From Pseudomonas sp. stari2 (GTDB lineage Bacteria > Pseudomonadota > Gammaproteobacteria > Pseudomonadales > Pseudomonadaceae): a stretch of DNA of 64,000 nucleotides. This document shows, piece after piece, positions 1 to 64,000 of this stretch (within the stretch, counting starts at the first letter, position 1; each line of letters begins with the position of its first letter). The position numbers and the translations under genes were made by a program. Where the stretch lies: assembly GCF_040760005.1 (NCBI RefSeq), contig NZ_CP099760.1, positions 4,335,501-4,399,500 on the forward strand, given 5' to 3'. The notes under the pieces are model-generated. The model searched no databases, was not told where the DNA came from, and saw only the letters and a program-made list of their open reading frames with translations.

Positions 1-1
1 C

Positions 2-601
2 AGTGTGCTGGCGCAATCGACGCCGCTGTTCAGCACGCTGCTGGCGCGGTTTCTGTTCAAGGATCGGGTCAGCGTCTGGCGCTGGGGCTGTGTGCTGACG
101 GGATTCGTCGGCGTGGTGATTGTGGTCAGCGGTGATCGCGGCCTCGGCAGCATCGACGCCCATGGTCTGCTGATCCTGCTGGCGGCGGTGTCGTGGAGCA
201 TTTACTTCGCCCTGCAAAAACACCACGCCCGGCGCTATGACGGGCTGACGCTGGTTTGCTACACGGTGTGGTCCGGCACGCTGCTGTTGTTGATTTACTT
301 GCCGGAGCTGGCCGACAGCGTGGCCAGTGCGCCGCTGCGAGTGCAATGGGCGGTGCTCGCTCTGGGGGTGTTTCCCAGCGCCCTCGCCTATCTGGCGTGG
401 GCGTTCGTGCTCAAGCATGTGGACCTGAGCCGGGCGACGATGACGCTGTACCTGATTCCGCCGACCGCAATGGGGATCGCTTCCGTGGGCCTGGGCGAAC
501 GCCCGACGCAGCTGGTGCTGGTGGGTTCGGCGGTGGTGTTGATTAGCGTGCTGGCGTTGAATCTGGAACGGCCGGCGGTGGTCCGGGCCATCGAGACTTG
601 A
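2..601 (+). CDS. EamA/DMT-family inner-membrane transporter, 5' end missing
   Basis: This is the C-terminal part (about 199 residues) of a drug/metabolite-type exporter. The frame is open to the left edge, so the true start lies outside the window. The motif AQSTPLFSTLLARF near the left edge is the conserved Pro-containing helix that ends the first EamA repeat. A second EamA repeat with about five hydrophobic segments follows and ends in a short polar tail. EamA proteins export small metabolites or amino acids through the inner membrane; the substrate cannot be read from sequence. It converges on the GntR-family regulator, with a 9-base gap and no clear terminator between them. Confidence 0.85.
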   Translation, partial: SVLAQSTPLFSTLLARFLFKDRVSVWRWGCVLTGFVGVVIVVSGDRGLGSIDAHGLLILLAAVSWSIYFALQKHHARRYDGLTLVCYTVWSGTLLLLIYLPELADSVASAPLRVQWAVLALGVFPSALAYLAWAFVLKHVDLSRATMTLYLIPPTAMGIASVGLGERPTQLVLVGSAVVLISVLALNLERPAVVRAIET

Positions 602-610
602 GTCGCAGCG

Positions 611-1327
611 TCAGGCACCGCCCGCCGAAAACCGGTCGCGGCTGTTGCTCAGGTGCAGCCACATCGCTGCCCGGGCCGCTTCCGGATCCTGGCGTTTGAT
701 CGCGTTGAAAATCGCTTCATGTTCGAGATTCGCCAGTTGCCCGAGCTTGCTCAAATCCACCGCCCCGCGCTCGGCCGCATTGACTCGAGTGCGCGGGATC
801 ATCGCGCTGCCCAACTGCTGCATGATTTCGGTGAAACAGACATTGCCGGTGGCTTCGGCAATCAGCAGGTGAAAGCGCCGGTCGGCCTCGACGCAACTGT
901 CGTTGTTGGCCAATAGACGCTGGTAGTCGTCCAGCGCCTGACGCATCTGCATCAGTTGCTGTTCGGAACGACGCTGCGCGGCCAGTGCTGCTGCTTGCGT
1001 CTCCAGCCCCATGCGCAATTCGAGAATGCTGCGCACGCCCAGCGCGGTGTCGACATTCAGCCGCAACCCCTGCTCCGGCACGCGCTCGATCACAAAGGTG
1101 CCGATGCCGTGCCGCGTCTCCACCAACCCCGACGCCTGCAATTTGGAAATCGCCTCACGCACTACGGTGCGGCTGACGCCGTGCTCCTGAACGATCGAGT
1201 TCTCCGACGGCAACTTGTCACCGGGCAACATCTGGCCGAGCAGGATGCTCTGGGTGAGTTTTTCCACCAGGTCATGGGCCAGGTTGTGCGCGCGTTTACG
1301 GGCGGGGGCGTCGAGGTCTTCTTGCAT
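611..1327 (-). CDS. FadR-subfamily GntR regulator, probably of D-glucarate use
   Basis: A 238-residue protein with an N-terminal winged helix (about residues 12-80; PSENSIVQEHGVSRTVVREA is the recognition region) and a C-terminal all-helical FCD ligand domain (about 95-220). The FCD metal-binding His residues are visible in DRRFHLLIAEATGN and further on in LEHEAIFNAI. FCD regulators usually bind an organic acid, often a sugar acid, and leave DNA when it is present. The ATG at 1327 is preferred to a TTG 24 bases upstream. The gene is divergent from gudP-gudD, and the shared intergenic region holds a site that fits the FadR-family consensus, so it probably represses that operon and itself. The ligand (glucarate or galactarate) is inferred from context. 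Confidence 0.85.
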   Translation of the reverse strand: MQEDLDAPARKRAHNLAHDLVEKLTQSILLGQMLPGDKLPSENSIVQEHGVSRTVVREAISKLQASGLVETRHGIGTFVIERVPEQGLRLNVDTALGVRSILELRMGLETQAAALAAQRRSEQQLMQMRQALDDYQRLLANNDSCVEADRRFHLLIAEATGNVCFTEIMQQLGSAMIPRTRVNAAERGAVDLSKLGQLANLEHEAIFNAIKRQDPEAARAAMWLHLSNSRDRFSAGGA

Positions 1328-1411
1328 GGTCGGTTCCGGTGATCGGGGCAAGCCGATCGTAGCACTGCAGGCGATGACTTGTATGAGCTCCTATGATTTC
1401 AGGCGCTCTAC

Positions 1412-1422
1412 TTGTATGACAA
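1412..1422. promoter_or_regulatory. Predicted FadR/GntR operator
   Basis: TTGTATGACAA fits the FadR-subfamily consensus TNGTNNNACNA exactly. It sits inside a slightly longer palindrome, ACTTGT-6-ACAAGT (1410-1427). A half site, TTGTATGA, lies at 1379-1386. The position, 85 bases upstream of the regulator start and in the region shared with gudP, suits autoregulation. Confidence 0.7.
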
Positions 1423-1619
1423 CAAGTGATTTTCGCTAAAAACCATTAACTAGTTTCACGCCAGCACTGCACATTCGCTGGCTTGGCATTCTGCACCGCA
1501 GCCCGTCACAATCCTTTAAAACCCAACAAATACGGCACTTTAAATCCAGGAAAGCATAAAAGCCCTTCGCCGTAGATAAATTTGATTGAGCGTTCCCGCT
1601 TGTAGGACAAAAAAATCTA

Positions 1620-1642
1620 GTTGTATGATGTCTATCAACAAC
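1620..1642. promoter_or_regulatory. Second operator-like site, near gudP
   Basis: GTTGT and ACAAC form an inverted pair separated by 13 bases, and the left arm repeats the TTGTATGA half site seen at 1379 and 1412. It lies about 50 bases upstream of the gudP start, where a bound repressor could block transcription. It is weaker than the 1412 site because the right half does not match TNGTNNNACNA. Confidence 0.4.
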
Positions 1643-1692
1643 GCAGCAGCCAATCACACCCCGCATAAAAATAACGAGTGGGAGAAAACCAA

Positions 1693-3039
1693 GTGAAATC
1701 ATCCATTGCCGGGATGAACGAGGGCACCGATTCGGTGCTGTCCTCCGCCATTGCCAAAGTCAAACGCCACGTCCTGCCGCTGTTCGTCATCATGTTCATC
1801 GTCAATTACATTGACCGGGTGAACATCGGCTTCGTCCGCACCCACATGGAACATGATCTCGGCATCGGCGCCGCTGCCTATGGGTTCGGTGCCGGTCTGT
1901 TCTTCATCGGTTACGCGCTGTTCGAAGTCCCCTCCAACATGCTGCTGCAAAAGGTCGGCGCGCGAATCTGGCTGACCCGCATCATGCTCACCTGGGGACT
2001 GGTGGCCGCCGGCATGGCGTTCATCCAGAACGAAACCCACTTCTACATCCTGCGCTTCTTGCTCGGTGTGGCCGAGGCCGGGTTCTTTCCCGGGGTGATC
2101 TACTACTTCACCCGCTGGTTGCCGGGGGCCGAGCGCGGCAAGGCGATTGCGATTTTCTTGAGTGGTTCGGCGGTGGCCTCGCTGATTTCCGGCCCGTTGT
2201 CCGGCCTGCTGTTGCAGATCGAAGGTCTGGGCCTGCACGGCTGGCAGTGGATGTATTTCATTGAAGGGATGTTCTCGGTCGGCCTCTGCGTGTTCGTCTG
2301 GTTCTGGCTCGACGCCAAACCCCACGACGCCAAGTGGCTGACCCACGCCGAGCAGGATGCGCTGGTCAAAGCCATCGACGACGAACAGAAGGCCCGCGAA
2401 GCCACGACCCCGATCCGGCCGTCGCTGGGCAAACTGCTCAAGGACCGCCAGATCATTCTGTTCTGCCTGATCTACTTCTTCATTCAATTGACCATCTATG
2501 CCGCGACCTTCTGGCTGCCGAGCATCATCAAGAAGATGGGCGAGATGAGCGACTTCCAGGTTGGCCTGTTCAACTCGATTCCATGGCTGCTGTCGATCAT
2601 CGGCATGTATGCGTTCGCCTCGTTCTCGGCCAAATGGAAACACCAGCAGGCGTGGGTGGCCACCGCATTGCTGATCGCCGCTGCGGGGATGTTCATGTCC
2701 ACCACCGGCGGGCCGATTTTTGCCTTCGTCGCGATCTGCTTTGCCGCACTGGGTTTCAAATCTGCTTCATCGCTGTTCTGGCCGATTCCGCAGGCCTATC
2801 TCGATGCGCGGATCGCCGCTGCCGTGATCGCGCTGATCAACTCGGTGGGCAACCTCGGCGGCTTCGTCGCCCCCACCACTTTCGGCCTGCTGGAACAACA
2901 CACCGGTTCGATCCAGGGCGGCCTCTATGGTCTGGCCGCGACCTCGATCATCGCCGCGATCATCGTGTTCGCCGCCCGCATGACACCCAAATCCGCACCT
3001 GATATCGCCGTGGCCGATGCCGCGCCGAAACACGCTTGA
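1693..3039 (+). CDS. gudP: MFS permease of the glucarate/galactarate (ACS) family
   Basis: A major facilitator of about 448 residues with twelve predicted membrane segments. [11 protein letters not shown] in helix 1 and [20 protein letters not shown] in helices 4-5 are typical of the anion:cation symporter branch that includes GudP, GarP and ExuT. It probably imports D-glucarate and/or galactarate with protons. The GTG at 1693 has a GGAG ribosome site 8 bases upstream and is preferred to the GTG at 1678, which overlaps that site; an ATG at 1714 is another option. Its stop lies 14 bases before gudD, so they form an operon. Substrate assignment rests on the adjacent glucarate dehydratase. Confidence 0.85.
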
Positions 3040-3053
3040 AAGGACAACGCCAA

Positions 3054-4393
3054 ATGACCGCACACGACATCGCCAAAGCCCCGATCATCACCGAGATGCA
3101 AGTCATCCCGGTGGCCGGCCACGACGGTATGCTGCTCAACCTGAGCGGCGCCCACGGGCCGTTTTTCACCCGCAACATCGTCATTCTCAAGGACAACGCC
3201 GGCCACACCGGCGTCGGTGAAGTACCCGGCGGCGAGCGTATCCGCCAGACCCTTGAAGACGCCCGCAGCCTGGTGGTCGGCAGCCCGATCGGCACGTATC
3301 AGAAGATCCTCAATCAGGTGCGCCAGACTTTCGCCGACCGCGACGCCGGCGGCCGTGGCCTGCAGACGTTCGACCTGCGCATCACCATTCACGCGGTCAC
3401 CGGGCTGGAAGCCGCCCTGCTCGACCTGCTCGGCCAGCACCTCGACGTGCCGGTGGCCGCATTGCTCGGCGAAGGCCAGCAACGCGACGAAGTGAAGATG
3501 CTCGGTTATCTGTTCTACGTGGGCGATCGCCGGGAAACCGACCTCGCCTACCGCAGCGAACCGGATGCCGACAACGACTGGTTCCGCGTGCGTCACGAAA
3601 AAGCCATGACTGCCGACGCCGTGGTGCGTCTGGCGGAGGCGGCCCATGCGCGTTACGGCTTCAAGGACTTCAAGCTCAAGGGTGGCGTGCTCAGCGGCGA
3701 TGCCGAAATCGAAGCGGTGACGGCACTGGCCGAGCGCTTCCCCGACGCCCGCATCACCCTCGATCCGAACGGCGCGTGGTCACTGAAAGAAGCGATCCGT
3801 CTGTGCCGCGACCAGCATCATGTGCTGGCCTACGCCGAAGACCCGTGCGGTGCGGAAAACGGTTATTCAGGACGTGAAGTGATGGCTGAATTCCGTCGCG
3901 CCACCGGCCTGAAAACCGCCACCAACATGATCGCCACCGACTGGCGCGAAATGGGCCACGCAATCCAGTTGCAGTCGGTAGACATCCCGCTGGCCGACCC
4001 GCATTTCTGGACCATGCAGGGCTCGGTGCGGGTGGCGCAGATGTGCCACGAATGGGGCCTGACGTGGGGTTCGCACTCCAACAATCACTTCGACATTTCC
4101 CTGGCGATGTTCACCCACGTCGCGGCCGCGGCGCCGGGCGACATCACTGCCATCGACACCCACTGGATCTGGCAGGACGGCCAGCGTCTGACCAAGGCAC
4201 CGCTGCAAATCGTCGACGGCTGCGTGCAGGTGCCGAAGAAACCGGGGCTGGGGGTGGAGCTGGACATGGACCAGGTGTCCAAGGCCCACGAACTCTATAA
4301 AGGCATGGGGCTGGGCGCACGGGATGACAGCGTGGCGATGCAGTTTCTGATTCCGGGCTGGACGTTCGATAACAAGCGGCCGTGCCTGGTGCG

Positions 4394-4397
<4 letters not shown>
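3054..4397 (+). CDS. gudD: Glucarate dehydratase
   Basis: Enolase-superfamily enzyme (447 residues) that dehydrates D-glucarate (and often L-idarate) to 5-keto-4-deoxyglucarate in the cytoplasm. The active-site set is complete: the KxK pair Lys207/Lys209 in FKLKGG, metal ligands Asp237 (LDPNG), Glu262 (EDPCG) and Asn291 (TNMI), and His341 in GSHSNNHFD. These match E. coli GudD with a shift of two residues. The ATG at 3054, with AAGGA upstream, is preferred to a TTG at 3036 that overlaps the gudP stop. The next enzyme of the pathway (a KDG dehydratase) and the semialdehyde dehydrogenase are not in this window. The stop overlaps the convergent ampR stop by 4 bases. Confidence 0.93.
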
Positions 4398-6595
<2,198 letters not shown>

Positions 6596-6605
6596 TCACG
6601 CCATA

Positions 6606-6639
6606 AAAAACGGGCGGCCTGAGAAGGTCGCCCGTTTTT
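6606..6639. terminator. Bidirectional terminator between ampC and the small protein gene
   Basis: A stem of about 14 base pairs (AAAAACGGGCGGCC with GGTCGCCCGTTTTT, one G-T mismatch) closes a TGAGAA loop. T runs lie on the right for the + strand and, through the A run, on the left for the - strand, so it can serve both convergent genes. Confidence 0.9.
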
Positions 6640-6656
6640 GTTTGAGGGTTTGAAAA

Positions 6657-6989
6657 CTACGCCTGTAGCTTCCAGCCCAGTACATCCATCAGGTCGCAGC
6701 TGTCGCGCAGAGGGATTGCCAGCACTCGGGCGAAATCCTGCAGCAGTAATGCGTCATGGCCGGTGCCGTCGCTGAGGGAAAGGGTTTCCAGCAGTTGAGT
6801 CACGCTGCGCAAGCGGTAGGCGGCGGTGCCGTGGAGTACGTCTACCGGGGCTTCGCGATCGATCAGAAGGCAGGGAATCTGGCAGTCGATGCCGGTGATG
6901 GGAATGTAGCGGGGTTTGGGGTTGGCGATGTGTTCGGGGGAATCTGGGTTCGCGGAGGTTTCGGCTGCGTTCGAATCAAATTTGTTCAT
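6657..6989 (-). CDS. Small conserved-looking Pseudomonas protein of unknown function
   Basis: A 110-residue soluble protein without signal peptide or membrane segment. The first ~30 residues are polar and disordered-looking (many N, S, P). The rest is helical, with a Cys-containing entry PITGIDCQIPCLL and a C-terminus rich in Leu and Asp. It resembles the small DUF3077/DUF6124-type proteins that are abundant in Pseudomonas, but I cannot fix the family. The start at 6989 is the first ATG giving a sensible N-terminus; the frame continues upstream through sequence that looks non-coding and palindromic. The upstream region carries strong inverted repeats that suggest control at the RNA level. Confidence 0.6.
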   Translation of the reverse strand: MNKFDSNAAETSANPDSPEHIANPKPRYIPITGIDCQIPCLLIDREAPVDVLHGTAAYRLRSVTQLLETLSLSDGTGHDALLLQDFARVLAIPLRDSCDLMDVLGWKLQA

Positions 6990-7032
6990 GCGTGAAGATC
7001 TCGTGCAGTTAGAGAAAAAACTGCCGAGCTCC

Positions 7033-7110
7033 CTTCCACAAGAGGGTGGCAGCTTTGCGCAGGTGTGGAAGTCCGGGACCCCGAGAAAAACCCGGTGCAC
7101 TCTAGAGTGC
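7033..7110 (-). promoter_or_regulatory. Palindromic leader upstream of the small protein gene
   Basis: Two perfect inverted repeats lie together: CTTCCACA (7033-7040) with TGTGGAAG (7064-7071), and the 14-base palindrome GCACTCTAGAGTGC (7097-7110). Between them is GGGACCCC. They start 44 bases upstream of the start codon, so in the mRNA they would fold as a structured 5' leader; as DNA they could be operators. The rest of the 6990-7405 gap holds no gene that I can support. Confidence 0.45.
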
Positions 7111-7405
7111 TCCTGCGCATAGCTGCCATAAACAAACAATGTTGGCATATAAGGCGCCAACAAGTGTTTACAGGCGCACATGCGCTTTCAGGATTCACCG
7201 GACTTCCACATCCGACCGCTGATTTTGCAGCGGCCCGGAAAGGTTATCGACATGGGTCTCGGAGCACCAGATCACCAGCGCCGACGCGCGTTGCAGGAAA
7301 AATCCGATGGATTTGAAGGGTGTTGCGCAACTCATTCCACTCGGAATATGCGGCAACTATTTTCATAAGGCGGGTATCACTACAACTTGTGACACGCGGG
7401 CAATA

Positions 7406-7439
7406 AAAATGGCGAACGGTAAAATCCGTTCGCCATTTT
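7406..7439. terminator. Terminator after the DUF4174 gene
   Basis: A perfect 14-base-pair stem (AAAATGGCGAACGG with CCGTTCGCCATTTT) around the loop TAAAAT, with T runs readable on both strands. It lies 27 bases beyond the stop of the - strand DUF4174 gene. Confidence 0.85.
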
Positions 7440-7465
7440 GTGTTCAGGTCACCCGAACCACGCTC

Positions 7466-8029
7466 TCAATCATCCGGCATTTCCGGCGGCTTGGCGGGTT
7501 TCGCAGGTTTTGCCGGTTTGCCGTTCTTCGTTCCCTTGGCCGGTGCCGCCTCGGCGGCCGCTGGAGGTGGAGGCGCGGCGACCAGTTCCTTCTCGGCGGC
7601 CGGCAATGCATCGATGGTGTCGAAGACTTTCTTCAGGTCCACCGACTTTGCCTCGTCCCCGGCGGCCGACAGTTTGGTTTCCCCGTCCTTGCCCATCAGA
7701 AAGACTTTCGGATAGGCCCCGGCACCCAGCTTCAGCGAGCGCAGCAACGCCATGGTGTCCTGTTGACCAAGATCCTTGCCGTCAAGCTGTCCGGCCATAT
7801 TGAGGATGGTGTAGACCTTGAGCTTGCGGTCAGCGATCCCCTGCTTGTTGGCCGGATCCTCAAGGGACTTTTTCAGGCTCACCCAGACCGGGTCGACCGT
7901 ACTGCTGGCGATGACGATCAAGGGGCGGTAGTTTCCTTTGTCGACATCCAGAGGGGAATCGTTGTCCCCGGCGAACAAGGGGCCGGCAATCGCCAGCAAG
8001 AGTGTCAGGGTCAATGACCTGATGAGCAT
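7466..8029 (-). CDS. Exported DUF4174-family protein with Pro/Ala/Lys-rich tail
   Basis: An exported protein of about 187 residues: a Sec signal peptide ending GPLFA, then a compact thioredoxin-like DUF4174 domain (about residues 30-135; RPLIVIASS and YPKVFLMGKDGETKL are the typical beginning and end). It closes with a low-complexity tail of Pro, Ala and Lys (repeated KPAKPA) ending MPDD. The domain has no CxxC, so a redox role is not supported. Of two in-frame ATGs 6 bases apart, the downstream one (8029) is better placed relative to AGGAG. The function of the family is unknown; the tail may bind cell wall or membrane. Confidence 0.75.
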   Translation of the reverse strand: MLIRSLTLTLLLAIAGPLFAGDNDSPLDVDKGNYRPLIVIASSTVDPVWVSLKKSLEDPANKQGIADRKLKVYTILNMAGQLDGKDLGQQDTMALLRSLKLGAGAYPKVFLMGKDGETKLSAAGDEAKSVDLKKVFDTIDALPAAEKELVAAPPPPAAAEAAPAKGTKNGKPAKPAKPAKPPEMPDD

Positions 8030-8210
8030 GCGCATCTCCTTTTGATATCCACGCTCTAATGATTGCGCATCGTGGCGATTGTTCCGGGGTTGCCCGGCAA
8101 ATATGTTTCGCCTTGTTCAAAGCGTAGGTCAGCAACGATTTTGCGCAACCGCATGCGCTCGATCATGTCGCGCATTTGATTACCTTTTATGACCGTATCG
8201 GGATGACGAT

Positions 8211-8552
8211 TCAGCCAGAAATACTCGCCTGGCGCAGTACCGAATCCAGCGCCGCTTCCAGCCCGGACGAATCGACACGTCGGCCTTCAAGCCGCAGCGC
8301 TCCGTCAGCGAGGTTGACGCTCAAGGTCACCGCAGGCATGTCGCCCGGATACTTGCGCAGCAACAGGTCGATGCCGTCGGCTGTTTCTTCACTGGAGATC
8401 AGATCCCACTGGCTTGCGCTCAAGTCCAGCAGCGTCCGATTGCGCTGCTGATCGACGACGAGTGGCGCGTAGAGCCAGTGACTCATGCGCATTTCCCGGG
8501 GCTCGACCGTGATGGCGAGGCGGCCATTGCAATGGAATGTTGTTTCGCTCAT
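8211..8552 (-). CDS. Hypothetical protein encoded behind the TauE/SafE exporter
   Basis: A 113-residue acidic soluble protein without signal or membrane segments. It has a beta-rich N-terminal half (EPREMRMSHWLYAPLVVD) and a helical C-terminal half. I do not recognise the family. It starts 13 bases after the stop of the TauE/SafE gene on the same strand, so the two are probably co-transcribed, but nothing in the protein tells what it does for the exporter. Confidence 0.65.
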   Translation of the reverse strand: MSETTFHCNGRLAITVEPREMRMSHWLYAPLVVDQQRNRTLLDLSASQWDLISSEETADGIDLLLRKYPGDMPAVTLSVNLADGALRLEGRRVDSSGLEAALDSVLRQASISG

Positions 8553-8565
8553 GTCTGCCTGCCGA

Positions 8566-9351
8566 TCAGAACGCCAGTTTGTAACCGATCAACACCAGCA
8601 TCGTCGCCAGGCACGGACGCAGCAGTTCATCGGAGACCCGACCGGTCAGGTGGCTACCGAGCCAGATGCCCGGCAACGACCCCATCAGCAGGAAGCCCAG
8701 CACGCCCCAGTCCATGTTGCCCATGCTGGCGTGGCCGAGGCCGGCGACCAGGGTCAGCGGTACGGCGTGGGCGATTTCGGTGCCGACCAGGCGGCGGGTC
8801 GGCAGCAGCGGATAGAGGATGAACAGCGCGACGGTGCCGAGGGCGCCGGCGCCGATGGAGGTCAGGGCGACCATGGTGCCGAGGATCAGACCGGTGATCA
8901 CGGTCATGATGTTCAGGCGCGTGCCGCTGGGGTTGTAGTTGCCGCCGGCACGTTTGTGGGCGAATTCCAGCAGGCGTTTCTTGAACAGAATCGCCAGCGC
9001 CGTGGCGAACAGCACGAAGCCCAGCGCCTGCTTGATGATGGCGTTCATCGCATCCGGCGCGGTGTGCAGGGTACTGAGGAACCACAACGTCATCGCCACC
9101 GCCGGGACACTGCCCAGGGTCAGCCAGCCGGTGATGGCCCAATCGATGTTCTTGTTTTTCCTGTGCACCAGCACGCCGCTGGATTTGGTGATGGCGGCGT
9201 ACAGCAGGTCAGTGCCCACCGCTGTGGCCGGATTGATGCCGAACCACAGCAGGATCGGCGTCATCAACGAACCGCCGCCGACACCGGTCATGCCGACGAT
9301 GAACCCCACCACCAGCCCGGCAATCACCAGACCGAAATTTGCCAATTCCAT
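8566..9351 (-). CDS. TauE/SafE-family anion exporter
   Basis: An inner-membrane protein of 261 residues with about seven or eight hydrophobic segments. GLVVGFIVGMTGVGGGSLMT at the N-terminus is the glycine-rich signature of the first TauE/SafE repeat, and ALTSIGAGALGTVAL is its second-repeat counterpart. The family moves sulfite, sulfoacetate, thiosulfate or other organosulfur anions outward. No sulfur gene is nearby, so the substrate is open. It leads a two-gene unit with the 113-residue protein. Confidence 0.85.
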   Translation of the reverse strand: MELANFGLVIAGLVVGFIVGMTGVGGGSLMTPILLWFGINPATAVGTDLLYAAITKSSGVLVHRKNKNIDWAITGWLTLGSVPAVAMTLWFLSTLHTAPDAMNAIIKQALGFVLFATALAILFKKRLLEFAHKRAGGNYNPSGTRLNIMTVITGLILGTMVALTSIGAGALGTVALFILYPLLPTRRLVGTEIAHAVPLTLVAGLGHASMGNMDWGVLGFLLMGSLPGIWLGSHLTGRVSDELLRPCLATMLVLIGYKLAF

Positions 9352-9446
9352 TAAGACATCCAGAAGACGACAGGAAAAATCTGGCCCGCAGCATAGCGAT
9401 TTTTCTTATAACCTCCTATATCGATCCGATCTATCGTTATTCCATT

Positions 9447-10196
9447 TCACTGCACCGGTAGAAAATTCAAAAACAGCAGGCTCTGGGCGTAATTCAAACC
9501 GATTCGCCGGTAGCGCTCGTCGAGCATCTGGGTCAGCAGATCGAGGCGCGCCACGACTTTGCCGAACTCGGTGGCGAAGCTCAGGTTGCTGCCCTCTTCT
9601 GAAATTTCGTTGGAGAACAGCAGCGGCTGGCCTTCCTTGTTCTGCCGCTGGGCGAGGATCCACGTGGCTTTCTCGATGTTGCGCGCGGCGTTGTTGACGA
9701 ACGTCGGGTTGATCGCATCGGTCATGTAGAACTCGATGCGGTTGCCGTGGGCCGTGACCAGCATGCTGCCGATGGCATAGATGAAGGCGCCTACCCGGTC
9801 ACCGAGGAACTCCGGGCTCATCGCATAGCTCAGCGCGGCCAGGTCTTTTTTGCCGCCAAGGGTCGGCAGTGGTTGCTGCTGCTCGATGGCCAACCGCACC
9901 TGCTTGACCGCCGTGCGAATGTCGAGGAAACCGGATTTGCGCAGTTCGTCCGGGTTGCGCAGGTACAACTTGCCCATCAAGCGATAGAGGCTGTCGAGGT
10001 TGTCGCGCATCGCCAGCGTGGCCATGCGGTCGACGCTGGTCTGAAGAAACTCCTGAGGCCTGCCCTCGCGCATCTGGCTGATGAAATTGTTGCCGTCCTG
10101 ATGACTGCAACCACCGAGCAGCAGCGTCGACAAGCAGGCCAGCAGCAGGCACGGGCGATGAATGAATGCAGCGATGGGGTGCAAAACTCTCGGCAT
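9447..10196 (-). CDS. Predicted lipoprotein of unknown function
   Basis: A protein of about 249 residues with a lipoprotein signal peptide: hydrophobic stretch LLACLSTLLL followed by lipobox LGGC, making Cys30 the lipidated residue. Ser at +2 suggests the outer membrane. The mature part is mostly helical and has no motif that I recognise; it resembles uncharacterised Pseudomonas proteins. The ATG at 10196 gives a normal lipoprotein signal; a GTG at 10214 with AGGA just upstream is an alternative that adds 6 residues. It stands alone. Confidence 0.7.
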   Translation of the reverse strand: MPRVLHPIAAFIHRPCLLLACLSTLLLGGCSHQDGNNFISQMREGRPQEFLQTSVDRMATLAMRDNLDSLYRLMGKLYLRNPDELRKSGFLDIRTAVKQVRLAIEQQQPLPTLGGKKDLAALSYAMSPEFLGDRVGAFIYAIGSMLVTAHGNRIEFYMTDAINPTFVNNAARNIEKATWILAQRQNKEGQPLLFSNEISEEGSNLSFATEFGKVVARLDLLTQMLDERYRRIGLNYAQSLLFLNFLPVQ

Positions 10197-10343
10197 GAAT
10201 TCTTTGACGGACACGTTCCTGTGCGGCGGAAGTCACCGCACCCTGGCCATGGATAGAGCCGGGGATTTCGCAAAAGTGCAGTGCCGGCGTGTATTCCCGA
10301 CCTTCGGCACCGTTGACTCAATCAATTTAGTCCGACTTTATTT

Positions 10344-10371
10344 TTGCATTAACCGTTTAATCCGCTATAAA
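10344..10371 (+). promoter_or_regulatory. Sigma-70-like promoter for the mutarotase gene
   Basis: TTGCAT and TATAAA are separated by 16 bases in an A/T-rich stretch ending about 70 bases before the galM start. This is a close match to the sigma-70 consensus. Confidence 0.5.
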
Positions 10372-10443
10372 TTCCAATTCACCCATTAATTAGCATGACT
10401 ATTTATCGATTTTCAAAACAACAACAAAAAGGAAGGTCAACCC

Positions 10444-11592
10444 ATGCTTCAATCCCGACACTCACTCTGCGGCCTCGGACTGTCCCTGATGATCGCCACC
10501 CTCTCCGCCCAGGCCGCCGGCCTGTCCAGCGAACACAAAGCCTTCGGCAAAACCAATGACGGCACGCCCGTCGAGCAATACATCCTGCGCAACAGCCACG
10601 GCATGCAGGCCACGGTCATCACCTACGGCGCGACCTTGCAGGCGCTGCAGGTGCCGGACAAACACGGCAAGCTCGACGACATCGTCCTCGGTTTCGACGA
10701 TGTGCAGGGTTACCAGAAAGGCACCGCGTACTTCGGCGCGACCATCGGCCGCTTCGGCAATCGCCTGGCCGATGGCGCCTTCGAACTCGACGGCAAACGC
10801 TATCAAGTGCCGCAGAACGACAAGACCAATGCCTTGCACGGCGGCACGCAGGGCTTCGACAAGAAGGTCTGGAAGGCGACGGAAACCAAGGACAAGGATT
10901 CGGTCGGTGTGACCCTGACCTACCTGTCGGCGGATGGCGAAATGGGTTTCCCTGGCAACCTCACCACCGAAGTGACCTACCGCCTCACCGACAGCAACGA
11001 ACTGCGCATCGACTACAAGGCCAGCACCGACAAACCGACGGTGCTCAACCTGACCAACCACAGCTACTTCAACCTTGCCGGTGCCGGCAATGGCGACATC
11101 CTCAAGCAAGTCGCCACCCTGCACGCCAGCCATTACACCCCGGTCACCGCCAAACTGATCCCGACCGGTGAACTGGCGCCCGTGGCCGGCACGCCGATGG
11201 ACTTCACCCAACCGACCGCCATCGGCCAGCACATCAAGGCCGATCACCCGCAACTGAAATTCGCCGAACCGCAACACGGTGGCTTCGACTTCAACTGGGC
11301 GCTGGACACCAAGGGTGACGTCAGCAAACTCGCCGCCGAAGTCAGCGACCCGCAATCCGGTCGCCACTTGCAACTGTTCACCAACGAACCGGGCGTGCAG
11401 TTCTACACCAGCAACTTCCTCGACGGCACGGTCAAGGGCAAGGGTGGCAAGGTCTATCCGCATTGGGGCGCGTTCACCCTGGAGACCCAGCACTATCCAG
11501 ACTCGCCGAACCAGCCGAACTTCCCGAGCACCCGGCTGGATCCGGGACAGACCTACACGCAGAGCGTGGTGTTGAAGTTTTCCGCGAAGTAG
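10444..11592 (+). CDS. galM: Periplasmic aldose 1-epimerase (galactose mutarotase)
   Basis: A 382-residue enzyme interconverting alpha and beta anomers of galactose or glucose. A signal peptide (ends LSAQAA) places it in the periplasm, unlike cytoplasmic GalM. Family motifs: GRFGNRLADGAF, ALHGG, the catalytic His in LTNHSYFNL, and the catalytic Glu in LETQHYPDSPNQPNFPST. AAGGAAGG precedes the ATG. No galactose catabolic genes are adjacent, so it probably speeds sugar supply to periplasmic dehydrogenases or transporters. Confidence 0.92.
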   Translation: MLQSRHSLCGLGLSLMIATLSAQAAGLSSEHKAFGKTNDGTPVEQYILRNSHGMQATVITYGATLQALQVPDKHGKLDDIVLGFDDVQGYQKGTAYFGATIGRFGNRLADGAFELDGKRYQVPQNDKTNALHGGTQGFDKKVWKATETKDKDSVGVTLTYLSADGEMGFPGNLTTEVTYRLTDSNELRIDYKASTDKPTVLNLTNHSYFNLAGAGNGDILKQVATLHASHYTPVTAKLIPTGELAPVAGTPMDFTQPTAIGQHIKADHPQLKFAEPQHGGFDFNWALDTKGDVSKLAAEVSDPQSGRHLQLFTNEPGVQFYTSNFLDGTVKGKGGKVYPHWGAFTLETQHYPDSPNQPNFPSTRLDPGQTYTQSVVLKFSAK

Positions 11593-11682
11593 CACCCTCG
11601 CCTCCTTTCTGGAGCCGGACGGAACCCATGGACTATCCTGCTGCCCACTCAAGGTATCGACCGTTTCAGAAAGGAGGTTTGA

Positions 11683-12504
11683 ATGCGTACTCTCGAACTG
11701 GCTGGCGTGCAGGTTCCGGTGATTGGCCAGGGCACCTGGCGCATGGGCGAAGACCGCTCGGCGCACAAGCGTGAAGTGGCGGCCCTGCGCAGCGGCATAG
11801 AGTTGGGCATGACCCTGATCGACACCGCCGAAATGTACGCCGAGGGCGGTGCCGAAAGCGTGGTCGGCGAAGCCATCGCCGGCCTGCGCGATCAAGTATT
11901 TCTGGTCAGCAAGGTCTACCCGCACAACGCCAGCCGCAAGGGCATCCCCCAGGCTTGCGAGCGCAGTCTGCGCCGGCTCGACACCGATTACATCGATCTC
12001 TATCTGCTGCATTGGCGCGGCCAGTATCCGCTGGAAGAAACCGTCGAGGCCTTCGAGCGCCTGCGCGAGGACGGCAAGATCGGTCGCTGGGGCGTGTCGA
12101 ATTTCGATGTCGACGATCTCGAAGAACTGTCTTCATCGGCCTGTGCGACCAATCAGGTGCTGTACAACCTGGAAGAGCGCGGCATCGAATTCGACCTGCT
12201 GCCGTGGTGCCAGCAACAGCGCATGCCGCTGATGGCGTACTGCCCGATAGGCCAGGGCGGCGCGATGCTGGCCGAGCCGGTGCTGAAACAGATTGCCGCT
12301 CGTCACGGCGTGACCCCGGCACAGGTTTCGCTGGCGTGGATTCTGCGTCAGGATGGGGTAATTGCGATTCCCAAGGCCGTGCGCCCGGAACACGTGCAGC
12401 TCAATGCACAAGCGGCGCAGCTGCAACTCGATGCCGGGGATCTGGCGGCGCTGGACCAGGCGTTTCACGCGCCACAACGCAAGCAGCGGCTGGCCATGGT
12501 CTGA
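11683..12504 (+). CDS. Aldo/keto reductase
   Basis: An NADPH-dependent oxidoreductase of 273 residues with a TIM barrel. The catalytic tetrad is complete: Asp47, Tyr52, Lys77 and His110. GRWGVSNFDVDDL and the cofactor loop IPKAVRPEHV support the AKR fold. It resembles the bacterial YeaE-type branch; the physiological carbonyl substrate is unknown. An unusually strong ribosome site (AAGGAGGT) precedes the ATG. The DUF1810 gene follows after 29 bases, probably in the same transcript. Confidence 0.9.
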   Translation: MRTLELAGVQVPVIGQGTWRMGEDRSAHKREVAALRSGIELGMTLIDTAEMYAEGGAESVVGEAIAGLRDQVFLVSKVYPHNASRKGIPQACERSLRRLDTDYIDLYLLHWRGQYPLEETVEAFERLREDGKIGRWGVSNFDVDDLEELSSSACATNQVLYNLEERGIEFDLLPWCQQQRMPLMAYCPIGQGGAMLAEPVLKQIAARHGVTPAQVSLAWILRQDGVIAIPKAVRPEHVQLNAQAAQLQLDAGDLAALDQAFHAPQRKQRLAMV

Positions 12505-12533
12505 GCCAGCGCCGACTGACAGAGGGCTTCGCC

Positions 12534-13004
12534 ATGAGAAGCACTGATCAGGACGATCCATTCAACCTGCAACGCTTCGTGCTCGCCCAGGACCCGGTGT
12601 TCGAACGGGTCCAGTGCGAACTTAGCGAGGGCCGCAAGCGCAGCCACTGGATGTGGTTTGTGTTTCCGCAGTTCGCCGGACTCGGGGGCAGCGAGATGTC
12701 CCGGCGCTTTGCTATCGGCTCCGCCGGAGAAGCCCGGGCCTATCTGGCCCATGAGCTGCTCGGCGCCCGGCTGCGCACTTGCGCACAGCTTGTACTGAAT
12801 GTGCAGCAGCGTTCGATTGCCGAGATTTTCGGCCACCCGGATGACCTGAAATTCCACTCATCAATGACCCTGTTCGCCCAGTTCGCCGACGACGACAGTC
12901 TCTGGCATCAGGCGCTGGAGCGTTACTTCCACGGCATCCAGGACGAATGGACCCTGCAACTGCTGGACTCAAAACAGGCCCAGTTGCCCCCCGATCAGGG
13001 TTGA
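12534..13004 (+). CDS. DUF1810-family protein
   Basis: A 156-residue cytoplasmic protein covering the whole DUF1810 domain: [12 protein letters not shown] at the start, [10 protein letters not shown], then LRTCAQLV and [12 protein letters not shown]. Some members are labelled calpastatin-like, but the bacterial function is not known. The ATG at 12534, with AGAGGG upstream, gives the usual N-terminus. Its last 36 bases overlap the 3' end of the convergent polB gene. Confidence 0.85.
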
Positions 13005-15329
13005 GAAATCGTCGTCGACAAACGGCAGGATCGCATCCGCCACCGGTTGCAGCTGGCGGGTGATGTAGTGGTCGTAGTCGATGGCCGCGCGGCGCACTTC
13101 CAGCGGCTCAGGGCCGGCCAGGGTGATGACGTAGCTGATCCAGCCGCCATTCTGGTATTGCCGCGGGCGACCGTGCTGCGCGTTGTAGTCGTCCGCCAGC
13201 CGTGCGGCGCGCACATGCGGCGGCACGTTGCGTTCGTAGTCGTCGAGGGTGCGACGCAGGCGCTTGCGGTAGACCAGTCGCTCGTCGAACTCGCCGGCCA
13301 ACGTCTTGTGCACGTAATCGCGCACGTAATCCTGATACGGCTTTCGCTGGAAGATCCGCTCGTACAGTTCCTGCTGAAACTGCCGGGCCAGCAGCGACCA
13401 GTCGGTGCGCACGGTTTCCAGGCCTTTGTAGACCATTTCTTCGCTACCGTCGGCACGGGTCACCAGACCGGCATAACGTTTCTTGCTGCCCTCCTCGGCG
13501 CCGCGAATGGTCGGCATCAAAAAGCGTTTGTAGTGGGTTTCGAACTGCAATTCGAGGGCGCTTTCCAGCCCGTACTGCTCACGCACATGCTCGCGCCACC
13601 AGTCGTTGACGTGCTGCACCAGCGCCCGGCCGATGGTCGCTGCTTCTTCCTGACCGTGCGGACGACGCAGCCAGACAAAGGTCGAGTCGGTGTCGCCATA
13701 AATCACCGCATGCCCCTGAGCCTCAATCAATTGCCGGGTACGCAGCATGATTTCGTGGCCGCGCAGAGTGATCGATGACGCCAGCCGCGTATCGAAAAAC
13801 CGGCAACCGCTGGAGCCGAGCACGCCGTAAAAGGCGTTCATGATGATCTTCAGCGCCTGGGACAGCGGCGCATTGTGTTCGCGCTTGGCGGTCTCGCGGC
13901 CCTCGGCGACACGGGCGACGATGGACGGCAGGCAATGCCGGGTGCGCGAGAAACGCGCGCCGCGAAAACCCGGCACCGAATCGGCGTCATCCGGATGCTG
14001 CAAACCTTCGATCAACCCCACCGGGTCGATCAGGAAGGTGCGGATGATCGACGGATAAAGGCTCTTGTAGTCGAGCACCAGTACCGATTCGTACAGACCC
14101 GGCTGTGAGTCCATGACAAACCCGCCGGGACTGGCCTGCGGCGGATTGGTGCCAAGGTTCGGCGCCACAAAGCCCTGGCGATGCATCAACGGCATGTACA
14201 AATGAGTGAACGCCGCCACCGAACCGCCGCTGCGATCCGCCGGCAGACCGGTGACGCTCGCGCGCTCGAGCAAAAACTTCAGCAGCTCGGTCTTGGCAAA
14301 GATCCGCGTGACCAGTTCGCAGTCCTTGAGGTTGTACTTGGCCAGCGCCGGTTTGTCCTCGGCGAACATGCGGTTGATCTCGTCCATGCGCTGGTACGGG
14401 TTGTCGATGGACTTGCCCTCGCCGAGCAGGGTCCGGGCGACGTTTTCCAGGCTGAACGAAGGGAAACTCCAGGTCGCCGAACGCAGGGATTCGATGCCAT
14501 CGATGATCCACCGCCCCGCCGCTGCCGCGAAGTAATGATTGCGGCTGCCGTGTTCGCGCCACTGCATTTCCTCACCATCGCGCCCGAGCTTGAGCGGCAC
14601 ACCGAGGCGTCGGGCGTGTTCGTGAAGGATGCGCAGGTCGAACTGCACGAGGTTCCAGCCGATGATCGCGTCGGGGTCGTGGCGGGCGAACCAGTCGTTG
14701 AGTTTCTTCAGAATCTGGGTGCGCGATTCGCAGTACTCGAGGTCGAAGTCGACGATGCTGTCATCGCCGTTCGGCGCGCCGAGCATGTACACCTGGCGCT
14801 CGCCGCAGCCTTCCAGCGCGATGGAATACAACTCGCCCTGCTCGGTGGTTTCGATGTCCAGCGAAACCAGTCGCAGTAGCGGACGATAGTCGTGTGAAGG
14901 CTTGAGGTGGGCGTCGAGCAGCAAACCGCCGGCATCGGGCGTGCCGCTGAACCACACCGGCGCCGTGATGAAACGCTCCATCAGGTAGCGCTCGGGCGGT
15001 CGCACATCGGCTTCGAAGACATCGACACTGTGACGGTTGAGCGCCGTTTCCAGACGCATCAACTGACCGTGTTGCTGGCAATACAGCCCGAGCACCGGTC
15101 GATGTTCGAAATCCTGCAGGGCCAGGGGGCGCAGTTCGACGTTCTTTTCGTCCGCCAGCACCCGCTCGGCCTGCTCGCGCTGCGCCGCCGGGATGAACGC
15201 CACCGACGGCTGATGCGGCAGGCGCACGCGGCGCGGACCGGCGTCGGTTGCCAGCCAGAACTCGACTTCGGTGCCGGCCGGGGTGTCGCGCCAATGCCGG
15301 GTCAGGACGAAGCCCTGCTGTAAATCCAC
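12969..15329 (-). CDS. polB: DNA polymerase II
   Basis: A family B polymerase of 786 residues that works in replication restart and lesion bypass, usually under SOS control. The 3'-5' exonuclease motifs are present (Exo I SLDIETT, Exo II near GWNLVQFDL, Exo [11 protein letters not shown]). So are polymerase motifs A ([13 protein letters not shown]), B ([15 protein letters not shown]) and C (YGDTDST). The last five residues, QLGLF, are a canonical beta-clamp-binding motif. The GTG at 15329 with GAGG upstream gives the family's usual length; the frame extends 18 codons further without a ribosome site. I saw no clear LexA box. Confidence 0.95.
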
Positions 15330-15518
15330 CACTGCGACCTCAAGAATTGATTCAGACAGGCATTCTACGCGGCATTGCCGCATCCGGTGACAAAGGCCAT
15401 GTCATGAAAAAACCCGGCAAATGACGTTTTTTGCGTGTTATCTGCCGTTTTGCGGCCTTGCTCTGCGCGCCTCGGTCTACGATGCTTGGAGAACAACGAC
15501 AACACCTGAGTAACCGCC

Positions 15519-15959
15519 ATGAAAACCGTCGCCCAGCTGCTCAAGCTCAAAGATCAGAAAAATCAGGAAGTGCACCAGATCAAGCCCGATCACATGGTGC
15601 TCGAAGCGCTGATGAAGATGGCCGAAAAAAACGTCGGCGCCTTGCTCGTGGTGGAGGACGAAAAAGTGGTGGGCATCATCAGCGAGCGCGATTACGCACG
15701 CAAACTGGTGCTGCACGGGCGCTCGTCAGTCGGCACCCCGGTACGCGACATCATGGTGGCGAACGTGATCACGGTGGACACCCACCAGACGGTCGACACC
15801 TGCCTGAGCATCATGTCCGACAAACGCCTGCGTCACTTGCCGGTGGTGGAGAACGGCAAACTGCTGGGCCTGCTGTCGATCGGCGACCTGGTCAAGGAAG
15901 CGATTGCCGAACAGGCCGAGCTGATCAAACAGCTGGAGCAGTACATTCGCGGGGAATGA
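15519..15959 (+). CDS. Two-CBS-domain protein
   Basis: A 146-residue cytoplasmic protein made of a tandem CBS pair (about residues 13-70 and 78-135). VGIISERDYARKLVLHGRSS is a textbook CBS end, and MSDKRLRHLPVVENGKLLGL is the second. Such stand-alone Bateman modules bind adenosyl nucleotides and tune partner enzymes; the partner here is unknown. It stops on the base just before the stop of the convergent GST gene. Confidence 0.9.
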   Translation: MKTVAQLLKLKDQKNQEVHQIKPDHMVLEALMKMAEKNVGALLVVEDEKVVGIISERDYARKLVLHGRSSVGTPVRDIMVANVITVDTHQTVDTCLSIMSDKRLRHLPVVENGKLLGLLSIGDLVKEAIAEQAELIKQLEQYIRGE

Positions 15960-16583
15960 TCAACCGGGCCAGTGCCTTGCAAAGACCGGCGCCAGCACCG
16001 GGTGCCGGTCGATGCGTTGCAGCCACGCATAAAACCCCGGCCGGGCGTGGCGCAGGTGTTCGCGGGTGCCGGCCCAGCGCGTCACCACTGCCGCCAACAC
16101 ATCCAGCGCGCCCGGTGTTTCGTCGTCCAGATACAACTCGGCGGAAAACTGGTCGGCAAACACTTCCCACATCCAGTGCAATCGCTCCCGGGCGCCTGTC
16201 ATCAGGTTCTGCCGTGACGCTTCGTCCGGCATCACCAGCCAGCGCTCGGGGTAGTCGATGACGCCGATGGCCCCGTAGCAATTGCTGACGATGTACACCA
16301 GACCGCGAATCGCCTGATCACGATCGGCGGCGTTGGCCGGCAGCAAACCGGACTTTGGAAAACTCAACCCGAGATGGATCAGGATCGCCGCGCTTTCGGT
16401 GAGCGCGCTGCCATCGGGCAATTGCAGGGTCGGGATCTGCTTGAGCGGATTGAGCCTGGCCAGCTCCTGTGCGGCTTCCGCGCTGGCTTCGACATCAATG
16501 AACCGGTAAGCGACCTGGCACAGTTCGAGCGCTGCCTCGATGGCCGCCGCTCCTGAATTGCGATGTCCGTAGAGCTGATACAT
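15960..16583 (-). CDS. Glutathione S-transferase family protein
   Basis: A 207-residue GST with an N-terminal thioredoxin fold (about 1-78; NPLKQIPTLQLPDGSALTES contains the cis-Pro and the Glu/Ser pair that bind glutathione) and a helical C-terminal domain. The candidate catalytic residue is Ser10 in HRNSGAA. The substrate is not predictable. A strong GGAGGAGG precedes the ATG. Confidence 0.85.
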   Translation of the reverse strand: MYQLYGHRNSGAAAIEAALELCQVAYRFIDVEASAEAAQELARLNPLKQIPTLQLPDGSALTESAAILIHLGLSFPKSGLLPANAADRDQAIRGLVYIVSNCYGAIGVIDYPERWLVMPDEASRQNLMTGARERLHWMWEVFADQFSAELYLDDETPGALDVLAAVVTRWAGTREHLRHARPGFYAWLQRIDRHPVLAPVFARHWPG

Positions 16584-17662
16584 ACCCCCTCCTCCATCTC
16601 GAAAGACATCCTCTCCAAGCCTATTTATAGCCGTTGTATCGAATTTGGCACGGATTGCGCATTCAACCGCAACTTGCGAATCCCTGATCTCGCAAAACAG
16701 CGCTGGCGGTGCCCATCCCGCACCAAGAGCAATCAGTGAACGCTACCCGCGTTCTTGTAAGGTGCGATACCGAACCAAAAGTTCGCGTATCCGAGCTGGC
16801 AACAAGGAGTTCACCGCGTGAATCTTCATCTGCTGCGCCACACTTTTCCCTCCGTACCCCTGTACCTGCGCCGTGTTCGTCCTGCGAACAGTCCGTGCAT
16901 TCCTTTTATTACCTGAACACCTGCACTATTTATTTTTTAAATAGCACGCAAGAAGTCATTGCGTGCGCGCTGCATTAATGAATGCAACAACACATTGTTC
17001 GACAATAAATTCCGGACAGCACACCGATACAACTTTCGCCGCTCGGCATTAATATTCAAAGCGCACCAAAACTGCACTTTCAATCATTACCCCGAGCCCG
17101 ACTTTATTTAGACAAGAACAAGGAACATCACCTGTGACCCGCTAAAACACTGACCCGCACCAAATCAGTCCGCCACGCACCATCAAGCGTCCTGGCCGAC
17201 ACGAGAACAGCCGCTCTATCTCGCTGAACAGCGCGATACCGCTCCAAGCCTGTCTCGCCCCGAAAAAAGCTCTGCAAACAGGGCCGTCGGGAGGTTATGC
17301 GCCCATGAAAACCGGCGTGCTCAATGAAACTTATATAAATGCGACATAGGTATCATCCGTGAAATAGCCGCTACACAATTGGTCACTCTTTGGCACAGCG
17401 GTTGCTATTGCATCAATCATGAGGGCAAGAATGATGTTCGCCACTCAATTGCATACTCACTTATAAAAGAACAGCCACGGACCGGATCAATGAACCATCG
17501 AAGTCGGTATTACTGAAGCAACAAGCTGCACAAGCCCTGTTCAATAGATAGTTCAACTATCGGCTTCTGCACACCTGTATGAAAGTTGCGACCACTCACT
17601 CGAACAACGCTGTGTTGTTCGAACGGCACCTTATTGCCCTTCATCAACCCGAGGGAGCTTTA
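16584..17662. other. Gene-free region of about 1.1 kb upstream of tonB-exbB-exbD
   Basis: I see no supportable gene here. The base composition is visibly lower in GC than its neighbours. Three inverted repeats lie in a row: GCACGCAA/TTGCGTGC (16944-16966), TGCATT/AATGCA (16971-16986) and ATTGTTCGACAAT (16994-17006). They may be operators or a structured RNA. No sequence that I would call a Fur box was found. Confidence 0.5.
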
Positions 17663-18481
17663 ATGAACGATGCGGTAAAGCACAGAACACCGCCGGGGCC
17701 ATTACCGAACGCAGCGCTTGCGTCGGTGGCGGATCGGCCCGTCTATAAGGCCAACACTTCGCAGCCCGGCGGCCTGAACAAACAGCAGATGCTGTTGCTG
17801 GTGGCGGTGTCGGCGTTGATACACGGCGGCGCCTGGTGGTTTTTCCAGCAGGCCAGGGCCGAGCCGCTGCCCACGCCACCGGAAATTCCGGAAATGACCG
17901 TCGAGCTGACCAGCCCGACACCTCCGGCCCCGCCGACACCGGAGCCACCGCCCCCACCACCGCCCCCGCCCGAGCCGGAACAACCGGTGGAAGACGAGGA
18001 CGCGGTCAAGCCGCCGCCCAAACCGGTGGAGAAACCCAAGCCGATCGAAAAACCGAAACCGGTCGAGAAACCCAAACCGGTGAAAAAGGTCGAGCCGCCG
18101 AAAGCGCCGCCCGCCCCTGCGCAACCGACTGCACCTGCCACCCCGGCCACTCAGAGCGCGCCACCGGCACCTGCGGCGGCACCGGGTCCGGTGAAAGAGA
18201 CGGCGGCGATTTCCGGCCTCGCCAGCCTCGGCAACCCGCCGCCGGAATACCCGTCGCTGGCCCTGCGGCGCAACTGGGAAGGCAGCGTGGTGCTGCGGAT
18301 TCAGGTGCTGGCCAACGGTCGCGCGGGCTCGGTGACGGTGACCAAGTCCAGCGGCAAGCCGCAACTGGATGACGCAGCGGTCACGGCGGTGAAGGCCTGG
18401 AAGTTCATTCCGGCCAAACGCGGCGACACACCGATCGACGGCTTCGCCACCCAGACCATCGATTTCAAATTGCCGCAATGA
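17663..18481 (+). CDS. tonB: TonB energy transducer
   Basis: A 272-residue TonB. An N-terminal cytoplasmic stretch (about 1-41) precedes one membrane helix (about 42-62) with the SxxxH motif (Ser50, His54) that contacts ExbBD. A long Pro/Glu/Lys-rich spacer (about 70-175, including PPPPPPPPP and EKPKP repeats) crosses the periplasm. The C-terminal domain (about 185-272) carries the YP motif (PPEYPSLALRR) and ends WKFIPAKRGDTPI...KLPQ. It passes proton-motive energy to an outer-membrane receptor. The ATG at 17663 with GAGGGAG upstream is preferred to an earlier in-frame ATG. It heads the operon with exbB and exbD; the receptor encoded downstream is its likely client. Confidence 0.93.
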   Translation: MNDAVKHRTPPGPLPNAALASVADRPVYKANTSQPGGLNKQQMLLLVAVSALIHGGAWWFFQQARAEPLPTPPEIPEMTVELTSPTPPAPPTPEPPPPPPPPPEPEQPVEDEDAVKPPPKPVEKPKPIEKPKPVEKPKPVKKVEPPKAPPAPAQPTAPATPATQSAPPAPAAAPGPVKETAAISGLASLGNPPPEYPSLALRRNWEGSVVLRIQVLANGRAGSVTVTKSSGKPQLDDAAVTAVKAWKFIPAKRGDTPIDGFATQTIDFKLPQ

Positions 18482-18530
18482 CGGCGCGACAACCGAACTC
18501 ACAACCGATTAACGCAAGCGAGGTGTAGCC

Positions 18531-19235
18531 ATGAACGATTCTTTGTCTTCGATGATTGTCCCCGGCGTGCTCTGGGGGCTGGTGCTGTTTTCCGTGGTCA
18601 GCTGGGCGATCCTGCTGGTCAAGTCGGCGCAATACCTGCGCCAGAAAACCCAGAACCGGCAGTTCAGCAAAGCCTTCTGGGGCGCGCCGGATTTGCTCAC
18701 CGCCGCCGAACACGCCAGCCAATATCCGGGCTCGCTCGCGCGAATCGCCAGCAGCGGTTTCGAAGCCCTGCTGGTGGAAGAATCCCCGCGCACCACCCAG
18801 CAACTGGCGCACACCATCAACCGTTCCGACCGACTGGAACGCAATCTGCGCCAACAGATCCAGAAGGAACGCCGCTCGCTGGAAAACGGCCAGGCGATTC
18901 TCGCAAGTATCGGCAGCACCGCGCCGTTCATTGGCCTGTTCGGTACCGTGTGGGGAATCATGGAAGCCCTGCAAAGCATCGGCGCCAGCGGTTCGGCCAG
19001 CCTGGAAACCGTGGCCGGGCCCATCGGCCACGCGCTGATCGCCACCGGTGTGGGGATTGCCGTCGCGGTGCCGGCGGTGCTGATTTACAACTTCTTCCTG
19101 CGGCGCCTGAAGCTGGCCTCGGCTGACATGGATGACTTCGCCCACGACTTCGATGCCCTCGCCTCGCGCAGCGCATTTTCCATCAGCCGCCAGGCTATCG
19201 CCAAATCCACGGCCGCCGTGCGGGAGGCCAGCTGA
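18531..19235 (+). CDS. exbB: ExbB proton-channel subunit
   Basis: A 234-residue MotA/TolQ/ExbB-family protein with three membrane helices: one near the N-terminus (VPGVLWGLVLFSVVSWAILL) and two after residue 125. IGSTAPFIGLFGTVWGIMEA and GHALIATGVGIAVAVPAV are the conserved pore-lining segments. With ExbD it forms the proton-driven motor for TonB. The stop shares one base with the exbD ATG (TGATG), indicating translational coupling. Confidence 0.93.
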   Translation: MNDSLSSMIVPGVLWGLVLFSVVSWAILLVKSAQYLRQKTQNRQFSKAFWGAPDLLTAAEHASQYPGSLARIASSGFEALLVEESPRTTQQLAHTINRSDRLERNLRQQIQKERRSLENGQAILASIGSTAPFIGLFGTVWGIMEALQSIGASGSASLETVAGPIGHALIATGVGIAVAVPAVLIYNFFLRRLKLASADMDDFAHDFDALASRSAFSISRQAIAKSTAAVREAS

Positions 19236-19636
19236 TGTCCTTTTCCACTCAAGACAGCGATGAAGTGCTCAGCGAAATGAACGTCACGCCGCTGGTGGAC
19301 GTGATGCTCGTGCTGCTGGTGGTGTTCATCGTCACCGCGCCGCTGATGACCAACGCGATCAAGGTCAACCTGCCGAAAACCGACGCCGTCGCTCCCGCCG
19401 AAAAGAAAGATCCGGTGGTGGTCAGCGTGGATCAGGACGGCAAGTTCTTCCTGGCCAAGACCGAGCTGGCGCCGGAGTCACTGGAGGCCAGCCTCAAGGA
19501 GGTCAAGGCCAAAGATGCCGAAGTGCGCGTGCAACTGCAGGCCGACTCCGCCGTGAATTACGGCCAGGTCGCCAAAGCCATGGCGTCCATCGAGCGCTCG
19601 GGCATCACCAAAATATCGGTGATGACCACCCGCTGA
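19235..19636 (+). CDS. exbD: ExbD proton-channel subunit
   Basis: A 133-residue protein with one N-terminal membrane helix carrying the essential Asp22 (TPLVDVMLVLLVVFIVTAPL) and a periplasmic domain. Asp22 matches Asp25 of E. coli ExbD in the proton path. It completes the tonB-exbB-exbD operon. A long GC-rich hairpin follows immediately, before the receptor gene. Confidence 0.93.
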   Translation: MSFSTQDSDEVLSEMNVTPLVDVMLVLLVVFIVTAPLMTNAIKVNLPKTDAVAPAEKKDPVVVSVDQDGKFFLAKTELAPESLEASLKEVKAKDAEVRVQLQADSAVNYGQVAKAMASIERSGITKISVMTTR

Positions 19637-19639
19637 CGG

Positions 19640-19677
19640 CGGTGCCGGGCGCGCAGTGAGGGACGCGCCCGGCACCG
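19640..19677 (+). other. Strong GC hairpin between exbD and the receptor gene
   Basis: A perfect 14-base-pair stem (CGGTGCCGGGCGCG with CGCGCCCGGCACCG) begins 3 bases after the exbD stop and closes a 10-base loop. There is no T run behind it, so it is more likely an mRNA-stabilising or partial-termination element that sets exbD and receptor levels apart than a full terminator. Confidence 0.6.
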
Positions 19678-19844
19678 TTCGTTGAATCCCGTCGCAATCG
19701 GCCGACCGAAAAAACGCAGCGCGTCTTCGGAGGGGATCGGCTTGCTTGAAGAAAGTGGTTTTCGCGGCGCGGCACCACCGTGCTCCGCGCAAAGAGGGCT
19801 CACAAGGCCATTTCGATAAACGTCTAACAAAGTCGGAAACAACC

Positions 19845-22550
19845 ATGCTGATGAACACTCCACGCTTCACGCTCAAACCCTTGGTGGCGACGATTTCCCG
19901 CCACCGTTTCGTTCCGTTGTACCTGGTGGCCATGGGGATGGGCGCCGGGGTTCAGGCGGCCGAGGACGACAACAACGTCCCGGCCGCCGCTGCGGTGGTC
20001 GCACCGACCACGCAACTGCAACGGGTCGAGGTGACCGGTTCGGCGATCCGTCGGGTCGACGCGGAAACGGCGGTGCCGATCACCGTGCTCAAGGCCGATG
20101 AGCTGCGTAAACAGGGCGTGACCACCACCGCCGAACTGGTGCAGCGCATCACCGGCAGCCAGTCAATCAACAACAGCGCAGGCTCGGTCGGCGCGGCCAC
20201 CGGCGGCGCCTCGTTCGCCGACATGCGCGGCATCGGCGCGAACAAGACGCTGGTGCTGCTCAACGGTCGCCGGCTGGCCAACAACGCGCTGTCGGGCACC
20301 AACTCGGCCGGCGGCGCGGTGGATCTGAACATGATCCCGTTTGCCGCGATCGAGCGCGTGGAAGTACTGCGCGACGGCGCCTCGGCCCTGTACGGCACCG
20401 ATGCCATCGGCGGCGTGATCAATTTCATCACCAAAAAATCCATGACCGACGGCCAGCTCACCCTCGGCGGTGAAACCCCGACCCACAGCGGCGGCGGTGC
20501 GACCAAGGACATGAGCGCCAGTTGGGGCTACGGCGACCTGGAGCAGGACCGCTTCAACGTGCTCGGCGTGTTCAACTACAACAAGCAGCAGAACCTCGAC
20601 GCCAACGACCGCTCCTTCGCCCGCGACTACGTGCCCGGCCGTGGCCTGGACCAGACCTCAGGCACCGCGTTCCCCGGCAACTACAGCCAGAATGGCAACG
20701 CCACCAATCCACTGGCCAACAGCAATTGTAACGGCCCCAACCTGGTGGCCCGTGACGGCCTCTGCCGCTTCAGCACCCGCGAATACATCGACCTGGTGCC
20801 GCAGACAGAGAAGACTTCGTTCTTCGGCAAGACCACCGCCAAACTGGCCGACGATCACAACGTCAACCTCGAATACTTCTGGTCGCGCAATAACAACGCC
20901 ACCGCCGTGGGACCTGCGCCATTGACCGGCCTGAGCCTGGATTCGTCCTCGCCCTACTACCCCGGCAACGGCATCACCCCGGCGCCCACCGGTTTCGCCC
21001 TCGACCCGACGCAACCGGTGGACGTGAACTGGCGCGAAACCGCCGCCGGCCCCCGCGAATCGAAAGACCAGAACACCAGCCAGCGCTTTTTGCTGAGCTT
21101 CGACGGTCTGGTCGGCGGCTGGGACTACAACGTCGGCGCCTCGTACAACCAGAACAAGATCGTCTCCAGCGTCACCAGCGGCTACGTCAGCGATCAGGCG
21201 ATGATCAGTGGTCTGGCCAGCGGCCTGCTCAACCCGTTCGGCCCGCAGACCAGTGCCGGTCAGCAGTACATCGACCAAGCCATGTACCACGGTGCCTATT
21301 CCACGGCAGTCGGTCGGGTCGCCGGTTTCGACGGGCGGATCAGCCGCGAGATCGGCGACTGGTTCGGCGCCGGCCCGGCCGGTCTGGCACTGGGCGGCGA
21401 ATACCGCAAAGAGAAATTCCATCAGGACTTCGAGTCGTTCGCCGGTGATATCCAGAGCCTGGGCATCGACCCGGCCGGCAGCGTCGAGGGCGACCGCAGC
21501 GTGAAAGCCGCCTACGCGGAAATCAACGTGCCGGTGCTCGACAGCCTGGAACTGTCCGCCGCCGTGCGTCACGACAAATACAGCGATTTCGGCAGCACCA
21601 CCAACCCGAAATATTCGTTCCGCTATCAGCCACTCAAGGAACTGGTGGTGCGCGGTGCCTACAGCGAAGGCTTCCGCGCACCGTCGCTGTATGAGCTGTA
21701 TTCACCGCGCAGCATCACCTACACCCAGGGCTACTACAACGACCCGGTGCTGTGTACCGGCGGCGTGGTGCAACCGGGCGGCAACGGCGGGCGCGATTGC
21801 GGTCAGCAGTTCCTCAACCAGATCGGCGGCAACGAAGACCTGGCACCGGAGAAAGCACGCAACGTGACCTTGGGCTTCGTTTATCAGCCGGTCAACAATC
21901 TGTCCGTGGGACTGGACTTCTGGTGGATTCACATCTCCAACCAGATCCAGCCGTTCCCGGAGTCCACCGTGTTCGATCAGGCCGGCAGCTACCCCGACCG
22001 CTTCGTGCGCAACGCCGACGGCACGCTCAATTACATCGTCACCGGCAACGCCAACCTCGGCATCGTCGAAACCAACGGCGTTGACGTGTCGCTGGACTAT
22101 CGCTTCCCGAACACGCCGTACGGTCAGTTCGGTCTGGGCCTGCAAGGCACTTATGTCGACGAGTACGACTTTCAGAGCACCATCAAGGGCCCGTTCACCG
22201 ACAAGGTCGGCGACTTCAAGGGCGACGGTGTGATTGCCCGCTGGAAACACAACCTGACCGGTTCCTGGACCTTCGGCGCGGCCCGCGCGGCACTGACCAA
22301 CCGCTTCACCACCGGCTACAACGACTACGACCGCGAGACCAACGCACGGGTCGCGTCGTACTCGGTGTGGGACCTGTCGGCCGGCTACACCTTCGACAAG
22401 GTGCTGGACGTGGATGCGGGAGTGAAGAACCTGTTCGACCGCGACCCGCCGTTCACCAACCAGGCCTACAACTTCCAGAGCGGCTATGACCCGCGCTACA
22501 CCGATCCGCTGGGCCGCACGCTGTTTGCGCGCATGACGTACCACTTCTGA
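19845..22550 (+). CDS. TonB-dependent outer-membrane receptor
   Basis: A gated outer-membrane importer of about 901 residues. Signal peptide (about 1-40, ending GVQAA), then a TonB-box-like stretch QLQRVEVTGSAI, a plug domain (about 60-190; GIGANKTLVLLNGRRLANNA and VLRDGASALYGTDAIGGVIN are plug hallmarks) and a 22-strand barrel ending in Phe (TYHF). This branch, with a non-siderophore plug, often occurs with peptide or sugar uptake genes. The location between tonB-exbBD and a peptide ABC importer suggests that it brings peptide-like ligands into the periplasm. The ATG at 19845 fits the signal peptide; the frame runs 33 codons further upstream. The ribosome site is weak. Confidence 0.9.
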   Translation: MLMNTPRFTLKPLVATISRHRFVPLYLVAMGMGAGVQAAEDDNNVPAAAAVVAPTTQLQRVEVTGSAIRRVDAETAVPITVLKADELRKQGVTTTAELVQRITGSQSINNSAGSVGAATGGASFADMRGIGANKTLVLLNGRRLANNALSGTNSAGGAVDLNMIPFAAIERVEVLRDGASALYGTDAIGGVINFITKKSMTDGQLTLGGETPTHSGGGATKDMSASWGYGDLEQDRFNVLGVFNYNKQQNLDANDRSFARDYVPGRGLDQTSGTAFPGNYSQNGNATNPLANSNCNGPNLVARDGLCRFSTREYIDLVPQTEKTSFFGKTTAKLADDHNVNLEYFWSRNNNATAVGPAPLTGLSLDSSSPYYPGNGITPAPTGFALDPTQPVDVNWRETAAGPRESKDQNTSQRFLLSFDGLVGGWDYNVGASYNQNKIVSSVTSGYVSDQAMISGLASGLLNPFGPQTSAGQQYIDQAMYHGAYSTAVGRVAGFDGRISREIGDWFGAGPAGLALGGEYRKEKFHQDFESFAGDIQSLGIDPAGSVEGDRSVKAAYAEINVPVLDSLELSAAVRHDKYSDFGSTTNPKYSFRYQPLKELVVRGAYSEGFRAPSLYELYSPRSITYTQGYYNDPVLCTGGVVQPGGNGGRDCGQQFLNQIGGNEDLAPEKARNVTLGFVYQPVNNLSVGLDFWWIHISNQIQPFPESTVFDQAGSYPDRFVRNADGTLNYIVTGNANLGIVETNGVDVSLDYRFPNTPYGQFGLGLQGTYVDEYDFQSTIKGPFTDKVGDFKGDGVIARWKHNLTGSWTFGAARAALTNRFTTGYNDYDRETNARVASYSVWDLSAGYTFDKVLDVDAGVKNLFDRDPPFTNQAYNFQSGYDPRYTDPLGRTLFARMTYHF

Positions 22551-22660
22551 GTCCCGGTCGGGGCCGCGCAAGACTCCGGCCGGCCCCTTCCCCTTGCGAA
22601 TTCGCATCCCGCAGCGGCCACCCGCCGCTTCGGGTTTTTCCGGCTCAGAGGAACGACTTC

Positions 22661-24532
22661 ATGACAATCATGCGCAACATGGCCGGCCTGCTGCTCGGCA
22701 GTGCGCTGCTGTGCAACGCGGCATCCGCGCTGGCCGGCGGCAGCTACGCGATGACAGTGTATGGCGAGGCGCCAAAATACCCCGCGGGTTTCCAGCACTT
22801 CGATTTCGTCAATCCCGACGCCCCGAAGGGAGGCTCGCTCAGCCGCGCCTCAATGGAAATCGGTCAGTACAACTACATCACCCCGTATGCCGATCAGGGC
22901 ATTTCCGTGGTGCAGGTCAACGACTGGGTGTATTCGCCGCTGGCGTTCCGCTCGCTGGACGAGCCCTACACCGTCTATGGTCTGGTGGCGCAAACCATGG
23001 AGCGCGATACCGACGGTCTTTGGGTGCGTTTCAACCTCAATCCCGAGGCACGTTTCGCCGACGGCACACCGATCACCGCCGAGGACGTGCGCTACACCTT
23101 CGAGCTGTTGATGACCAAGGGCAGCCTGAGTTATCGCCAGCAATACGCCGATGTGCAGGACGTGCTGATCGAAGGCCCGCGACAGATTCGCTTCACCTTC
23201 AAGAACAACCTCAACCGCACTCTGGCGCTGGATCTGGCATCGCTGCGGCCAGTGCCCGAGCACTGGTGGAAAACCCGCGATTTCGCCAACGGCGGCGGCT
23301 TCGAACCACCACTGGGCAGCGGCCCGTACCGGGTGAGCAAGGTCGATGCGGGGCGCAGCATCGGTTTCCAGCGCGATCCGGATTGGTGGGGCAAGGACTT
23401 GCCGGTCAGTCGCGGGATGTACAACTTCGACAGCCTGACCGTGAACTTCTATGGCGACACCGACGTCGCCCGACAACTGCTGCAGGCCGGGGCGTTCGAC
23501 TACAACCGCGAGTTTTCTTCATCCGGCTACGTGGTCGGTTACGACAGCCCGGCCCTGCGCGACGGTCGCCTGCAACAGGCGATTCTCGCCCCGGACAAAC
23601 CGACCAGCGCCCAGGGGTTTGTGTTCAACCTGCAGAACCCGCTGTTCAAGGATCGCCGCGTGCGTCAGGCGCTGAGCCTGCTGTGGGATTTCGAGTGGAC
23701 CAACAAGCAGATGATGCGCGGCTTCTACGTGCGCCAGAACAGCTACTGGCCGAAGAGTGAAATGGCCGCCACCGCCCTGCCCGACGCCGGAGAACTGGCG
23801 ATCCTCGAGCCGCTGCGCGGACAGATCCCGGACGAAGTTTTCAACCGGGTCTATCAGGCGCCGAAAACCGATGGCAGCGGCTACATCCGCGACAAGCAGT
23901 TGCAGGCGCTGAAACTGCTGGCGGAGGCCGGATGGACGCCGAAAAACAACCGCCTGGTAAACGCCGCCGGAGAGCCATTCGAATTCACCTTCCTCGACGG
24001 CCAGGGCGGCTTCGACCGCATGCTGCTGCCCTACAAACGCACCCTGGCGCAGATCGGCATCACCCTGAATCTGCGGCGCATCGATTCGGCGCAATACATC
24101 AACCGGCTCAACGCCCGGGACTACGACATGATCGTCACCAGTTTCCCCCGCAGCGGCGATCCGATCGTCTCGCCGGGCCGCGAGTTGTACAGCCTGTATG
24201 CCTCGCAGAGCGCCACACAAGTCGGCAGCTCCAATTCGATGGTACTGGCGGACCCGGCGGTAGACCGGCTGATCGACGGCCTCGTCCAGGCCAATACCCG
24301 CGACGCCATGGTGCGTTACGCCCGCGCCCTCGACCGGGTGCTGCAATGGGGTGATTACATGATTCCCAACTACTACTCCAAAGGCACGCCGACGGTGTAT
24401 CAGAACCGCTTCGGCAGGCCGTCGGTGCAACCGATTTACAGCGAAGGCCTCGACACCTGGTGGGAGGTCTCGGCCAAGCCGCTGACCAACCAGCAGATGA
24501 GTGCCCTGCACCAACTCGCGGGGGGCCAGTGA
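22661..24532 (+). CDS. yejA: Peptide-binding protein of a Yej-type ABC importer
   Basis: A 623-residue periplasmic SBP_bac_5 protein with a signal peptide ending [26 protein letters not shown] and [19 protein letters not shown] are typical of the YejA branch, which is longer than DppA/OppA (about 530) and has no lipobox. YejA homologues capture peptides such as microcin C. The ATG has GAGGA 8 bases upstream. The yejB gene starts one base after the stop. It should receive what the TonB-dependent receptor delivers. Confidence 0.9.
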
Positions 24533-24533
24533 C

Positions 24534-25598
24534 ATGTGGCGTTATCTGAGTCGACGTCTGTTGCTGATCATCCCGACGCTGCTGTGCATTCTGGTGGTCA
24601 ACTTCGTCATCGTGCAGGCGGCGCCCGGCGGTCCGGTGGAGCAGGCCATCGCTCGCCTGCAAGGCTTCGGCGGGCACAGCATGGGCGGCGCCAGCGAAGT
24701 GACCGCGATCGGCGGTGCCGGGCGCAGCAGCCGTGGCCTGGACCCGGCGCTGATCGAAGAGATCAAGCACCACTACGGTTTCGACCGACCGATGCACGAA
24801 CGCCTGTGGCTGATGCTCAAGAACTACGCGCAACTGGACTTGGGCAGCAGTTTCTTTCGCGGTGCGAAAGTGACCGATCTGATCGTGCAGAAGCTGCCGG
24901 TGTCGCTGTCCCTCGGCCTGTGGGCGACCTTGATCACCTACCTGATTTCGATCCCGTTGGGGATCCGCAAGGCGATCAAAAACGGCAGCGCGTTCGATGT
25001 CTGGAGCAGCACGGCAATCATCGTCGGTTACGCGATGCCGGCGTTTCTGTTCGCGATTCTGTTGATCGTGGTGTTCGCCGGTGGCAGTTACGTCAACTGG
25101 TTTCCGGTACAGGGGCTGGTCTCGGACCACTTCGACAGCCTGAGCCTGTGGGGCAAGGTCGGCGACTACCTGTGGCATCTGGTGTTACCGGTGACGGCGC
25201 TGGTGATCGGCGGTTTTGCGACGTTGACGATCCTGACCAAAAACAGCTTCCTCAACGAGATCAGCCGTCAGTACGTGATCACCGCACGCGCCAAGGGCCT
25301 GACCGAAAGACGTGTGCTCTACGGCCATGTGTTTCGCAACGCGATGCTGCTGGTGGTGGCTGGTGTGCCGTCGGCATTGATCGAGGTGTTTTTCGCCGGT
25401 TCCCTGCTGATCGAAACCATCTTCAACCTCGATGGCCTCGGGCGCATGAGCTACGAAGCGGCGGTGTCACGGGACTACCCGGTGGTGTTCGGCACGCTGT
25501 TCCTGTTCACCCTGTTCGGCCTGTTGATCAAGCTGATCGGCGACCTCTGCTACACCCTGCTTGACCCGCGCATCGACTTCTCGGCGAGGACTGCCTGA
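24534..25598 (+). CDS. yejB: Peptide ABC importer permease, YejB-type
   Basis: A 354-residue inner-membrane permease with about six helices. The start [20 protein letters not shown] is the usual BPD_transp_1 N-terminal helix. [20 protein letters not shown] is the EAA-like cytoplasmic loop that docks on the ATPase. The insertion after the first helix ([18 protein letters not shown]) is a mark of YejB rather than DppB. The ATG at 24534 lies one base after the yejA stop. Confidence 0.92.
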
Positions 25599-26620
25599 TG
25601 TTCACACTTTCCCCTATGGGCCGGCGGCGCATCGCGCAATTCAAGGCCAACCGTCGCGGGCGCTGGTCGCTGTGGCTGTTCGTCGGACTGTGCCTGATCT
25701 GCCTCGGCGGCGAACTGATCGCCAACGACAAACCGCTGGTGATCCGCTACCACGACGCTTTTTACTTCCCGATCCTCAGCGATTATCAGGAAACCGATTT
25801 CGGCGGCGAATTGCCGTTCCAGCCGGATTACGCCAGCAATTACGTGCACCAACTGATCGAGGATCAGGGCGGCTGGATGCTGTTCCCGCCGATCCCGTTC
25901 AGCTACGACACGGTCAATTACGACCTTACGGAACCGGCGCCGAGCCCGCCATCCTCCAGCAACTGGCTGGGCACCGACGATCAGGCGCGGGACGTGTTGG
26001 CGCGGGTGATTTTCGGCACGCGGATTTCGATTCTGTTTGCGCTGATCCTCACCGCCGTCAGTGCGCTGGTCGGCATCGTGGCCGGGGCGTTGCAGGGTTA
26101 TTACGGCGGCTGGGTCGACTTGCTCGGGCAGCGGGTGCTGGAGATCTGGTCGGGGCTGCCGGTGCTGTACCTGCTGATTATTTTGTCGGGGTTCGTCTCG
26201 CCGAGTTTCTGGTGGCTGCTGGGGATCATGGCGCTGTTTTCCTGGCTGGCACTGGTGGACGTGGTGCGCGCCGAGTTCCTGCGCGGGCGCAGCCTGGAAT
26301 ACGTCAAGGCCGCACGGGCCCTGGGCCTGACGGACAGCGAGCTGATGCGCCGGCACATTCTGCCCAACGCCATGACCTCCACCCTCACCTACCTGCCGTT
26401 CATTCTGACCGGCGCCATCGCCACCCTCACCGCGCTGGACTTTCTCGGCTTCGGCATGCCCGCCGGCACCGCGTCGCTGGGTGAACTGATCGGCCAGGCC
26501 AAGCGCAATCTGCAAGCGCCGTGGCTGGGGCTGACGGCGTTTTTTGCCCTGGCGCTGATTCTGTCCTTGCTGGTGTTTATCGGCGAAGCCTGCCGTGACG
26601 CATTCGATCCGCGATCCTGA
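25598..26620 (+). CDS. yejE: Peptide ABC importer permease, YejE-type
   Basis: A 340-residue permease. The long periplasmic stretch after the first helix (NDKPLVIRYHDAFYFPIL, then YDLTEPAPSPPSSSNWLGTD) is specific to YejE. The EAA loop is LEYVKAARALGLTDSELMRR. It pairs with YejB as the translocation pore. The start overlaps the yejB stop (TGATG). Confidence 0.92.
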   Translation: MFTLSPMGRRRIAQFKANRRGRWSLWLFVGLCLICLGGELIANDKPLVIRYHDAFYFPILSDYQETDFGGELPFQPDYASNYVHQLIEDQGGWMLFPPIPFSYDTVNYDLTEPAPSPPSSSNWLGTDDQARDVLARVIFGTRISILFALILTAVSALVGIVAGALQGYYGGWVDLLGQRVLEIWSGLPVLYLLIILSGFVSPSFWWLLGIMALFSWLALVDVVRAEFLRGRSLEYVKAARALGLTDSELMRRHILPNAMTSTLTYLPFILTGAIATLTALDFLGFGMPAGTASLGELIGQAKRNLQAPWLGLTAFFALALILSLLVFIGEACRDAFDPRS

Positions 26621-26634
26621 TCCCCGGAGCTGAA

Positions 26635-28245
26635 ATGACCGACAACCTGATTGAAATTCGCGACCTGCGCGTCGCCTTCGCCGGGCATGAAGTGGTGCAC
26701 GGCGTGAACCTCGACATCCGCCGTGGCGAGTGCCTGGCACTGGTCGGCGAATCCGGCTCGGGCAAGTCGGTGACGGCGCACTCGATCCTGCGTTTGCTGC
26801 CAACCAAGACCGTCAGCAGCACGGGCAGCATCCGCTACAACGGCGTGGACTTGCTGCGCGCCAGCGAACAACAGCTGCGCGGCTTGCGCGGCAACCGCAT
26901 CGCGATGATTTTCCAGGAGCCGATGACTTCGCTGAACCCGCTGCACACGGTGGAAAAACAGATCAGCGAAGTGCTGGAGATCCACAAGGGGCTCAAGGGT
27001 CGCGCCGCGCGCCAGCGCACGCTGGAGCTGCTGGAACTGGTGGGCATTCGCCAACCGTTGCAACGGTTGAAGGCCTATCCGCACCAGCTCTCCGGCGGCC
27101 AGCGGCAACGAGTGATGATCGCCATGGCGCTGGCCAACGAACCCGAATTGCTGATCGCCGATGAGCCGACCACGGCGCTGGACGTGACCGTGCAGCAGAA
27201 GATTCTCGAGCTGCTGATCGAGTTGCAGCAACGCCTCGGCATGTCGCTGCTGCTGATCAGTCACGACCTCAACCTGGTGCGGCGCATCGCCCAACGGGTG
27301 TGTGTGATGCGCCACGGGGAAATCGTCGAACAGGCCGACTGCGCAACGCTGTTCCGCACCCCGCAGCATCCCTACAGCCGCCTGCTGATCGAGGCGGAAC
27401 CGTCGGGCGCACCAGTGCCGAGTCGCTACGATCACAACCTGCTGGAAGTGGACGATCTGAAAGTCTGGTTCCCGCTGCCCAAGGCGTTGTTCAGCCGCAC
27501 CCAGGAATACATCAAGGCCGTGGACGGCGTGAGTTTCCGTCTGCAACGGGGCAAGACCCTGGGCATTGTCGGCGAGTCCGGCTCGGGCAAGTCGACGCTG
27601 GGCCAGGCGATTCTGCGGCTGGTGGAATCCGAAGGCGACATTCGGTTCGGCAACAAGCAATTGAACCTGTTCAATCAGCGCTTGATGCGCCCGTTGCGCC
27701 GGCAGATCCAGGTGGTGTTCCAGGACCCGTTCGGCAGCCTCAGCCCACGGATGTCGGTGCAGCAGATCATCGCCGAAGGCCTGCTGACCCACGGTATCGG
27801 CACGGCCGAGGAACGTGAGGCGGCGGTGATCCGCGTGCTGGAGGAAGTCGGCCTCGACCCACGGAGCCGCCATCGCTATCCCCACGAATTCTCCGGCGGC
27901 CAGCGCCAGCGCATTTCCATCGCCCGGGCACTGGTGCTGGAACCGGCGCTGATACTGCTCGATGAACCGACCTCGGCGCTGGATCGCACGGTGCAGAAAC
28001 AGGTGGTGGAATTGTTGCGGCAATTGCAGATCCGTCACGGCTTGACGTACCTGTTCATCAGCCATGACCTGGCGGTGGTGCATGCGCTGGCGCACGACTT
28101 GATGGTGATCAAGGATGGAAAAGTGGTGGAACAGGGATCATCGCGAGAGATTTTTGCAGCGCCGCAGCATGCTTATACGCAAGCGTTGCTCAAGGCTTCG
28201 GGTTTGGTACAGGTACAGAGTGCCGAGCGAATGGCTGTGCTTTGA
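26635..28245 (+). CDS. yejF: Peptide ABC importer ATPase with two nucleotide-binding domains, YejF-type
   Basis: A 536-residue fused ATPase. Each half has Walker A GESGSGKS (about residues 39 and 318), a signature (LSGGQRQRV and FSGGQRQRI), and Walker B (LLIADEP and LILLDEP). The fusion is a mark of YejF as opposed to separate DppD/DppF. An oligopeptide-type C-terminal extension follows the first domain ([11 protein letters not shown]). It completes the yejABEF set; the repeat-protein gene follows after 110 bases. Confidence 0.93.
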
Positions 28246-28355
28246 GAAACATCATCGGCGTCGATGTTCACCATCACGTCAATGAAGTTCTCATAAAAAA
28301 TCCCGGGCGTAACATCGGCTCCATACCAACCAATAACACCCCGGAGCACAAAATC

Positions 28356-28835
28356 ATGAAACGCCAAGTCATCCTCAGCATTGCCCTTTCGGTTCTGGCC
28401 TTCAACGCTTTTGCCGCCAAACCTGCCCACACCATGATCGCTGAAGGCGGTTCGGATCGGTTGATCGAACAGCGCGTCGCTGAAGGTGGTTCGGATCGCC
28501 TGCTGGAACGCCGTGTTGCCGAAGGTGGCTCGGATCGCCTGCAAGAACGTCGCGTCGCTGAAGGTGGTTCGGATCGTCTGCAAGAACGTCGCGTTGCCGA
28601 AGGTGGTTCGGATCGCCTGCTGGAACGCCGTGTTGCCGAAGGTGGTTCGGATCGTCTGCAAGAACGTCGCGTTGCCGAAGGTGGTTCGGATCGCCTGCTG
28701 GAACGCCGTGTTGCCGAAGGTGGTTCGGATCGTCTGCAAGAACGCCGTGTTGCCGAAGGTGGTTCGGATCGTCTGCAAGAACGTCGCGTCGCTGAAGGTG
28801 GCTCGGATCGTCTGATCGAACGCCGCGTTGCCTGA
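28356..28835 (+). CDS. Exported protein of ten tandem 13-residue repeats, possible peptide precursor
   Basis: A 159-residue protein: a Sec signal peptide (about 1-21, MKRQVILSIALSVLAFNAFA), a 6-residue linker, then ten copies of (V/I)AEGGSDRL(L/Q/I)E(R/Q)R and a final Val-Ala. Nothing else is present: no Cys, no His in the repeats, no anchor. Each internal repeat ends Arg-Arg, a possible processing site, which would release many near-identical peptides of up to 13 residues. The open frame extends further upstream, but the ATG at 28356 gives the signal peptide and has GGAG 10 bases before. It follows yejF in the same direction and ends at a terminator, so it may belong to the uptake operon. 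Function is unknown; the precursor idea is inference. A structural or adhesive repeat protein is an alternative. Confidence 0.8.
   Translation: MKRQVILSIALSVLAFNAFAAKPAHTMIAEGGSDRLIEQRVAEGGSDRLLERRVAEGGSDRLQERRVAEGGSDRLQERRVAEGGSDRLLERRVAEGGSDRLQERRVAEGGSDRLLERRVAEGGSDRLQERRVAEGGSDRLQERRVAEGGSDRLIERRVA
28437..28826 (+). repeat. Ten in-frame 39-bp tandem repeats
   Basis: Ten contiguous 39-base units encode the repeat protein. Two unit types alternate for part of the array (encoding LLERR or LQERR), forming a 78-base higher-order unit. The first and last units (LIEQR, LIERR) differ from the core. Near-identity at third codon positions suggests recent duplication or gene conversion, and the copy number is likely to vary between strains. 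Confidence 0.95.
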
Positions 28836-28865
28836 ATGAATGGCTCCACCGCAGTAACCCAGAGA

Positions 28866-28896
28866 AAACCCGGCTCCCGTCAGCCGGGTTTTTTTC
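28866..28896 (+). terminator. Terminator after the repeat-protein gene
   Basis: AAACCCGGCT pairs with AGCCGGGTTT around the loop CCCGTC, followed by a run of T. It closes the + strand unit that runs from yejA to the repeat gene. Confidence 0.9.
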
Positions 28897-28910
28897 GCCT
28901 TTTTTCCTCG

Positions 28911-29999
28911 TCAGTCCTTGGCCATGCAACGTCGATAGCGCTCGTCGACCCGCTTGGCGAACCACGCGGTGGTCAGTTTGCGGGTGATCTTAGGGCTCTG
29001 CAGAACGATCCCAGGCAACACCGCCCGTGGCAATGATTTGCCTTCTGCCTTATCCGCCAGTTCGAAGACCCGTTGATACAGTTTGGTCTCCTCGAATCCC
29101 AAGGTGTTGCCCTTTTCCAGTTGCTCGCGGATCACCGGATTGCGCATGCCCAATGATTTGCCGAGTCGGCGCACCGCCAGTTCGGTGGTGCCCGGCATGA
29201 TCGAGTCGTAGCGGATCAGGTCACCATCCAGCGCCAGCGGAACGCCCGAGACGCGACTGACTGCATTCTGAAACGCCGCATTGCGACTGGCGTACCACCC
29301 TGCATTGAAGTCGGCAAAACGGTACAGCGGTTCGCGATAACTCACCGGATAACCCAACAAATGGGCGATGCCGAAATACATGCCGCCTCGGCGGGTGAAC
29401 ACTTCGTGGCGAATGGTGCCGTTCACCGGATACGGATACCCCTTGGCGTGCTGCTCGGCGAACTCGATGCTGACCTGCATCGGCCCGGCGGTGTGCACCG
29501 GGTTGAAACCGCCAAACAGCGTGCGCCCCATCGGCACCATGCCGATGAAGTCATCGAAAATGGCGCTCAGGTCTTTCTCGGTACGTGCTGCGCTCAGGCG
29601 TTCGCTATAGCTCTTGCCGTTGGGCGAGCGCACCTGCAAGGCGCCGCTGACCAACAGGCTCGGGATGTGCACTTTGGCGGCTCGGCGGTCGATCTCGTCG
29701 CGGGCAATCTTGCCCAGGCCCGGCACCGGCGGGTCGACCTGAAAGTTGGATTCCTGCTCGGCGACGGCCAGCACCGAACACAGGTTTTGCGTGGTCGGGC
29801 TGATGCCCTGGGCGGCGAACGCGGTGTAGATGTCCGTGGCCCAGCCCTGGCGGTCGGCGGTTTTCGCCGGCAGCAGGCGCACGATCTGCGCCTTGACCTC
29901 GGCCGGCGCGCGCGGGGCCGGCTCCTGGCTGCGCTGCCCGGCGCAACCGGCCAGCATCAGCAGCGCGGCGAGGCTGAGAAATAATCGAGGGCTTTGCAT
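28911..29999 (-). CDS. DUF1615-family lipoprotein
   Basis: A 362-residue predicted lipoprotein: signal peptide with lipobox LAGC (Cys19), then a DUF1615 domain across the rest. CSVLAVAEQESNFQVDP resembles the catalytic-Glu region of lytic transglycosylases, and GPMQVSIEFAEQHAKGYPYP resembles their substrate motif, so a peptidoglycan-related role is plausible but not shown. The ATG at 29999 has GGAG 5 bases upstream; the frame continues further back without a credible start. No operon partner. Confidence 0.8.
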   Translation of the reverse strand: MQSPRLFLSLAALLMLAGCAGQRSQEPAPRAPAEVKAQIVRLLPAKTADRQGWATDIYTAFAAQGISPTTQNLCSVLAVAEQESNFQVDPPVPGLGKIARDEIDRRAAKVHIPSLLVSGALQVRSPNGKSYSERLSAARTEKDLSAIFDDFIGMVPMGRTLFGGFNPVHTAGPMQVSIEFAEQHAKGYPYPVNGTIRHEVFTRRGGMYFGIAHLLGYPVSYREPLYRFADFNAGWYASRNAAFQNAVSRVSGVPLALDGDLIRYDSIMPGTTELAVRRLGKSLGMRNPVIREQLEKGNTLGFEETKLYQRVFELADKAEGKSLPRAVLPGIVLQSPKITRKLTTAWFAKRVDERYRRCMAKD

Positions 30000-30183
30000 A
30001 ACGCTCCATGAAGTCCGTTGAGCCGGGTTTACCCTACGCCCAATCCCGGGTTGCAGGATAGGACTACGGGCCGGCGACGCTGTTCCATCGCCCCGTCTGG
30101 CAGGCCGACTGGCCGTGCCCGCCCGCTGATCCATACTTGCTGCTGCACACTCAGTGGCAAAGGGCACGCGAGGAGGACAGACC

Positions 30184-31719
30184 ATGAACCGCAGTGACGT
30201 TCTGATCATCGGCGCAGGCCCCACCGGATTGGTACTGGCCCTGTGGCTGAGCAAACTGGGCGTGCGCGTGCGCATCATCGACAAGAGCTCCGCGCCGGGC
30301 ACCACTTCTCGGGCGCTGGCGGTGCAGGCGCGCACCCTTGAGCTGTACCGACAACTGGATCTGGCCGACGCGATCGTGCGCAACGGACACCGGGTGGCGG
30401 CGGCGAATTTCTGGGTCAAGGGCAAACCCGTGGCGCGGCTGCCGCTCAATCGCATCGGCGAAGGCCTGACGCCTTACGCCTTCCTGGAAATCTACCCGCA
30501 GGACGAACACGAGCGACTGTTGATCGACCGCCTCGAAGACTACGACGTGACCGTCGAGCGCAACACAACGCTTGAGAGTTTCACGGAAAACGGCGACGGC
30601 CTCACCGCGCATTTGCGCCTGCCGGATGGCGAGCAGGAAATCTGTCAGGCCTGCTATCTCGCCGGGTGTGACGGCGCCCGTTCAGTCGTGCGCAAAACCC
30701 TCGACACCGGTTTTCCCGGTGGCACTTATCAGCAGATTTTCTACGTCGCCGATGTGCGGGCCAGCGGTCCGGCGCTCAACGGCGAGTTGCATCTGGATCT
30801 GGACGAAGCGGACTTTCTGGCGGTGTTCCCGCTGGCCGGCGAAGGCCGTGCGCGGCTGATTGGCACCGTGCGCGACGAACGTGCGGAGCGCGCCGAAACC
30901 CTGGAGTTTTCCGATGTCAGCAGCCGCGCCATCGAGCATTTGAACGTGCACATCGAGGACGTCAACTGGTTCTCCACTTACCGCGTGCATCATCGGGTGG
31001 CGGATCACTTTCGCAAAGGCCGGGCGTTTCTGCTTGGCGACGCGGCCCACGTGCACAGCCCCGCCGGCGGCCAAGGCATGAACACCGGCATCGGCGATGC
31101 GATCAATCTGGCGTGGAAACTCGCGGCGGTGCTCGGCGGCGGCGCCACGGCAAAGCTGCTCGACAGCTACGAAACCGAGCGCATCGCCTTCGCCCGGCGG
31201 CTGGTGTCGACCACCGACAAGGTCTTCAGCTTCGTCACCGCCGAAGGGCGAATGGCCGACCTGTTGCGCACGCGGCTGGCACCCTTCGTGATCCCGAAAA
31301 TGGCCTCATTCGAGACCAGCCGCGAATTCCTGTTTCGCACGGTATCGCAAATCACCGTCAACTATCGAGGCATGGCGTTGAGCGAAGGAGTGGCCGGGCA
31401 CGTCCACGGCGGCGACCGCTTGCCGTGGGCCCATGATGGCGAGGGGGATAATTACGAACCGCTGCGCAATCCATGCTGGCAGGTGCATGTCTACGGCGAC
31501 ACCAGCGACGAGATGATCGCCTGGTGCAATGAACATCACCTGCCGCTGCACGTGTTCGACTGGCGCCCGGCGTTTGAAACGGCGGGACTGGGGCGCAACG
31601 GCTTTTACCTGTTGCGCCCGGATACTTACGTGGCGATTGCCGACAACAGCGCGGATCCGAAGGTGATCGAGCGGTATTTGCGAGATCACGGGATCCGTCC
31701 GTTTTTCAATTGCCCCTGA
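30184..31719 (+). CDS. FAD-dependent aromatic monooxygenase (PheA/TfdB type)
   Basis: A 511-residue flavoprotein hydroxylase. It carries the dinucleotide motif IIGAGPTGLVLALWLSKLG at the N-terminus, a DG-type motif (YLAGCDGARSVVRK, about 155-168), and GDAAHVHSPAGGQGMNTGIG (about 285-305), which binds the FAD ribityl. The C-terminal thioredoxin-like part is present but short. Such enzymes hydroxylate phenolic rings with NAD(P)H and O2. No ring-cleavage genes are adjacent, so the substrate is unknown. The ATG at 30184 is preceded by GAGGAGGA. Confidence 0.9.
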   Translation: MNRSDVLIIGAGPTGLVLALWLSKLGVRVRIIDKSSAPGTTSRALAVQARTLELYRQLDLADAIVRNGHRVAAANFWVKGKPVARLPLNRIGEGLTPYAFLEIYPQDEHERLLIDRLEDYDVTVERNTTLESFTENGDGLTAHLRLPDGEQEICQACYLAGCDGARSVVRKTLDTGFPGGTYQQIFYVADVRASGPALNGELHLDLDEADFLAVFPLAGEGRARLIGTVRDERAERAETLEFSDVSSRAIEHLNVHIEDVNWFSTYRVHHRVADHFRKGRAFLLGDAAHVHSPAGGQGMNTGIGDAINLAWKLAAVLGGGATAKLLDSYETERIAFARRLVSTTDKVFSFVTAEGRMADLLRTRLAPFVIPKMASFETSREFLFRTVSQITVNYRGMALSEGVAGHVHGGDRLPWAHDGEGDNYEPLRNPCWQVHVYGDTSDEMIAWCNEHHLPLHVFDWRPAFETAGLGRNGFYLLRPDTYVAIADNSADPKVIERYLRDHGIRPFFNCP

Positions 31720-31723
31720 AGGA

Positions 31724-32698
31724 TCAGATCCCGGCCAGGGCCAGATCCATCGCAAAGTAGGTGAAGATCAGATCCGCACCCGCGCGTTTGATCGCACCGA
31801 GGCTTTCGCGCACTACGCGATCTTCGTCGATGGCCCCGGCCTGGGCGCCGAACTTGATCATCGCGTACTCGCCGCTGACCTGATACGCAGCCAGCGGCAG
31901 GGTCGAGGCTTCGCGGATGTCGCGGATGATGTCGAGGTACGCGCCGGCCGGTTTGACCATCAGCGCATCGGCGCCTTCCTGCTCGTCGAGCAACGATTCG
32001 CGCAGGGCTTCGCGGCGGTTCATCGGGTTCATCTGATAGCTTTTGCGGTCGCCCTTCAACGCGCTGCCACCGGCCTCGCGGAACGGGCCGTAAAGCGCCG
32101 AGGCGAATTTGGTCGAGTAGGCCATGATCGGAATCTGCGTGAAGCCGGCATCGTCCAGTGCCCGGCGAATCGCCCGCACCTGGCCGTCCATCGCGGCCGA
32201 CGGCGCGATCACATCGGCACCGGCACGGGCGGCGGCCACGGCTTGCTTGCCGAGGTTGATCAGGGTCTGGTCGTTGTCGACTTCATGGTTGTGCATCACG
32301 CCGCAATGGCCGTGGTCGGTGTACTCGCAGAAGCAGGTGTCGGACATCACGATCATTTCCGGCACCGCGTCCTTGGCGATCCTCGACATGCGCGACACCA
32401 GCCCGTTTTCGCGCCAGGTGTCGCTGCCGTTGGCGTCCAGGTGATGGGACACGCCGAAGGTCATCACCGACTTGATCCCGGCCCGGGCATAGCGCTCGAT
32501 CTCGCTGGCCAGTTTGCGCTCCGGAATGCGCATCACGCCGGGCATGCTTTTGATCGGCACGAAGTCGTCGATTTCTTCCTCGACGAAAATCGGCAGTACC
32601 AGATCGTTGAGCGAAAACTCGGTTTCCTGGAACAGGCTGCGCAGGCTCGCATTGCGGCGCAGACGGCGTGGACGTGCTTCGGGGAACTGACTGGACAT
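31724..32698 (-). CDS. hemB: Porphobilinogen synthase (ALA dehydratase), zinc-binding type
   Basis: A 324-residue enzyme joining two 5-aminolevulinate molecules to porphobilinogen in haem synthesis. The Schiff-base lysines are Lys197 (AYSTKFASA) and Lys249 (MVKPAGAY). The active-site lid carries [14 protein letters not shown] with Cys122, Cys124 and Cys132, the zinc-ligand triad of E. coli and mammalian enzymes. The main Pseudomonas HemB is of the Mg-dependent type with Asp in this place, so this is probably a second, zinc-type copy. It lies downstream of the GST-phzF pair on the same strand and converges on the monooxygenase gene with a 4-base gap. Confidence 0.92.
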
Positions 32699-32818
32699 GG
32701 GGCCTTTCCTGAAAAGCGGGCAGATGAGACGAAAGTCGTAGGGGGCGAAGCTTATGCCTTGCGGGGGATAAGGTACAAACCTGGATCAATCAAGAGTGCA
32801 TTACCGGGGGCGCAACAA

Positions 32819-32840
32819 TCGCCGGCCTTTGCGCCGGCGA
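32819..32840 (-). terminator. Hairpin after phzF-like gene
   Basis: TCGCCGGC pairs with GCCGGCGA around a 6-base loop, 10 bases beyond the stop of the - strand PhzF gene. The T run behind it is weak (ATTGTTG), so termination may be partial. Confidence 0.5.
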
Positions 32841-32849
32841 ATCTGGCTT

Positions 32850-33692
32850 TCAAAGCCGCAATTGCCCCTCAATGCACGTGACCACGGAGCCGCCGATCCA
32901 GATCTCGTCCCCGAGCCGGTTTATCCGCAGCTGTCCCGCCCGGCCCATGCTCAAGCCCTGGCTGACGGTATAGGAATCGGGCGCCAGCCCCTCCGCCAAT
33001 AACCATTGGGCAATCCCGGCATTCAGGCTGCCGGTGGCCGGATCCTCGGGCATGCCATCACCGGAAATAAACGCACGCACCTCAAATTGGGCTGCGTCAC
33101 CGTCGCGCTCGGAATCCCACGCCGCGATGACGCCCACCGCCAGGCCCTGCATCTGCGAATGATCCGGTTGCAAGTTCAGCACCTGCTGCCGATCCTTGAT
33201 CATCACCGCGAGCCATCCCGCGCCGTTGTCCACCCATTGCGCGCGGACAATCTCGTCACGGGTGATTCCCAGACCGCGCTGCACCCGCTCCATGACGTCG
33301 GTCTCAACCGGCCCGGACCTCAGGAGCGGCGGCGCGAGGAAAGCGAGTTCCGATCCGTCGCGCCTTATTCTTACCAGCCCCACGCCGCACTCCTGAACGA
33401 TCTCCGCTCCCTTGGGCACGCCGCCCGCTTCCAGCCAGGCGTGGCAGGTGCCCAAGGTCGGATGCCCGGCAAATGGCAGTTCGCTCAGTGTCGTGAAGAT
33501 CCTCACGCGATAGTCGGCGCGAGGGTCCTGTGGTTCAAGAATGAAGGTGGTTTCACTCAGGTTGGTCCAGTTGGCAAAGGCCGCCATGCGCTCATCGCTC
33601 AGGTTACCGGCATCAAAGACTACCGCCAGCGGATTGCCCTTCAGAGCAGTGTGGCTGAAAACATCGACTTGCTTGAAATGGAACGAATCCAT
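32850..33692 (-). CDS. PhzF-family isomerase
   Basis: A 280-residue member of the diaminopimelate-epimerase-fold PhzF family. The catalytic Glu47 sits in NWTNLSETTF, and FAGHPTLGTCHAWLE and DPATGSLNAGIAQWL are the two family signatures. No other phenazine genes are present, so this is one of the many PhzF-like proteins of unknown substrate. It starts 9 bases after the GST stop and is probably co-transcribed. Confidence 0.88.
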   Translation of the reverse strand: MDSFHFKQVDVFSHTALKGNPLAVVFDAGNLSDERMAAFANWTNLSETTFILEPQDPRADYRVRIFTTLSELPFAGHPTLGTCHAWLEAGGVPKGAEIVQECGVGLVRIRRDGSELAFLAPPLLRSGPVETDVMERVQRGLGITRDEIVRAQWVDNGAGWLAVMIKDRQQVLNLQPDHSQMQGLAVGVIAAWDSERDGDAAQFEVRAFISGDGMPEDPATGSLNAGIAQWLLAEGLAPDSYTVSQGLSMGRAGQLRINRLGDEIWIGGSVVTCIEGQLRL

Positions 33693-33701
33693 GCACCGTC
33701 C

Positions 33702-34400
33702 TTATTGAGGAATCGTCAGACCACGCACCACCGCCGGCCGCGCCAGAAAGCGCTCCAGCACCCGGGTGACGTTCGGGAAGTCCTTGATGCCGACCAGATC
33801 GCCCGCCTCGTAGAACCCGATCAGGTTGCGCACCCACGGGAACGTGGCGATGTCGGCGATGGTGTAGCGCTCGCCCATGATCCAGTCGCGCCCTTCGAGG
33901 CGGGTATTGAGGACGCTTAGCAGACGTTTGCTTTCGTCGACGTAGCGGTCGCGGGGACGCTTGTCTTCGTAGTCCTTGCCGGCGAATTTGTTGAAGAAAC
34001 CTAGCTGGCCGAACATCGGGCCGATGCCGCCCATCTGGAACATCAGCCACTGAATGGTTTCGTAACGCAGCGCGCCTTCCTGGGCCAGCAACTGGCCGCT
34101 TTTGTCGGCGAGGTAAATCAGGATCGCGCCGGACTCGAACAACGGCAGCGGTTTGTCATCCGGGCCATGGGGATCGAGGATCGCCGGGATCTTGTTGTTC
34201 GGGTTCAGCGACAGGAATTGCGGGGACATCTGATCGTTGGTGTCGAAGCCCACGCGGTGCGGCTCGTAGGGCAGACCGATCTCTTCAAGCATGATCGAGA
34301 CCTTGACGCCGTTGGGGGTCGGCAACGAATAGAGCTGAATCCAGTCAGGGTACTGCGCCGGCCATTTCTGGGTAATCGGGAACGCGGACAGATCGGTCAT
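33702..34400 (-). CDS. Glutathione transferase of the YghU/YfcG (Nu) type
   Basis: A protein of about 232 residues: thioredoxin fold with PNGVKVSIMLEEIGLPYE and NPNNKIPAILD, then helical domain with GRDWIMGERYTIADIATFPW. The motif YSLPTPNG near the N-terminus is that of YghU/YfcG, which use two glutathiones as disulfide-bond reductases. The ATG at 34400 matches related N-termini; another ATG lies 9 bases upstream. It is the first gene of a unit with phzF and perhaps hemB. Confidence 0.88.
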   Translation of the reverse strand: MTDLSAFPITQKWPAQYPDWIQLYSLPTPNGVKVSIMLEEIGLPYEPHRVGFDTNDQMSPQFLSLNPNNKIPAILDPHGPDDKPLPLFESGAILIYLADKSGQLLAQEGALRYETIQWLMFQMGGIGPMFGQLGFFNKFAGKDYEDKRPRDRYVDESKRLLSVLNTRLEGRDWIMGERYTIADIATFPWVRNLIGFYEAGDLVGIKDFPNVTRVLERFLARPAVVRGLTIPQ

Positions 34401-34696
34401 GTGTAGCATCCAGTCACAAAATGAAAGGCCTGAGCATAATCCACGTTTTCCGCGCTGGCTCGGGTTCTTTTTTCCGTGGACACCACGCTTACTTAATTCC
34501 GCAACATCCTGTCGCTAACCTTCCCTCAAGCCTTTGGGCGATGCCATTAGAGTGCACCCCGGCAAGCGGATCGAACCAAAAGGCCTGCGGGGGCTCCAAG
34601 AAAGCCAATCAAGACAGGGAAAAACACCCGGCCCCGGCAGCCCGCGGTGTAGAGGTTTGTCAGCCTTAACCGAACACGCTGAAGAATCCTGATCTC

Positions 34697-35371
34697 ATGA
34701 CGAACTTGATGAAAGTCGCCAGACGCTTCAAACATCGCGCCTATGTGGCCCTGCCCTCGCTGCTGGCGGTGAGCGCGCTGTTCCTGTCCCTCGAATCCAG
34801 CGAAAGCCGCGCGCAACCGGTGGACGGCACCCAGACCCTGATCTTCCTGCGTCACGGGGAAAAACCCGCGGGCGGGCTCGGCCAGCTCAACTGCCAGGGC
34901 CTGAACCGCGCCATCGAGCTGTCGACCCTGCTGCCGGAGAAGTTCGGCAAGGCCGACTACGTGTTCGCCGCCAACCCGACTCGCAATGTCGAGGAAGGCG
35001 AGCTGGACAACTCCTACAGCTACATTCGCCCGCTGATGACCATCAGCCCCGCCGCCATCAAGCTCGGCCTGCCGGTGAACATCGAGTTCTCGGCCAATGA
35101 CACCAGCGACCTGGCCCGGGAACTGATTGCCGACAAGTACCACAACTCGACCATCTACACCGCGTGGTCGCACGGCTACCTCCCTGAATTGATCAACAAG
35201 GTTGCCGGCAAGGCCGATGGCGAGAAACAGACCATCACCGAGGATTGGGCGTCTGGCGACTATGACTCGCTGTACGTGCTGACCCTGACCTGGCACAACG
35301 GCAAGGCCAGCCTGCAGAGCCACAGCTACAAACAGGGGCTGGACAACGGCAAGGTCACATGCCCGACCTGA
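34697..35371 (+). CDS. Exported histidine phosphatase superfamily protein
   Basis: A 224-residue protein with an N-terminal hydrophobic segment (about residues 17-33) that looks like a signal peptide or anchor. LIFLRHGEKP carries the catalytic RHG motif, with His near residue 53. A second conserved His lies in YTAWSHGYLPELINK. The family removes phosphate from small molecules or proteins; the periplasmic location suggests scavenging. It is monocistronic. The 287 bases upstream hold no gene that I can support. Confidence 0.8.
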   Translation: MTNLMKVARRFKHRAYVALPSLLAVSALFLSLESSESRAQPVDGTQTLIFLRHGEKPAGGLGQLNCQGLNRAIELSTLLPEKFGKADYVFAANPTRNVEEGELDNSYSYIRPLMTISPAAIKLGLPVNIEFSANDTSDLARELIADKYHNSTIYTAWSHGYLPELINKVAGKADGEKQTITEDWASGDYDSLYVLTLTWHNGKASLQSHSYKQGLDNGKVTCPT

Positions 35372-35402
35372 GTGCCTTGGAGCCCCTGCCGGGGCTCTCG
35401 CT

Positions 35403-36506
35403 TCAGCGTTTCTGACTCAACCGCTGGCGCAGATACTCGATCACTGCCCCACGCTCTCCGGCAAACTCGATCCGCGCGCCCTTCTTCTCGCGTTGAAACA
35501 CATACATCGGGTCGTAATATTCACGCAGCAAGCCTTCGATCCAGCCCCGGTGCAAATCCACCGCGCCGCTGCGCCCCTGCTCGGCCAGTGCGTCTTCCAT
35601 CAACAGCAGCATCCGTCGATGGCGTTCGCCGCCCAGACGTTTCTGCACATTGTTCAGGCTCTCGAGCAAGCGTTCAGAGAACAGCGCAAAACCCTGCTCG
35701 CCATGCACCGCCGAAAACTCGGCCGACAGATCCACCACGTAATCACGCAGGATGCGCTGCACCCGATCGTCAAAACTGTCTTCCAGCCAGACCATCGGGT
35801 AGTGCTGCATGCCCTGATACAACGGCAGCGGCAGCGCGCAACTACCCACCACCCGGCTCTCGTCTTCGAGGACGAACTGGTCGATACCGGCGTCGCGTTT
35901 CTTGAGGAGGTCGATGGCCAGGCGGTTTTCGAAGTCGATGTTCGATGGCTGGCCGGTGGCGCGCTTGCCGAAGCTGGAGCCGCGATGGTTGGCGTGGCCT
36001 TCCAGATCCAGACCGTTGCGCAATTGCACCAGCAGTTCGGTCTTGCCGGTGCCGGTCATGCCGCCCAGCAGCACGAAATCACATTGGGTCACCGCTTGTT
36101 CGAGGGTGTCGATCAGGAAGTTGCGCAGTGCCTTGTAACCGCCACCGATGCGCGGATAGTCGATCCCGGCCTCGCTCTTGAGCCACTGCTGGGTGATCTG
36201 CGAGCGCAGGCCACCACGAAAACAATAGAGATAACCGTCAGGATGAGCCCGGGCGAACTCGGCCCAGGCCTCGATGCGTTCGGCCTTCACCGCACCGGAC
36301 ACCAGATGGTGGCCCAGTTCGATGGCCGCCTGCTGACCATGCTGTTTGTAGCAGGTACCGACCTTTTGTCGTTCGAGGTCATTCATCAGCGGCAGATTGA
36401 CCGCCCCGGGGAACGCGCCCTTGTGAAACTCGACCGGCGCGCGGGCATCCATCAGCGGCCGGTCGTTGAGGAAAATGTCGCGGTAATCGGTGCAGTCGCG
36501 GAGCAT
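35403..36506 (-). CDS. mnmH: tRNA 2-selenouridine synthase
   Basis: A 367-residue enzyme (also SelU/YbbB) replacing sulfur by selenium at the wobble uridine of Lys, Glu and Gln tRNAs. The N-terminal rhodanese domain has Cys95 in [10 protein letters not shown] as the catalytic residue. The C-terminal P-loop domain has [12 protein letters not shown]. The start overlaps the selD stop (TGATG), so the selenophosphate made by SelD is used by this enzyme. Confidence 0.95.
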
Positions 36507-37540
36507 CAAATCACCTCGACTGCGTGGGTCTGTCGCTCGACCAGTTCGCCGATCGGCGCCAGATTCAGGCCCAGCTCTGCGGCCACGGCGAGGAATTCGG
36601 CGTTGCCTTCCGGGGTCACGGCCAGCAGCAGGCCGCCGCTGGTCTGCGGATCGCACAGCACCCGCTTGTGCAGTTCCTGCACGCGCCCGAGCTTGCTTGA
36701 GTAGCTGTCGAAATTGCGCAAGGTGCCGCCCGGTACGCAGCCCTGATCGAGGTAGTACTCGACGCTGTCCAGACGCGGCACCCGGTCATAGGCGATGCGC
36801 GCGGTGAGGTGGCTGCCGTCGGCCATTTCCACCAGATGCCCGAGCAGGCCGAAACCGGTGACGTCGGTCATCGCGGTCACGCCGGCCAGTTTGCCGAAAC
36901 GGCTGCCGGGCTTGTTCAGCGTGCACATCCAGTCCCGAGCCACGCCGATGTCGGCGTTACGCAGCTTGCCCTTCTTCTCCGCGGTGGTGAGGATGCCGAT
37001 GCCCAGCGGTTTGGTCAGGTACAGCAGGCACTCGGCGGTGGCGGTGTCGTTGCGCTTCATGAAGCGTTTCTCCACCAGACCGGTGACGGCCAGGCCGAAG
37101 ATCGGCTCCGGCGCATCGATCGAATGGCCACCGGCCAACGGAATACCCGCCGCGTCGCACACCGCGCGACCACCGCGAATCACTTCCCGCGCCACTTCCG
37201 GCGCCAGCACGTTGACCGGCCAGCCGAGGATGGCAATGGCCATCAACGGGTCACCGCCCATGGCGTAGATATCGCTGATGGCGTTGGTCGCGGCGATCCG
37301 GCCGAAATCGAACGGATCATCGACGATCGGCATGAAGAAGTCGGTGGTCGACACCACACCGCGTTCGGCATCGATTTCATACACCGCCGCGTCATCGCGC
37401 GAAGCGTTGCCGACCCACAGTTTCGGGTCGAGGTTCTGTGCGCCGCTGCCGGCAAGGATCACTTCCAGCACCTGCGGCGAAATCTTGCAGCCGCAACCGG
37501 CACCGTGGCTGTATTGGGTCAGACGGATGGGTTCGCTCAT
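36506..37540 (-). CDS. selD: Selenide, water dikinase
   Basis: A 344-residue ATP-dependent enzyme making selenophosphate from selenide. The catalytic Cys16 and Lys19 lie in [16 protein letters not shown] and [20 protein letters not shown] hold the metal and ATP residues, and DPQTSGGLL is near the C-terminus. It is translationally coupled to mnmH. No selenocysteine-insertion genes (selA, selB, selC) are in the window. Confidence 0.95.
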
Positions 37541-37594
37541 GGGGCAACCTCTGGCTGGGAATGGGGCGGATTCTAGCAGAGGGGATTGCCGAGC

Positions 37595-37619
37595 AAAAAA
37601 AACCGCCCTTTCGGGCGGT
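37595..37619 (-). terminator. Terminator of the giant autotransporter gene
   Basis: On the - strand, ACCGCCC-GAAA-GGGCGGT is followed by a run of T (the A run at 37595-37602). It begins 19 bases beyond the autotransporter stop and lies upstream of selD. Confidence 0.9.
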
Positions 37620-37638
37620 CAAAGTGCTTCGACCATGA

Positions 37639-40600
37639 TCAGAAGCTTTGGCTGAAGCTGATGGTCATTGCGCTGTCGTTGTTGTCGCTGGACACCTGGC
37701 CCGAATAGCCGATGCCGAGCTTGCCGGTCGGGCTGATCTGGAAGTCCACGCCGGCTTCGAGCAGTGCGCTGTCCTTGGCGATCGGCACGCCCTGGGTGCT
37801 GAACGAGGCACCGCCGTCGATGAAGGTCAAATCGGCATCCGGCTTGGTGTCGCCGTAGGCATGCCGCCAGCCGATGGCTGCGCGCGGGGTCAGTTGACTG
37901 CCGTTGGCCAGGGTCACCAGCTTGCCGATGCGCACACCGAGGGTCGAGTAAGTGATGTCCTGATCGGCATCGCCTTTCAGACGCCCCACCCCGCCTTTTT
38001 CCTTGGCGGTGTCGCTGTCGTAGTTGACGTAGGCCAGGCCGGCGAACGGTTCGATGGCCACGCCTGCCGCATTGATGGCGTAACCCACCTCACCGAACAC
38101 CTGGGCACTGCGGGCATCGTAGTCAGCCTTCAGACGGTCGTTGTAGCTGCCGACGCTGACGTCGCGTTTGGTCTCGATGCTGTGCCAGCTGTAGGCCGCG
38201 CCGAGGCGCACGGCCAGTGCATCGAACTGCGAACTCAGGTACGCCGCCAGGTGGTAGCTGTCGACCTTGGCATCGGAGTTGCGATCGTGGGCGTTGAGAT
38301 TGCCACGGGTGTAGCCCGCGGCCATCCCGGCACGCCACTGATCGTCCAGTTGCTTGTCGGTGCCGAGCATGAAACCGCCGAGGCTGCGATCGACTTTCGC
38401 CGTGTTGCTGTCGCCGCCCATGTCGCCCCAGGCGCCGATGGCGCGGGCCCAGCCGACCATTTCACCGTGGCAACCGTTGCTGCTCAACTGGGTATCGCTC
38501 GGTGCCAGAGTCCGGCGTGGATCGTCCGACGCGCTGCAAGTCGGTTGACGCATCCGGTCGTTGACCGCTTCACGCACGAAACGTGAATCTTCAAGAACCG
38601 CACTCGCAGTGCTGGCATGGATCTCCCCGGACAGACTGTCGAAGGCATGACGCGCACCGGCCACGCTGAGGTTGACGATTTCGTTCTGCAACGCAGCGCC
38701 CGCCGGACCGTTGCGCATCAACGCCGAAGCAGTGTTGCGCTGGTTGCCGGTGGCGGCGACGTCGGCGAACGAGTTGCCGTTGCGGCTGACCACCAGGTTC
38801 ACCGCGTCAGGGCTGTATACCAGCGCCGCGTCGAGGAACGCATATTGCGGTAGATCGGCTGCGCTGAAGGTGCCGGTCACCCCTCCGCCAGCAGTGATCA
38901 GCGAATACACGGTGTTGCCGGTGAACGGCGCCAGGCTGTTCACTTGCAGGCCACCGCCCAGGGTTGCCGTGCCGCCGACGGCCAGAGGCGTAGCGGTTGG
39001 CGAACTGACGGTCAGGGCCAGCACACCGTCGGCTGCATTGGTCAGATTGCCCGCCACACTCAAGGTGCCGTCACCGCCACCGGAGGCCACCACGCCGTGG
39101 TTGACCACCGAACCGACGCTGCCGTTACCGCTCAGTCCCGCGCCGTTGGCCACGGTCACTTGCCCGCCCAGAGAAGCCCGCGCCGCACGACTGCCGACCT
39201 GCAGCACGCCTTGATCCACCGAAACGGCGCCACTGAACGGCTGATCGCCGGTCAACAGCAAGGTTCCGGTACCGCGTTTGGCCAGCGCACCGGTACCGCT
39301 TAGGCGACCGTTGAACTTGCCATCGGCGTTCTGCTGGAACACCAGCGCCGCGTTGTCGATGATGTTGCCTTGCAGGCTGGTGCTGTTACCGATCAGCGTA
39401 CCGCCGCTGACGGTGGTGCCACCGCTGTAGGTGTTGGCTGCGGTGAGGATCAGCGTGCCGGCGTCGAGCTTCTCGATACCACCAGTGCCGATCAACGGCA
39501 CATCGATTTGCGCGCTGGCACCGGCGTTAACGCGGATCGGTGCCGGTGTACCGCCCGCGCCATTGACCGGCGTGAGCGTATCGCCGGCGTCCGGCACCAG
39601 GCTGTATCCGTTGACAAGGAATTGCAGCCCCGTGAATTGCTGATTGCCCTGCACGGTGACCGTACCACCCTGCCCGCCGAACACCGCGAATTGACCACTG
39701 GAGCCCTGTGCCTGGGTGCCGGTCGGGTCGGTCCAGTTGGTGCCGGGTCCCCACACGCCGTTGCCACCACCGATGGTGCCATCCGGATTGGTTTTGCCAC
39801 CGTTCCAGAACTGCACCTCACCCGGCGCATTCTGCACCAACAGGTTGATCTGATTGGCCAGTGCGGTTTGCAGGGTCAGGTTGGCTGCCGAAACCGGCAG
39901 GCTGCCGAAGACCAGACCGTTGTTGGTCAGGTTGCCGCCGTAGGTAAACAGTTGGTAGACCCCGGTGCCGAAGCCGCCGGCATTGCTGATGTTCAGCGTA
40001 CCGTCGAGGGTCAGGTTGCCGGCGACGTTGACCACGGTGGTGGAGCTGGCGGCCGAGCCGAGGCTGAAATCCAGGTTGGTTCCCGACGACAACGCCAGCG
40101 AACCGACGGACAACGGCGTCGTGCCGCTGCCACCGAGCAGCGTGGCACCGTCGGCCAACTGCACAGCCCCGCCGAAATGACCGCTGCCACCGATTTTCGC
40201 TCCACTGGCGACATTGACACTGGCGCTGTTGAGCACACCGTTGACGTTGAGCGTACCGGCCTGCACCGCCGTGTTGCCGGTAAAGGTGTTGTTGCCGGTC
40301 AGCAGCAACGCGCCGGTACCGGTTTTGGTCAGACTGCCGGCGCCGGTGAGATTGCCGGTGTAGCTGCCATCGCTGTTCTGCTCGAAGGTCAGCGCCGCGT
40401 TGTTGACGATAGCGCCTTGCAGGCTGCTAGTGTCGCCACGGGTGTTGCCGCCGTTCAGCGTGGTGCCACCGCTGTAGGTGTTGGCACCGCTGAGCAACAG
40501 GTCGCCGCTGCCGTTTTTCACCAGACTGCCGCTGCCGGTGATCGCACCGATCAGCGTGGTGTTCAGGTTGCCGGCCAGGGTCAGTTGCGCACCGAGGTTG

Positions 40601-43600
40601 ATGGCGTTGGACAGTTGCAGCGCCGAGGTGCTGTCGAGAGTGCCGTTGCCCGACACACTCAATGCACCGCTGCTGATCGCGCTGTTGTTGCCCAGAATCA
40701 GCGTGCCACCGGCGAGCTGAGTACCGCCGCTGTAGGTGTTGCTGCCATTGAGGGTCAGGCTCGATGGACCGGTCTTGATCAGGCTGCCGCTGCCGCTGAC
40801 CACACCGCCGAGAGTCAAGGCGTTGGAACCGGCGACGGTGAGCCCGCCATTGAGCACCACATCGTTGGCCAGGCTGACGGCCGTGTTGCTGTCCAGCGCC
40901 GTGCCGTTGGCGGCGGTCAATACGCCAGTGCCAAGGGCCGCGTTGTTGCCGACCACAATCTTGCCGCCGTTGAGCGCGGTGCCGCCGGTGTAACCGTTGG
41001 CGGCGTTGAGCACCAGAGTGCCGGTGTCGTATTTGCCCAGTGTGCCGGCGCCGTTGAGCGCGACGCCAATGGTCGCCGTAGCGTTCGGATCGACCCGCAC
41101 GGTGGCATTGCCCAGCGAACCGTTGACCAGATTCAGCGAACCCGCCGTACCGTTCTGCAGGCTGTAGCCGTCGGTGACGAACTGCATGCCGGTGATGGTC
41201 TGGGCGCCGTTGACGGTCACGGTGCCTGCCGCGCCCTGGAACACCGCGAAGTTGTTGGTCCAGGCCTGGTTGGTGGTGCCGTTCACATCGGTCCAGTTGG
41301 TGGTCCCAGTGCCCCAGATGCCGCTGCCGCCATCGACCGAACCGTTGGCAACAAGCTGGTTGCCGTCCCAGAACTGCACGGTGACGCCCGGTGCAGTAAC
41401 CAGCAGGTTGATCTGGTTGGCCAGTGCGGTTTGCAGGGTCAGGTCGCCCGGCGTGACACTGCCCGGCACGGTGCCGATCAGCATGCCGTTGTCGGTCAGG
41501 CCGCCGGTGTAGTTGATCAGGCGATACACGCCGCTGCCGAATCCGCCGATATCGCTGACGTTGAGGGTGCCGTCGAGGGTCAGATTGCCGCCGACGTTGA
41601 CCAGCGCGTTACCGCCGCCGGAAACCGGTGCGCCGAGGCCAACATCGAAGTTGGAGTTGGCGTTGAACACCAGCGAGTTCACCGACAGGGTGCTGCCGGT
41701 GGCGCCGGCCAGATGACCTCCATCCGCCACGGTCACCGCCCCGCCGAGCGAGCCGCCGCCGGTCAGGGTGCCGCCGCTGTTAACCAGTACGCTGGCGCTG
41801 TCCAGCGAACCGCTGACGTTCAAGGTGCCGGCGTTGACCGTGGTGTTGCCGGTCAGGCTGTTGAGGCCGGTCAGGGTCAGCGTTCCGGTGCCGAGTTTGC
41901 TCAGTTCGCCGGTGCCGGTGAGCACACCGTCGAAAATGCTGCTGGCGTTGTTGCCGCCGATGCTCAGGGTGTTGCCGCCGCCGATCAATGCGGTACCGCT
42001 GCCGGTCAGGCTGGCGAGGCTGCCGGAGCCGCCGAGGTTGAGGGTCGCCGCAGCGCCGAGATTGACCCCGGCGTTGCTGCCCAGTGCCGAGTTGCCCAGG
42101 GTGGTGAGGCTGCCAGCCTGCACGTCGAAGGTGCCGCCGAAGGTGTTGTTGCCGGTCAGCGTCAGGTCGGCCAGACCGTTCTTGGTCAGTGTGCCCGCGC
42201 CGGCGATCACGCCGCCGAGCGTCAGGTTGTTGTTGCCGGCCACGCTCAGGTTGGCATTGACGTTGAGGTTGTTGGCCAGCACCAGCGGCGCCGTGGTGTC
42301 GAGGGTCGACGCACCCGCCACGGTCACCGCGCCGGAACCCAGGCCCGCCGAGGTACCGAGGGTCACGGTGCCGGCATTCATCGTGGTGCCGCCGCTGTAG
42401 GTGTTGATGCCGTTGAGGGTCAGGTTGGACGCGCCATTTTTGATCAGGCCACCGGTTCCGCTGACTACACCACTGAGGGCCACGTCGCTGTTGCCGATGT
42501 TGGTCAGGTTGGCGTTGAGCACCACGTTGTTGCCCAGCGACACCGAGGTGTTGCTGTCCAGCGCCGACGCACCGGCCACCGTCAGGTTGCCCAGACCGAG
42601 GGCGCCGTTGCTACCGGCGGTCAAGGTGCCGGCATTGAGGGTGACGCCGCCAAGGAAGTTGTTGGACCCACTCAGGATCAGGTTGGCCGCGCCGTTCTTG
42701 GTCAGGCTGCCGGCGCCGTTGATCGCACCGCTCAACGTCAGATCGTTGCTGCCGACGATGCCAAGGTTGCCCGCCAGGTTGATCGCGTTACCCGCGCTGA
42801 AGGCGCCGCTGGCATCCAGAGTGGTGCCGTTCGCCGCGTTCAGGGTGGCCGAGCCCAGCGCGCTGTTCGACGCCAGAATCAGACCGCCCGCGTTCAGTGC
42901 CACCGGCCCGAGGAAAGCGTTGTTGCCGCCGAGGGTCAGGCTGGCCGCGCCGTTCTTGATCAGGCCGCCGGTACCGGAAATGACACCGTTGAGGGTCAGC
43001 GCATTGCTGCCCAGCAGGGTGAGGTTGCCATTGAGCGTGGCAGCGTTGGCCAGGGTCACGGCGGTGTTGCTGTCCAGTTGTGTACCGGCATTGGCGATCA
43101 ACGCGCCAGTGCCCAGGGCGGTGTTGCTGCCGACCACCAGGGTGCCGCCATCCAGTTGCGTGCCGCCGGTGTAGCTGTTGGCGCCGTTGAGCACCAGGGT
43201 GCCGGCGTCGAGTTTGTTGAGGATGCCGCTGCCGTCGATGTTCACACCGACCGTGGCGGTCACGCCCGGATCGACCCGCATCGCCGTGGTGCCGCCGGTA
43301 CCGTTGACGGCGGTCAGCAAGCCCGACGAACCGTTGATCACGTTGTAGCCATCGGTGAGGAATTGCATCCCGGTGAACAGTTGCGTGCCGTTGACCGACA
43401 CCGTGCCGGCCGTGCCCTGGAACACCGCGAAGTCGCCGGCCCAGGTCTGATTCAGCGTGCCGTTGGAATTGGTCCAGTTAGTGCCGCCGGCATCCCAGGT
43501 GCCAGTGCCGCCATCCACCGTGCCGTTCGGAATTGTCTGGCTGCCGTCCCAGAAACGCAGGTTGGTATTCGGCGCCGACACCACCAGGTTGACCTGGTTG

Positions 43601-46600
43601 CCAAGAGTCTGCACGAGGATGTCGCCGAGGCCGTAACCCACCGGCACGCCGGCCACGGTCAGGCCGTTGTCGGTCAGTGCACCGATGAAGTTGAACAGGC
43701 GATAGACGCCGACACCGAAACCGCCGGCATCGGTGACGTTGAGATTACCGTCGAGGGTCAGGTTGCCGCCGATGTTCATCAGCGAACTGGTCGATGGCGT
43801 GGCGAGACTCGCGTCGACGTTGCTATTGGCGGTGAGCACCAGCGACGCGGCCGACAAGGTGTTGCCTGAAGACAACGCCAGATGGCCGCCATTGTTGATG
43901 GTGATTGTGCCCAGCGCAGAACCGCTGCCTGTCAGGGTACCGCCATTGTTGACGTTGACCTGATTGCTGGCCAGCGAACCACTGAGATTCAGCGTACCGC
44001 CATTGACGTTGGTGTTGCCGGTGATGCCGTTGGTGCCGGTGAGGTTCAGTGTGCCGGTGCCGACTTTGGTCAGGCCGCCACCGCCGCCGAGATTACCGTC
44101 AAAGGTACTGGTGCTGCTGACACCACCCACGGTCAACGTGTTGCCGCCACCGATCTGCACGCTGCCGCTGCCGCTCAGTCCGTTCAGGCTGCCGTTGCTG
44201 CCCAGGTTGAGACTCGCGCCGGCACTGATGTTGGCGCCGGAAGTATTGCCGAGTGCGCCGCTGGTCAGGGTGCTGACGCTGCCGGAGAGGATATTCAGCG
44301 CACCGGTAAAGGTGTTGGTGCCGCTAAGTGTCAGATCATCCAGGCCACTTTTGATCAGGTTGCCGGCACCGTCGATCACACCGCTGAGGTTCAGACCGTT
44401 GTTGCCGGCCACGGTCAGGTCGGCATTGAGCGTGATGTTGTTGCCGAGGCTGAGCGGACTGCTGTTATCCAGCGTCGCCGCACCACCGACGGTCAGGCCG
44501 CCACTGCCCAACGCAGCGGCCGAACCCAGTGTCAGCGTACCGGCGATGAGGGTGCTGCCACCGCTGAAGGTGTTGGTGCCGTTGACGGTCAGGTTGGCCG
44601 CGCCGTTCTTGATCAACTGGCCGGCGCCGCTGATCACGCCGCCGAGGGTCAGATCCTGAGTGCCGCCGACGCTCAGTGCCGCATTGAGCACGACCGCGTT
44701 GGCCAGACTGACCAGCGGCGAACTGCTGTCGAGGGTTGCTGCGCCGCCGACGGTCAAGGCGCCGGTGCCGAGGGCCGAACTGTTGCCGGCAGTCACTGTA
44801 CCGGCGTTCAGCGTGGTGCCGCCGACGTAAGTGTTGGTGCCGTTGAGGTTCAGGTTGGCCGCACCGTTTTTCACCAGGCTGCCGGCACCGGCGACGGTAC
44901 CGGTGAGGCTCAGGTCTGCGCTGCCACCCACGTTCATCGCACCGGCCAGGTTGACCTGGTTGCCCAGCGTGACGGCGGTGTTGGTGTCCAGCGTGGTGCC
45001 CGCCGCTGCGTTCAATGCGCCGCTGCCGATCGCGGTATTGCTGCCGACAATCAGCTTGCCGACGTTGAGTGCAGTGTTGCCGAAGTAGGTGTTGGCGCCG
45101 TTGAGAATCAGGTCGGCGGGGCCGCTCTTGGTCAGGCCACCGACACCGGAGACCACACCCGCGAGGGTCAGCGCGTTACTGCCGCCGATGGTCACGTTGC
45201 CGCCGAGGTTGACGTTGTTAGCCAGGCTCGTTGCGGTGCTGGCGTCCAGTGTGGTGGTGTTGCCAGCGTTGAGCACGCCGGTGCCGAGCGCGGTGTTGGA
45301 GCCGACGACCAGTGTCCCGGCGTTCACCGACGTAGCACCGGTGTAGGTATTGTTGCCGGTCAGGGTCAGGGTCGAAGAACCGGTCTTGATCAGGTTGCTG
45401 CCGCCGCTGATCACGCCGCCGAGGGTCAGCGGGTTGGCGCCGCCGGCAGTCAGGTTGGCGTTCAGCGCAATCGCGTTGTTCAGCGTCACGTTGGCGCTGC
45501 TGTTGAGCGTTGAGCTCCCCCCCACGGTCAGCGTGCCGGTACCGAGTGCCGCGCCGTTGCCGACGGTCAGGCTGCCGGCGTTGAGCGCCGTGCCGCCGGT
45601 GAAGGTGTTGACGCCGTTGAGGGTCAGGTTGGCAGTGCCGTTCTTGATCAACTGGCTGGCACCGCTGAGCACACCGCCCAGGGTCAGACCATTGCTGCCG
45701 CCGATGCTCAGGTTGCCGTTGAGCGCAACGTTGTTGCCGAGGCTGACGGCGGTGTTGCTGTCCAGGGTCGCGGCGCTGGCGACAGTCAGGTTGCCGCTGC
45801 CCAGTGCGGCGGCGTTGCCGACGGTCAGGCTGCCGGCGTTCAGCGTGGTGCCGCCGTTGAAGGTGTTGGCACCGTTGAGAATCAGGTTGGCCGTGCCGTT
45901 CTTGGTCAGCCCGCCGCTGCCGCTGACCACACCGCCAAGGGTGAGGTTGGCGTTGCCGGCGATGTTGAGGTTGCCACCGAGGGCGACGGCGTTGCCAAGC
46001 GCTACGGTAGTGCTCGCGTCAAGCGTGGTGCCCGCCGCCGTGGTCAGCGCGCCGGTACCCAGCGCGGTGTTGGAGCCGACGATCAGCGTCCCGTTGTTCA
46101 GCGCCGTACCGCCGGAGAAAGTGTTGTTGCCGCTGAGAGTCAGGTTCGCGGTACCGCCCTTGATCAGGTTGCCGGCGCCGCTGATGACGCCGCTCAAACC
46201 AAGTGCCTGGGTGCCGCCGATGGTCAGCCCGCCCGCCAGCGCCACAGCGTTAGCCAGCGTCACCGCCGTGGTCGCATCCAGTGTGGTGCCGGCCGCAGCG
46301 TTCAATGCGCCTGTGCCGAGGGCGGTGTTGCTGCCGACGAACAAGGTGCCGCCGTTGAGCGCGGTGGTGCCGCTGTTGGTGTTGTTGCCGGTCAGGGTCA
46401 GGCTGGCGCTGCCGCTCTTGGTGATCGCGCCAGTGCCGGAGACGATGCCAGCCAGGGTCAGGGCATTGCTGCCGAGCACGTTCAACGCACCGGTGATACC
46501 GACGTTGTTGGCCAGGGTCACGTTACCGGTACTGTCCAGACTGGTGCCGGCGGCGGTGTTGAGCACCCCGCTGCCCAGAGCGTTGTTATTGCCCACGTGC

Positions 46601-48159
46601 AAGGTGCCGGCGTTCAAGGTTGTGGTACCGCTGTAACCGGTGTTGGCGCCGCTGAGCGTCAGACTGCCGCTGCCGGTCTTGGTCAGGCCGCTGGCGCCGC
46701 TGATCAGCCCGCCCAGTGTCAGGGCCCCGGTGCCGGTCGCCGTCAGTGTGCTGTTGAGGGTGATCGCGTTATTCAGCGAAATCGGGCTCGATGCCGAAAT
46801 GCTGGAAGAGCCGCCAACGGTAATGCCGCCGGTACTGAAGGCCTGGTTGTTCCCCACCTGCACCACACCGCCATTGAGTACGGTATTGCCGGTGTAGGTG
46901 TTGATCCCGTTGAGGTTGAGCTGGCCGCTGCCGACTTTGGTCAGGCCGCCGCTGCCGGACAATACGCCGCTGAGCGTGGTGGCGTTCACGCCCTGTACCG
47001 TCAGACCACCAGCGCCAAGGGAAATCAGGTTGCTGATGTTCAATCCGGCATTGCTGGCCTGCAGGATCCCGCCATTGGACGTCAGCACACCGCTGCCGAA
47101 CGCGCCGTTGTCATTAAACAGCGCCACACCCCCATTGAGAGTGGTGGCACCGCTGACCAATGGCCCCTGCAAAGTCCAGGTGCCGCTGTTGAGGGTCATG
47201 TTGTTGAAGTTGACGTAAGTCGCGCTGGATGCCGTACCGGTCCCGGTGGTTCCGCCGCCGACACCGATCGGGTTTTGCAGGATCAGGGTATTGGTGCCAC
47301 CCGCACCGCCATCGATCGTGCCGGTCGGAGCGAAAGTCAGGTTGATACCGATCAGGCCACCGAGGCCGACGGTGACTTGCACACCGTCGCCGACGTTAAC
47401 GCTGGAACCGGTGATTGCGTAGAACGTGTTGGTGCTGCCCGCCCCCATCGACACGCCGCCGGTGATGTTGCCGGCGTTGGTGAAGGTGTTGCCCGCCGCC
47501 GACGTTTCGAACGCGATCCGGCCATTGATCGTGCCGCTGGCGCTGTTGGTCATGTTGACTTGCGAACCGCCATACACCCCGACCACCGGGGTATCGGCCA
47601 GGGTAATCCCGCCGACTGACAGCCCGGTCGAGGTAATCGTGCCGTCGTTGGTGATGGTCGTAGTGCCCGCCGCCGCATTGTTCACCGCAAGCCCCAGACC
47701 GTCGATGCTGGTCAGGTTGAGGCCGAGCAACATGCCGGTGCCGCGGATGATCCCGGTAGTGTTGTTGGCGATGCTCACCGTGCTGGTCGCGCCGGTGCCG
47801 ATGAACGCACCGCCGCTGAGTACCGAAACCAGCCCCAGCAATGCCGGGTCGAGGGTACCGGAGTTGTTCAGGCTGACGTTCACCCCGGTCAAGTCCATCA
47901 CGTGGCCGCCGAGGGTCGCGTTCATCTGTGCACCGGAATTGACATTGACCGTCAGGCCATTGGCGGCACTGCTGAAATTGTTCAGGAACAACGGCAGGCT
48001 CGGCACCCCGCTACAAGTCACCGTCGAGCCGGCAGTGGAACAGGTGGCCAGCGCCGGCATGCTGACGCCTGCGAAGAGGAACCCGGCGACACTCAAGTGC
48101 ACTGCAAGGGAAAGTGGGGAAAAACGCGAGACGAGATCGACACCAAACCTTGCTTCCAC
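37639..48159 (-). CDS. Giant autotransporter adhesin-like protein (3,506 residues)
   Basis: A type V secreted surface protein. Signal peptide about 1-38 (ends MPALA). The passenger (about 39-3230) is a predicted beta-helix with about 24 autotransporter-associated beta-strand repeats, consensus NTYTGGTTLNAGTLTVGSN-type units about 78 residues apart. Three copies of a different module beginning near residues 1534, 2261 and 2782 (FWDGSQ, FWDGNQ, FWNGGK, each followed by a Trp-rich GGxGxW-NW stretch) break the series. The C-terminal barrel (about 3235-3506) ends SFSQSF with the terminal Phe read by the BAM complex. The GTG at 48159 has AAGGAG 6 bases upstream. Likely role: adhesion or biofilm; no protease or lipase motif seen. 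Confidence 0.95.
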   Translation of the reverse strand: MEARFGVDLVSRFSPLSLAVHLSVAGFLFAGVSMPALATCSTAGSTVTCSGVPSLPLFLNNFSSAANGLTVNVNSGAQMNATLGGHVMDLTGVNVSLNNSGTLDPALLGLVSVLSGGAFIGTGATSTVSIANNTTGIIRGTGMLLGLNLTSIDGLGLAVNNAAAGTTTITNDGTITSTGLSVGGITLADTPVVGVYGGSQVNMTNSASGTINGRIAFETSAAGNTFTNAGNITGGVSMGAGSTNTFYAITGSSVNVGDGVQVTVGLGGLIGINLTFAPTGTIDGGAGGTNTLILQNPIGVGGGTTGTGTASSATYVNFNNMTLNSGTWTLQGPLVSGATTLNGGVALFNDNGAFGSGVLTSNGGILQASNAGLNISNLISLGAGGLTVQGVNATTLSGVLSGSGGLTKVGSGQLNLNGINTYTGNTVLNGGVVQVGNNQAFSTGGITVGGSSSISASSPISLNNAITLNSTLTATGTGALTLGGLISGASGLTKTGSGSLTLSGANTGYSGTTTLNAGTLHVGNNNALGSGVLNTAAGTSLDSTGNVTLANNVGITGALNVLGSNALTLAGIVSGTGAITKSGSASLTLTGNNTNSGTTALNGGTLFVGSNTALGTGALNAAAGTTLDATTAVTLANAVALAGGLTIGGTQALGLSGVISGAGNLIKGGTANLTLSGNNTFSGGTALNNGTLIVGSNTALGTGALTTAAGTTLDASTTVALGNAVALGGNLNIAGNANLTLGGVVSGSGGLTKNGTANLILNGANTFNGGTTLNAGSLTVGNAAALGSGNLTVASAATLDSNTAVSLGNNVALNGNLSIGGSNGLTLGGVLSGASQLIKNGTANLTLNGVNTFTGGTALNAGSLTVGNGAALGTGTLTVGGSSTLNSSANVTLNNAIALNANLTAGGANPLTLGGVISGGSNLIKTGSSTLTLTGNNTYTGATSVNAGTLVVGSNTALGTGVLNAGNTTTLDASTATSLANNVNLGGNVTIGGSNALTLAGVVSGVGGLTKSGPADLILNGANTYFGNTALNVGKLIVGSNTAIGSGALNAAAGTTLDTNTAVTLGNQVNLAGAMNVGGSADLSLTGTVAGAGSLVKNGAANLNLNGTNTYVGGTTLNAGTVTAGNSSALGTGALTVGGAATLDSSSPLVSLANAVVLNAALSVGGTQDLTLGGVISGAGQLIKNGAANLTVNGTNTFSGGSTLIAGTLTLGSAAALGSGGLTVGGAATLDNSSPLSLGNNITLNADLTVAGNNGLNLSGVIDGAGNLIKSGLDDLTLSGTNTFTGALNILSGSVSTLTSGALGNTSGANISAGASLNLGSNGSLNGLSGSGSVQIGGGNTLTVGGVSSTSTFDGNLGGGGGLTKVGTGTLNLTGTNGITGNTNVNGGTLNLSGSLASNQVNVNNGGTLTGSGSALGTITINNGGHLALSSGNTLSAASLVLTANSNVDASLATPSTSSLMNIGGNLTLDGNLNVTDAGGFGVGVYRLFNFIGALTDNGLTVAGVPVGYGLGDILVQTLGNQVNLVVSAPNTNLRFWDGSQTIPNGTVDGGTGTWDAGGTNWTNSNGTLNQTWAGDFAVFQGTAGTVSVNGTQLFTGMQFLTDGYNVINGSSGLLTAVNGTGGTTAMRVDPGVTATVGVNIDGSGILNKLDAGTLVLNGANSYTGGTQLDGGTLVVGSNTALGTGALIANAGTQLDSNTAVTLANAATLNGNLTLLGSNALTLNGVISGTGGLIKNGAASLTLGGNNAFLGPVALNAGGLILASNSALGSATLNAANGTTLDASGAFSAGNAINLAGNLGIVGSNDLTLSGAINGAGSLTKNGAANLILSGSNNFLGGVTLNAGTLTAGSNGALGLGNLTVAGASALDSNTSVSLGNNVVLNANLTNIGNSDVALSGVVSGTGGLIKNGASNLTLNGINTYSGGTTMNAGTVTLGTSAGLGSGAVTVAGASTLDTTAPLVLANNLNVNANLSVAGNNNLTLGGVIAGAGTLTKNGLADLTLTGNNTFGGTFDVQAGSLTTLGNSALGSNAGVNLGAAATLNLGGSGSLASLTGSGTALIGGGNTLSIGGNNASSIFDGVLTGTGELSKLGTGTLTLTGLNSLTGNTTVNAGTLNVSGSLDSASVLVNSGGTLTGGGSLGGAVTVADGGHLAGATGSTLSVNSLVFNANSNFDVGLGAPVSGGGNALVNVGGNLTLDGTLNVSDIGGFGSGVYRLINYTGGLTDNGMLIGTVPGSVTPGDLTLQTALANQINLLVTAPGVTVQFWDGNQLVANGSVDGGSGIWGTGTTNWTDVNGTTNQAWTNNFAVFQGAAGTVTVNGAQTITGMQFVTDGYSLQNGTAGSLNLVNGSLGNATVRVDPNATATIGVALNGAGTLGKYDTGTLVLNAANGYTGGTALNGGKIVVGNNAALGTGVLTAANGTALDSNTAVSLANDVVLNGGLTVAGSNALTLGGVVSGSGSLIKTGPSSLTLNGSNTYSGGTQLAGGTLILGNNSAISSGALSVSGNGTLDSTSALQLSNAINLGAQLTLAGNLNTTLIGAITGSGSLVKNGSGDLLLSGANTYSGGTTLNGGNTRGDTSSLQGAIVNNAALTFEQNSDGSYTGNLTGAGSLTKTGTGALLLTGNNTFTGNTAVQAGTLNVNGVLNSASVNVASGAKIGGSGHFGGAVQLADGATLLGGSGTTPLSVGSLALSSGTNLDFSLGSAASSTTVVNVAGNLTLDGTLNISNAGGFGTGVYQLFTYGGNLTNNGLVFGSLPVSAANLTLQTALANQINLLVQNAPGEVQFWNGGKTNPDGTIGGGNGVWGPGTNWTDPTGTQAQGSSGQFAVFGGQGGTVTVQGNQQFTGLQFLVNGYSLVPDAGDTLTPVNGAGGTPAPIRVNAGASAQIDVPLIGTGGIEKLDAGTLILTAANTYSGGTTVSGGTLIGNSTSLQGNIIDNAALVFQQNADGKFNGRLSGTGALAKRGTGTLLLTGDQPFSGAVSVDQGVLQVGSRAARASLGGQVTVANGAGLSGNGSVGSVVNHGVVASGGGDGTLSVAGNLTNAADGVLALTVSSPTATPLAVGGTATLGGGLQVNSLAPFTGNTVYSLITAGGGVTGTFSAADLPQYAFLDAALVYSPDAVNLVVSRNGNSFADVAATGNQRNTASALMRNGPAGAALQNEIVNLSVAGARHAFDSLSGEIHASTASAVLEDSRFVREAVNDRMRQPTCSASDDPRRTLAPSDTQLSSNGCHGEMVGWARAIGAWGDMGGDSNTAKVDRSLGGFMLGTDKQLDDQWRAGMAAGYTRGNLNAHDRNSDAKVDSYHLAAYLSSQFDALAVRLGAAYSWHSIETKRDVSVGSYNDRLKADYDARSAQVFGEVGYAINAAGVAIEPFAGLAYVNYDSDTAKEKGGVGRLKGDADQDITYSTLGVRIGKLVTLANGSQLTPRAAIGWRHAYGDTKPDADLTFIDGGASFSTQGVPIAKDSALLEAGVDFQISPTGKLGIGYSGQVSSDNNDSAMTISFSQSF
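39180..46990 (-). repeat. Degenerate ~235-bp repeats inside the autotransporter gene
   Basis: About 24 units of roughly 235 bases encode the beta-strand repeats. Units near 43.2-46.6 kb are most alike. Three larger segments near 39.8, 41.4 and 43.5 kb repeat a second module, which points to segmental duplication of whole blocks. Unit boundaries were read by eye from the protein. Confidence 0.85.
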
Positions 48160-48485
48160 GGGCGACTCCTTTCGTGGCCAGTTTCATCCTTGAAAAGCGT
48201 GCAGCAACGGTGAGCACCAACAACGCACACACGCCAATCAGGTGTATGACAGTCATCAGATAACTGCCGCGTTCCAGACACACGCTAGTTGATGCCCTCC
48301 AATGGGGCACCGGTTAAATAGTGTTAATACTTTTGTGCGATAAGCCCCCGCAGTGATACTTCGGACTGTTCTGAGCATGGGGTTTCGGCCTTTTCACGGA
48401 AGGCCGGCGGCACTTGACCGAGTGGCCAGATAAATCTTCGATTTGGCCGTTTTTTCAGCGTATTGCGTAATCTGGTACGGCTTGT

Positions 48486-48497
48486 GCAAACGTTTGC
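48486..48497. promoter_or_regulatory. PurR-like operator upstream of tsx-nup
   Basis: GCAAACGTTTGC is a perfect 12-base palindrome and equals the core of the E. coli PurR consensus ACGCAAACGTTTGCGT. It lies 81 bases upstream of the Tsx-like gene, in front of a nucleoside uptake operon, where a purine- or nucleoside-responsive LacI-family repressor would make sense. No LacI-type gene is in the window. Confidence 0.6.
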
Positions 48498-48578
48498 TAT
48501 TCGCTGTTGAACGCATTTTCGTTACAAAACCATACAGGCCCAGTCATTCCGGGCCCGGATTCGCAAAAAGGACTTTGA

Positions 48579-49538
48579 ATGCACGCATCTTTCTGCCGCC
48601 GACGTCGTGGTGCGCCCCCGTTTGCTGTTTCTTTGCTACTGGCTGGCGTTACCGGATTTCTCAGTCACAGCGTACTTGCCCAACCTGCCCTGCCCGAAGA
48701 ATCGGCCCAGGGCGAAGCCCTCAGCCCCGAAGCCAGCCCGCCGAAAAAAGGCGCGTACCTGTCGGACTGGTACAACCAGGACCTGATGCTGATCGGCAGC
48801 AAGGACATCAGCTTCGGCCCGCAACCGGCCGACGATATCTACCTGGAATATGAATACTTCGGGCGTAAAGGGCCGTTCGAGCTGTACGGCTACATCGACA
48901 TTCCGAAGATCTTCAACATCGGCAACAGCCACGACAAAGGCGTATGGGACCACGGCTCACCGGTGTTCATGGAACACGAACCGCGCATCTCCATCGACTA
49001 CCTCGCCGGCCGCAGCCTGGCCATCGGACCGTTCAAGGAATGGTACGTGGCGTTCGACTGGATCTACGACCACGGCAGCCGCAAGGAAAACCGCGCCAAC
49101 ACGCTGTACAGCGGTTTGGGTACCGACATCGACACCCACTCGCGGGTCAACCTGTCGGCCAACCTGTACGGGCGCTACCAGTGGGAAAACTACGGCGCCA
49201 GCAATGAATATTCGTGGGACGGCTACCGTGCGCAGCTCAAGTACATCGTGCCGATCGACAAATTCAGCAACGGTGCCTCGCTGACCTACATTGGTTTCAC
49301 CAACTTCGACTTCGGCTCGGACCTGCACAAGGACAACCCGGCACGCACCGCCAATGCCACAGTGGCGACCAACGTATTGCTGTACTCGTTCACCCACCTG
49401 CGCTTCACCCTGGTCGGCCGTTATTTCCACAACGGCGGCAACTGGGAAGACGGCAGCGAGCTGAACTTCGGCGACGGCAATTTCCGCGCACGTTCCAATG
49501 GCTGGGGTTACTACGCCGGCATCGGTTATCAGTTCTGA
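48579..49538 (+). CDS. Tsx-like nucleoside-specific outer-membrane channel
   Basis: A 319-residue outer-membrane barrel. Signal peptide ends near SHSVLAQ. The barrel reads closely on E. coli Tsx: GPFKEWYVAFDWIYD, GLGTDIDTHSRVNLSANLY, YQWENYGASNEYSWDGYR, LTYIGFTNFDFGSDL, ending GWGYYAGIGYQF with terminal Phe. Tsx admits nucleosides and deoxynucleosides. The N-terminus has an extra ~35-residue Pro/Glu-rich stretch before the first strand. It is followed by the NUP-family gene after 14 bases, forming a nucleoside uptake operon. Confidence 0.92.
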   Translation: MHASFCRRRRGAPPFAVSLLLAGVTGFLSHSVLAQPALPEESAQGEALSPEASPPKKGAYLSDWYNQDLMLIGSKDISFGPQPADDIYLEYEYFGRKGPFELYGYIDIPKIFNIGNSHDKGVWDHGSPVFMEHEPRISIDYLAGRSLAIGPFKEWYVAFDWIYDHGSRKENRANTLYSGLGTDIDTHSRVNLSANLYGRYQWENYGASNEYSWDGYRAQLKYIVPIDKFSNGASLTYIGFTNFDFGSDLHKDNPARTANATVATNVLLYSFTHLRFTLVGRYFHNGGNWEDGSELNFGDGNFRARSNGWGYYAGIGYQF

Positions 49539-49552
49539 ATCCAGGAGCCATC

Positions 49553-50575
49553 ATGAAAGCAATGACGCATGTATCACTGGCCGCTGCGGCCCTGCTCTCC
49601 TCCTCCGTCTGGGCGGCCGAGGCACCGATTCAACCGAAAGTGGTGCTGATCACCATGTTCGCCCCGGAAGCGCAAAACTGGATCGAGCGCCTCGAACTCA
49701 AGCAGGAAATCCGCGTACCGGGCCTGTCGGCCGAGTACCCGACCATCCGCTGCAACACGCAGCAGGTGTGCCTGATGACCACGGGCATGGGCCAGACCAA
49801 CGCCGCCGCTTCGACCCTGGCACTGGCGCTGTCACCGAAGTTCGACCTGCGCAAAAGCTACTTCCTGATTGCCGGGATTGCCGGCATCAGCCCCAAGCAC
49901 GGGACCATCGGCACCGCCGCCTGGGCGCATTATCTGGTCGAGTTCGGCACTCAGTGGGAACTGGATTCGCGCGATGCGCCCTCGAGCTGGCCGACCGGTT
50001 ACCTCGGCATCAACACCAAAGGCCCGAACGAAAAACCACCGCTGGACTACAAGACCGAAGTCTTCGAACTCAACCCGAAACTGCAAGCCAAGGCCTTCGC
50101 CCTGAGCCACAAGGTCGAACTGAGCGAGAGCAAGGAGTCGGCCGCGTGGCGCCTGAAATACCCGGCAGCACCGGCCAATCAACCGCCGGTGGTCACCCGT
50201 TGCGACACGCTGGCGGGCAACACCTGGTTCTCCGGCACACGCCTGAGCGAACGCGCCGAGGTCTGGACCAAATTGCTGACCGACAACAAGGGCGAGTACT
50301 GCACCACCCAACAGGAAGACAACTCCACCTACGAGGCTTTGTTGCGCGCCAGCCGCGAGGGCCTGGTGGACGTGCAGCGTCTGGCCGTGGTGCGCGCCGG
50401 CTCTGACTTCGACCGTCCGGCGCCGGGCGGCAGCGAAGTGGACAACCTGCTCAAGTACGCCGATCAGGGCGGATTTGTGCCGGCCCTGGAAAACCTCTAC
50501 CGCGCGGGCAATCCGTTGGTGCAGGACATCCTGAAGCACTGGTCGGCGTGGGAAAACGGCATCCCGCAGTCCTGA
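49553..50575 (+). CDS. Purine nucleoside permease (NUP) family protein
   Basis: A 340-residue protein with a signal peptide (ends SSVWAAE) and then a soluble-looking domain without multiple membrane helices. PKVVLITMFAPEAQNWIERL, CLMTTGMGQTNAAASTLAL and YFLIAGIAGISPKHGTIG are those of the NUP family, which resembles nucleoside phosphorylases in fold. NUP proteins were named from yeast nucleoside uptake. In bacteria a periplasmic nucleoside-binding or -cleaving role seems likelier given the signal peptide. CCAGGAG precedes the ATG. Confidence 0.88.
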   Translation: MKAMTHVSLAAAALLSSSVWAAEAPIQPKVVLITMFAPEAQNWIERLELKQEIRVPGLSAEYPTIRCNTQQVCLMTTGMGQTNAAASTLALALSPKFDLRKSYFLIAGIAGISPKHGTIGTAAWAHYLVEFGTQWELDSRDAPSSWPTGYLGINTKGPNEKPPLDYKTEVFELNPKLQAKAFALSHKVELSESKESAAWRLKYPAAPANQPPVVTRCDTLAGNTWFSGTRLSERAEVWTKLLTDNKGEYCTTQQEDNSTYEALLRASREGLVDVQRLAVVRAGSDFDRPAPGGSEVDNLLKYADQGGFVPALENLYRAGNPLVQDILKHWSAWENGIPQS

Positions 50576-50580
50576 AACCC

Positions 50581-50622
50581 ACAAAGCCCTGTGGGTGCGA
50601 ACGCGCTCCCACAGGGCTTTGT
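50581..50622. terminator. Terminator or REP-like hairpin after the nucleoside operon
   Basis: A perfect 15-base-pair stem (ACAAAGCCCTGTGGG with CCCACAGGGCTTTGT) around a 12-base loop. CCTGTGGG and GCGCTCCCACAGG resemble the REP palindromes dispersed in P. fluorescens genomes, so it may be a REP element serving as terminator. Confidence 0.75.
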
Positions 50623-50645
50623 GATGACATGGATAACAGCGAAGG

Positions 50646-51602
50646 TCAGGGGATAAGAATCACTTTGTCACCGCTGCCCTGATTCACATCCGCATAGCGC
50701 GCCAGCCCTTCGGCCAACGGTGCTTCGACCAGTCCTTGCGGCAGTGGCAGCAGGTCTTCGTCGAAGAACCGGCCGAACTGCTCGAGCATCGCCGCACAGG
50801 CTTCAACGCCGTACAGCAACGAGTTGATGCCGACCACGGAGCCACCCTTGCGATACAGGGCCAGCGCCGGCAGTTGTACATGGCCGTCCACTGGCGCAGC
50901 GATGATCGCGATCCGCCCGAAGGGCGCCAATGCCGCGACTGAGGCCGGCAGCCAGAAACCGGTGGTGTCGAAGATCACATCGGCGCCACCGCGGTACACC
51001 GCGTTGACCTGTGCACCCAGATCTTCGGGTTTATCCAGCTGAATCGTCTGATAACCCTGAGCCTGCAAGTCCTTGACCTGCTCCGGCCGCCGCGCCGCCG
51101 CCAGCAACTGCGCGCCACGCACTTTGGCCAGCGCCAGAGCCGCCGTCGCCACCGCCCCGCCGCCGATCACCAGCAAACGGGTTTCAGCGCTGACCAGACT
51201 GCGTTCCAGCGCATCCCACGCCGTGGTGTAAGGCACGCCTAGGCTGGCAGCCTGGGTGAAGCTCAAATGCGAAGGCTTGTGCGCCACGCCATTGGCCGGC
51301 AGTTTGACGAACTGCGCATGGGAGCCATCGGCGAAAAAGCCCAACTCACGCCCGGTGCCCCAGACTTCCTGACCGATCAACGCCTGCGGCCCTTCGACCA
51401 CGACACCGGCAAAATCCCGACCGGGAATACGTGGCAGCGTGGTGTACGGGAAGCGCCCGAGCACGTTCTTCACGTCGCTGGGATTGAGGCCCGCCGCCTT
51501 GATCTGCACCAGCACCTCGTCGGCCCCCGGCACCGGCGTCGGCACCTCGACGAAGCGCAGGGACGACAGCTCGCCGGTTTTATCGAATTGCAGTGCTTTC
51601 AT
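50646..51602 (-). CDS. Zinc-independent quinone oxidoreductase/alcohol dehydrogenase-like (MDR) protein
   Basis: A 318-residue medium-chain reductase. N-terminal GroES-like domain (AGLNPSDVKNVLGRFPYT, IPGRDFAGVVV), then a Rossmann domain with LLVIGGGAVATAALALAK. The zinc-binding Cys and His residues of true alcohol dehydrogenases are absent, so it is closer to NADPH:quinone reductases. The substrate is unknown. The ATG at 51602 gives the usual start MKALQF. It lies 29 bases after the XapX gene on the same strand. Confidence 0.85.
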   Translation of the reverse strand: MKALQFDKTGELSSLRFVEVPTPVPGADEVLVQIKAAGLNPSDVKNVLGRFPYTTLPRIPGRDFAGVVVEGPQALIGQEVWGTGRELGFFADGSHAQFVKLPANGVAHKPSHLSFTQAASLGVPYTTAWDALERSLVSAETRLLVIGGGAVATAALALAKVRGAQLLAAARRPEQVKDLQAQGYQTIQLDKPEDLGAQVNAVYRGGADVIFDTTGFWLPASVAALAPFGRIAIIAAPVDGHVQLPALALYRKGGSVVGINSLLYGVEACAAMLEQFGRFFDEDLLPLPQGLVEAPLAEGLARYADVNQGSGDKVILIP

Positions 51603-51631
51603 GAGTTCATCCACCGAATGAAAAAGGAAAT

Positions 51632-51805
51632 TCAGGACAGCCAGCCACTGACCAATTGCCGGCCCATCGGCCACAACTGCTCGCCCGCCAGCATGCCCAA
51701 CAGGCCGACCAGCGCGATGGCCGGCGGTGCCGGGGAACGGAAATCCAGCGCGCCATACAACAGGCCGACGCCCAGACCGATGCCCAGGGAAATCAGGTAG
51801 TTCAT
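51632..51805 (-). CDS. XapX (DUF1427) small membrane protein
   Basis: A 57-residue protein of two hydrophobic helices, MNYLISLGIGLGVGLLYGAL and PPAIALVGLLGMLAGEQLWP, which is the whole XapX domain. GGAG lies 7 bases upstream of the ATG. XapX proteins are named from the E. coli xanthosine operon neighbourhood; their function is not known. It sits between the AraC regulator and the oxidoreductase, all on the - strand. Confidence 0.85.
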   Translation of the reverse strand: MNYLISLGIGLGVGLLYGALDFRSPAPPAIALVGLLGMLAGEQLWPMGRQLVSGWLS

Positions 51806-51894
51806 GGGATCACTCCACCACATAAAGGGAATGGGCAAAGTCTAGGAAAGGCTGTGCGAAAGCACCGGCCAAGGACTTCTGAATTTCGGCCAAA

Positions 51895-52674
51895 TCAGCC
51901 TGAAAGCTGACCGGCACCGAACTGCGAAGGCGCGACACCCAGCTCCCGGCGGAACATGTCGCTGAAACTGCTCGGCGAATAACCCAGCTCACGGGCAATC
52001 ACACTGACCGGCACGCCCTGAATCAACTCGGCCACTGCCGTCGCCAACTGCACCTGACGCCGCCACTCGGCAAAGCCCATGCCCAGCCCTTCCTTGAACA
52101 ACCGTGCAAGCGTACGCACGCTGGCCCCGGCGTTTTCGGCGTGCTGCTCAAAAGGAATATCCAGCGACGGCGCGGCCATCACCGCCTGACACAGACTCAT
52201 CAGCCGCCGGTCAGCATCATCCGGCAGAGGGATCTTCAACTGTGAACGCCTTGCGCGTTTCAGCTCCAGCAACGCCAGCCCGACCAGCGCTTCGTAATAT
52301 TCGGCATCGCCGCTGTCGCCCTGCGCCACCAGCCCGACGATCAACTCACGCAGCAGACCACCGACCTCAATCACCTGCACCGTCTGATCCAGCGTCGCCG
52401 CCAGTGCCGGACGCAGGTAGATATTGCGCATCTGCAAATCCGACACCACCCGAATCCCGTGGGGCACGCCCGGCGGTAACCACACCGCCCGTTGCGGTGG
52501 CACCACCAGCGCCTCGTGCGGGGTCTCGACCCACATCACACCGCTCATCGCATACAGCAACTGCCCCCAGACATGCTCGTGCGGCTCGATGAACAAACCA
52601 CGCGGATAGGTGCGCGCCAGCGGCTGCACCGGCACATCGGTATCACTCAGATCAGGGGGCGCAGCGAGGGCCAT
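51895..52674 (-). CDS. AraC-family regulator with cupin N-terminus
   Basis: A 259-residue regulator. The N-terminal half is a cupin-like ligand domain (FIEPHEHVWGQLLYAMSG; AVWLPPGVPHGIRV), and the C-terminal half holds two helix-turn-helices (ASVRTLARLFKEGLGMGFAE and PVSVIARELGYSPSSFSDMF). It precedes xapX and the oxidoreductase gene on the same strand and probably controls them; the signal is unknown. Confidence 0.88.
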   Translation of the reverse strand: MALAAPPDLSDTDVPVQPLARTYPRGLFIEPHEHVWGQLLYAMSGVMWVETPHEALVVPPQRAVWLPPGVPHGIRVVSDLQMRNIYLRPALAATLDQTVQVIEVGGLLRELIVGLVAQGDSGDAEYYEALVGLALLELKRARRSQLKIPLPDDADRRLMSLCQAVMAAPSLDIPFEQHAENAGASVRTLARLFKEGLGMGFAEWRRQVQLATAVAELIQGVPVSVIARELGYSPSSFSDMFRRELGVAPSQFGAGQLSG

Positions 52675-52820
52675 GGCGAACGTTCATCGGAGTTGGCGAA
52701 GGCGTCATGGTAACCAGTGCACCCGGTCTCTCGCCATTGATAGATACCGTCGGACAATCCGAGTGAATTTTCCCGGTGCGCCACGATCCTTCTATTACCA
52801 CAGGGAGGAAGATGGGCTTT

Positions 52821-53048
52821 ATGAACAACGCAAAACTTTACGTCATCGATTACACCCTTCACGGCGCGCCAAAGTCGTTCATTATCCGCTCGGACAAAAT
52901 GGACAACACCGAGGCGTGGCACTGGGCAAGCTGCGACGCCGGGGTGGGCCGCATCCCGCGCTTCGGCCGGGAAAAAGTGCAAAAGACCAGCAAGCCGATG
53001 GCAGAAAAATTCGGCGTGGAAAACGTCACGTGGCGACCGGCAAGCTAA
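52821..53048 (+). CDS. Small DUF6555-like protein
   Basis: A 75-residue soluble protein with LYVIDYTLHGAPKSFIIRSD and AWHWASCDAGVGRIPRFGRE, a combination I associate with a small Pseudomonas-restricted family (DUF6555). The function is unknown. Two ATGs are possible (52812 and 52821): GGAGG is only 3 bases from the first and 12 from the second. MNNAKL resembles related N-termini, so the second was chosen. Divergent from the AraC gene. Confidence 0.7.
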   Translation: MNNAKLYVIDYTLHGAPKSFIIRSDKMDNTEAWHWASCDAGVGRIPRFGREKVQKTSKPMAEKFGVENVTWRPAS

Positions 53049-53086
53049 GCTTGCGCGCAGACGGGGACTATTTCGGGGGAACATAC

Positions 53087-53359
53087 ATGACAACCATCAG
53101 CAGCCCGGCGCACCTGGACTATGGCCTGGACACCCTCTTCGGCCGCCTCACCAAAAGCGTCGATTGCCCGGTTGGCCTGGAACCTGTCGAAAACGATCCC
53201 TACCGCTTCGCCCTGCGCGTCCCGGCCCCCTTGCCGGAAGACCTTGAAAAGGCCAAGACCATCGTCGTCAACGTTGAAGGCCGTCGGCTGCAAGGTACTG
53301 TCCGCCATATCGAACGCCTGGACGACGACAGCCTGAAACTGGAAGTGGAGCCTGACTAG
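53087..53359 (+). CDS. Small hypothetical protein
   Basis: A 90-residue acidic soluble protein, beta-rich towards the C-terminus (IVVNVEGRRLQGTVRHIERL). There is no signal peptide and no family that I recognise. It follows the DUF6555-like gene after 38 bases on the same strand and ends inside the arm of a terminator hairpin, so the two likely share a transcript. Confidence 0.6.
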   Translation: MTTISSPAHLDYGLDTLFGRLTKSVDCPVGLEPVENDPYRFALRVPAPLPEDLEKAKTIVVNVEGRRLQGTVRHIERLDDDSLKLEVEPD

Positions 53360-53371
53360 GCTCCACTTTTT
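53343..53371 (+). terminator. Terminator overlapping the stop codon of the small hypothetical gene
   Basis: AAGTGGAGCCT pairs with AGGCTCCACTT around the loop GACT and is followed by T residues. The TAG stop (53357-53359) lies in the loop and right arm, so the ribosome itself covers the hairpin at the end of translation. Confidence 0.85.
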
Positions 53372-53382
53372 CATGCAGACCG

Positions 53383-53550
53383 TTATTTCGGGTGAGCGCA
53401 ATGGCAACCCTTGCCGGAGCACTCCTCACCGCCCTTGTGGTGATGAGCGCAGGCCTCACAGCAATAGTGCTTGCCGTGCGCCACGTAGGAATGCTCGCCT
53501 TCCTTGATCTTGCAGCTACATCCCGGGCAATCGCATTTTCTATCGGCCAT
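53383..53550 (-). CDS. Bacterial metallothionein
   Basis: A 55-residue Cys-rich protein with ten cysteines in the order CxCxxCxC, CCxxC, CxxxxCxC, plus several His (HHH in the middle). This matches the SmtA/PmtA family, which wraps zinc, cadmium or copper in a metal-thiolate cluster. YCCEACAHHH is the usual zinc-finger-like centre. The ATG at 53550 is preferred to an earlier start that would add non-family residues. It converges on the small hypothetical gene. Confidence 0.88.
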   Translation of the reverse strand: MADRKCDCPGCSCKIKEGEHSYVAHGKHYCCEACAHHHKGGEECSGKGCHCAHPK

Positions 53551-53689
53551 GGAACAGACTCCTTTGGTGGTGGTTGTCTGAGGCTGAAGGAACAAGCCGT
53601 GCTACCAGTGTAGAAGCTGAAAAGCACTCAACAACCCAACAACCAAACCACTCACTCCCCATCCCCCAACATTCACCACGATGAGCGTT

Positions 53690-54000
53690 AGCTCGAGTAA
53701 AGCTTTTGATCTCAAGGCCCGTCGGCAGGCTGAGTGGAGGGATTGATCCGGGGGTGGGAGCGCAGCGACCGTGCGGCGCAGCCGCATGCATCGAGAGGAG
53801 GTGCAGCGAAGCAAACCGTAGGCGATGCCCCCGGATCAATCCCGGAGCGAAGGAACCCGAGCCACAGCGAGGGCCGTACGTCAGGGCACAGACCTTTTGG
53901 TTACTTTTGGGGCGTTTGCCAAAAGTGACTCGCTGTAAGAGCGAAACCGCCAGCGGCAGCACCCGAAGAAACGGATATACACCCAAAACCCAAGAGCCTG
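53690..54000. repeat. Dispersed intergenic repeat of fluorescent pseudomonads
   Basis: This block has the look of the long intergenic repeats that recur in P. fluorescens-group genomes and are often mis-called as genes. It contains a perfect 15-base inverted repeat, GGATTGATCCGGGGG (53740-53754) with CCCCCGGATCAATCC (53828-53842), and inside it a hairpin TGCGGC-GCA-GCCGCA (53772-53786). Open frames on both strands pass through but have no ribosome sites or family likeness. Copy number elsewhere cannot be seen here. Confidence 0.6.
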
Positions 54001-54022
54001 GCCGGCCCACAGGCCGCCACGG

Positions 54023-54478
54023 TCAAACAGCCTGACGCACACTACTGCGATACATGAACACCAGCGCCAGCCCCAGGCAGACCATTGCCAAAACCCGCGC
54101 CCCCGACAGCTCGATGGCAGGGTTACCCAGCCAGCCAAAGTTATCGATCAGCATCCCCATTCCAAGCTGCCCGACAATCACCGCCACCGTGGCCACGGCC
54201 GTACCAACGCGCGGCACCGCACCGACCATGACCATCATATAAACCACACCGAACAAAGCACCGCTGAGCTGCCATTTCGGCACGTCCAGCAGGCTGACGG
54301 CATGAGCAGGCTCGAAAAACAGGATCAGGAGAGCCGTACTCACCGCGCCGACCACGAAAGTCAGAAGGCTGCTGCGCAACACCCCAACAGTCTCCCCCAA
54401 CCGCCCATTGATCGCCGCCTGCACACTCAACACCGCACCGGCCAACACCACCACCGCCAACAAAATCACCAGACTCAT
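54023..54478 (-). CDS. DUF606/YdcZ-type small multidrug-like transporter, second of a pair
   Basis: A 151-residue inner-membrane protein with five predicted helices. SVQAAINGRLGETVGVLRSS at the start, VVYMMVMVGAVPRVGTAVAT and GQLGMGMLIDNFGWLG are DMT-type DUF606 motifs. It starts 4 bases after the stop of the other DUF606 gene. Proteins of this length probably work as dimers; the substrate is unknown. Confidence 0.85.
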   Translation of the reverse strand: MSLVILLAVVVLAGAVLSVQAAINGRLGETVGVLRSSLLTFVVGAVSTALLILFFEPAHAVSLLDVPKWQLSGALFGVVYMMVMVGAVPRVGTAVATVAVIVGQLGMGMLIDNFGWLGNPAIELSGARVLAMVCLGLALVFMYRSSVRQAV

Positions 54479-54482
54479 CACC

Positions 54483-54971
54483 TCACCCCCGCGCAATCAA
54501 AACCAGTGCCGCCACAATCAACCCCAACGCCAGCCAACGCTCGGCATTGACCTTCTTGCGCGCAGCCCCAAACCAGCCGAAATGGTCGATCAGGACACTT
54601 TTGCCAACCTGCCCCGACAGAATCGCGATCATGGTCATCGCAATCCCGATATGCGGCGTCGCCAGCGTCAACACCACCACATACATCGGCCCCAGAAACC
54701 CGCCGATCAACTGCCAGCGCGGCAGATCGGTCAGCGCCGGGCCCTTCTGTGGCCCCGCAAACAGCAACAGCAAAAACAGAATCGCCGAGCCAACCCCGAA
54801 GATGCTCAAAGTCGCCCACAGGTGCCCGACCTGCTCACCCAGCGGCCCCAGCAACCCGGCCTCCACCGACAACCCCATGCCGGCCAGAATCACCAACGGC
54901 AACAGCAACAATCGCAAACCCGGCCGGGCGACAGGTGTCGGCGCAGTACTCACTTCATCAAACGACTGCAT
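54483..54971 (-). CDS. DUF606/YdcZ-type small multidrug-like transporter, first of a pair
   Basis: A 162-residue inner-membrane protein with five predicted helices after a ~17-residue cytoplasmic lead. GPMYVVVLTLATPHIGIAMT and GQVGKSVLIDHFGWFGA correspond to motifs in its neighbour, from which it differs enough to be an old duplicate. Together they could form an asymmetric heterodimer. Divergent from a LysR gene that probably controls the pair. Confidence 0.85.
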   Translation of the reverse strand: MQSFDEVSTAPTPVARPGLRLLLLPLVILAGMGLSVEAGLLGPLGEQVGHLWATLSIFGVGSAILFLLLLFAGPQKGPALTDLPRWQLIGGFLGPMYVVVLTLATPHIGIAMTMIAILSGQVGKSVLIDHFGWFGAARKKVNAERWLALGLIVAALVLIARG

Positions 54972-55082
54972 CTGAAAAACCTCTGAAGGAAACGATGGCG
55001 CGGATTATCGGCTGGCGCGGCTGTGCGATAAATGGGAGCATCCGGACAACACTTTTGCGCAACTCGCACAGCAGGATGATCC

Positions 55083-56018
55083 ATGCACGGGCTCAACGAA
55101 CTGGGATTCAAGGCGCTAAGGCTGTTTGTGGCGGTACTCGACCACGGCAGTTTTTCCGAAGTAGCCCGCCGCGAGGGAGTGGCGCCCTCCTCGATTTCCC
55201 GGCAGATCCAGTTGATGGAACACGCGCTGAACCAGCAACTGCTTTACCGCCACACCCGCGCGGTAACACCCACCGAAGCCGGACGCATGCTCGGCCACCA
55301 CGCGCGGCTGGTGCTGGTGCAACTGGAGGAAGCCGAACAGGCGTTGCAGGAACAGCAAAGCGAGCCCACCGGCCTGGTGCGAATCAACGCCCCGGTGGTG
55401 TTCGGCCAACGTCATCTGACGCCATGGCTAGGCCGTCTGTGCGAGCGCTACCCAAAGCTGCAACTGGACATCCAGCAGACCGATCACTACATCGATCCGC
55501 TGCAGGAAGGCGCCGACCTGCTGTTCCGCATCGGCCCATTGCACGACTCGAGCATGCAGGCGCGAATCCTCGCGCCGCACCGCTTTCAGGTCGCGGCCAG
55601 CCCAGCGTATCTCAAGCGTTTCGGCACGCCACAGCATCCCGAAGACCTCGCGCGCCATCAATGTCTGGCCTACAAGGGCGCGACCGGTCAGCAGCGTTGG
55701 TTCTTCCGTCAGGATCAGGGCGAGTGGACGCCGTATTCAGTGAAAGGCCCGATTACCGGCAATCATGCGGACACCCTGACCCAGGCCGCCGAACAGGGTT
55801 TGGGGCTGGTGATGTTTCCGTCATGGCTGATCGGCGAGGCGGTGCGCGAGGGTACGCTGGTGCCGGTGTTGGGGGAGTATCAGGTGTCGAACAGCGTTGA
55901 GCCGCAGCAGATTGCGGTGCTGTGGCCGGGGAGTCGGCGGTTGTCGGTGAAGGTGCGGACAGTGATTGATTTCTTTGTTGAGTGTTTTGGGGAGGTGCCG
56001 TATTGGGACAGACCCTGA
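55083..56018 (+). CDS. LysR-family regulator
   Basis: A 311-residue LysR protein: winged helix at about 8-67 (ALRLFVAVLDHGSFSEVARR, PSSISRQIQLME) and an effector domain with GLVRINAPVVFGQRHLTPWL and the CrgA-like GADLLFRIG. It belongs to the CrgA/DsdC-like branch. It is divergent from the two DUF606 genes with a 111-base shared region, so these are the likely targets. Confidence 0.88.
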   Translation: MHGLNELGFKALRLFVAVLDHGSFSEVARREGVAPSSISRQIQLMEHALNQQLLYRHTRAVTPTEAGRMLGHHARLVLVQLEEAEQALQEQQSEPTGLVRINAPVVFGQRHLTPWLGRLCERYPKLQLDIQQTDHYIDPLQEGADLLFRIGPLHDSSMQARILAPHRFQVAASPAYLKRFGTPQHPEDLARHQCLAYKGATGQQRWFFRQDQGEWTPYSVKGPITGNHADTLTQAAEQGLGLVMFPSWLIGEAVREGTLVPVLGEYQVSNSVEPQQIAVLWPGSRRLSVKVRTVIDFFVECFGEVPYWDRP

Positions 56019-56039
56019 CGGTCTGCCCCGACAGCGCCA

Positions 56040-57722
56040 TCAGATCCGGAACTGACCGACCAGCTTGCCCAACCGCTGCCCCAAATCCGCGAGACTGCGC
56101 GACGTCTGCGCCCCCAACTGGGTTTCATCCGCCACGTTATCCACCGCCACCGCGATCTGATGCACGCTTCGGTTGATCTCCTCAGCCACGGCCGTCTGCT
56201 CTTCGGCAGCACTGGCAATCTGTGCGTTCATCGAGTTGATGGTGGCGATCAGATCCGCCATGGCATCCAGCGATGCTCCGGCCTGATTGGCCTGAGCCGA
56301 CGTACCGTCACCCGCCTCGCTGGACCGGCGCATCGCCTCGACCGCCGACTGCGTACCTGCCTGCAAACGGTCGATCATCCCCTGAATTTCCTGAGTGCTG
56401 ATCTGCGTGCGCGACGCCAGCGCCCGCACCTCATCCGCCACCACCGCAAACCCGCGCCCCGCCTCGCCGGCCCGGGCCGCTTCAATCGCTGCGTTGAGTG
56501 CCAGCAGGTTGGTCTGTTCGGCAATCGAGCGGATCACCCCGAGCACGCCAACGATCGACGACACGTCCTGTTGCAAGCTGTCGAGGGACAAACCGCTGCT
56601 ACGGATATCGTCCACCAGCGCATGAATCTGCTTGATGCTGCCGGCCACCACGCGTTTGGCGGTCTGGCCTTCTTCGTCGGTCTGCTGCGCGGCGACGGCG
56701 GCGTTCTGTGCACTCTTGGCGACTTCTTGCGCGGCGGCGGACATTTCGTTGATCGCCGTCGCCACCTGATCGGTCTCGTGACGCTGACGTTCCATGGCCT
56801 GATCGGAGCGCTGGGCCTGATCCGACACTTGCGTCACTAGCCCAGTCAGTTGCGAAGTCATTTCAGTGATCTGCCGCACCAGACCGTGGATCTTGTCGAC
56901 GAAACGGTTGAACGAGCCGGCCAGTTCGCCGAGTTCATCCTGACTGGTGATGGTCAGGCGACGGGTCAGGTCGCCCTCACCCGCCGCGATGTCGTCAAGG
57001 TTGGCTTTCATCAGAGTCAGCGGCCGCAGAATGGTATTTGCCAGCACCAGCCCCGCCACCGCGATCACCAGCAACACGATCACCGCCACGCCGACGATGC
57101 TCAACACCACGCCTTCCATACGCTCCTGAACCTGGGCCTGAACCAGCGCCACTTGCGCCTCGATGCCATCGAGGTTGACCGACGTACCGACCGCCATGTC
57201 CCACTTCGCCAGGTATTCGGTGTAGCCGAGTTTCGGCACCAGCACCTGCGCATTGCCCGGCAGCGGCGAGCTGTATTGCAGGTAGTGAGTACCGTCCTTC
57301 GCCACTTTCACCAGGTCGCGGTTGACGTAGACGCCGTTCGGGTCGCGGTTGTCCTTGAAACTCTTGCCCACGCCTTCAGGATCGGTGGACTTGAACAGGC
57401 GCACGGTCTCGGAGTCGTAGCCGAAGAAATAGCCATCCTTGCCGTACTTGATGCCTGACAGCAGCTTGATCACCTGCGCCCGCGCCTCGGCGTCACCGGG
57501 GGTGGCGGCGTCGTACAAAGGTTTGATGGTGGTCATGGCCACGGCGACGTAGCTGGCCAGGGTAGCCTTGGCGTCGCCGAGCAGGCGCTCGCGGGTCTGT
57601 TCGACTTCCTTGTGCGCCTGCTCCTGGAGAATGAACAGCGTGGTCAGGCTGATCACCAGCGCAAAGAGCAAGACCGGAAGGACGGCAAGGGACAGGACTT
57701 TAGCCTTGAGACTCAGGCGCAT
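56040..57722 (-). CDS. Chemoreceptor with single Cache domain (CtpM-like)
   Basis: A 560-residue methyl-accepting chemotaxis protein. Membrane helices at about 9-31 and 206-228 flank a periplasmic sCache_2 domain ([22 protein letters not shown]). Then a HAMP domain ([20 protein letters not shown]) and a signalling domain with the hairpin tip [20 protein letters not shown] (about 395-425). Length and position next to the antiporter gene match what I recall of P. aeruginosa PA2652, the malate receptor CtpM; ligand by analogy only. A sigma-28-like promoter lies upstream. Confidence 0.9.
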
Positions 57723-57764
57723 TGGGGGCTCACTCTTTTGGTTTTATTGGCGTGGTTAAAGGCG

Positions 57765-57791
57765 TTAACGGCACGCGAAAGCAAAAGTTGA
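57765..57791 (-). promoter_or_regulatory. Sigma-28 (FliA)-like promoter of the CtpM-like gene
   Basis: On the - strand, TCAACTTT and GCCGTTAA are separated by 11 bases. The sigma-28 consensus is TAAAGTTT-11-GCCGATAA, with C at position 2 common in Pseudomonas. It ends about 42 bases before the ATG. Confidence 0.65.
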
Positions 57792-57801
57792 GCTGAGGTC
57801 T

Positions 57802-57842
57802 AACCAGATCGTTACCACGTTCTGAGCAGTAACGATCCGGTT
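57802..57842 (-). other. Hairpin between the antiporter and chemoreceptor genes
   Basis: AACC-A-GATCGTTAC faces GTAACGATC-C-GGTT: a nine-base-pair stem, one mismatch, then four more pairs. It starts 8 bases after the antiporter stop. There is no T run, so it is probably a weak or factor-assisted terminator that separates antiporter transcription from the chemoreceptor promoter. Confidence 0.45.
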
Positions 57843-57849
57843 TGGGGTG

Positions 57850-59169
57850 TTACAAGACCATCGCGGCCATCCAGCCCGCCGCCAGCAACGGCAGGTTGTA
57901 ATGCAGGAAGGTTGGCACCACGGTGTCCCAGATGTGGTGGTGCTGACCGTCGATGTTCAAGCCGGAGGTCGGGCCGAGGGTCGAGTCCGAGGCCGGCGAA
58001 CCGGTGTCGCCCAAAGCCCCGGCAGTGCCGACGATGCAGACGATCGCCATCGGGCTGAAACCCAGCTGTACGCACAGCGGGACGAAAATCGCCGCGAGGA
58101 TCGGCACCGTGGAGAAGGACGAACCGATACCGATGGTCACCATCAGCCCCACCAACAGCATCAGCAACGCGCCAATGGCCTTGCTGTGATCGATCTGCGC
58201 CGCCGCGCTTTCGACCAGCGTGCGCACCTCACCGGTGGCCTTCAATACTTCGGCAAAACCCGAGGCGGCGATCATGATGAAGCCGATCATCGCCATCATT
58301 TTCATGCCTTCGGTGAACAGGCCGTCAGTCTCGCGCCACTTTACGATGCCCGACGCCGAGAAAATCAGGAAACCGGCCAGCGCCCCGATAATCATCGAGT
58401 CCAGCAGCAGCTGGATAATGAAGGCTGCAGCAATAGCCAGACCGGCAATGCCAATGGTCATCGGGTTGTAGGCGACGCTGACCTGTTCAACCTGCTCAAT
58501 CTTCTCCAGATCATAGACACGCTTTTTGCGGTAGCTGAAGAACACCGCCATCAACAGCCCAAACACCATACCTGCGGCCGGAATGGCCATCGCGTGCATG
58601 ACGTTGACCTGGCTGATATCGACGCCGGCCTTGCTGACGTTGGCCAGCAGGATCTGGTTGAGGAAGATGTTGCCGAAACCGACCGGAAACACCATGTACG
58701 GCGTGATCAGGCCGAAGGTCATGACGCAGGCGATCAGCCGGCGATCCAGTTGCAGCTTGGTCAATACATATAGAAGCGGCGGCACCAGCAATGGAATGAA
58801 CGCAATGTGGATCGGCAAGATGTTCTGCGAAGCGATCGCCACCACCCACAGCAAGCCGATCAGCAGCCATTTGACGCTGCCGCCACCGGATGCGTGCTGA
58901 CGATCGACCATCGTCAGGGCCTTGTCAGCCAGCGCATGGGCCAGGCCCGACTTGGCAATCGCCACGGCGAAAGCGCCGAGTAACGCGTAGGACAACGCCA
59001 CTGTCGCCCCCCCGCCCAGGCCACTGTTGAACGCCTTGAGCGTGGCGTCGATGCCCAGGCCGCCGGTCAGGCCACCGACCAGCGCACCGACGATCAACGC
59101 GATTACCACATGCACTCGGGACAGGCTGAGGATCAGCATGACGCCGACCGCAGCAATCACTGCATTCAT
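57850..59169 (-). CDS. Na+/H+ antiporter-family (NhaC-like) carrier
   Basis: A 439-residue inner-membrane carrier with about ten to twelve helices. [40 protein letters not shown] and [20 protein letters not shown] are typical of the Na+/H+ antiporter family that is close to NhaC and to some amino acid carriers. [20 protein letters not shown] is the second conserved loop. It lies between two chemoreceptor genes, as PA2653 does in P. aeruginosa as I recall it, so it may import a compound that the receptors sense. Confidence 0.85.
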
Positions 59170-59416
59170 TTCACTACCTCAAAAACACGACGGTAAAGCC
59201 ATTCACCGCCAGACAGGATGAGTCCGGCCGGCAAGCCACGAGGGTCGCCAGCGGATTTGCATAGAGGGTCTTATTAGAAGGGCGCGCACTGTGCCGCAGA
59301 GCGGGCGCAGTGTCAAAGCGACGGGGCGTGCCACTGTGTAACTTTCCATGATCAAACTGCTGAAGATGGCATATCCGCCACAACGTGCGTCAATTCGCCA
59401 TATTGCATTTGCACCA

Positions 59417-59443
59417 TAAAGAAAGTCGAAACGCGGCCGTTAC
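59417..59443 (+). promoter_or_regulatory. Sigma-28 (FliA)-like promoter of the TlpQ-like gene
   Basis: TAAAGAAA and GCCGTTAC are separated by 11 bases, against the consensus TAAAGTTT-11-GCCGATAA. It ends 40 bases before the start codon. It lies in the 314-base region between the divergent antiporter and chemoreceptor genes, where I see no other feature. Confidence 0.6.
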
Positions 59444-59483
59444 AGTGCAAAGTCTCAGATATTTATCGAATAAGGACGTCTGC

Positions 59484-61631
59484 ATGTCGCTCAGACAACT
59501 TTCCATCCAATGGAAAATCACCCTGCTCGCCGGGCTCTGCCTGGCCGGTATCGTGACCCTGTTGGTGGGTCTTTCGCTGTATCGCATGGAGCACAGTTCT
59601 GAACTGGTCAAAGCCTCCAGCATGGAGATGCTCACCGAATCGGCTCAGGCGCGCATCGAATCCCAGGGCGAAGTTCAGGCGGCGGGCATTCGCCAGCAGT
59701 TCATGGACGCCTATCAATATGGCCATGGTTTTTCGCGTCAGGTGCTGTTCCTGCGCGAACAGGCCGAGAAGCGCTTTCTCGATGCCTTCGACCTGCGCGA
59801 AGACATGACCCGTCAGGTGAAATCGGCGCTACAGGCCAACCCGGAATTGCTCGGCCTGTCGCTGGTGTTCGAAGCCAACGCGCTGGACGGCAAGGATGAA
59901 CTGTTTGCAGGCCAGGCCGAACTGGGCAGCAACGACAAGGGCCGTTTCGCCCTGTACTGGTCGCAGCCGACGCCAGGCAAAGTGACCTCGATGGCACTAC
60001 CGGAAAGCGACATGGCCGACACCAGCACCGGCCCCAGTGGCCAGGCCGCCAACGCTTGGTTCACTTGCCCGCGCACCACGCTCAAGCCGTGCGTGATCGA
60101 ACCGTACTTCTATGTGATCGACGGGCAAAAGGTGCTGATGACCAGCATCGTGTTCCCGCTGATGGTCAACGGCAAAGTGATCGCCTCGCTGTCGGTGGAC
60201 ATCAACCTCAACAGCCTGCAGGCGATCAGCCAGGGCGCCAGCAAGAAGCTCTATGACGGCCAGACCGCCGTGAGCATCATCAGTCCCGCCGGACTGCTCG
60301 CCGGCTACAGCCCGGACGCCAGCAAACTCAGCCAGCGCCTGGATGCCGTGGACACCACCAGCGGCACCGAACTGCTGCGCCTGCTCGCTTCGAGCAAAAC
60401 CGTCAGCAGCCTGCACAGCAATGCACAGCTGAAAGTGCTGTCGCCGTTCCAGCCGATTCCCGGTGGTCCGTCGTGGGGCGTACTGCTCGACGTGCCGGAG
60501 AAAGTCCTGGTCAGCCGCGCCGAAGCGCTCAAGCAGCAACTGGATGCCAGCAACACCTCGGGCACCCTGATCGAACTGAGCCTGGGCGTGCTCGCCGCGC
60601 TGGTCGGCCTGCTGCTGGTGTGGCTGATGGCACGCAGTGTGACCAAACCGATCCTCGGCGTGGCCCACATGCTGGAAGACATCGCCAGCGGCGAAGGCGA
60701 CTTGACCCGTCGTCTGGCCTACGACAAGAAAGACGAACTCGGTCAACTGGCCGGTTGGTTCAACCGCTTCCTCGACAAGCTGCAACCGATCATCGCCGAG
60801 GTGAAACGCTCGGTGCAGGACGCGCGCAACACTGCTGACCAGTCCTCGGCCATCGCCACCCAGACCAGCGCCGGCATGGAGCAGCAATACCGTCAGGTCG
60901 ACCAGGTCGCTACCGCGTCCCACGAAATGAGCGCCACCGCCCAGGACGTGGCTCGCAGCGCCGCACAAGCGGCCGAAGCAGCGAAAGATGCCGACCGTGC
61001 TACCCGTCAGGGCCTGACCGTGATCGACCGCACCACCGCCAGCATCGACACCCTCGCCGCCGACATGAGCGCGGCGATGGTGCAAGTCGAAGGCCTGGCT
61101 GCCAACAGCGAGAAGATCGGCACCGTTCTGGAGACCATCCGTGCCATCGCCGAGCAGACCAACCTGCTGGCCCTGAACGCCGCCATCGAAGCTGCCCGTG
61201 CCGGTGAAGCCGGACGCGGTTTTGCCGTGGTCGCTGACGAAGTGCGCAACCTCGCCCGCCGCACTCAAGAATCGGTGGAAGAAACCCGCCAAGTCATCGA
61301 GCAACTGCAAAACGGCACTCAGGACGTGGTCGGCTCGATGGGCAACAGCCATCGCCAGGCTCAGGGCAGCGTTGAACAGGTTGGTCAAGCGGTTACCGCG
61401 CTGCGCCAGATCGGCGATGCGGTCACGGTGATCAGCGACATGAACCTGCAGATCGCCAGCGCCGCTGAAGAACAGAGCGCGGTGGCTGAAGAGATCAACA
61501 ACAACGTGGCGACGATCCGTGATGTGACGGAATCGCTGTCGGGGCAGGCGAATGAGTCGGCGCGGGTGAGTCAGTCGCTCAATAGTCTGGCGAATCAGCA
61601 GCAGAGTCTGATGGATCAGTTCCGGGTCTAA
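59484..61631 (+). CDS. Chemoreceptor with large periplasmic sensor (TlpQ/McpU-like)
   Basis: A 715-residue methyl-accepting chemotaxis protein. Helix 1 (about 10-32) and helix 2 (about 370-392) flank a ~335-residue periplasmic domain of double-Cache size; a HAMP domain ([16 protein letters not shown]) and the signalling tip [20 protein letters not shown] (from about 556) follow. Length and gene order match P. aeruginosa PA2654 (TlpQ, a polyamine/histamine receptor, 714 residues as I recall), so polyamine sensing is the first guess. The ATG at 59484 with TAAGGA upstream is preferred; the frame extends further back over the promoter. Confidence 0.9.
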
Positions 61632-61640
61632 GGTCCACGC

Positions 61641-61686
61641 AAAGTCCCTGAGAGAGCTGGCTTGCTAGCTCCCTCAGGGACTTTGG
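61641..61686. terminator. REP-like terminator hairpin
   Basis: CAAAGTCCCTGAG pairs with CTCAGGGACTTTG (13 base pairs), and inside it GAGCT pairs with AGCTC. The inner GAGCTGGCTTGCTAGCTCC resembles a P. fluorescens REP core. It lies between two convergent genes and can serve both. Confidence 0.75.
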
Positions 61687-61697
61687 AGTGACAGGAG

Positions 61698-63011
61698 TCA
61701 GCGTTTAGGCAATTCGATCACCACCTTCAAACCGCCCCACTCACTCTCGCCCAACACCAGCAACCCACCCCACGTCTCGACGATATCCCGCACAATCCCC
61801 AGCCCCAAGCCATGCCCATCGGTCTGCTCGTCCAGTCGCGTACCACGACTGAAGACCTGAGCACGCTGCAATTCGGGAATCCCCGGCCCGTCATCTTCAA
61901 CGCTCAGGGCGAAGCCATCCGTGCGCTCGATCACGCTCAGCCGTACCTCGGCATCGGCCCATTTACAAGCGTTGTCCAGCAGGTTACCGAGCAGTTCCAG
62001 CAGGTCTTCACGATCCCACGGCAGTTGCAGGCCCGGCGGAGACACGTAGCTCAGTTCAAGGTGTTCACCATGGATCATGTTCAACGTCGACAACAGCCCC
62101 GGCAGCTCTGCATCACAATCGAACAGCGCCCCCGGCAGCGCATCGCCGGACAGGCGTGCACGATTGAGTTCGCGGTTCAGCCGTTGTTGAACCTGCTCCA
62201 GTTGTTCCTTGAGGATCTTGCGCAACTCGGGATGGGCATCGAGCTTCTCGCTCGAGGCCAGGCTCAGCAGCACCGCCAGCGGGGTTTTCAGCGCGTGCCC
62301 GAGATTGCCCAGGGCATTGCGCGAACGTTTCAGGCTATCTTCGGTGTGGGCCAACAGGTGGTTGATCTGCGCCACCAGCGGCTCCAACTCTTCAGGCACC
62401 TGTTCGTCGAGCTGCGAACGCTGGCCTTGCTGCAATTGGGCGATCTGTTCACGGGCTCTCTCCAGTGGGCGCAAAGCACGACGCACGGTGATGCGCTGCA
62501 AGATCAGAATCAGCAGCAACCCGGCCAGCCCGAGACCGAGGCCGATCTGGCGCATGCGCTGGAAGCTCTCGCGCACCGGCGTGTAATCCTGGGCCACGCT
62601 GATGGAAATCGACTGGCCGAGCCGTCGATAGTCCGAACGCAGCACCAACAACTGCTGGCCGTCCGGCCCCAACTGCAGGTTGCTGTGCAAACCGGGTCGT
62701 TCGAGCAGCGGCAAGTCCTGATCCCACAAGGATCGGGAACGCCAGTGGCTTTCAGCGAAGTCGATGCGAAAGTAATGCCCGGAAAACGGTCGCTGATAAG
62801 CCGGCGACAAGTGTCGCTCATCCAGCTGCAAGCCTTGCGGACCACGGACCAGTGCCACCAGCAGGCTCTCGCTGTCGTTACGCAACCCGGCTTCGAGATA
62901 GCGCTGCAAACCCGCTTCGAACAGCCACAGGCTGGTTTGTGCCAACAGCACGCCGACGACCACCAGCACGCTGATCAACCCCAGGCTCAAGCGGCGCTGG
63001 ATCGATCTCAC
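61698..63011 (-). CDS. Sensor histidine kinase (possibly BqsS/CarS-like)
   Basis: A 437-residue kinase. Membrane helices at about 10-32 and 155-172 flank a ~120-residue periplasmic sensor. Then come the phosphoacceptor His239 in LGHALKTPL, the N box [13 protein letters not shown], and G boxes VEDDGPGI and GHGLGLGI. The start overlaps the stop of the response regulator by 4 bases (ATGA). Gene order next to the TlpQ-like receptor recalls PA2656 (BqsS/CarS, Fe2+/Ca2+ sensing), but I do not see the RExxE iron motif in the sensor, so the signal is uncertain. PhoQ/PmrB-like kinases are an alternative. Confidence 0.88.
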
Positions 63012-63676
63012 GAAGCCTGTCCGCCAAACAGATACCCCTGACCTCGCCGGGTTTCGATCACGCTCTTGCCGAGCTTGCGCCGCAGGTGATTGACGTGGAC
63101 TTCAAGCACGTTGGAATCGCGTTCGGTTTCGCCGTCGTAGAGGTGTTCGGCGAGGTGGCTCTTGGAGAGGATCTGCTCCGGGTGCAGCATGAAGTAGCGC
63201 AGCAGACGGAATTCGGCAGCGGTCAGCTGAATGTCGGCACCGTCGCGCACGACACACTGACGGCCCTCGTCCAGATGCAGGCCGGCGGCCTTGAGCGTCG
63301 GCTGGTTGGCCTGACCTTTGGAGCGGCGCAGCAGCGACTGGATGCGCAAATGCAGCTCTTGCGGGTGGAAGGGTTTAGTCAGGTAATCGTCGGCACCGGC
63401 CTTCAGGCCTTCGATGCGCTCGGCCCATGAATCGCGAGCGGTGAGGATCAGCACCGGAATCGTCAGACCGCCGGCACGCCATTGCGCCAGCACCTCAAGC
63501 CCCGGCACGCCGGGCAGACCGAGGTCGAGGATAATCAAGTCATAGGGCTCGCTGCTGCCCTGATAAACCGCATCGCGCCCGTCCGCCAGCCAGTCCACCG
63601 CGTAGCCCTGACGTTGCAGGCCAGCGAGCAATTCGTCGGCCAGCGGTACGTGGTCTTCCACCAGGAGCAAGCGCAT
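63008..63676 (-). CDS. OmpR-family response regulator (possibly BqsR/CarR-like)
   Basis: A 222-residue regulator: receiver domain (1-~115) with phosphoacceptor Asp51 in [10 protein letters not shown], acidic Glu7/Asp8, Thr in LTARD and Lys in DYLTKPF. The C-terminal winged helix ends [20 protein letters not shown]. It belongs to the PmrA/QseB-like branch. It is coupled to the downstream kinase and starts 3 bases after the PepSY gene. The targets cannot be read from the window. Confidence 0.9.
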
Positions 63677-63679
63677 CGG

Positions 63680-63991
63680 TCAATCTTCCTTGTCTTTCAC
63701 GAGTTCACCGGTGTCCGCCTTCAGGTGCAGCTCACGGGCCACGCCTTCGACGGTCAGCAACTCGACTTCATAAATGTAGACGTCGTGTTTTTCTTCCAGC
63801 TCGACTTCCAGCAGTTTCGCGCCGGGATAACGGTCCATCGCCTGCTGCAGCACTTGCTCCAGCGGCAGGATCACACCCTGCTTGCGCAGATTGAGGGCTT
63901 CGTCGGGACCCAGGTCACGAGCCATGGCCGTCGAGCAAAACATCACCAGCGCCAATGCCGTACGGCGGGTGGCGCGAACATTAACCTTCAT
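63680..63991 (-). CDS. Exported PepSY-domain protein
   Basis: A 103-residue protein with a signal peptide (about 1-24, ending STAMA) and one PepSY domain: LEQVLQQAMDRYPGAKLLEV and the closing VARELHLKADTGELVKDKED. Small PepSY proteins in two-component operons are often targets or modulators of the kinase. It is the first gene of a tight three-gene unit with the regulator and kinase. Only 9 bases lie upstream before the window ends, so more genes may precede it. Confidence 0.85.
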   Translation of the reverse strand: MKVNVRATRRTALALVMFCSTAMARDLGPDEALNLRKQGVILPLEQVLQQAMDRYPGAKLLEVELEEKHDVYIYEVELLTVEGVARELHLKADTGELVKDKED

Positions 63992-64000
63992 TACGTATCC

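Follow-up and report, generated by a model that had tools for sequence, protein, structure and literature searches.

A predicted exported Pseudomonas protein of ten 13-residue units belongs to a genus-wide, uncharacterised family and lies beside yejF through a deletion

The window, a stretch of 64,000 nucleotides of Pseudomonas sp. stari2 DNA that was analysed as a whole, contains a short gene directly behind the peptide importer gene yejF whose product consists of almost nothing but ten near-identical units of 13 residues. What is such a protein for, and does it have anything to do with the importer next to it? A sequence-only reading had proposed that the array might be cut at its basic residues into many short peptides, and that these might be a self-made ligand which the neighbouring TonB/Yej system takes up again. 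We compared the gene with its relatives in other genomes, with known repeat proteins and with its own surroundings. The features of the locus to which the text refers are:

26635..28245, + strand: yejF, upstream neighbour through a deletion only
28203..28236, + strand: deletion junction at which the DUF3455-ECF-RskA operon is missing, from an alignment with seven relatives
28260..28325, + strand: conserved control region GTCGATgGTCACCATCAnnnCAATGAAGTTCTC(A/T)TAAAAA-n7-GCGTAACATCnGCTCCATACC, strongest part 28282-28312
28356..28835, + strand: repeat-protein gene, 159 amino acids, predicted to be exported, from the open reading frame and homologs
28356..28415, + strand: Sec-type signal peptide MKRQVILSIALSVLAFNAFA, judged by eye
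28437..28826, + strand: ten 13-residue units [IV]AEGGSDRL[ILQ]E[QR]R of 39 bases each, from Tandem Repeats Finder and translation
28862..28895, + strand: intrinsic terminator 3' of the repeat gene, with a 14-pair stem and a T tract
28911..30455, - strand: DUF1615 gene, convergent downstream neighbour and synteny anchor of the locus; its start codon is uncertain and the true gene probably shorter

The reading frame at 28356-28835 (+) is open over 159 codons. It encodes MKRQVILSIALSVLAFNAFA (20 residues), a seven-residue lead (AKPAHTM), the ten units and a final VA before the stop codon. By inspection MKRQVILSIALSVLAFNAFA has the Lys/Arg start, the hydrophobic core and the A-F-A cleavage site of a signal peptide, and the signal peptides of other MKRQ-type members closely resemble it. 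The description of the protein as an apparent Sec-type signal peptide followed only by ten 13-residue units is borne out. The same is true for the Arg-Arg ends of the internal copies, which are found in units 2-10, unit 1 ending in Gln-Arg. The array (28437-28826) is free of insertions and deletions and is reported by Tandem Repeats Finder with a period of 39 (10.0 copies, score 521) and also with a period of 117 (score 629). Differences between units are mostly silent, with a pN/pS of 0.15 for all unit pairs of the window gene, 0.20 within its paralog and 0.09 for the window gene against the paralog, unit by unit; these are uncorrected proportions, and homogenisation of the repeats makes the unit pairs non-independent. 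Because the units differ mainly at silent sites, and because 420 homologs exist, the array is not a product of chance. The gene also lies where it had been said to lie, on the same strand as yejF, whose end (28245) is 110 bases away on the 5' side, and in front of a terminator (28862-28895). Complete with a control region, a signal peptide, an array and a terminator of its own, it appears to be a stand-alone unit.

A homology search in which 7998 candidates were scored recovered 420 relatives at E<=0.001. Names were read from 120 listed relatives of the 420; the organisms named among these are all Pseudomonas, except for one compost metagenome, and many of the 120 are called hypothetical or 'phage infection protein'. 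Within the genus, 88 of 99 genomes carry at least one copy (E<=1e-10), many of them several. At the level of the order, matches were found in 3 of 145 genomes (E<=1e-8), namely the own genome, a second genome of the genus and one from a sister genus; outside the genus, by a list ordered by kinship, one of 143 genomes has the family. In the own genome a 94% paralog stands at 4147784, 3' of a CM_2 (chorismate mutase II) gene, and less closely related copies are found at 849 kb and 3894 kb. In the loci analysed, the signal peptide starts with MKR, MKS, MKG or MKC in 120 of 129 copies, the other nine being of three types. Pfam contains no domain that matches the window protein and no family that any of 14 tested members matches above cut-off, and the PDB gave no sequence match at E<=1. 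Moreover, no study of the repeat protein or of the repeat string was found in the open-licence literature, in line with the earlier remark that no precursor with this repeat is known to have been described. The family would therefore, by the databases searched, be uncharacterised and genus-wide in Pseudomonas. Two loci with unusual arrangements were seen along the way. In genome G023 (L095) five repeat genes follow one another, mostly with 12-residue units (VAQDGSDRTMNR). At L178:816-2637 a response-regulator-like gene (by eye), a repeat gene of the MFNFSKV type and a gene for a small exported protein stand in a row; the small protein has the tail VAENRPEFGSK, and some repeat proteins (P0070, P0117) end in the similar VAENR.EFGSKYQRY.

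Which part of the unit is conserved was read from 156 distinct 13-mers of 244 proteins, where positions 2, 3, 4, 5 and 7 are partly fixed by the search pattern and only the others are free. R8 and L9 are nearly constant (variability 0.64 and 0.75 bits), positions 1 and 6 show 1.2-1.5 bits and positions 10-13 show 1.7-3.0 bits. The proposed dibasic cut site is not the conserved part: a pair of Arg or Lys at positions 12-13 is present in only 35 of the 156 distinct units and in 453 of 916 linkers, in a sample that leans to close relatives, and linkers such as ERR, ENR, ESR, QNR and GNT interchange. A conserved basic pair between units, as a dibasic-processed precursor needs, was not found. Since R8 and L9 are near-constant while positions 10-13 vary most, the conserved element is the core and not the cut site. 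The distance from core to core is 13 residues in 845 of 928 cases, 12 in 46, 14 in 17 and 15 in 8, and a protein contains 3 to 15 cores, 3 being the lower limit set for the count. Variable spacing and variable number suggest that a chain of motifs fits better than a rigid fold. Our best reading, which we hold tentatively and at somewhat less than an even chance, is that of an abundant, stress-induced, exported chain of the envelope that would act whole and present many short motifs.

Arrays of other units occur in the same setting. A relaxed search for the control region brought up further genes that combine it with an MKRQ signal peptide but whose array is made of AATETDPLFSDAV, also 13 residues long and in some chains interspersed with VASDGSDHLQGNR and VAEGGADRLLERR. 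A search with the AATETDPLFSDAV type gave 44 relatives at E<=0.001, and DPLFSDAV is present in 12 of the 13 that were read. Arrays of AATETDPLFSDAV are found at L225-L233 and L237-L239, and at the majority of them the chain also contains GSD-type units. One protein of the own genome (L047, 7962-8663) is filled by a third unit, VASDGADHVGAGA, and has 12 D-G-[AS]-D-H cores and its own C-terminal tail after the array; this type has 51 relatives, some of them in P. syringae and P. savastanoi. The frame V-A-x4-D-x-[LV] and the length are kept across the unit types, and the content changes.

The main rival to a chain that acts whole is its release as peptides. According to this explanation, which we judge possible but on the unlikely side, the protein would be a multi-copy precursor without any tie to Yej that is cut after Arg into 13-residue peptides acting outside the cell as a signal, an antifungal or a decoy. 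Secreted peptides are known to be made from multi-copy precursors, for example the yeast alpha-factor precursor, and the repeat protein shares with them a signal peptide followed by near-identical short units. The near-constant unit length, the Arg with which 106 of 156 distinct units end (position 13), the several genes per genome and the use of the same control region and signal peptide with AATETDPLFSDAV, VASDGSDHLQGNR and VAEGGADRLLERR, like interchangeable cargo, would all suit such a precursor. However, the supposed cut-site end is the most variable part of the unit, AATETDPLFSDAV and VASDGADHVGAGA have no basic residue at the unit end, and Arg also occurs inside the core (R8). In contrast to the known precursors, moreover, no processing signal is conserved between the units of the repeat family, and none of the neighbour genes tested is constant.

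A variant that leaves open whether the chain is cut is a cassette system: a single conserved control region with a single signal peptide would be joined to interchangeable 13-residue arrays that are delivered upon exposure to toxic aromatics. We consider such a system unlikely. Its units would be VAEGGSDRLxxRR, VAADGSDRLQGNT, VASDGSDHLQGNR and AATETDPLFSDAV, sometimes mixed in one chain. They would reach the envelope or the surroundings together, whole or cut, with fungi as one example of a source of the aromatics.

Among the closest known systems is PtrA (PA2808, NF041599), like the window protein small, exported and from Pseudomonas, with the core A-E-G-G-x-D-R common to both. Passages of PMC8872213, PMC11195947, PMC7744410 and PMC8531726 describe copper/zinc induction and a periplasmic location for PtrA. 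The window protein scores 77 bits with the NCBIfam PtrA model (NF041599; cut-off 31) by summing its repeats, and the relatives P0031, P0045 and P0070 also pass the cut-off with 60.4, 46.8 and 48.7 bits, the best stretch of P0045 covering model positions 7-30, through the end of the signal peptide. The best single stretch of the window protein, however, covers 11 of the 46 model positions (21-31), and a single unit reaches 12.9-13.8 bits by itself, or 34.7-36.5 bits when its neighbours are included, whereas the true PtrA genes of the own genome score 70 and 68.3 bits over positions 1-45. P0076, P0099 and L046 stay below the cut-off, and P0119 and L047 give no match. Membership in PtrA was rejected because a full-length match to the 46-position domain was not obtained. 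A many-headed relative of PtrA that binds metal through the repeated E-G-G-x-D-R would be a looser form of kinship. It could draw on the summed score, on the three relatives above the cut-off and on the AEGGGDRTF(D/E)R at the signal-peptide end of the two PtrA proteins of the own genome. We nevertheless find it improbable, since PtrA has one core followed by unique sequence whereas the window protein has ten cores and little else, since its unit is without His or Cys, and since no metal-efflux genes were noticed by eye among the listed neighbours of the repeat genes. The PtrA genes of the own genome are a tandem pair (4213782-4214183, L048) with a single AEGGGDR core each, and they adjoin RND metal efflux-like genes (by eye).

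The composition of the protein recalls hydrophilins. In the mature window protein 30 basic residues are balanced by 30 acidic ones, aromatic residues and Cys are absent, Gly makes up 14.4% and GRAVY is -1.09; 43% of its residues are charged, and the net charge is zero. Both its glycine content and its GRAVY lie within the limits of the hydrophilin criteria, which, in the relevant part of PMC4190154, include Gly >6% and GRAVY < -1. Among the relatives, Gly exceeds 6% in 115 of 115 and GRAVY is below -1 in 14 of 115, with a mean of -0.79. The charge-hydropathy rule treats a protein below its boundary as unfolded. A hand calculation puts the scaled hydropathy of the window protein at 0.379, against a boundary of 0.413, so that by this rule it would be unfolded; for the family as a whole, disorder is predicted to be borderline. 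A periplasmic hydrophilin- or LEA-like shield against drying or osmotic stress would account for a glycine-rich, hydrophilic, charge-balanced chain of short repeated units, but it is quite improbable: the repeat protein, unlike hydrophilins and LEA proteins, has a signal peptide and a specific core whose conservation exceeds what a shield needs, and most of its relatives (101 of 115, with GRAVY -1 or above) miss the hydropathy criterion.

We regard an RTX-like calcium-binding repeat built on the half motif G-x-D-x-L as very improbable: that signature is present in some units, units such as DGSDRLQGN presumably resemble the RTX nonapeptide, and P0162 obtains 14.8 bits with PF00353, but the period is 13 and not 9, the window protein and the eight other relatives tested give no match, and the RTX assignment was rejected because the 23-bit cut-off was not reached. 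A phage origin was likewise rejected. Phage families gave only weak matches (best E 0.0017), the best five of which are of unknown function, and the name 'phage infection protein', carried by many among the 120 listed relatives, is therefore without support. Repeats are also found elsewhere in the window, where an open reading frame of 3506 amino acids (37639-48159, -) looks repeat-rich and autotransporter-like by eye; imperfect 258-base DNA repeats at 45317-46167 lie within its region.

The tie to the Yej importer was assessed from the neighbours of the repeat genes. Of 113 rows, 107 are distinct by flank and 100 have at least 3.5 kb upstream; these 100 copies were drawn from the own genome, from 20 selected stretches and from the 80 top loci of a longer list, and a yejF match required 55% identity. 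In this set, which leans to close relatives that share old positions (DUF1615, CM_2, pirin) and are not independent events, direct contact with yejF occurs in one copy, the window itself. In 19 copies yejF is 2.0-2.4 kb off, with a DUF3455-ECF sigma-RskA operon in between, and in 80 there is no yejF within 3.5 kb. DUF1615 lies convergent on the 3' side in 33 copies, 27 of which have the DUF3455-ECF sigma-RskA anti-sigma operon at most 1 kb upstream; yejF follows beyond the operon in 19 of the 27 and is absent within 3.5 kb in 8. Seven further DUF1615 copies with longer flanks (L241-L247) show no yej match in their stretch. Moreover, CM_2 precedes 21 of the 100 copies and a pirin gene precedes 10; 36 are without any tested neighbour, and no neighbour is constant. 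The uptake genes themselves, a TonB-dependent receptor followed by yejABEF (19839-28245 in the window), have the same order in L248; there the ECF operon separates them from the repeat gene.

How the repeat gene came to adjoin yejF can be read from the alignment with relatives. Similarity in yejF is lost between 28163 and 28202, depending on the relative, and picks up again from 28237, within the final codons of the anti-sigma gene (from 28247-28250 in the two more distant relatives). This shows that the DUF3455-ECF-RskA operon has been deleted here, bringing the repeat gene next to yejF. The window yejF seems to end at the former stop codon of the anti-sigma gene, in a family where YejF ends vary between relatives. 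The best matches in the own genome to the anti-sigma gene and to the sigma factor have 29% and 38% identity, and no close counterpart of either lost gene was found elsewhere in it. In genome G034 (L084) the match to the anti-sigma gene is in two pieces in different frames, so this gene may be broken, or the assembly may contain an error.

A conserved direct gene link to the YejABEF/TonB uptake unit was thus not found, and because the only direct contact is explained by a deletion, the repeat gene would not be tied to Yej/TonB. That the cell re-imports its own ligand or nutrient through the neighbouring TonB receptor and YejABEF has the adjacency in the own genome and the 19 copies a short way behind yejF on its side, but is hardly tenable given the tally above and a control region of the gene's own. 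The absence of a yej link in other strains had been named beforehand among the observations that would speak against this interpretation, and it is largely what the genomes present; on this comparison the Yej interpretation fails.

About 65 bases on the 5' side of the gene are conserved across copies at different loci, including those at DUF1615, CM_2, pirin and other genes. A strict pattern fits 92 of 129 copies, always with 18 bases between its two elements. A looser rule fits 102 of 129, all of the MKR/MKS/MKG/MKC class (102 of 120); none of the nine copies of other signal-peptide classes has the region. A 31-base pattern with at most three mismatches is present in 45 of 99 genus genomes (0 for the reversed control), and its only sites in the own genome are 5' of the window gene and of its 94% paralog. 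A shorter promoter pattern occurs in the own genome at 6 places, two of them repeat genes, against 20 for the reversed control; only the longer pattern is specific, the shorter one being below its control level. Of 16 control-region sites that were fetched, 15 lead into an array-type gene of one unit or more. No array gene follows the site in L235, which is perhaps what remains of a lost copy. The pattern is missing from about half of the genomes with the family (45 vs 88), and the control region is thus not family-wide. Its recurrence at unrelated loci suggests that the repeat gene is independent of the yej operon for its promoter.

The layout GAAGTT-18-CGTA looks like a candidate ECF-type promoter; alternatively, it may be an activator site plus a weak -10 element. 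No sigma-70 promoter was predicted at the threshold of the tool. The AlgU consensus given in a section of PMC7641640 is GAACTT-N16/17-TCTNN, which the second element of the control region does not fit; the same section describes the SigX consensus as not precisely defined. Control by the sigma factor of the neighbouring DUF3455-ECF-RskA operon was rejected because the control region is equally frequent with and without the operon (the anti-sigma gene is present in 27 of 45 pattern-bearing genomes and in 34 of the 54 others, counted by hand at E<=1e-30), because the own genome has lost the operon, and because no similar site was seen by eye 5' of the operon itself in L089. Co-control with pirin, azoreductase, cupin or carboxymuconolactone decarboxylase genes from a common promoter was rejected as well, since by eye no site was seen that they share with the repeat gene.

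The codon use of the window gene is that of abundant proteins. Its codon adaptation is 0.757, and that of its paralogs 0.738 and 0.755, compared with 0.458-0.691 in 11 ordinary genes (a set from which the DUF1615 piece was left out) and a mean of 0.73 in 26 open reading frames of the ribosomal-protein operon region. The same protein written in ordinary codons would be expected at 0.515, with a 95th percentile of 0.58, although ten near-identical units that copy one another are not ten independent codon samples. The part that encodes the signal peptide (0.597) equals expectation and has no bias, and the L047 paralog (0.53) has none either.

Expression data from other strains are a lead, not proof, since AL066_13550 of P. 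fluorescens In5 and C0J56_00080 of P. fluorescens 2P24 are linked to the family through their annotated name. As reported in PMC5557065, AL066_13550, a 'Phage infection protein', is up 32.4-fold in In5 versus Rhizoctonia solani, a rise that is absent with Pythium, and an alpha/beta hydrolase, quercetin 2,3-dioxygenases, a pirin, azoreductases and a glutathionyl-hydroquinone reductase rise with it. In 2P24, a 'Phage infection protein' with a Sec/SPI signal is up-regulated by InvF (PMC8490769, Table 3), and the relevant part of PMC7466150 concerns an abortive-infection protein. In one lineage, of a single synteny, the repeat gene follows a pirin gene at about 145 bases. Quercetin dioxygenase, pirin, azoreductase and hydroquinone reductase are the company of quinone and electrophile defence, and this company of the In5 gene fits that lineage. 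The upstream region of the pirin gene differs from the control region of the repeat gene. In L046, L091, L098 and L127 there are azoreductase genes at a distance of a few kb, which may be coincidence.

To return to the reading of an exported chain that acts whole, its copies would have spread within genomes as control region plus gene, and large amounts of the product would be made when a stress reaches the envelope. After export it would remain mostly uncut, in the periplasm or on the cell surface, as a charge-balanced and perhaps unfolded chain, presenting many A-E-G-G-S-D-R-L cores to a partner, to an ion or to the envelope itself. The number of units would tune the number of sites, and the product would not be a ligand for the neighbouring importer. 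This reading is weakened because only 45 of 88 family genomes carry the control-region pattern.

No function is known for this family, which 88 of the 99 genus genomes carry; none of its 14 tested members reaches the cut-off of a Pfam family, and the name given to many members misleads. The inducer of the control region would define the stress, and a strain without copies would define the role. Where units differ in content but keep their length, signal peptide and control region, the product could be a peptide or a building block, which mass spectrometry can test; and if the cassette system were true, bacteria would have an as yet undescribed way of displaying or delivering peptides in multi-unit form.
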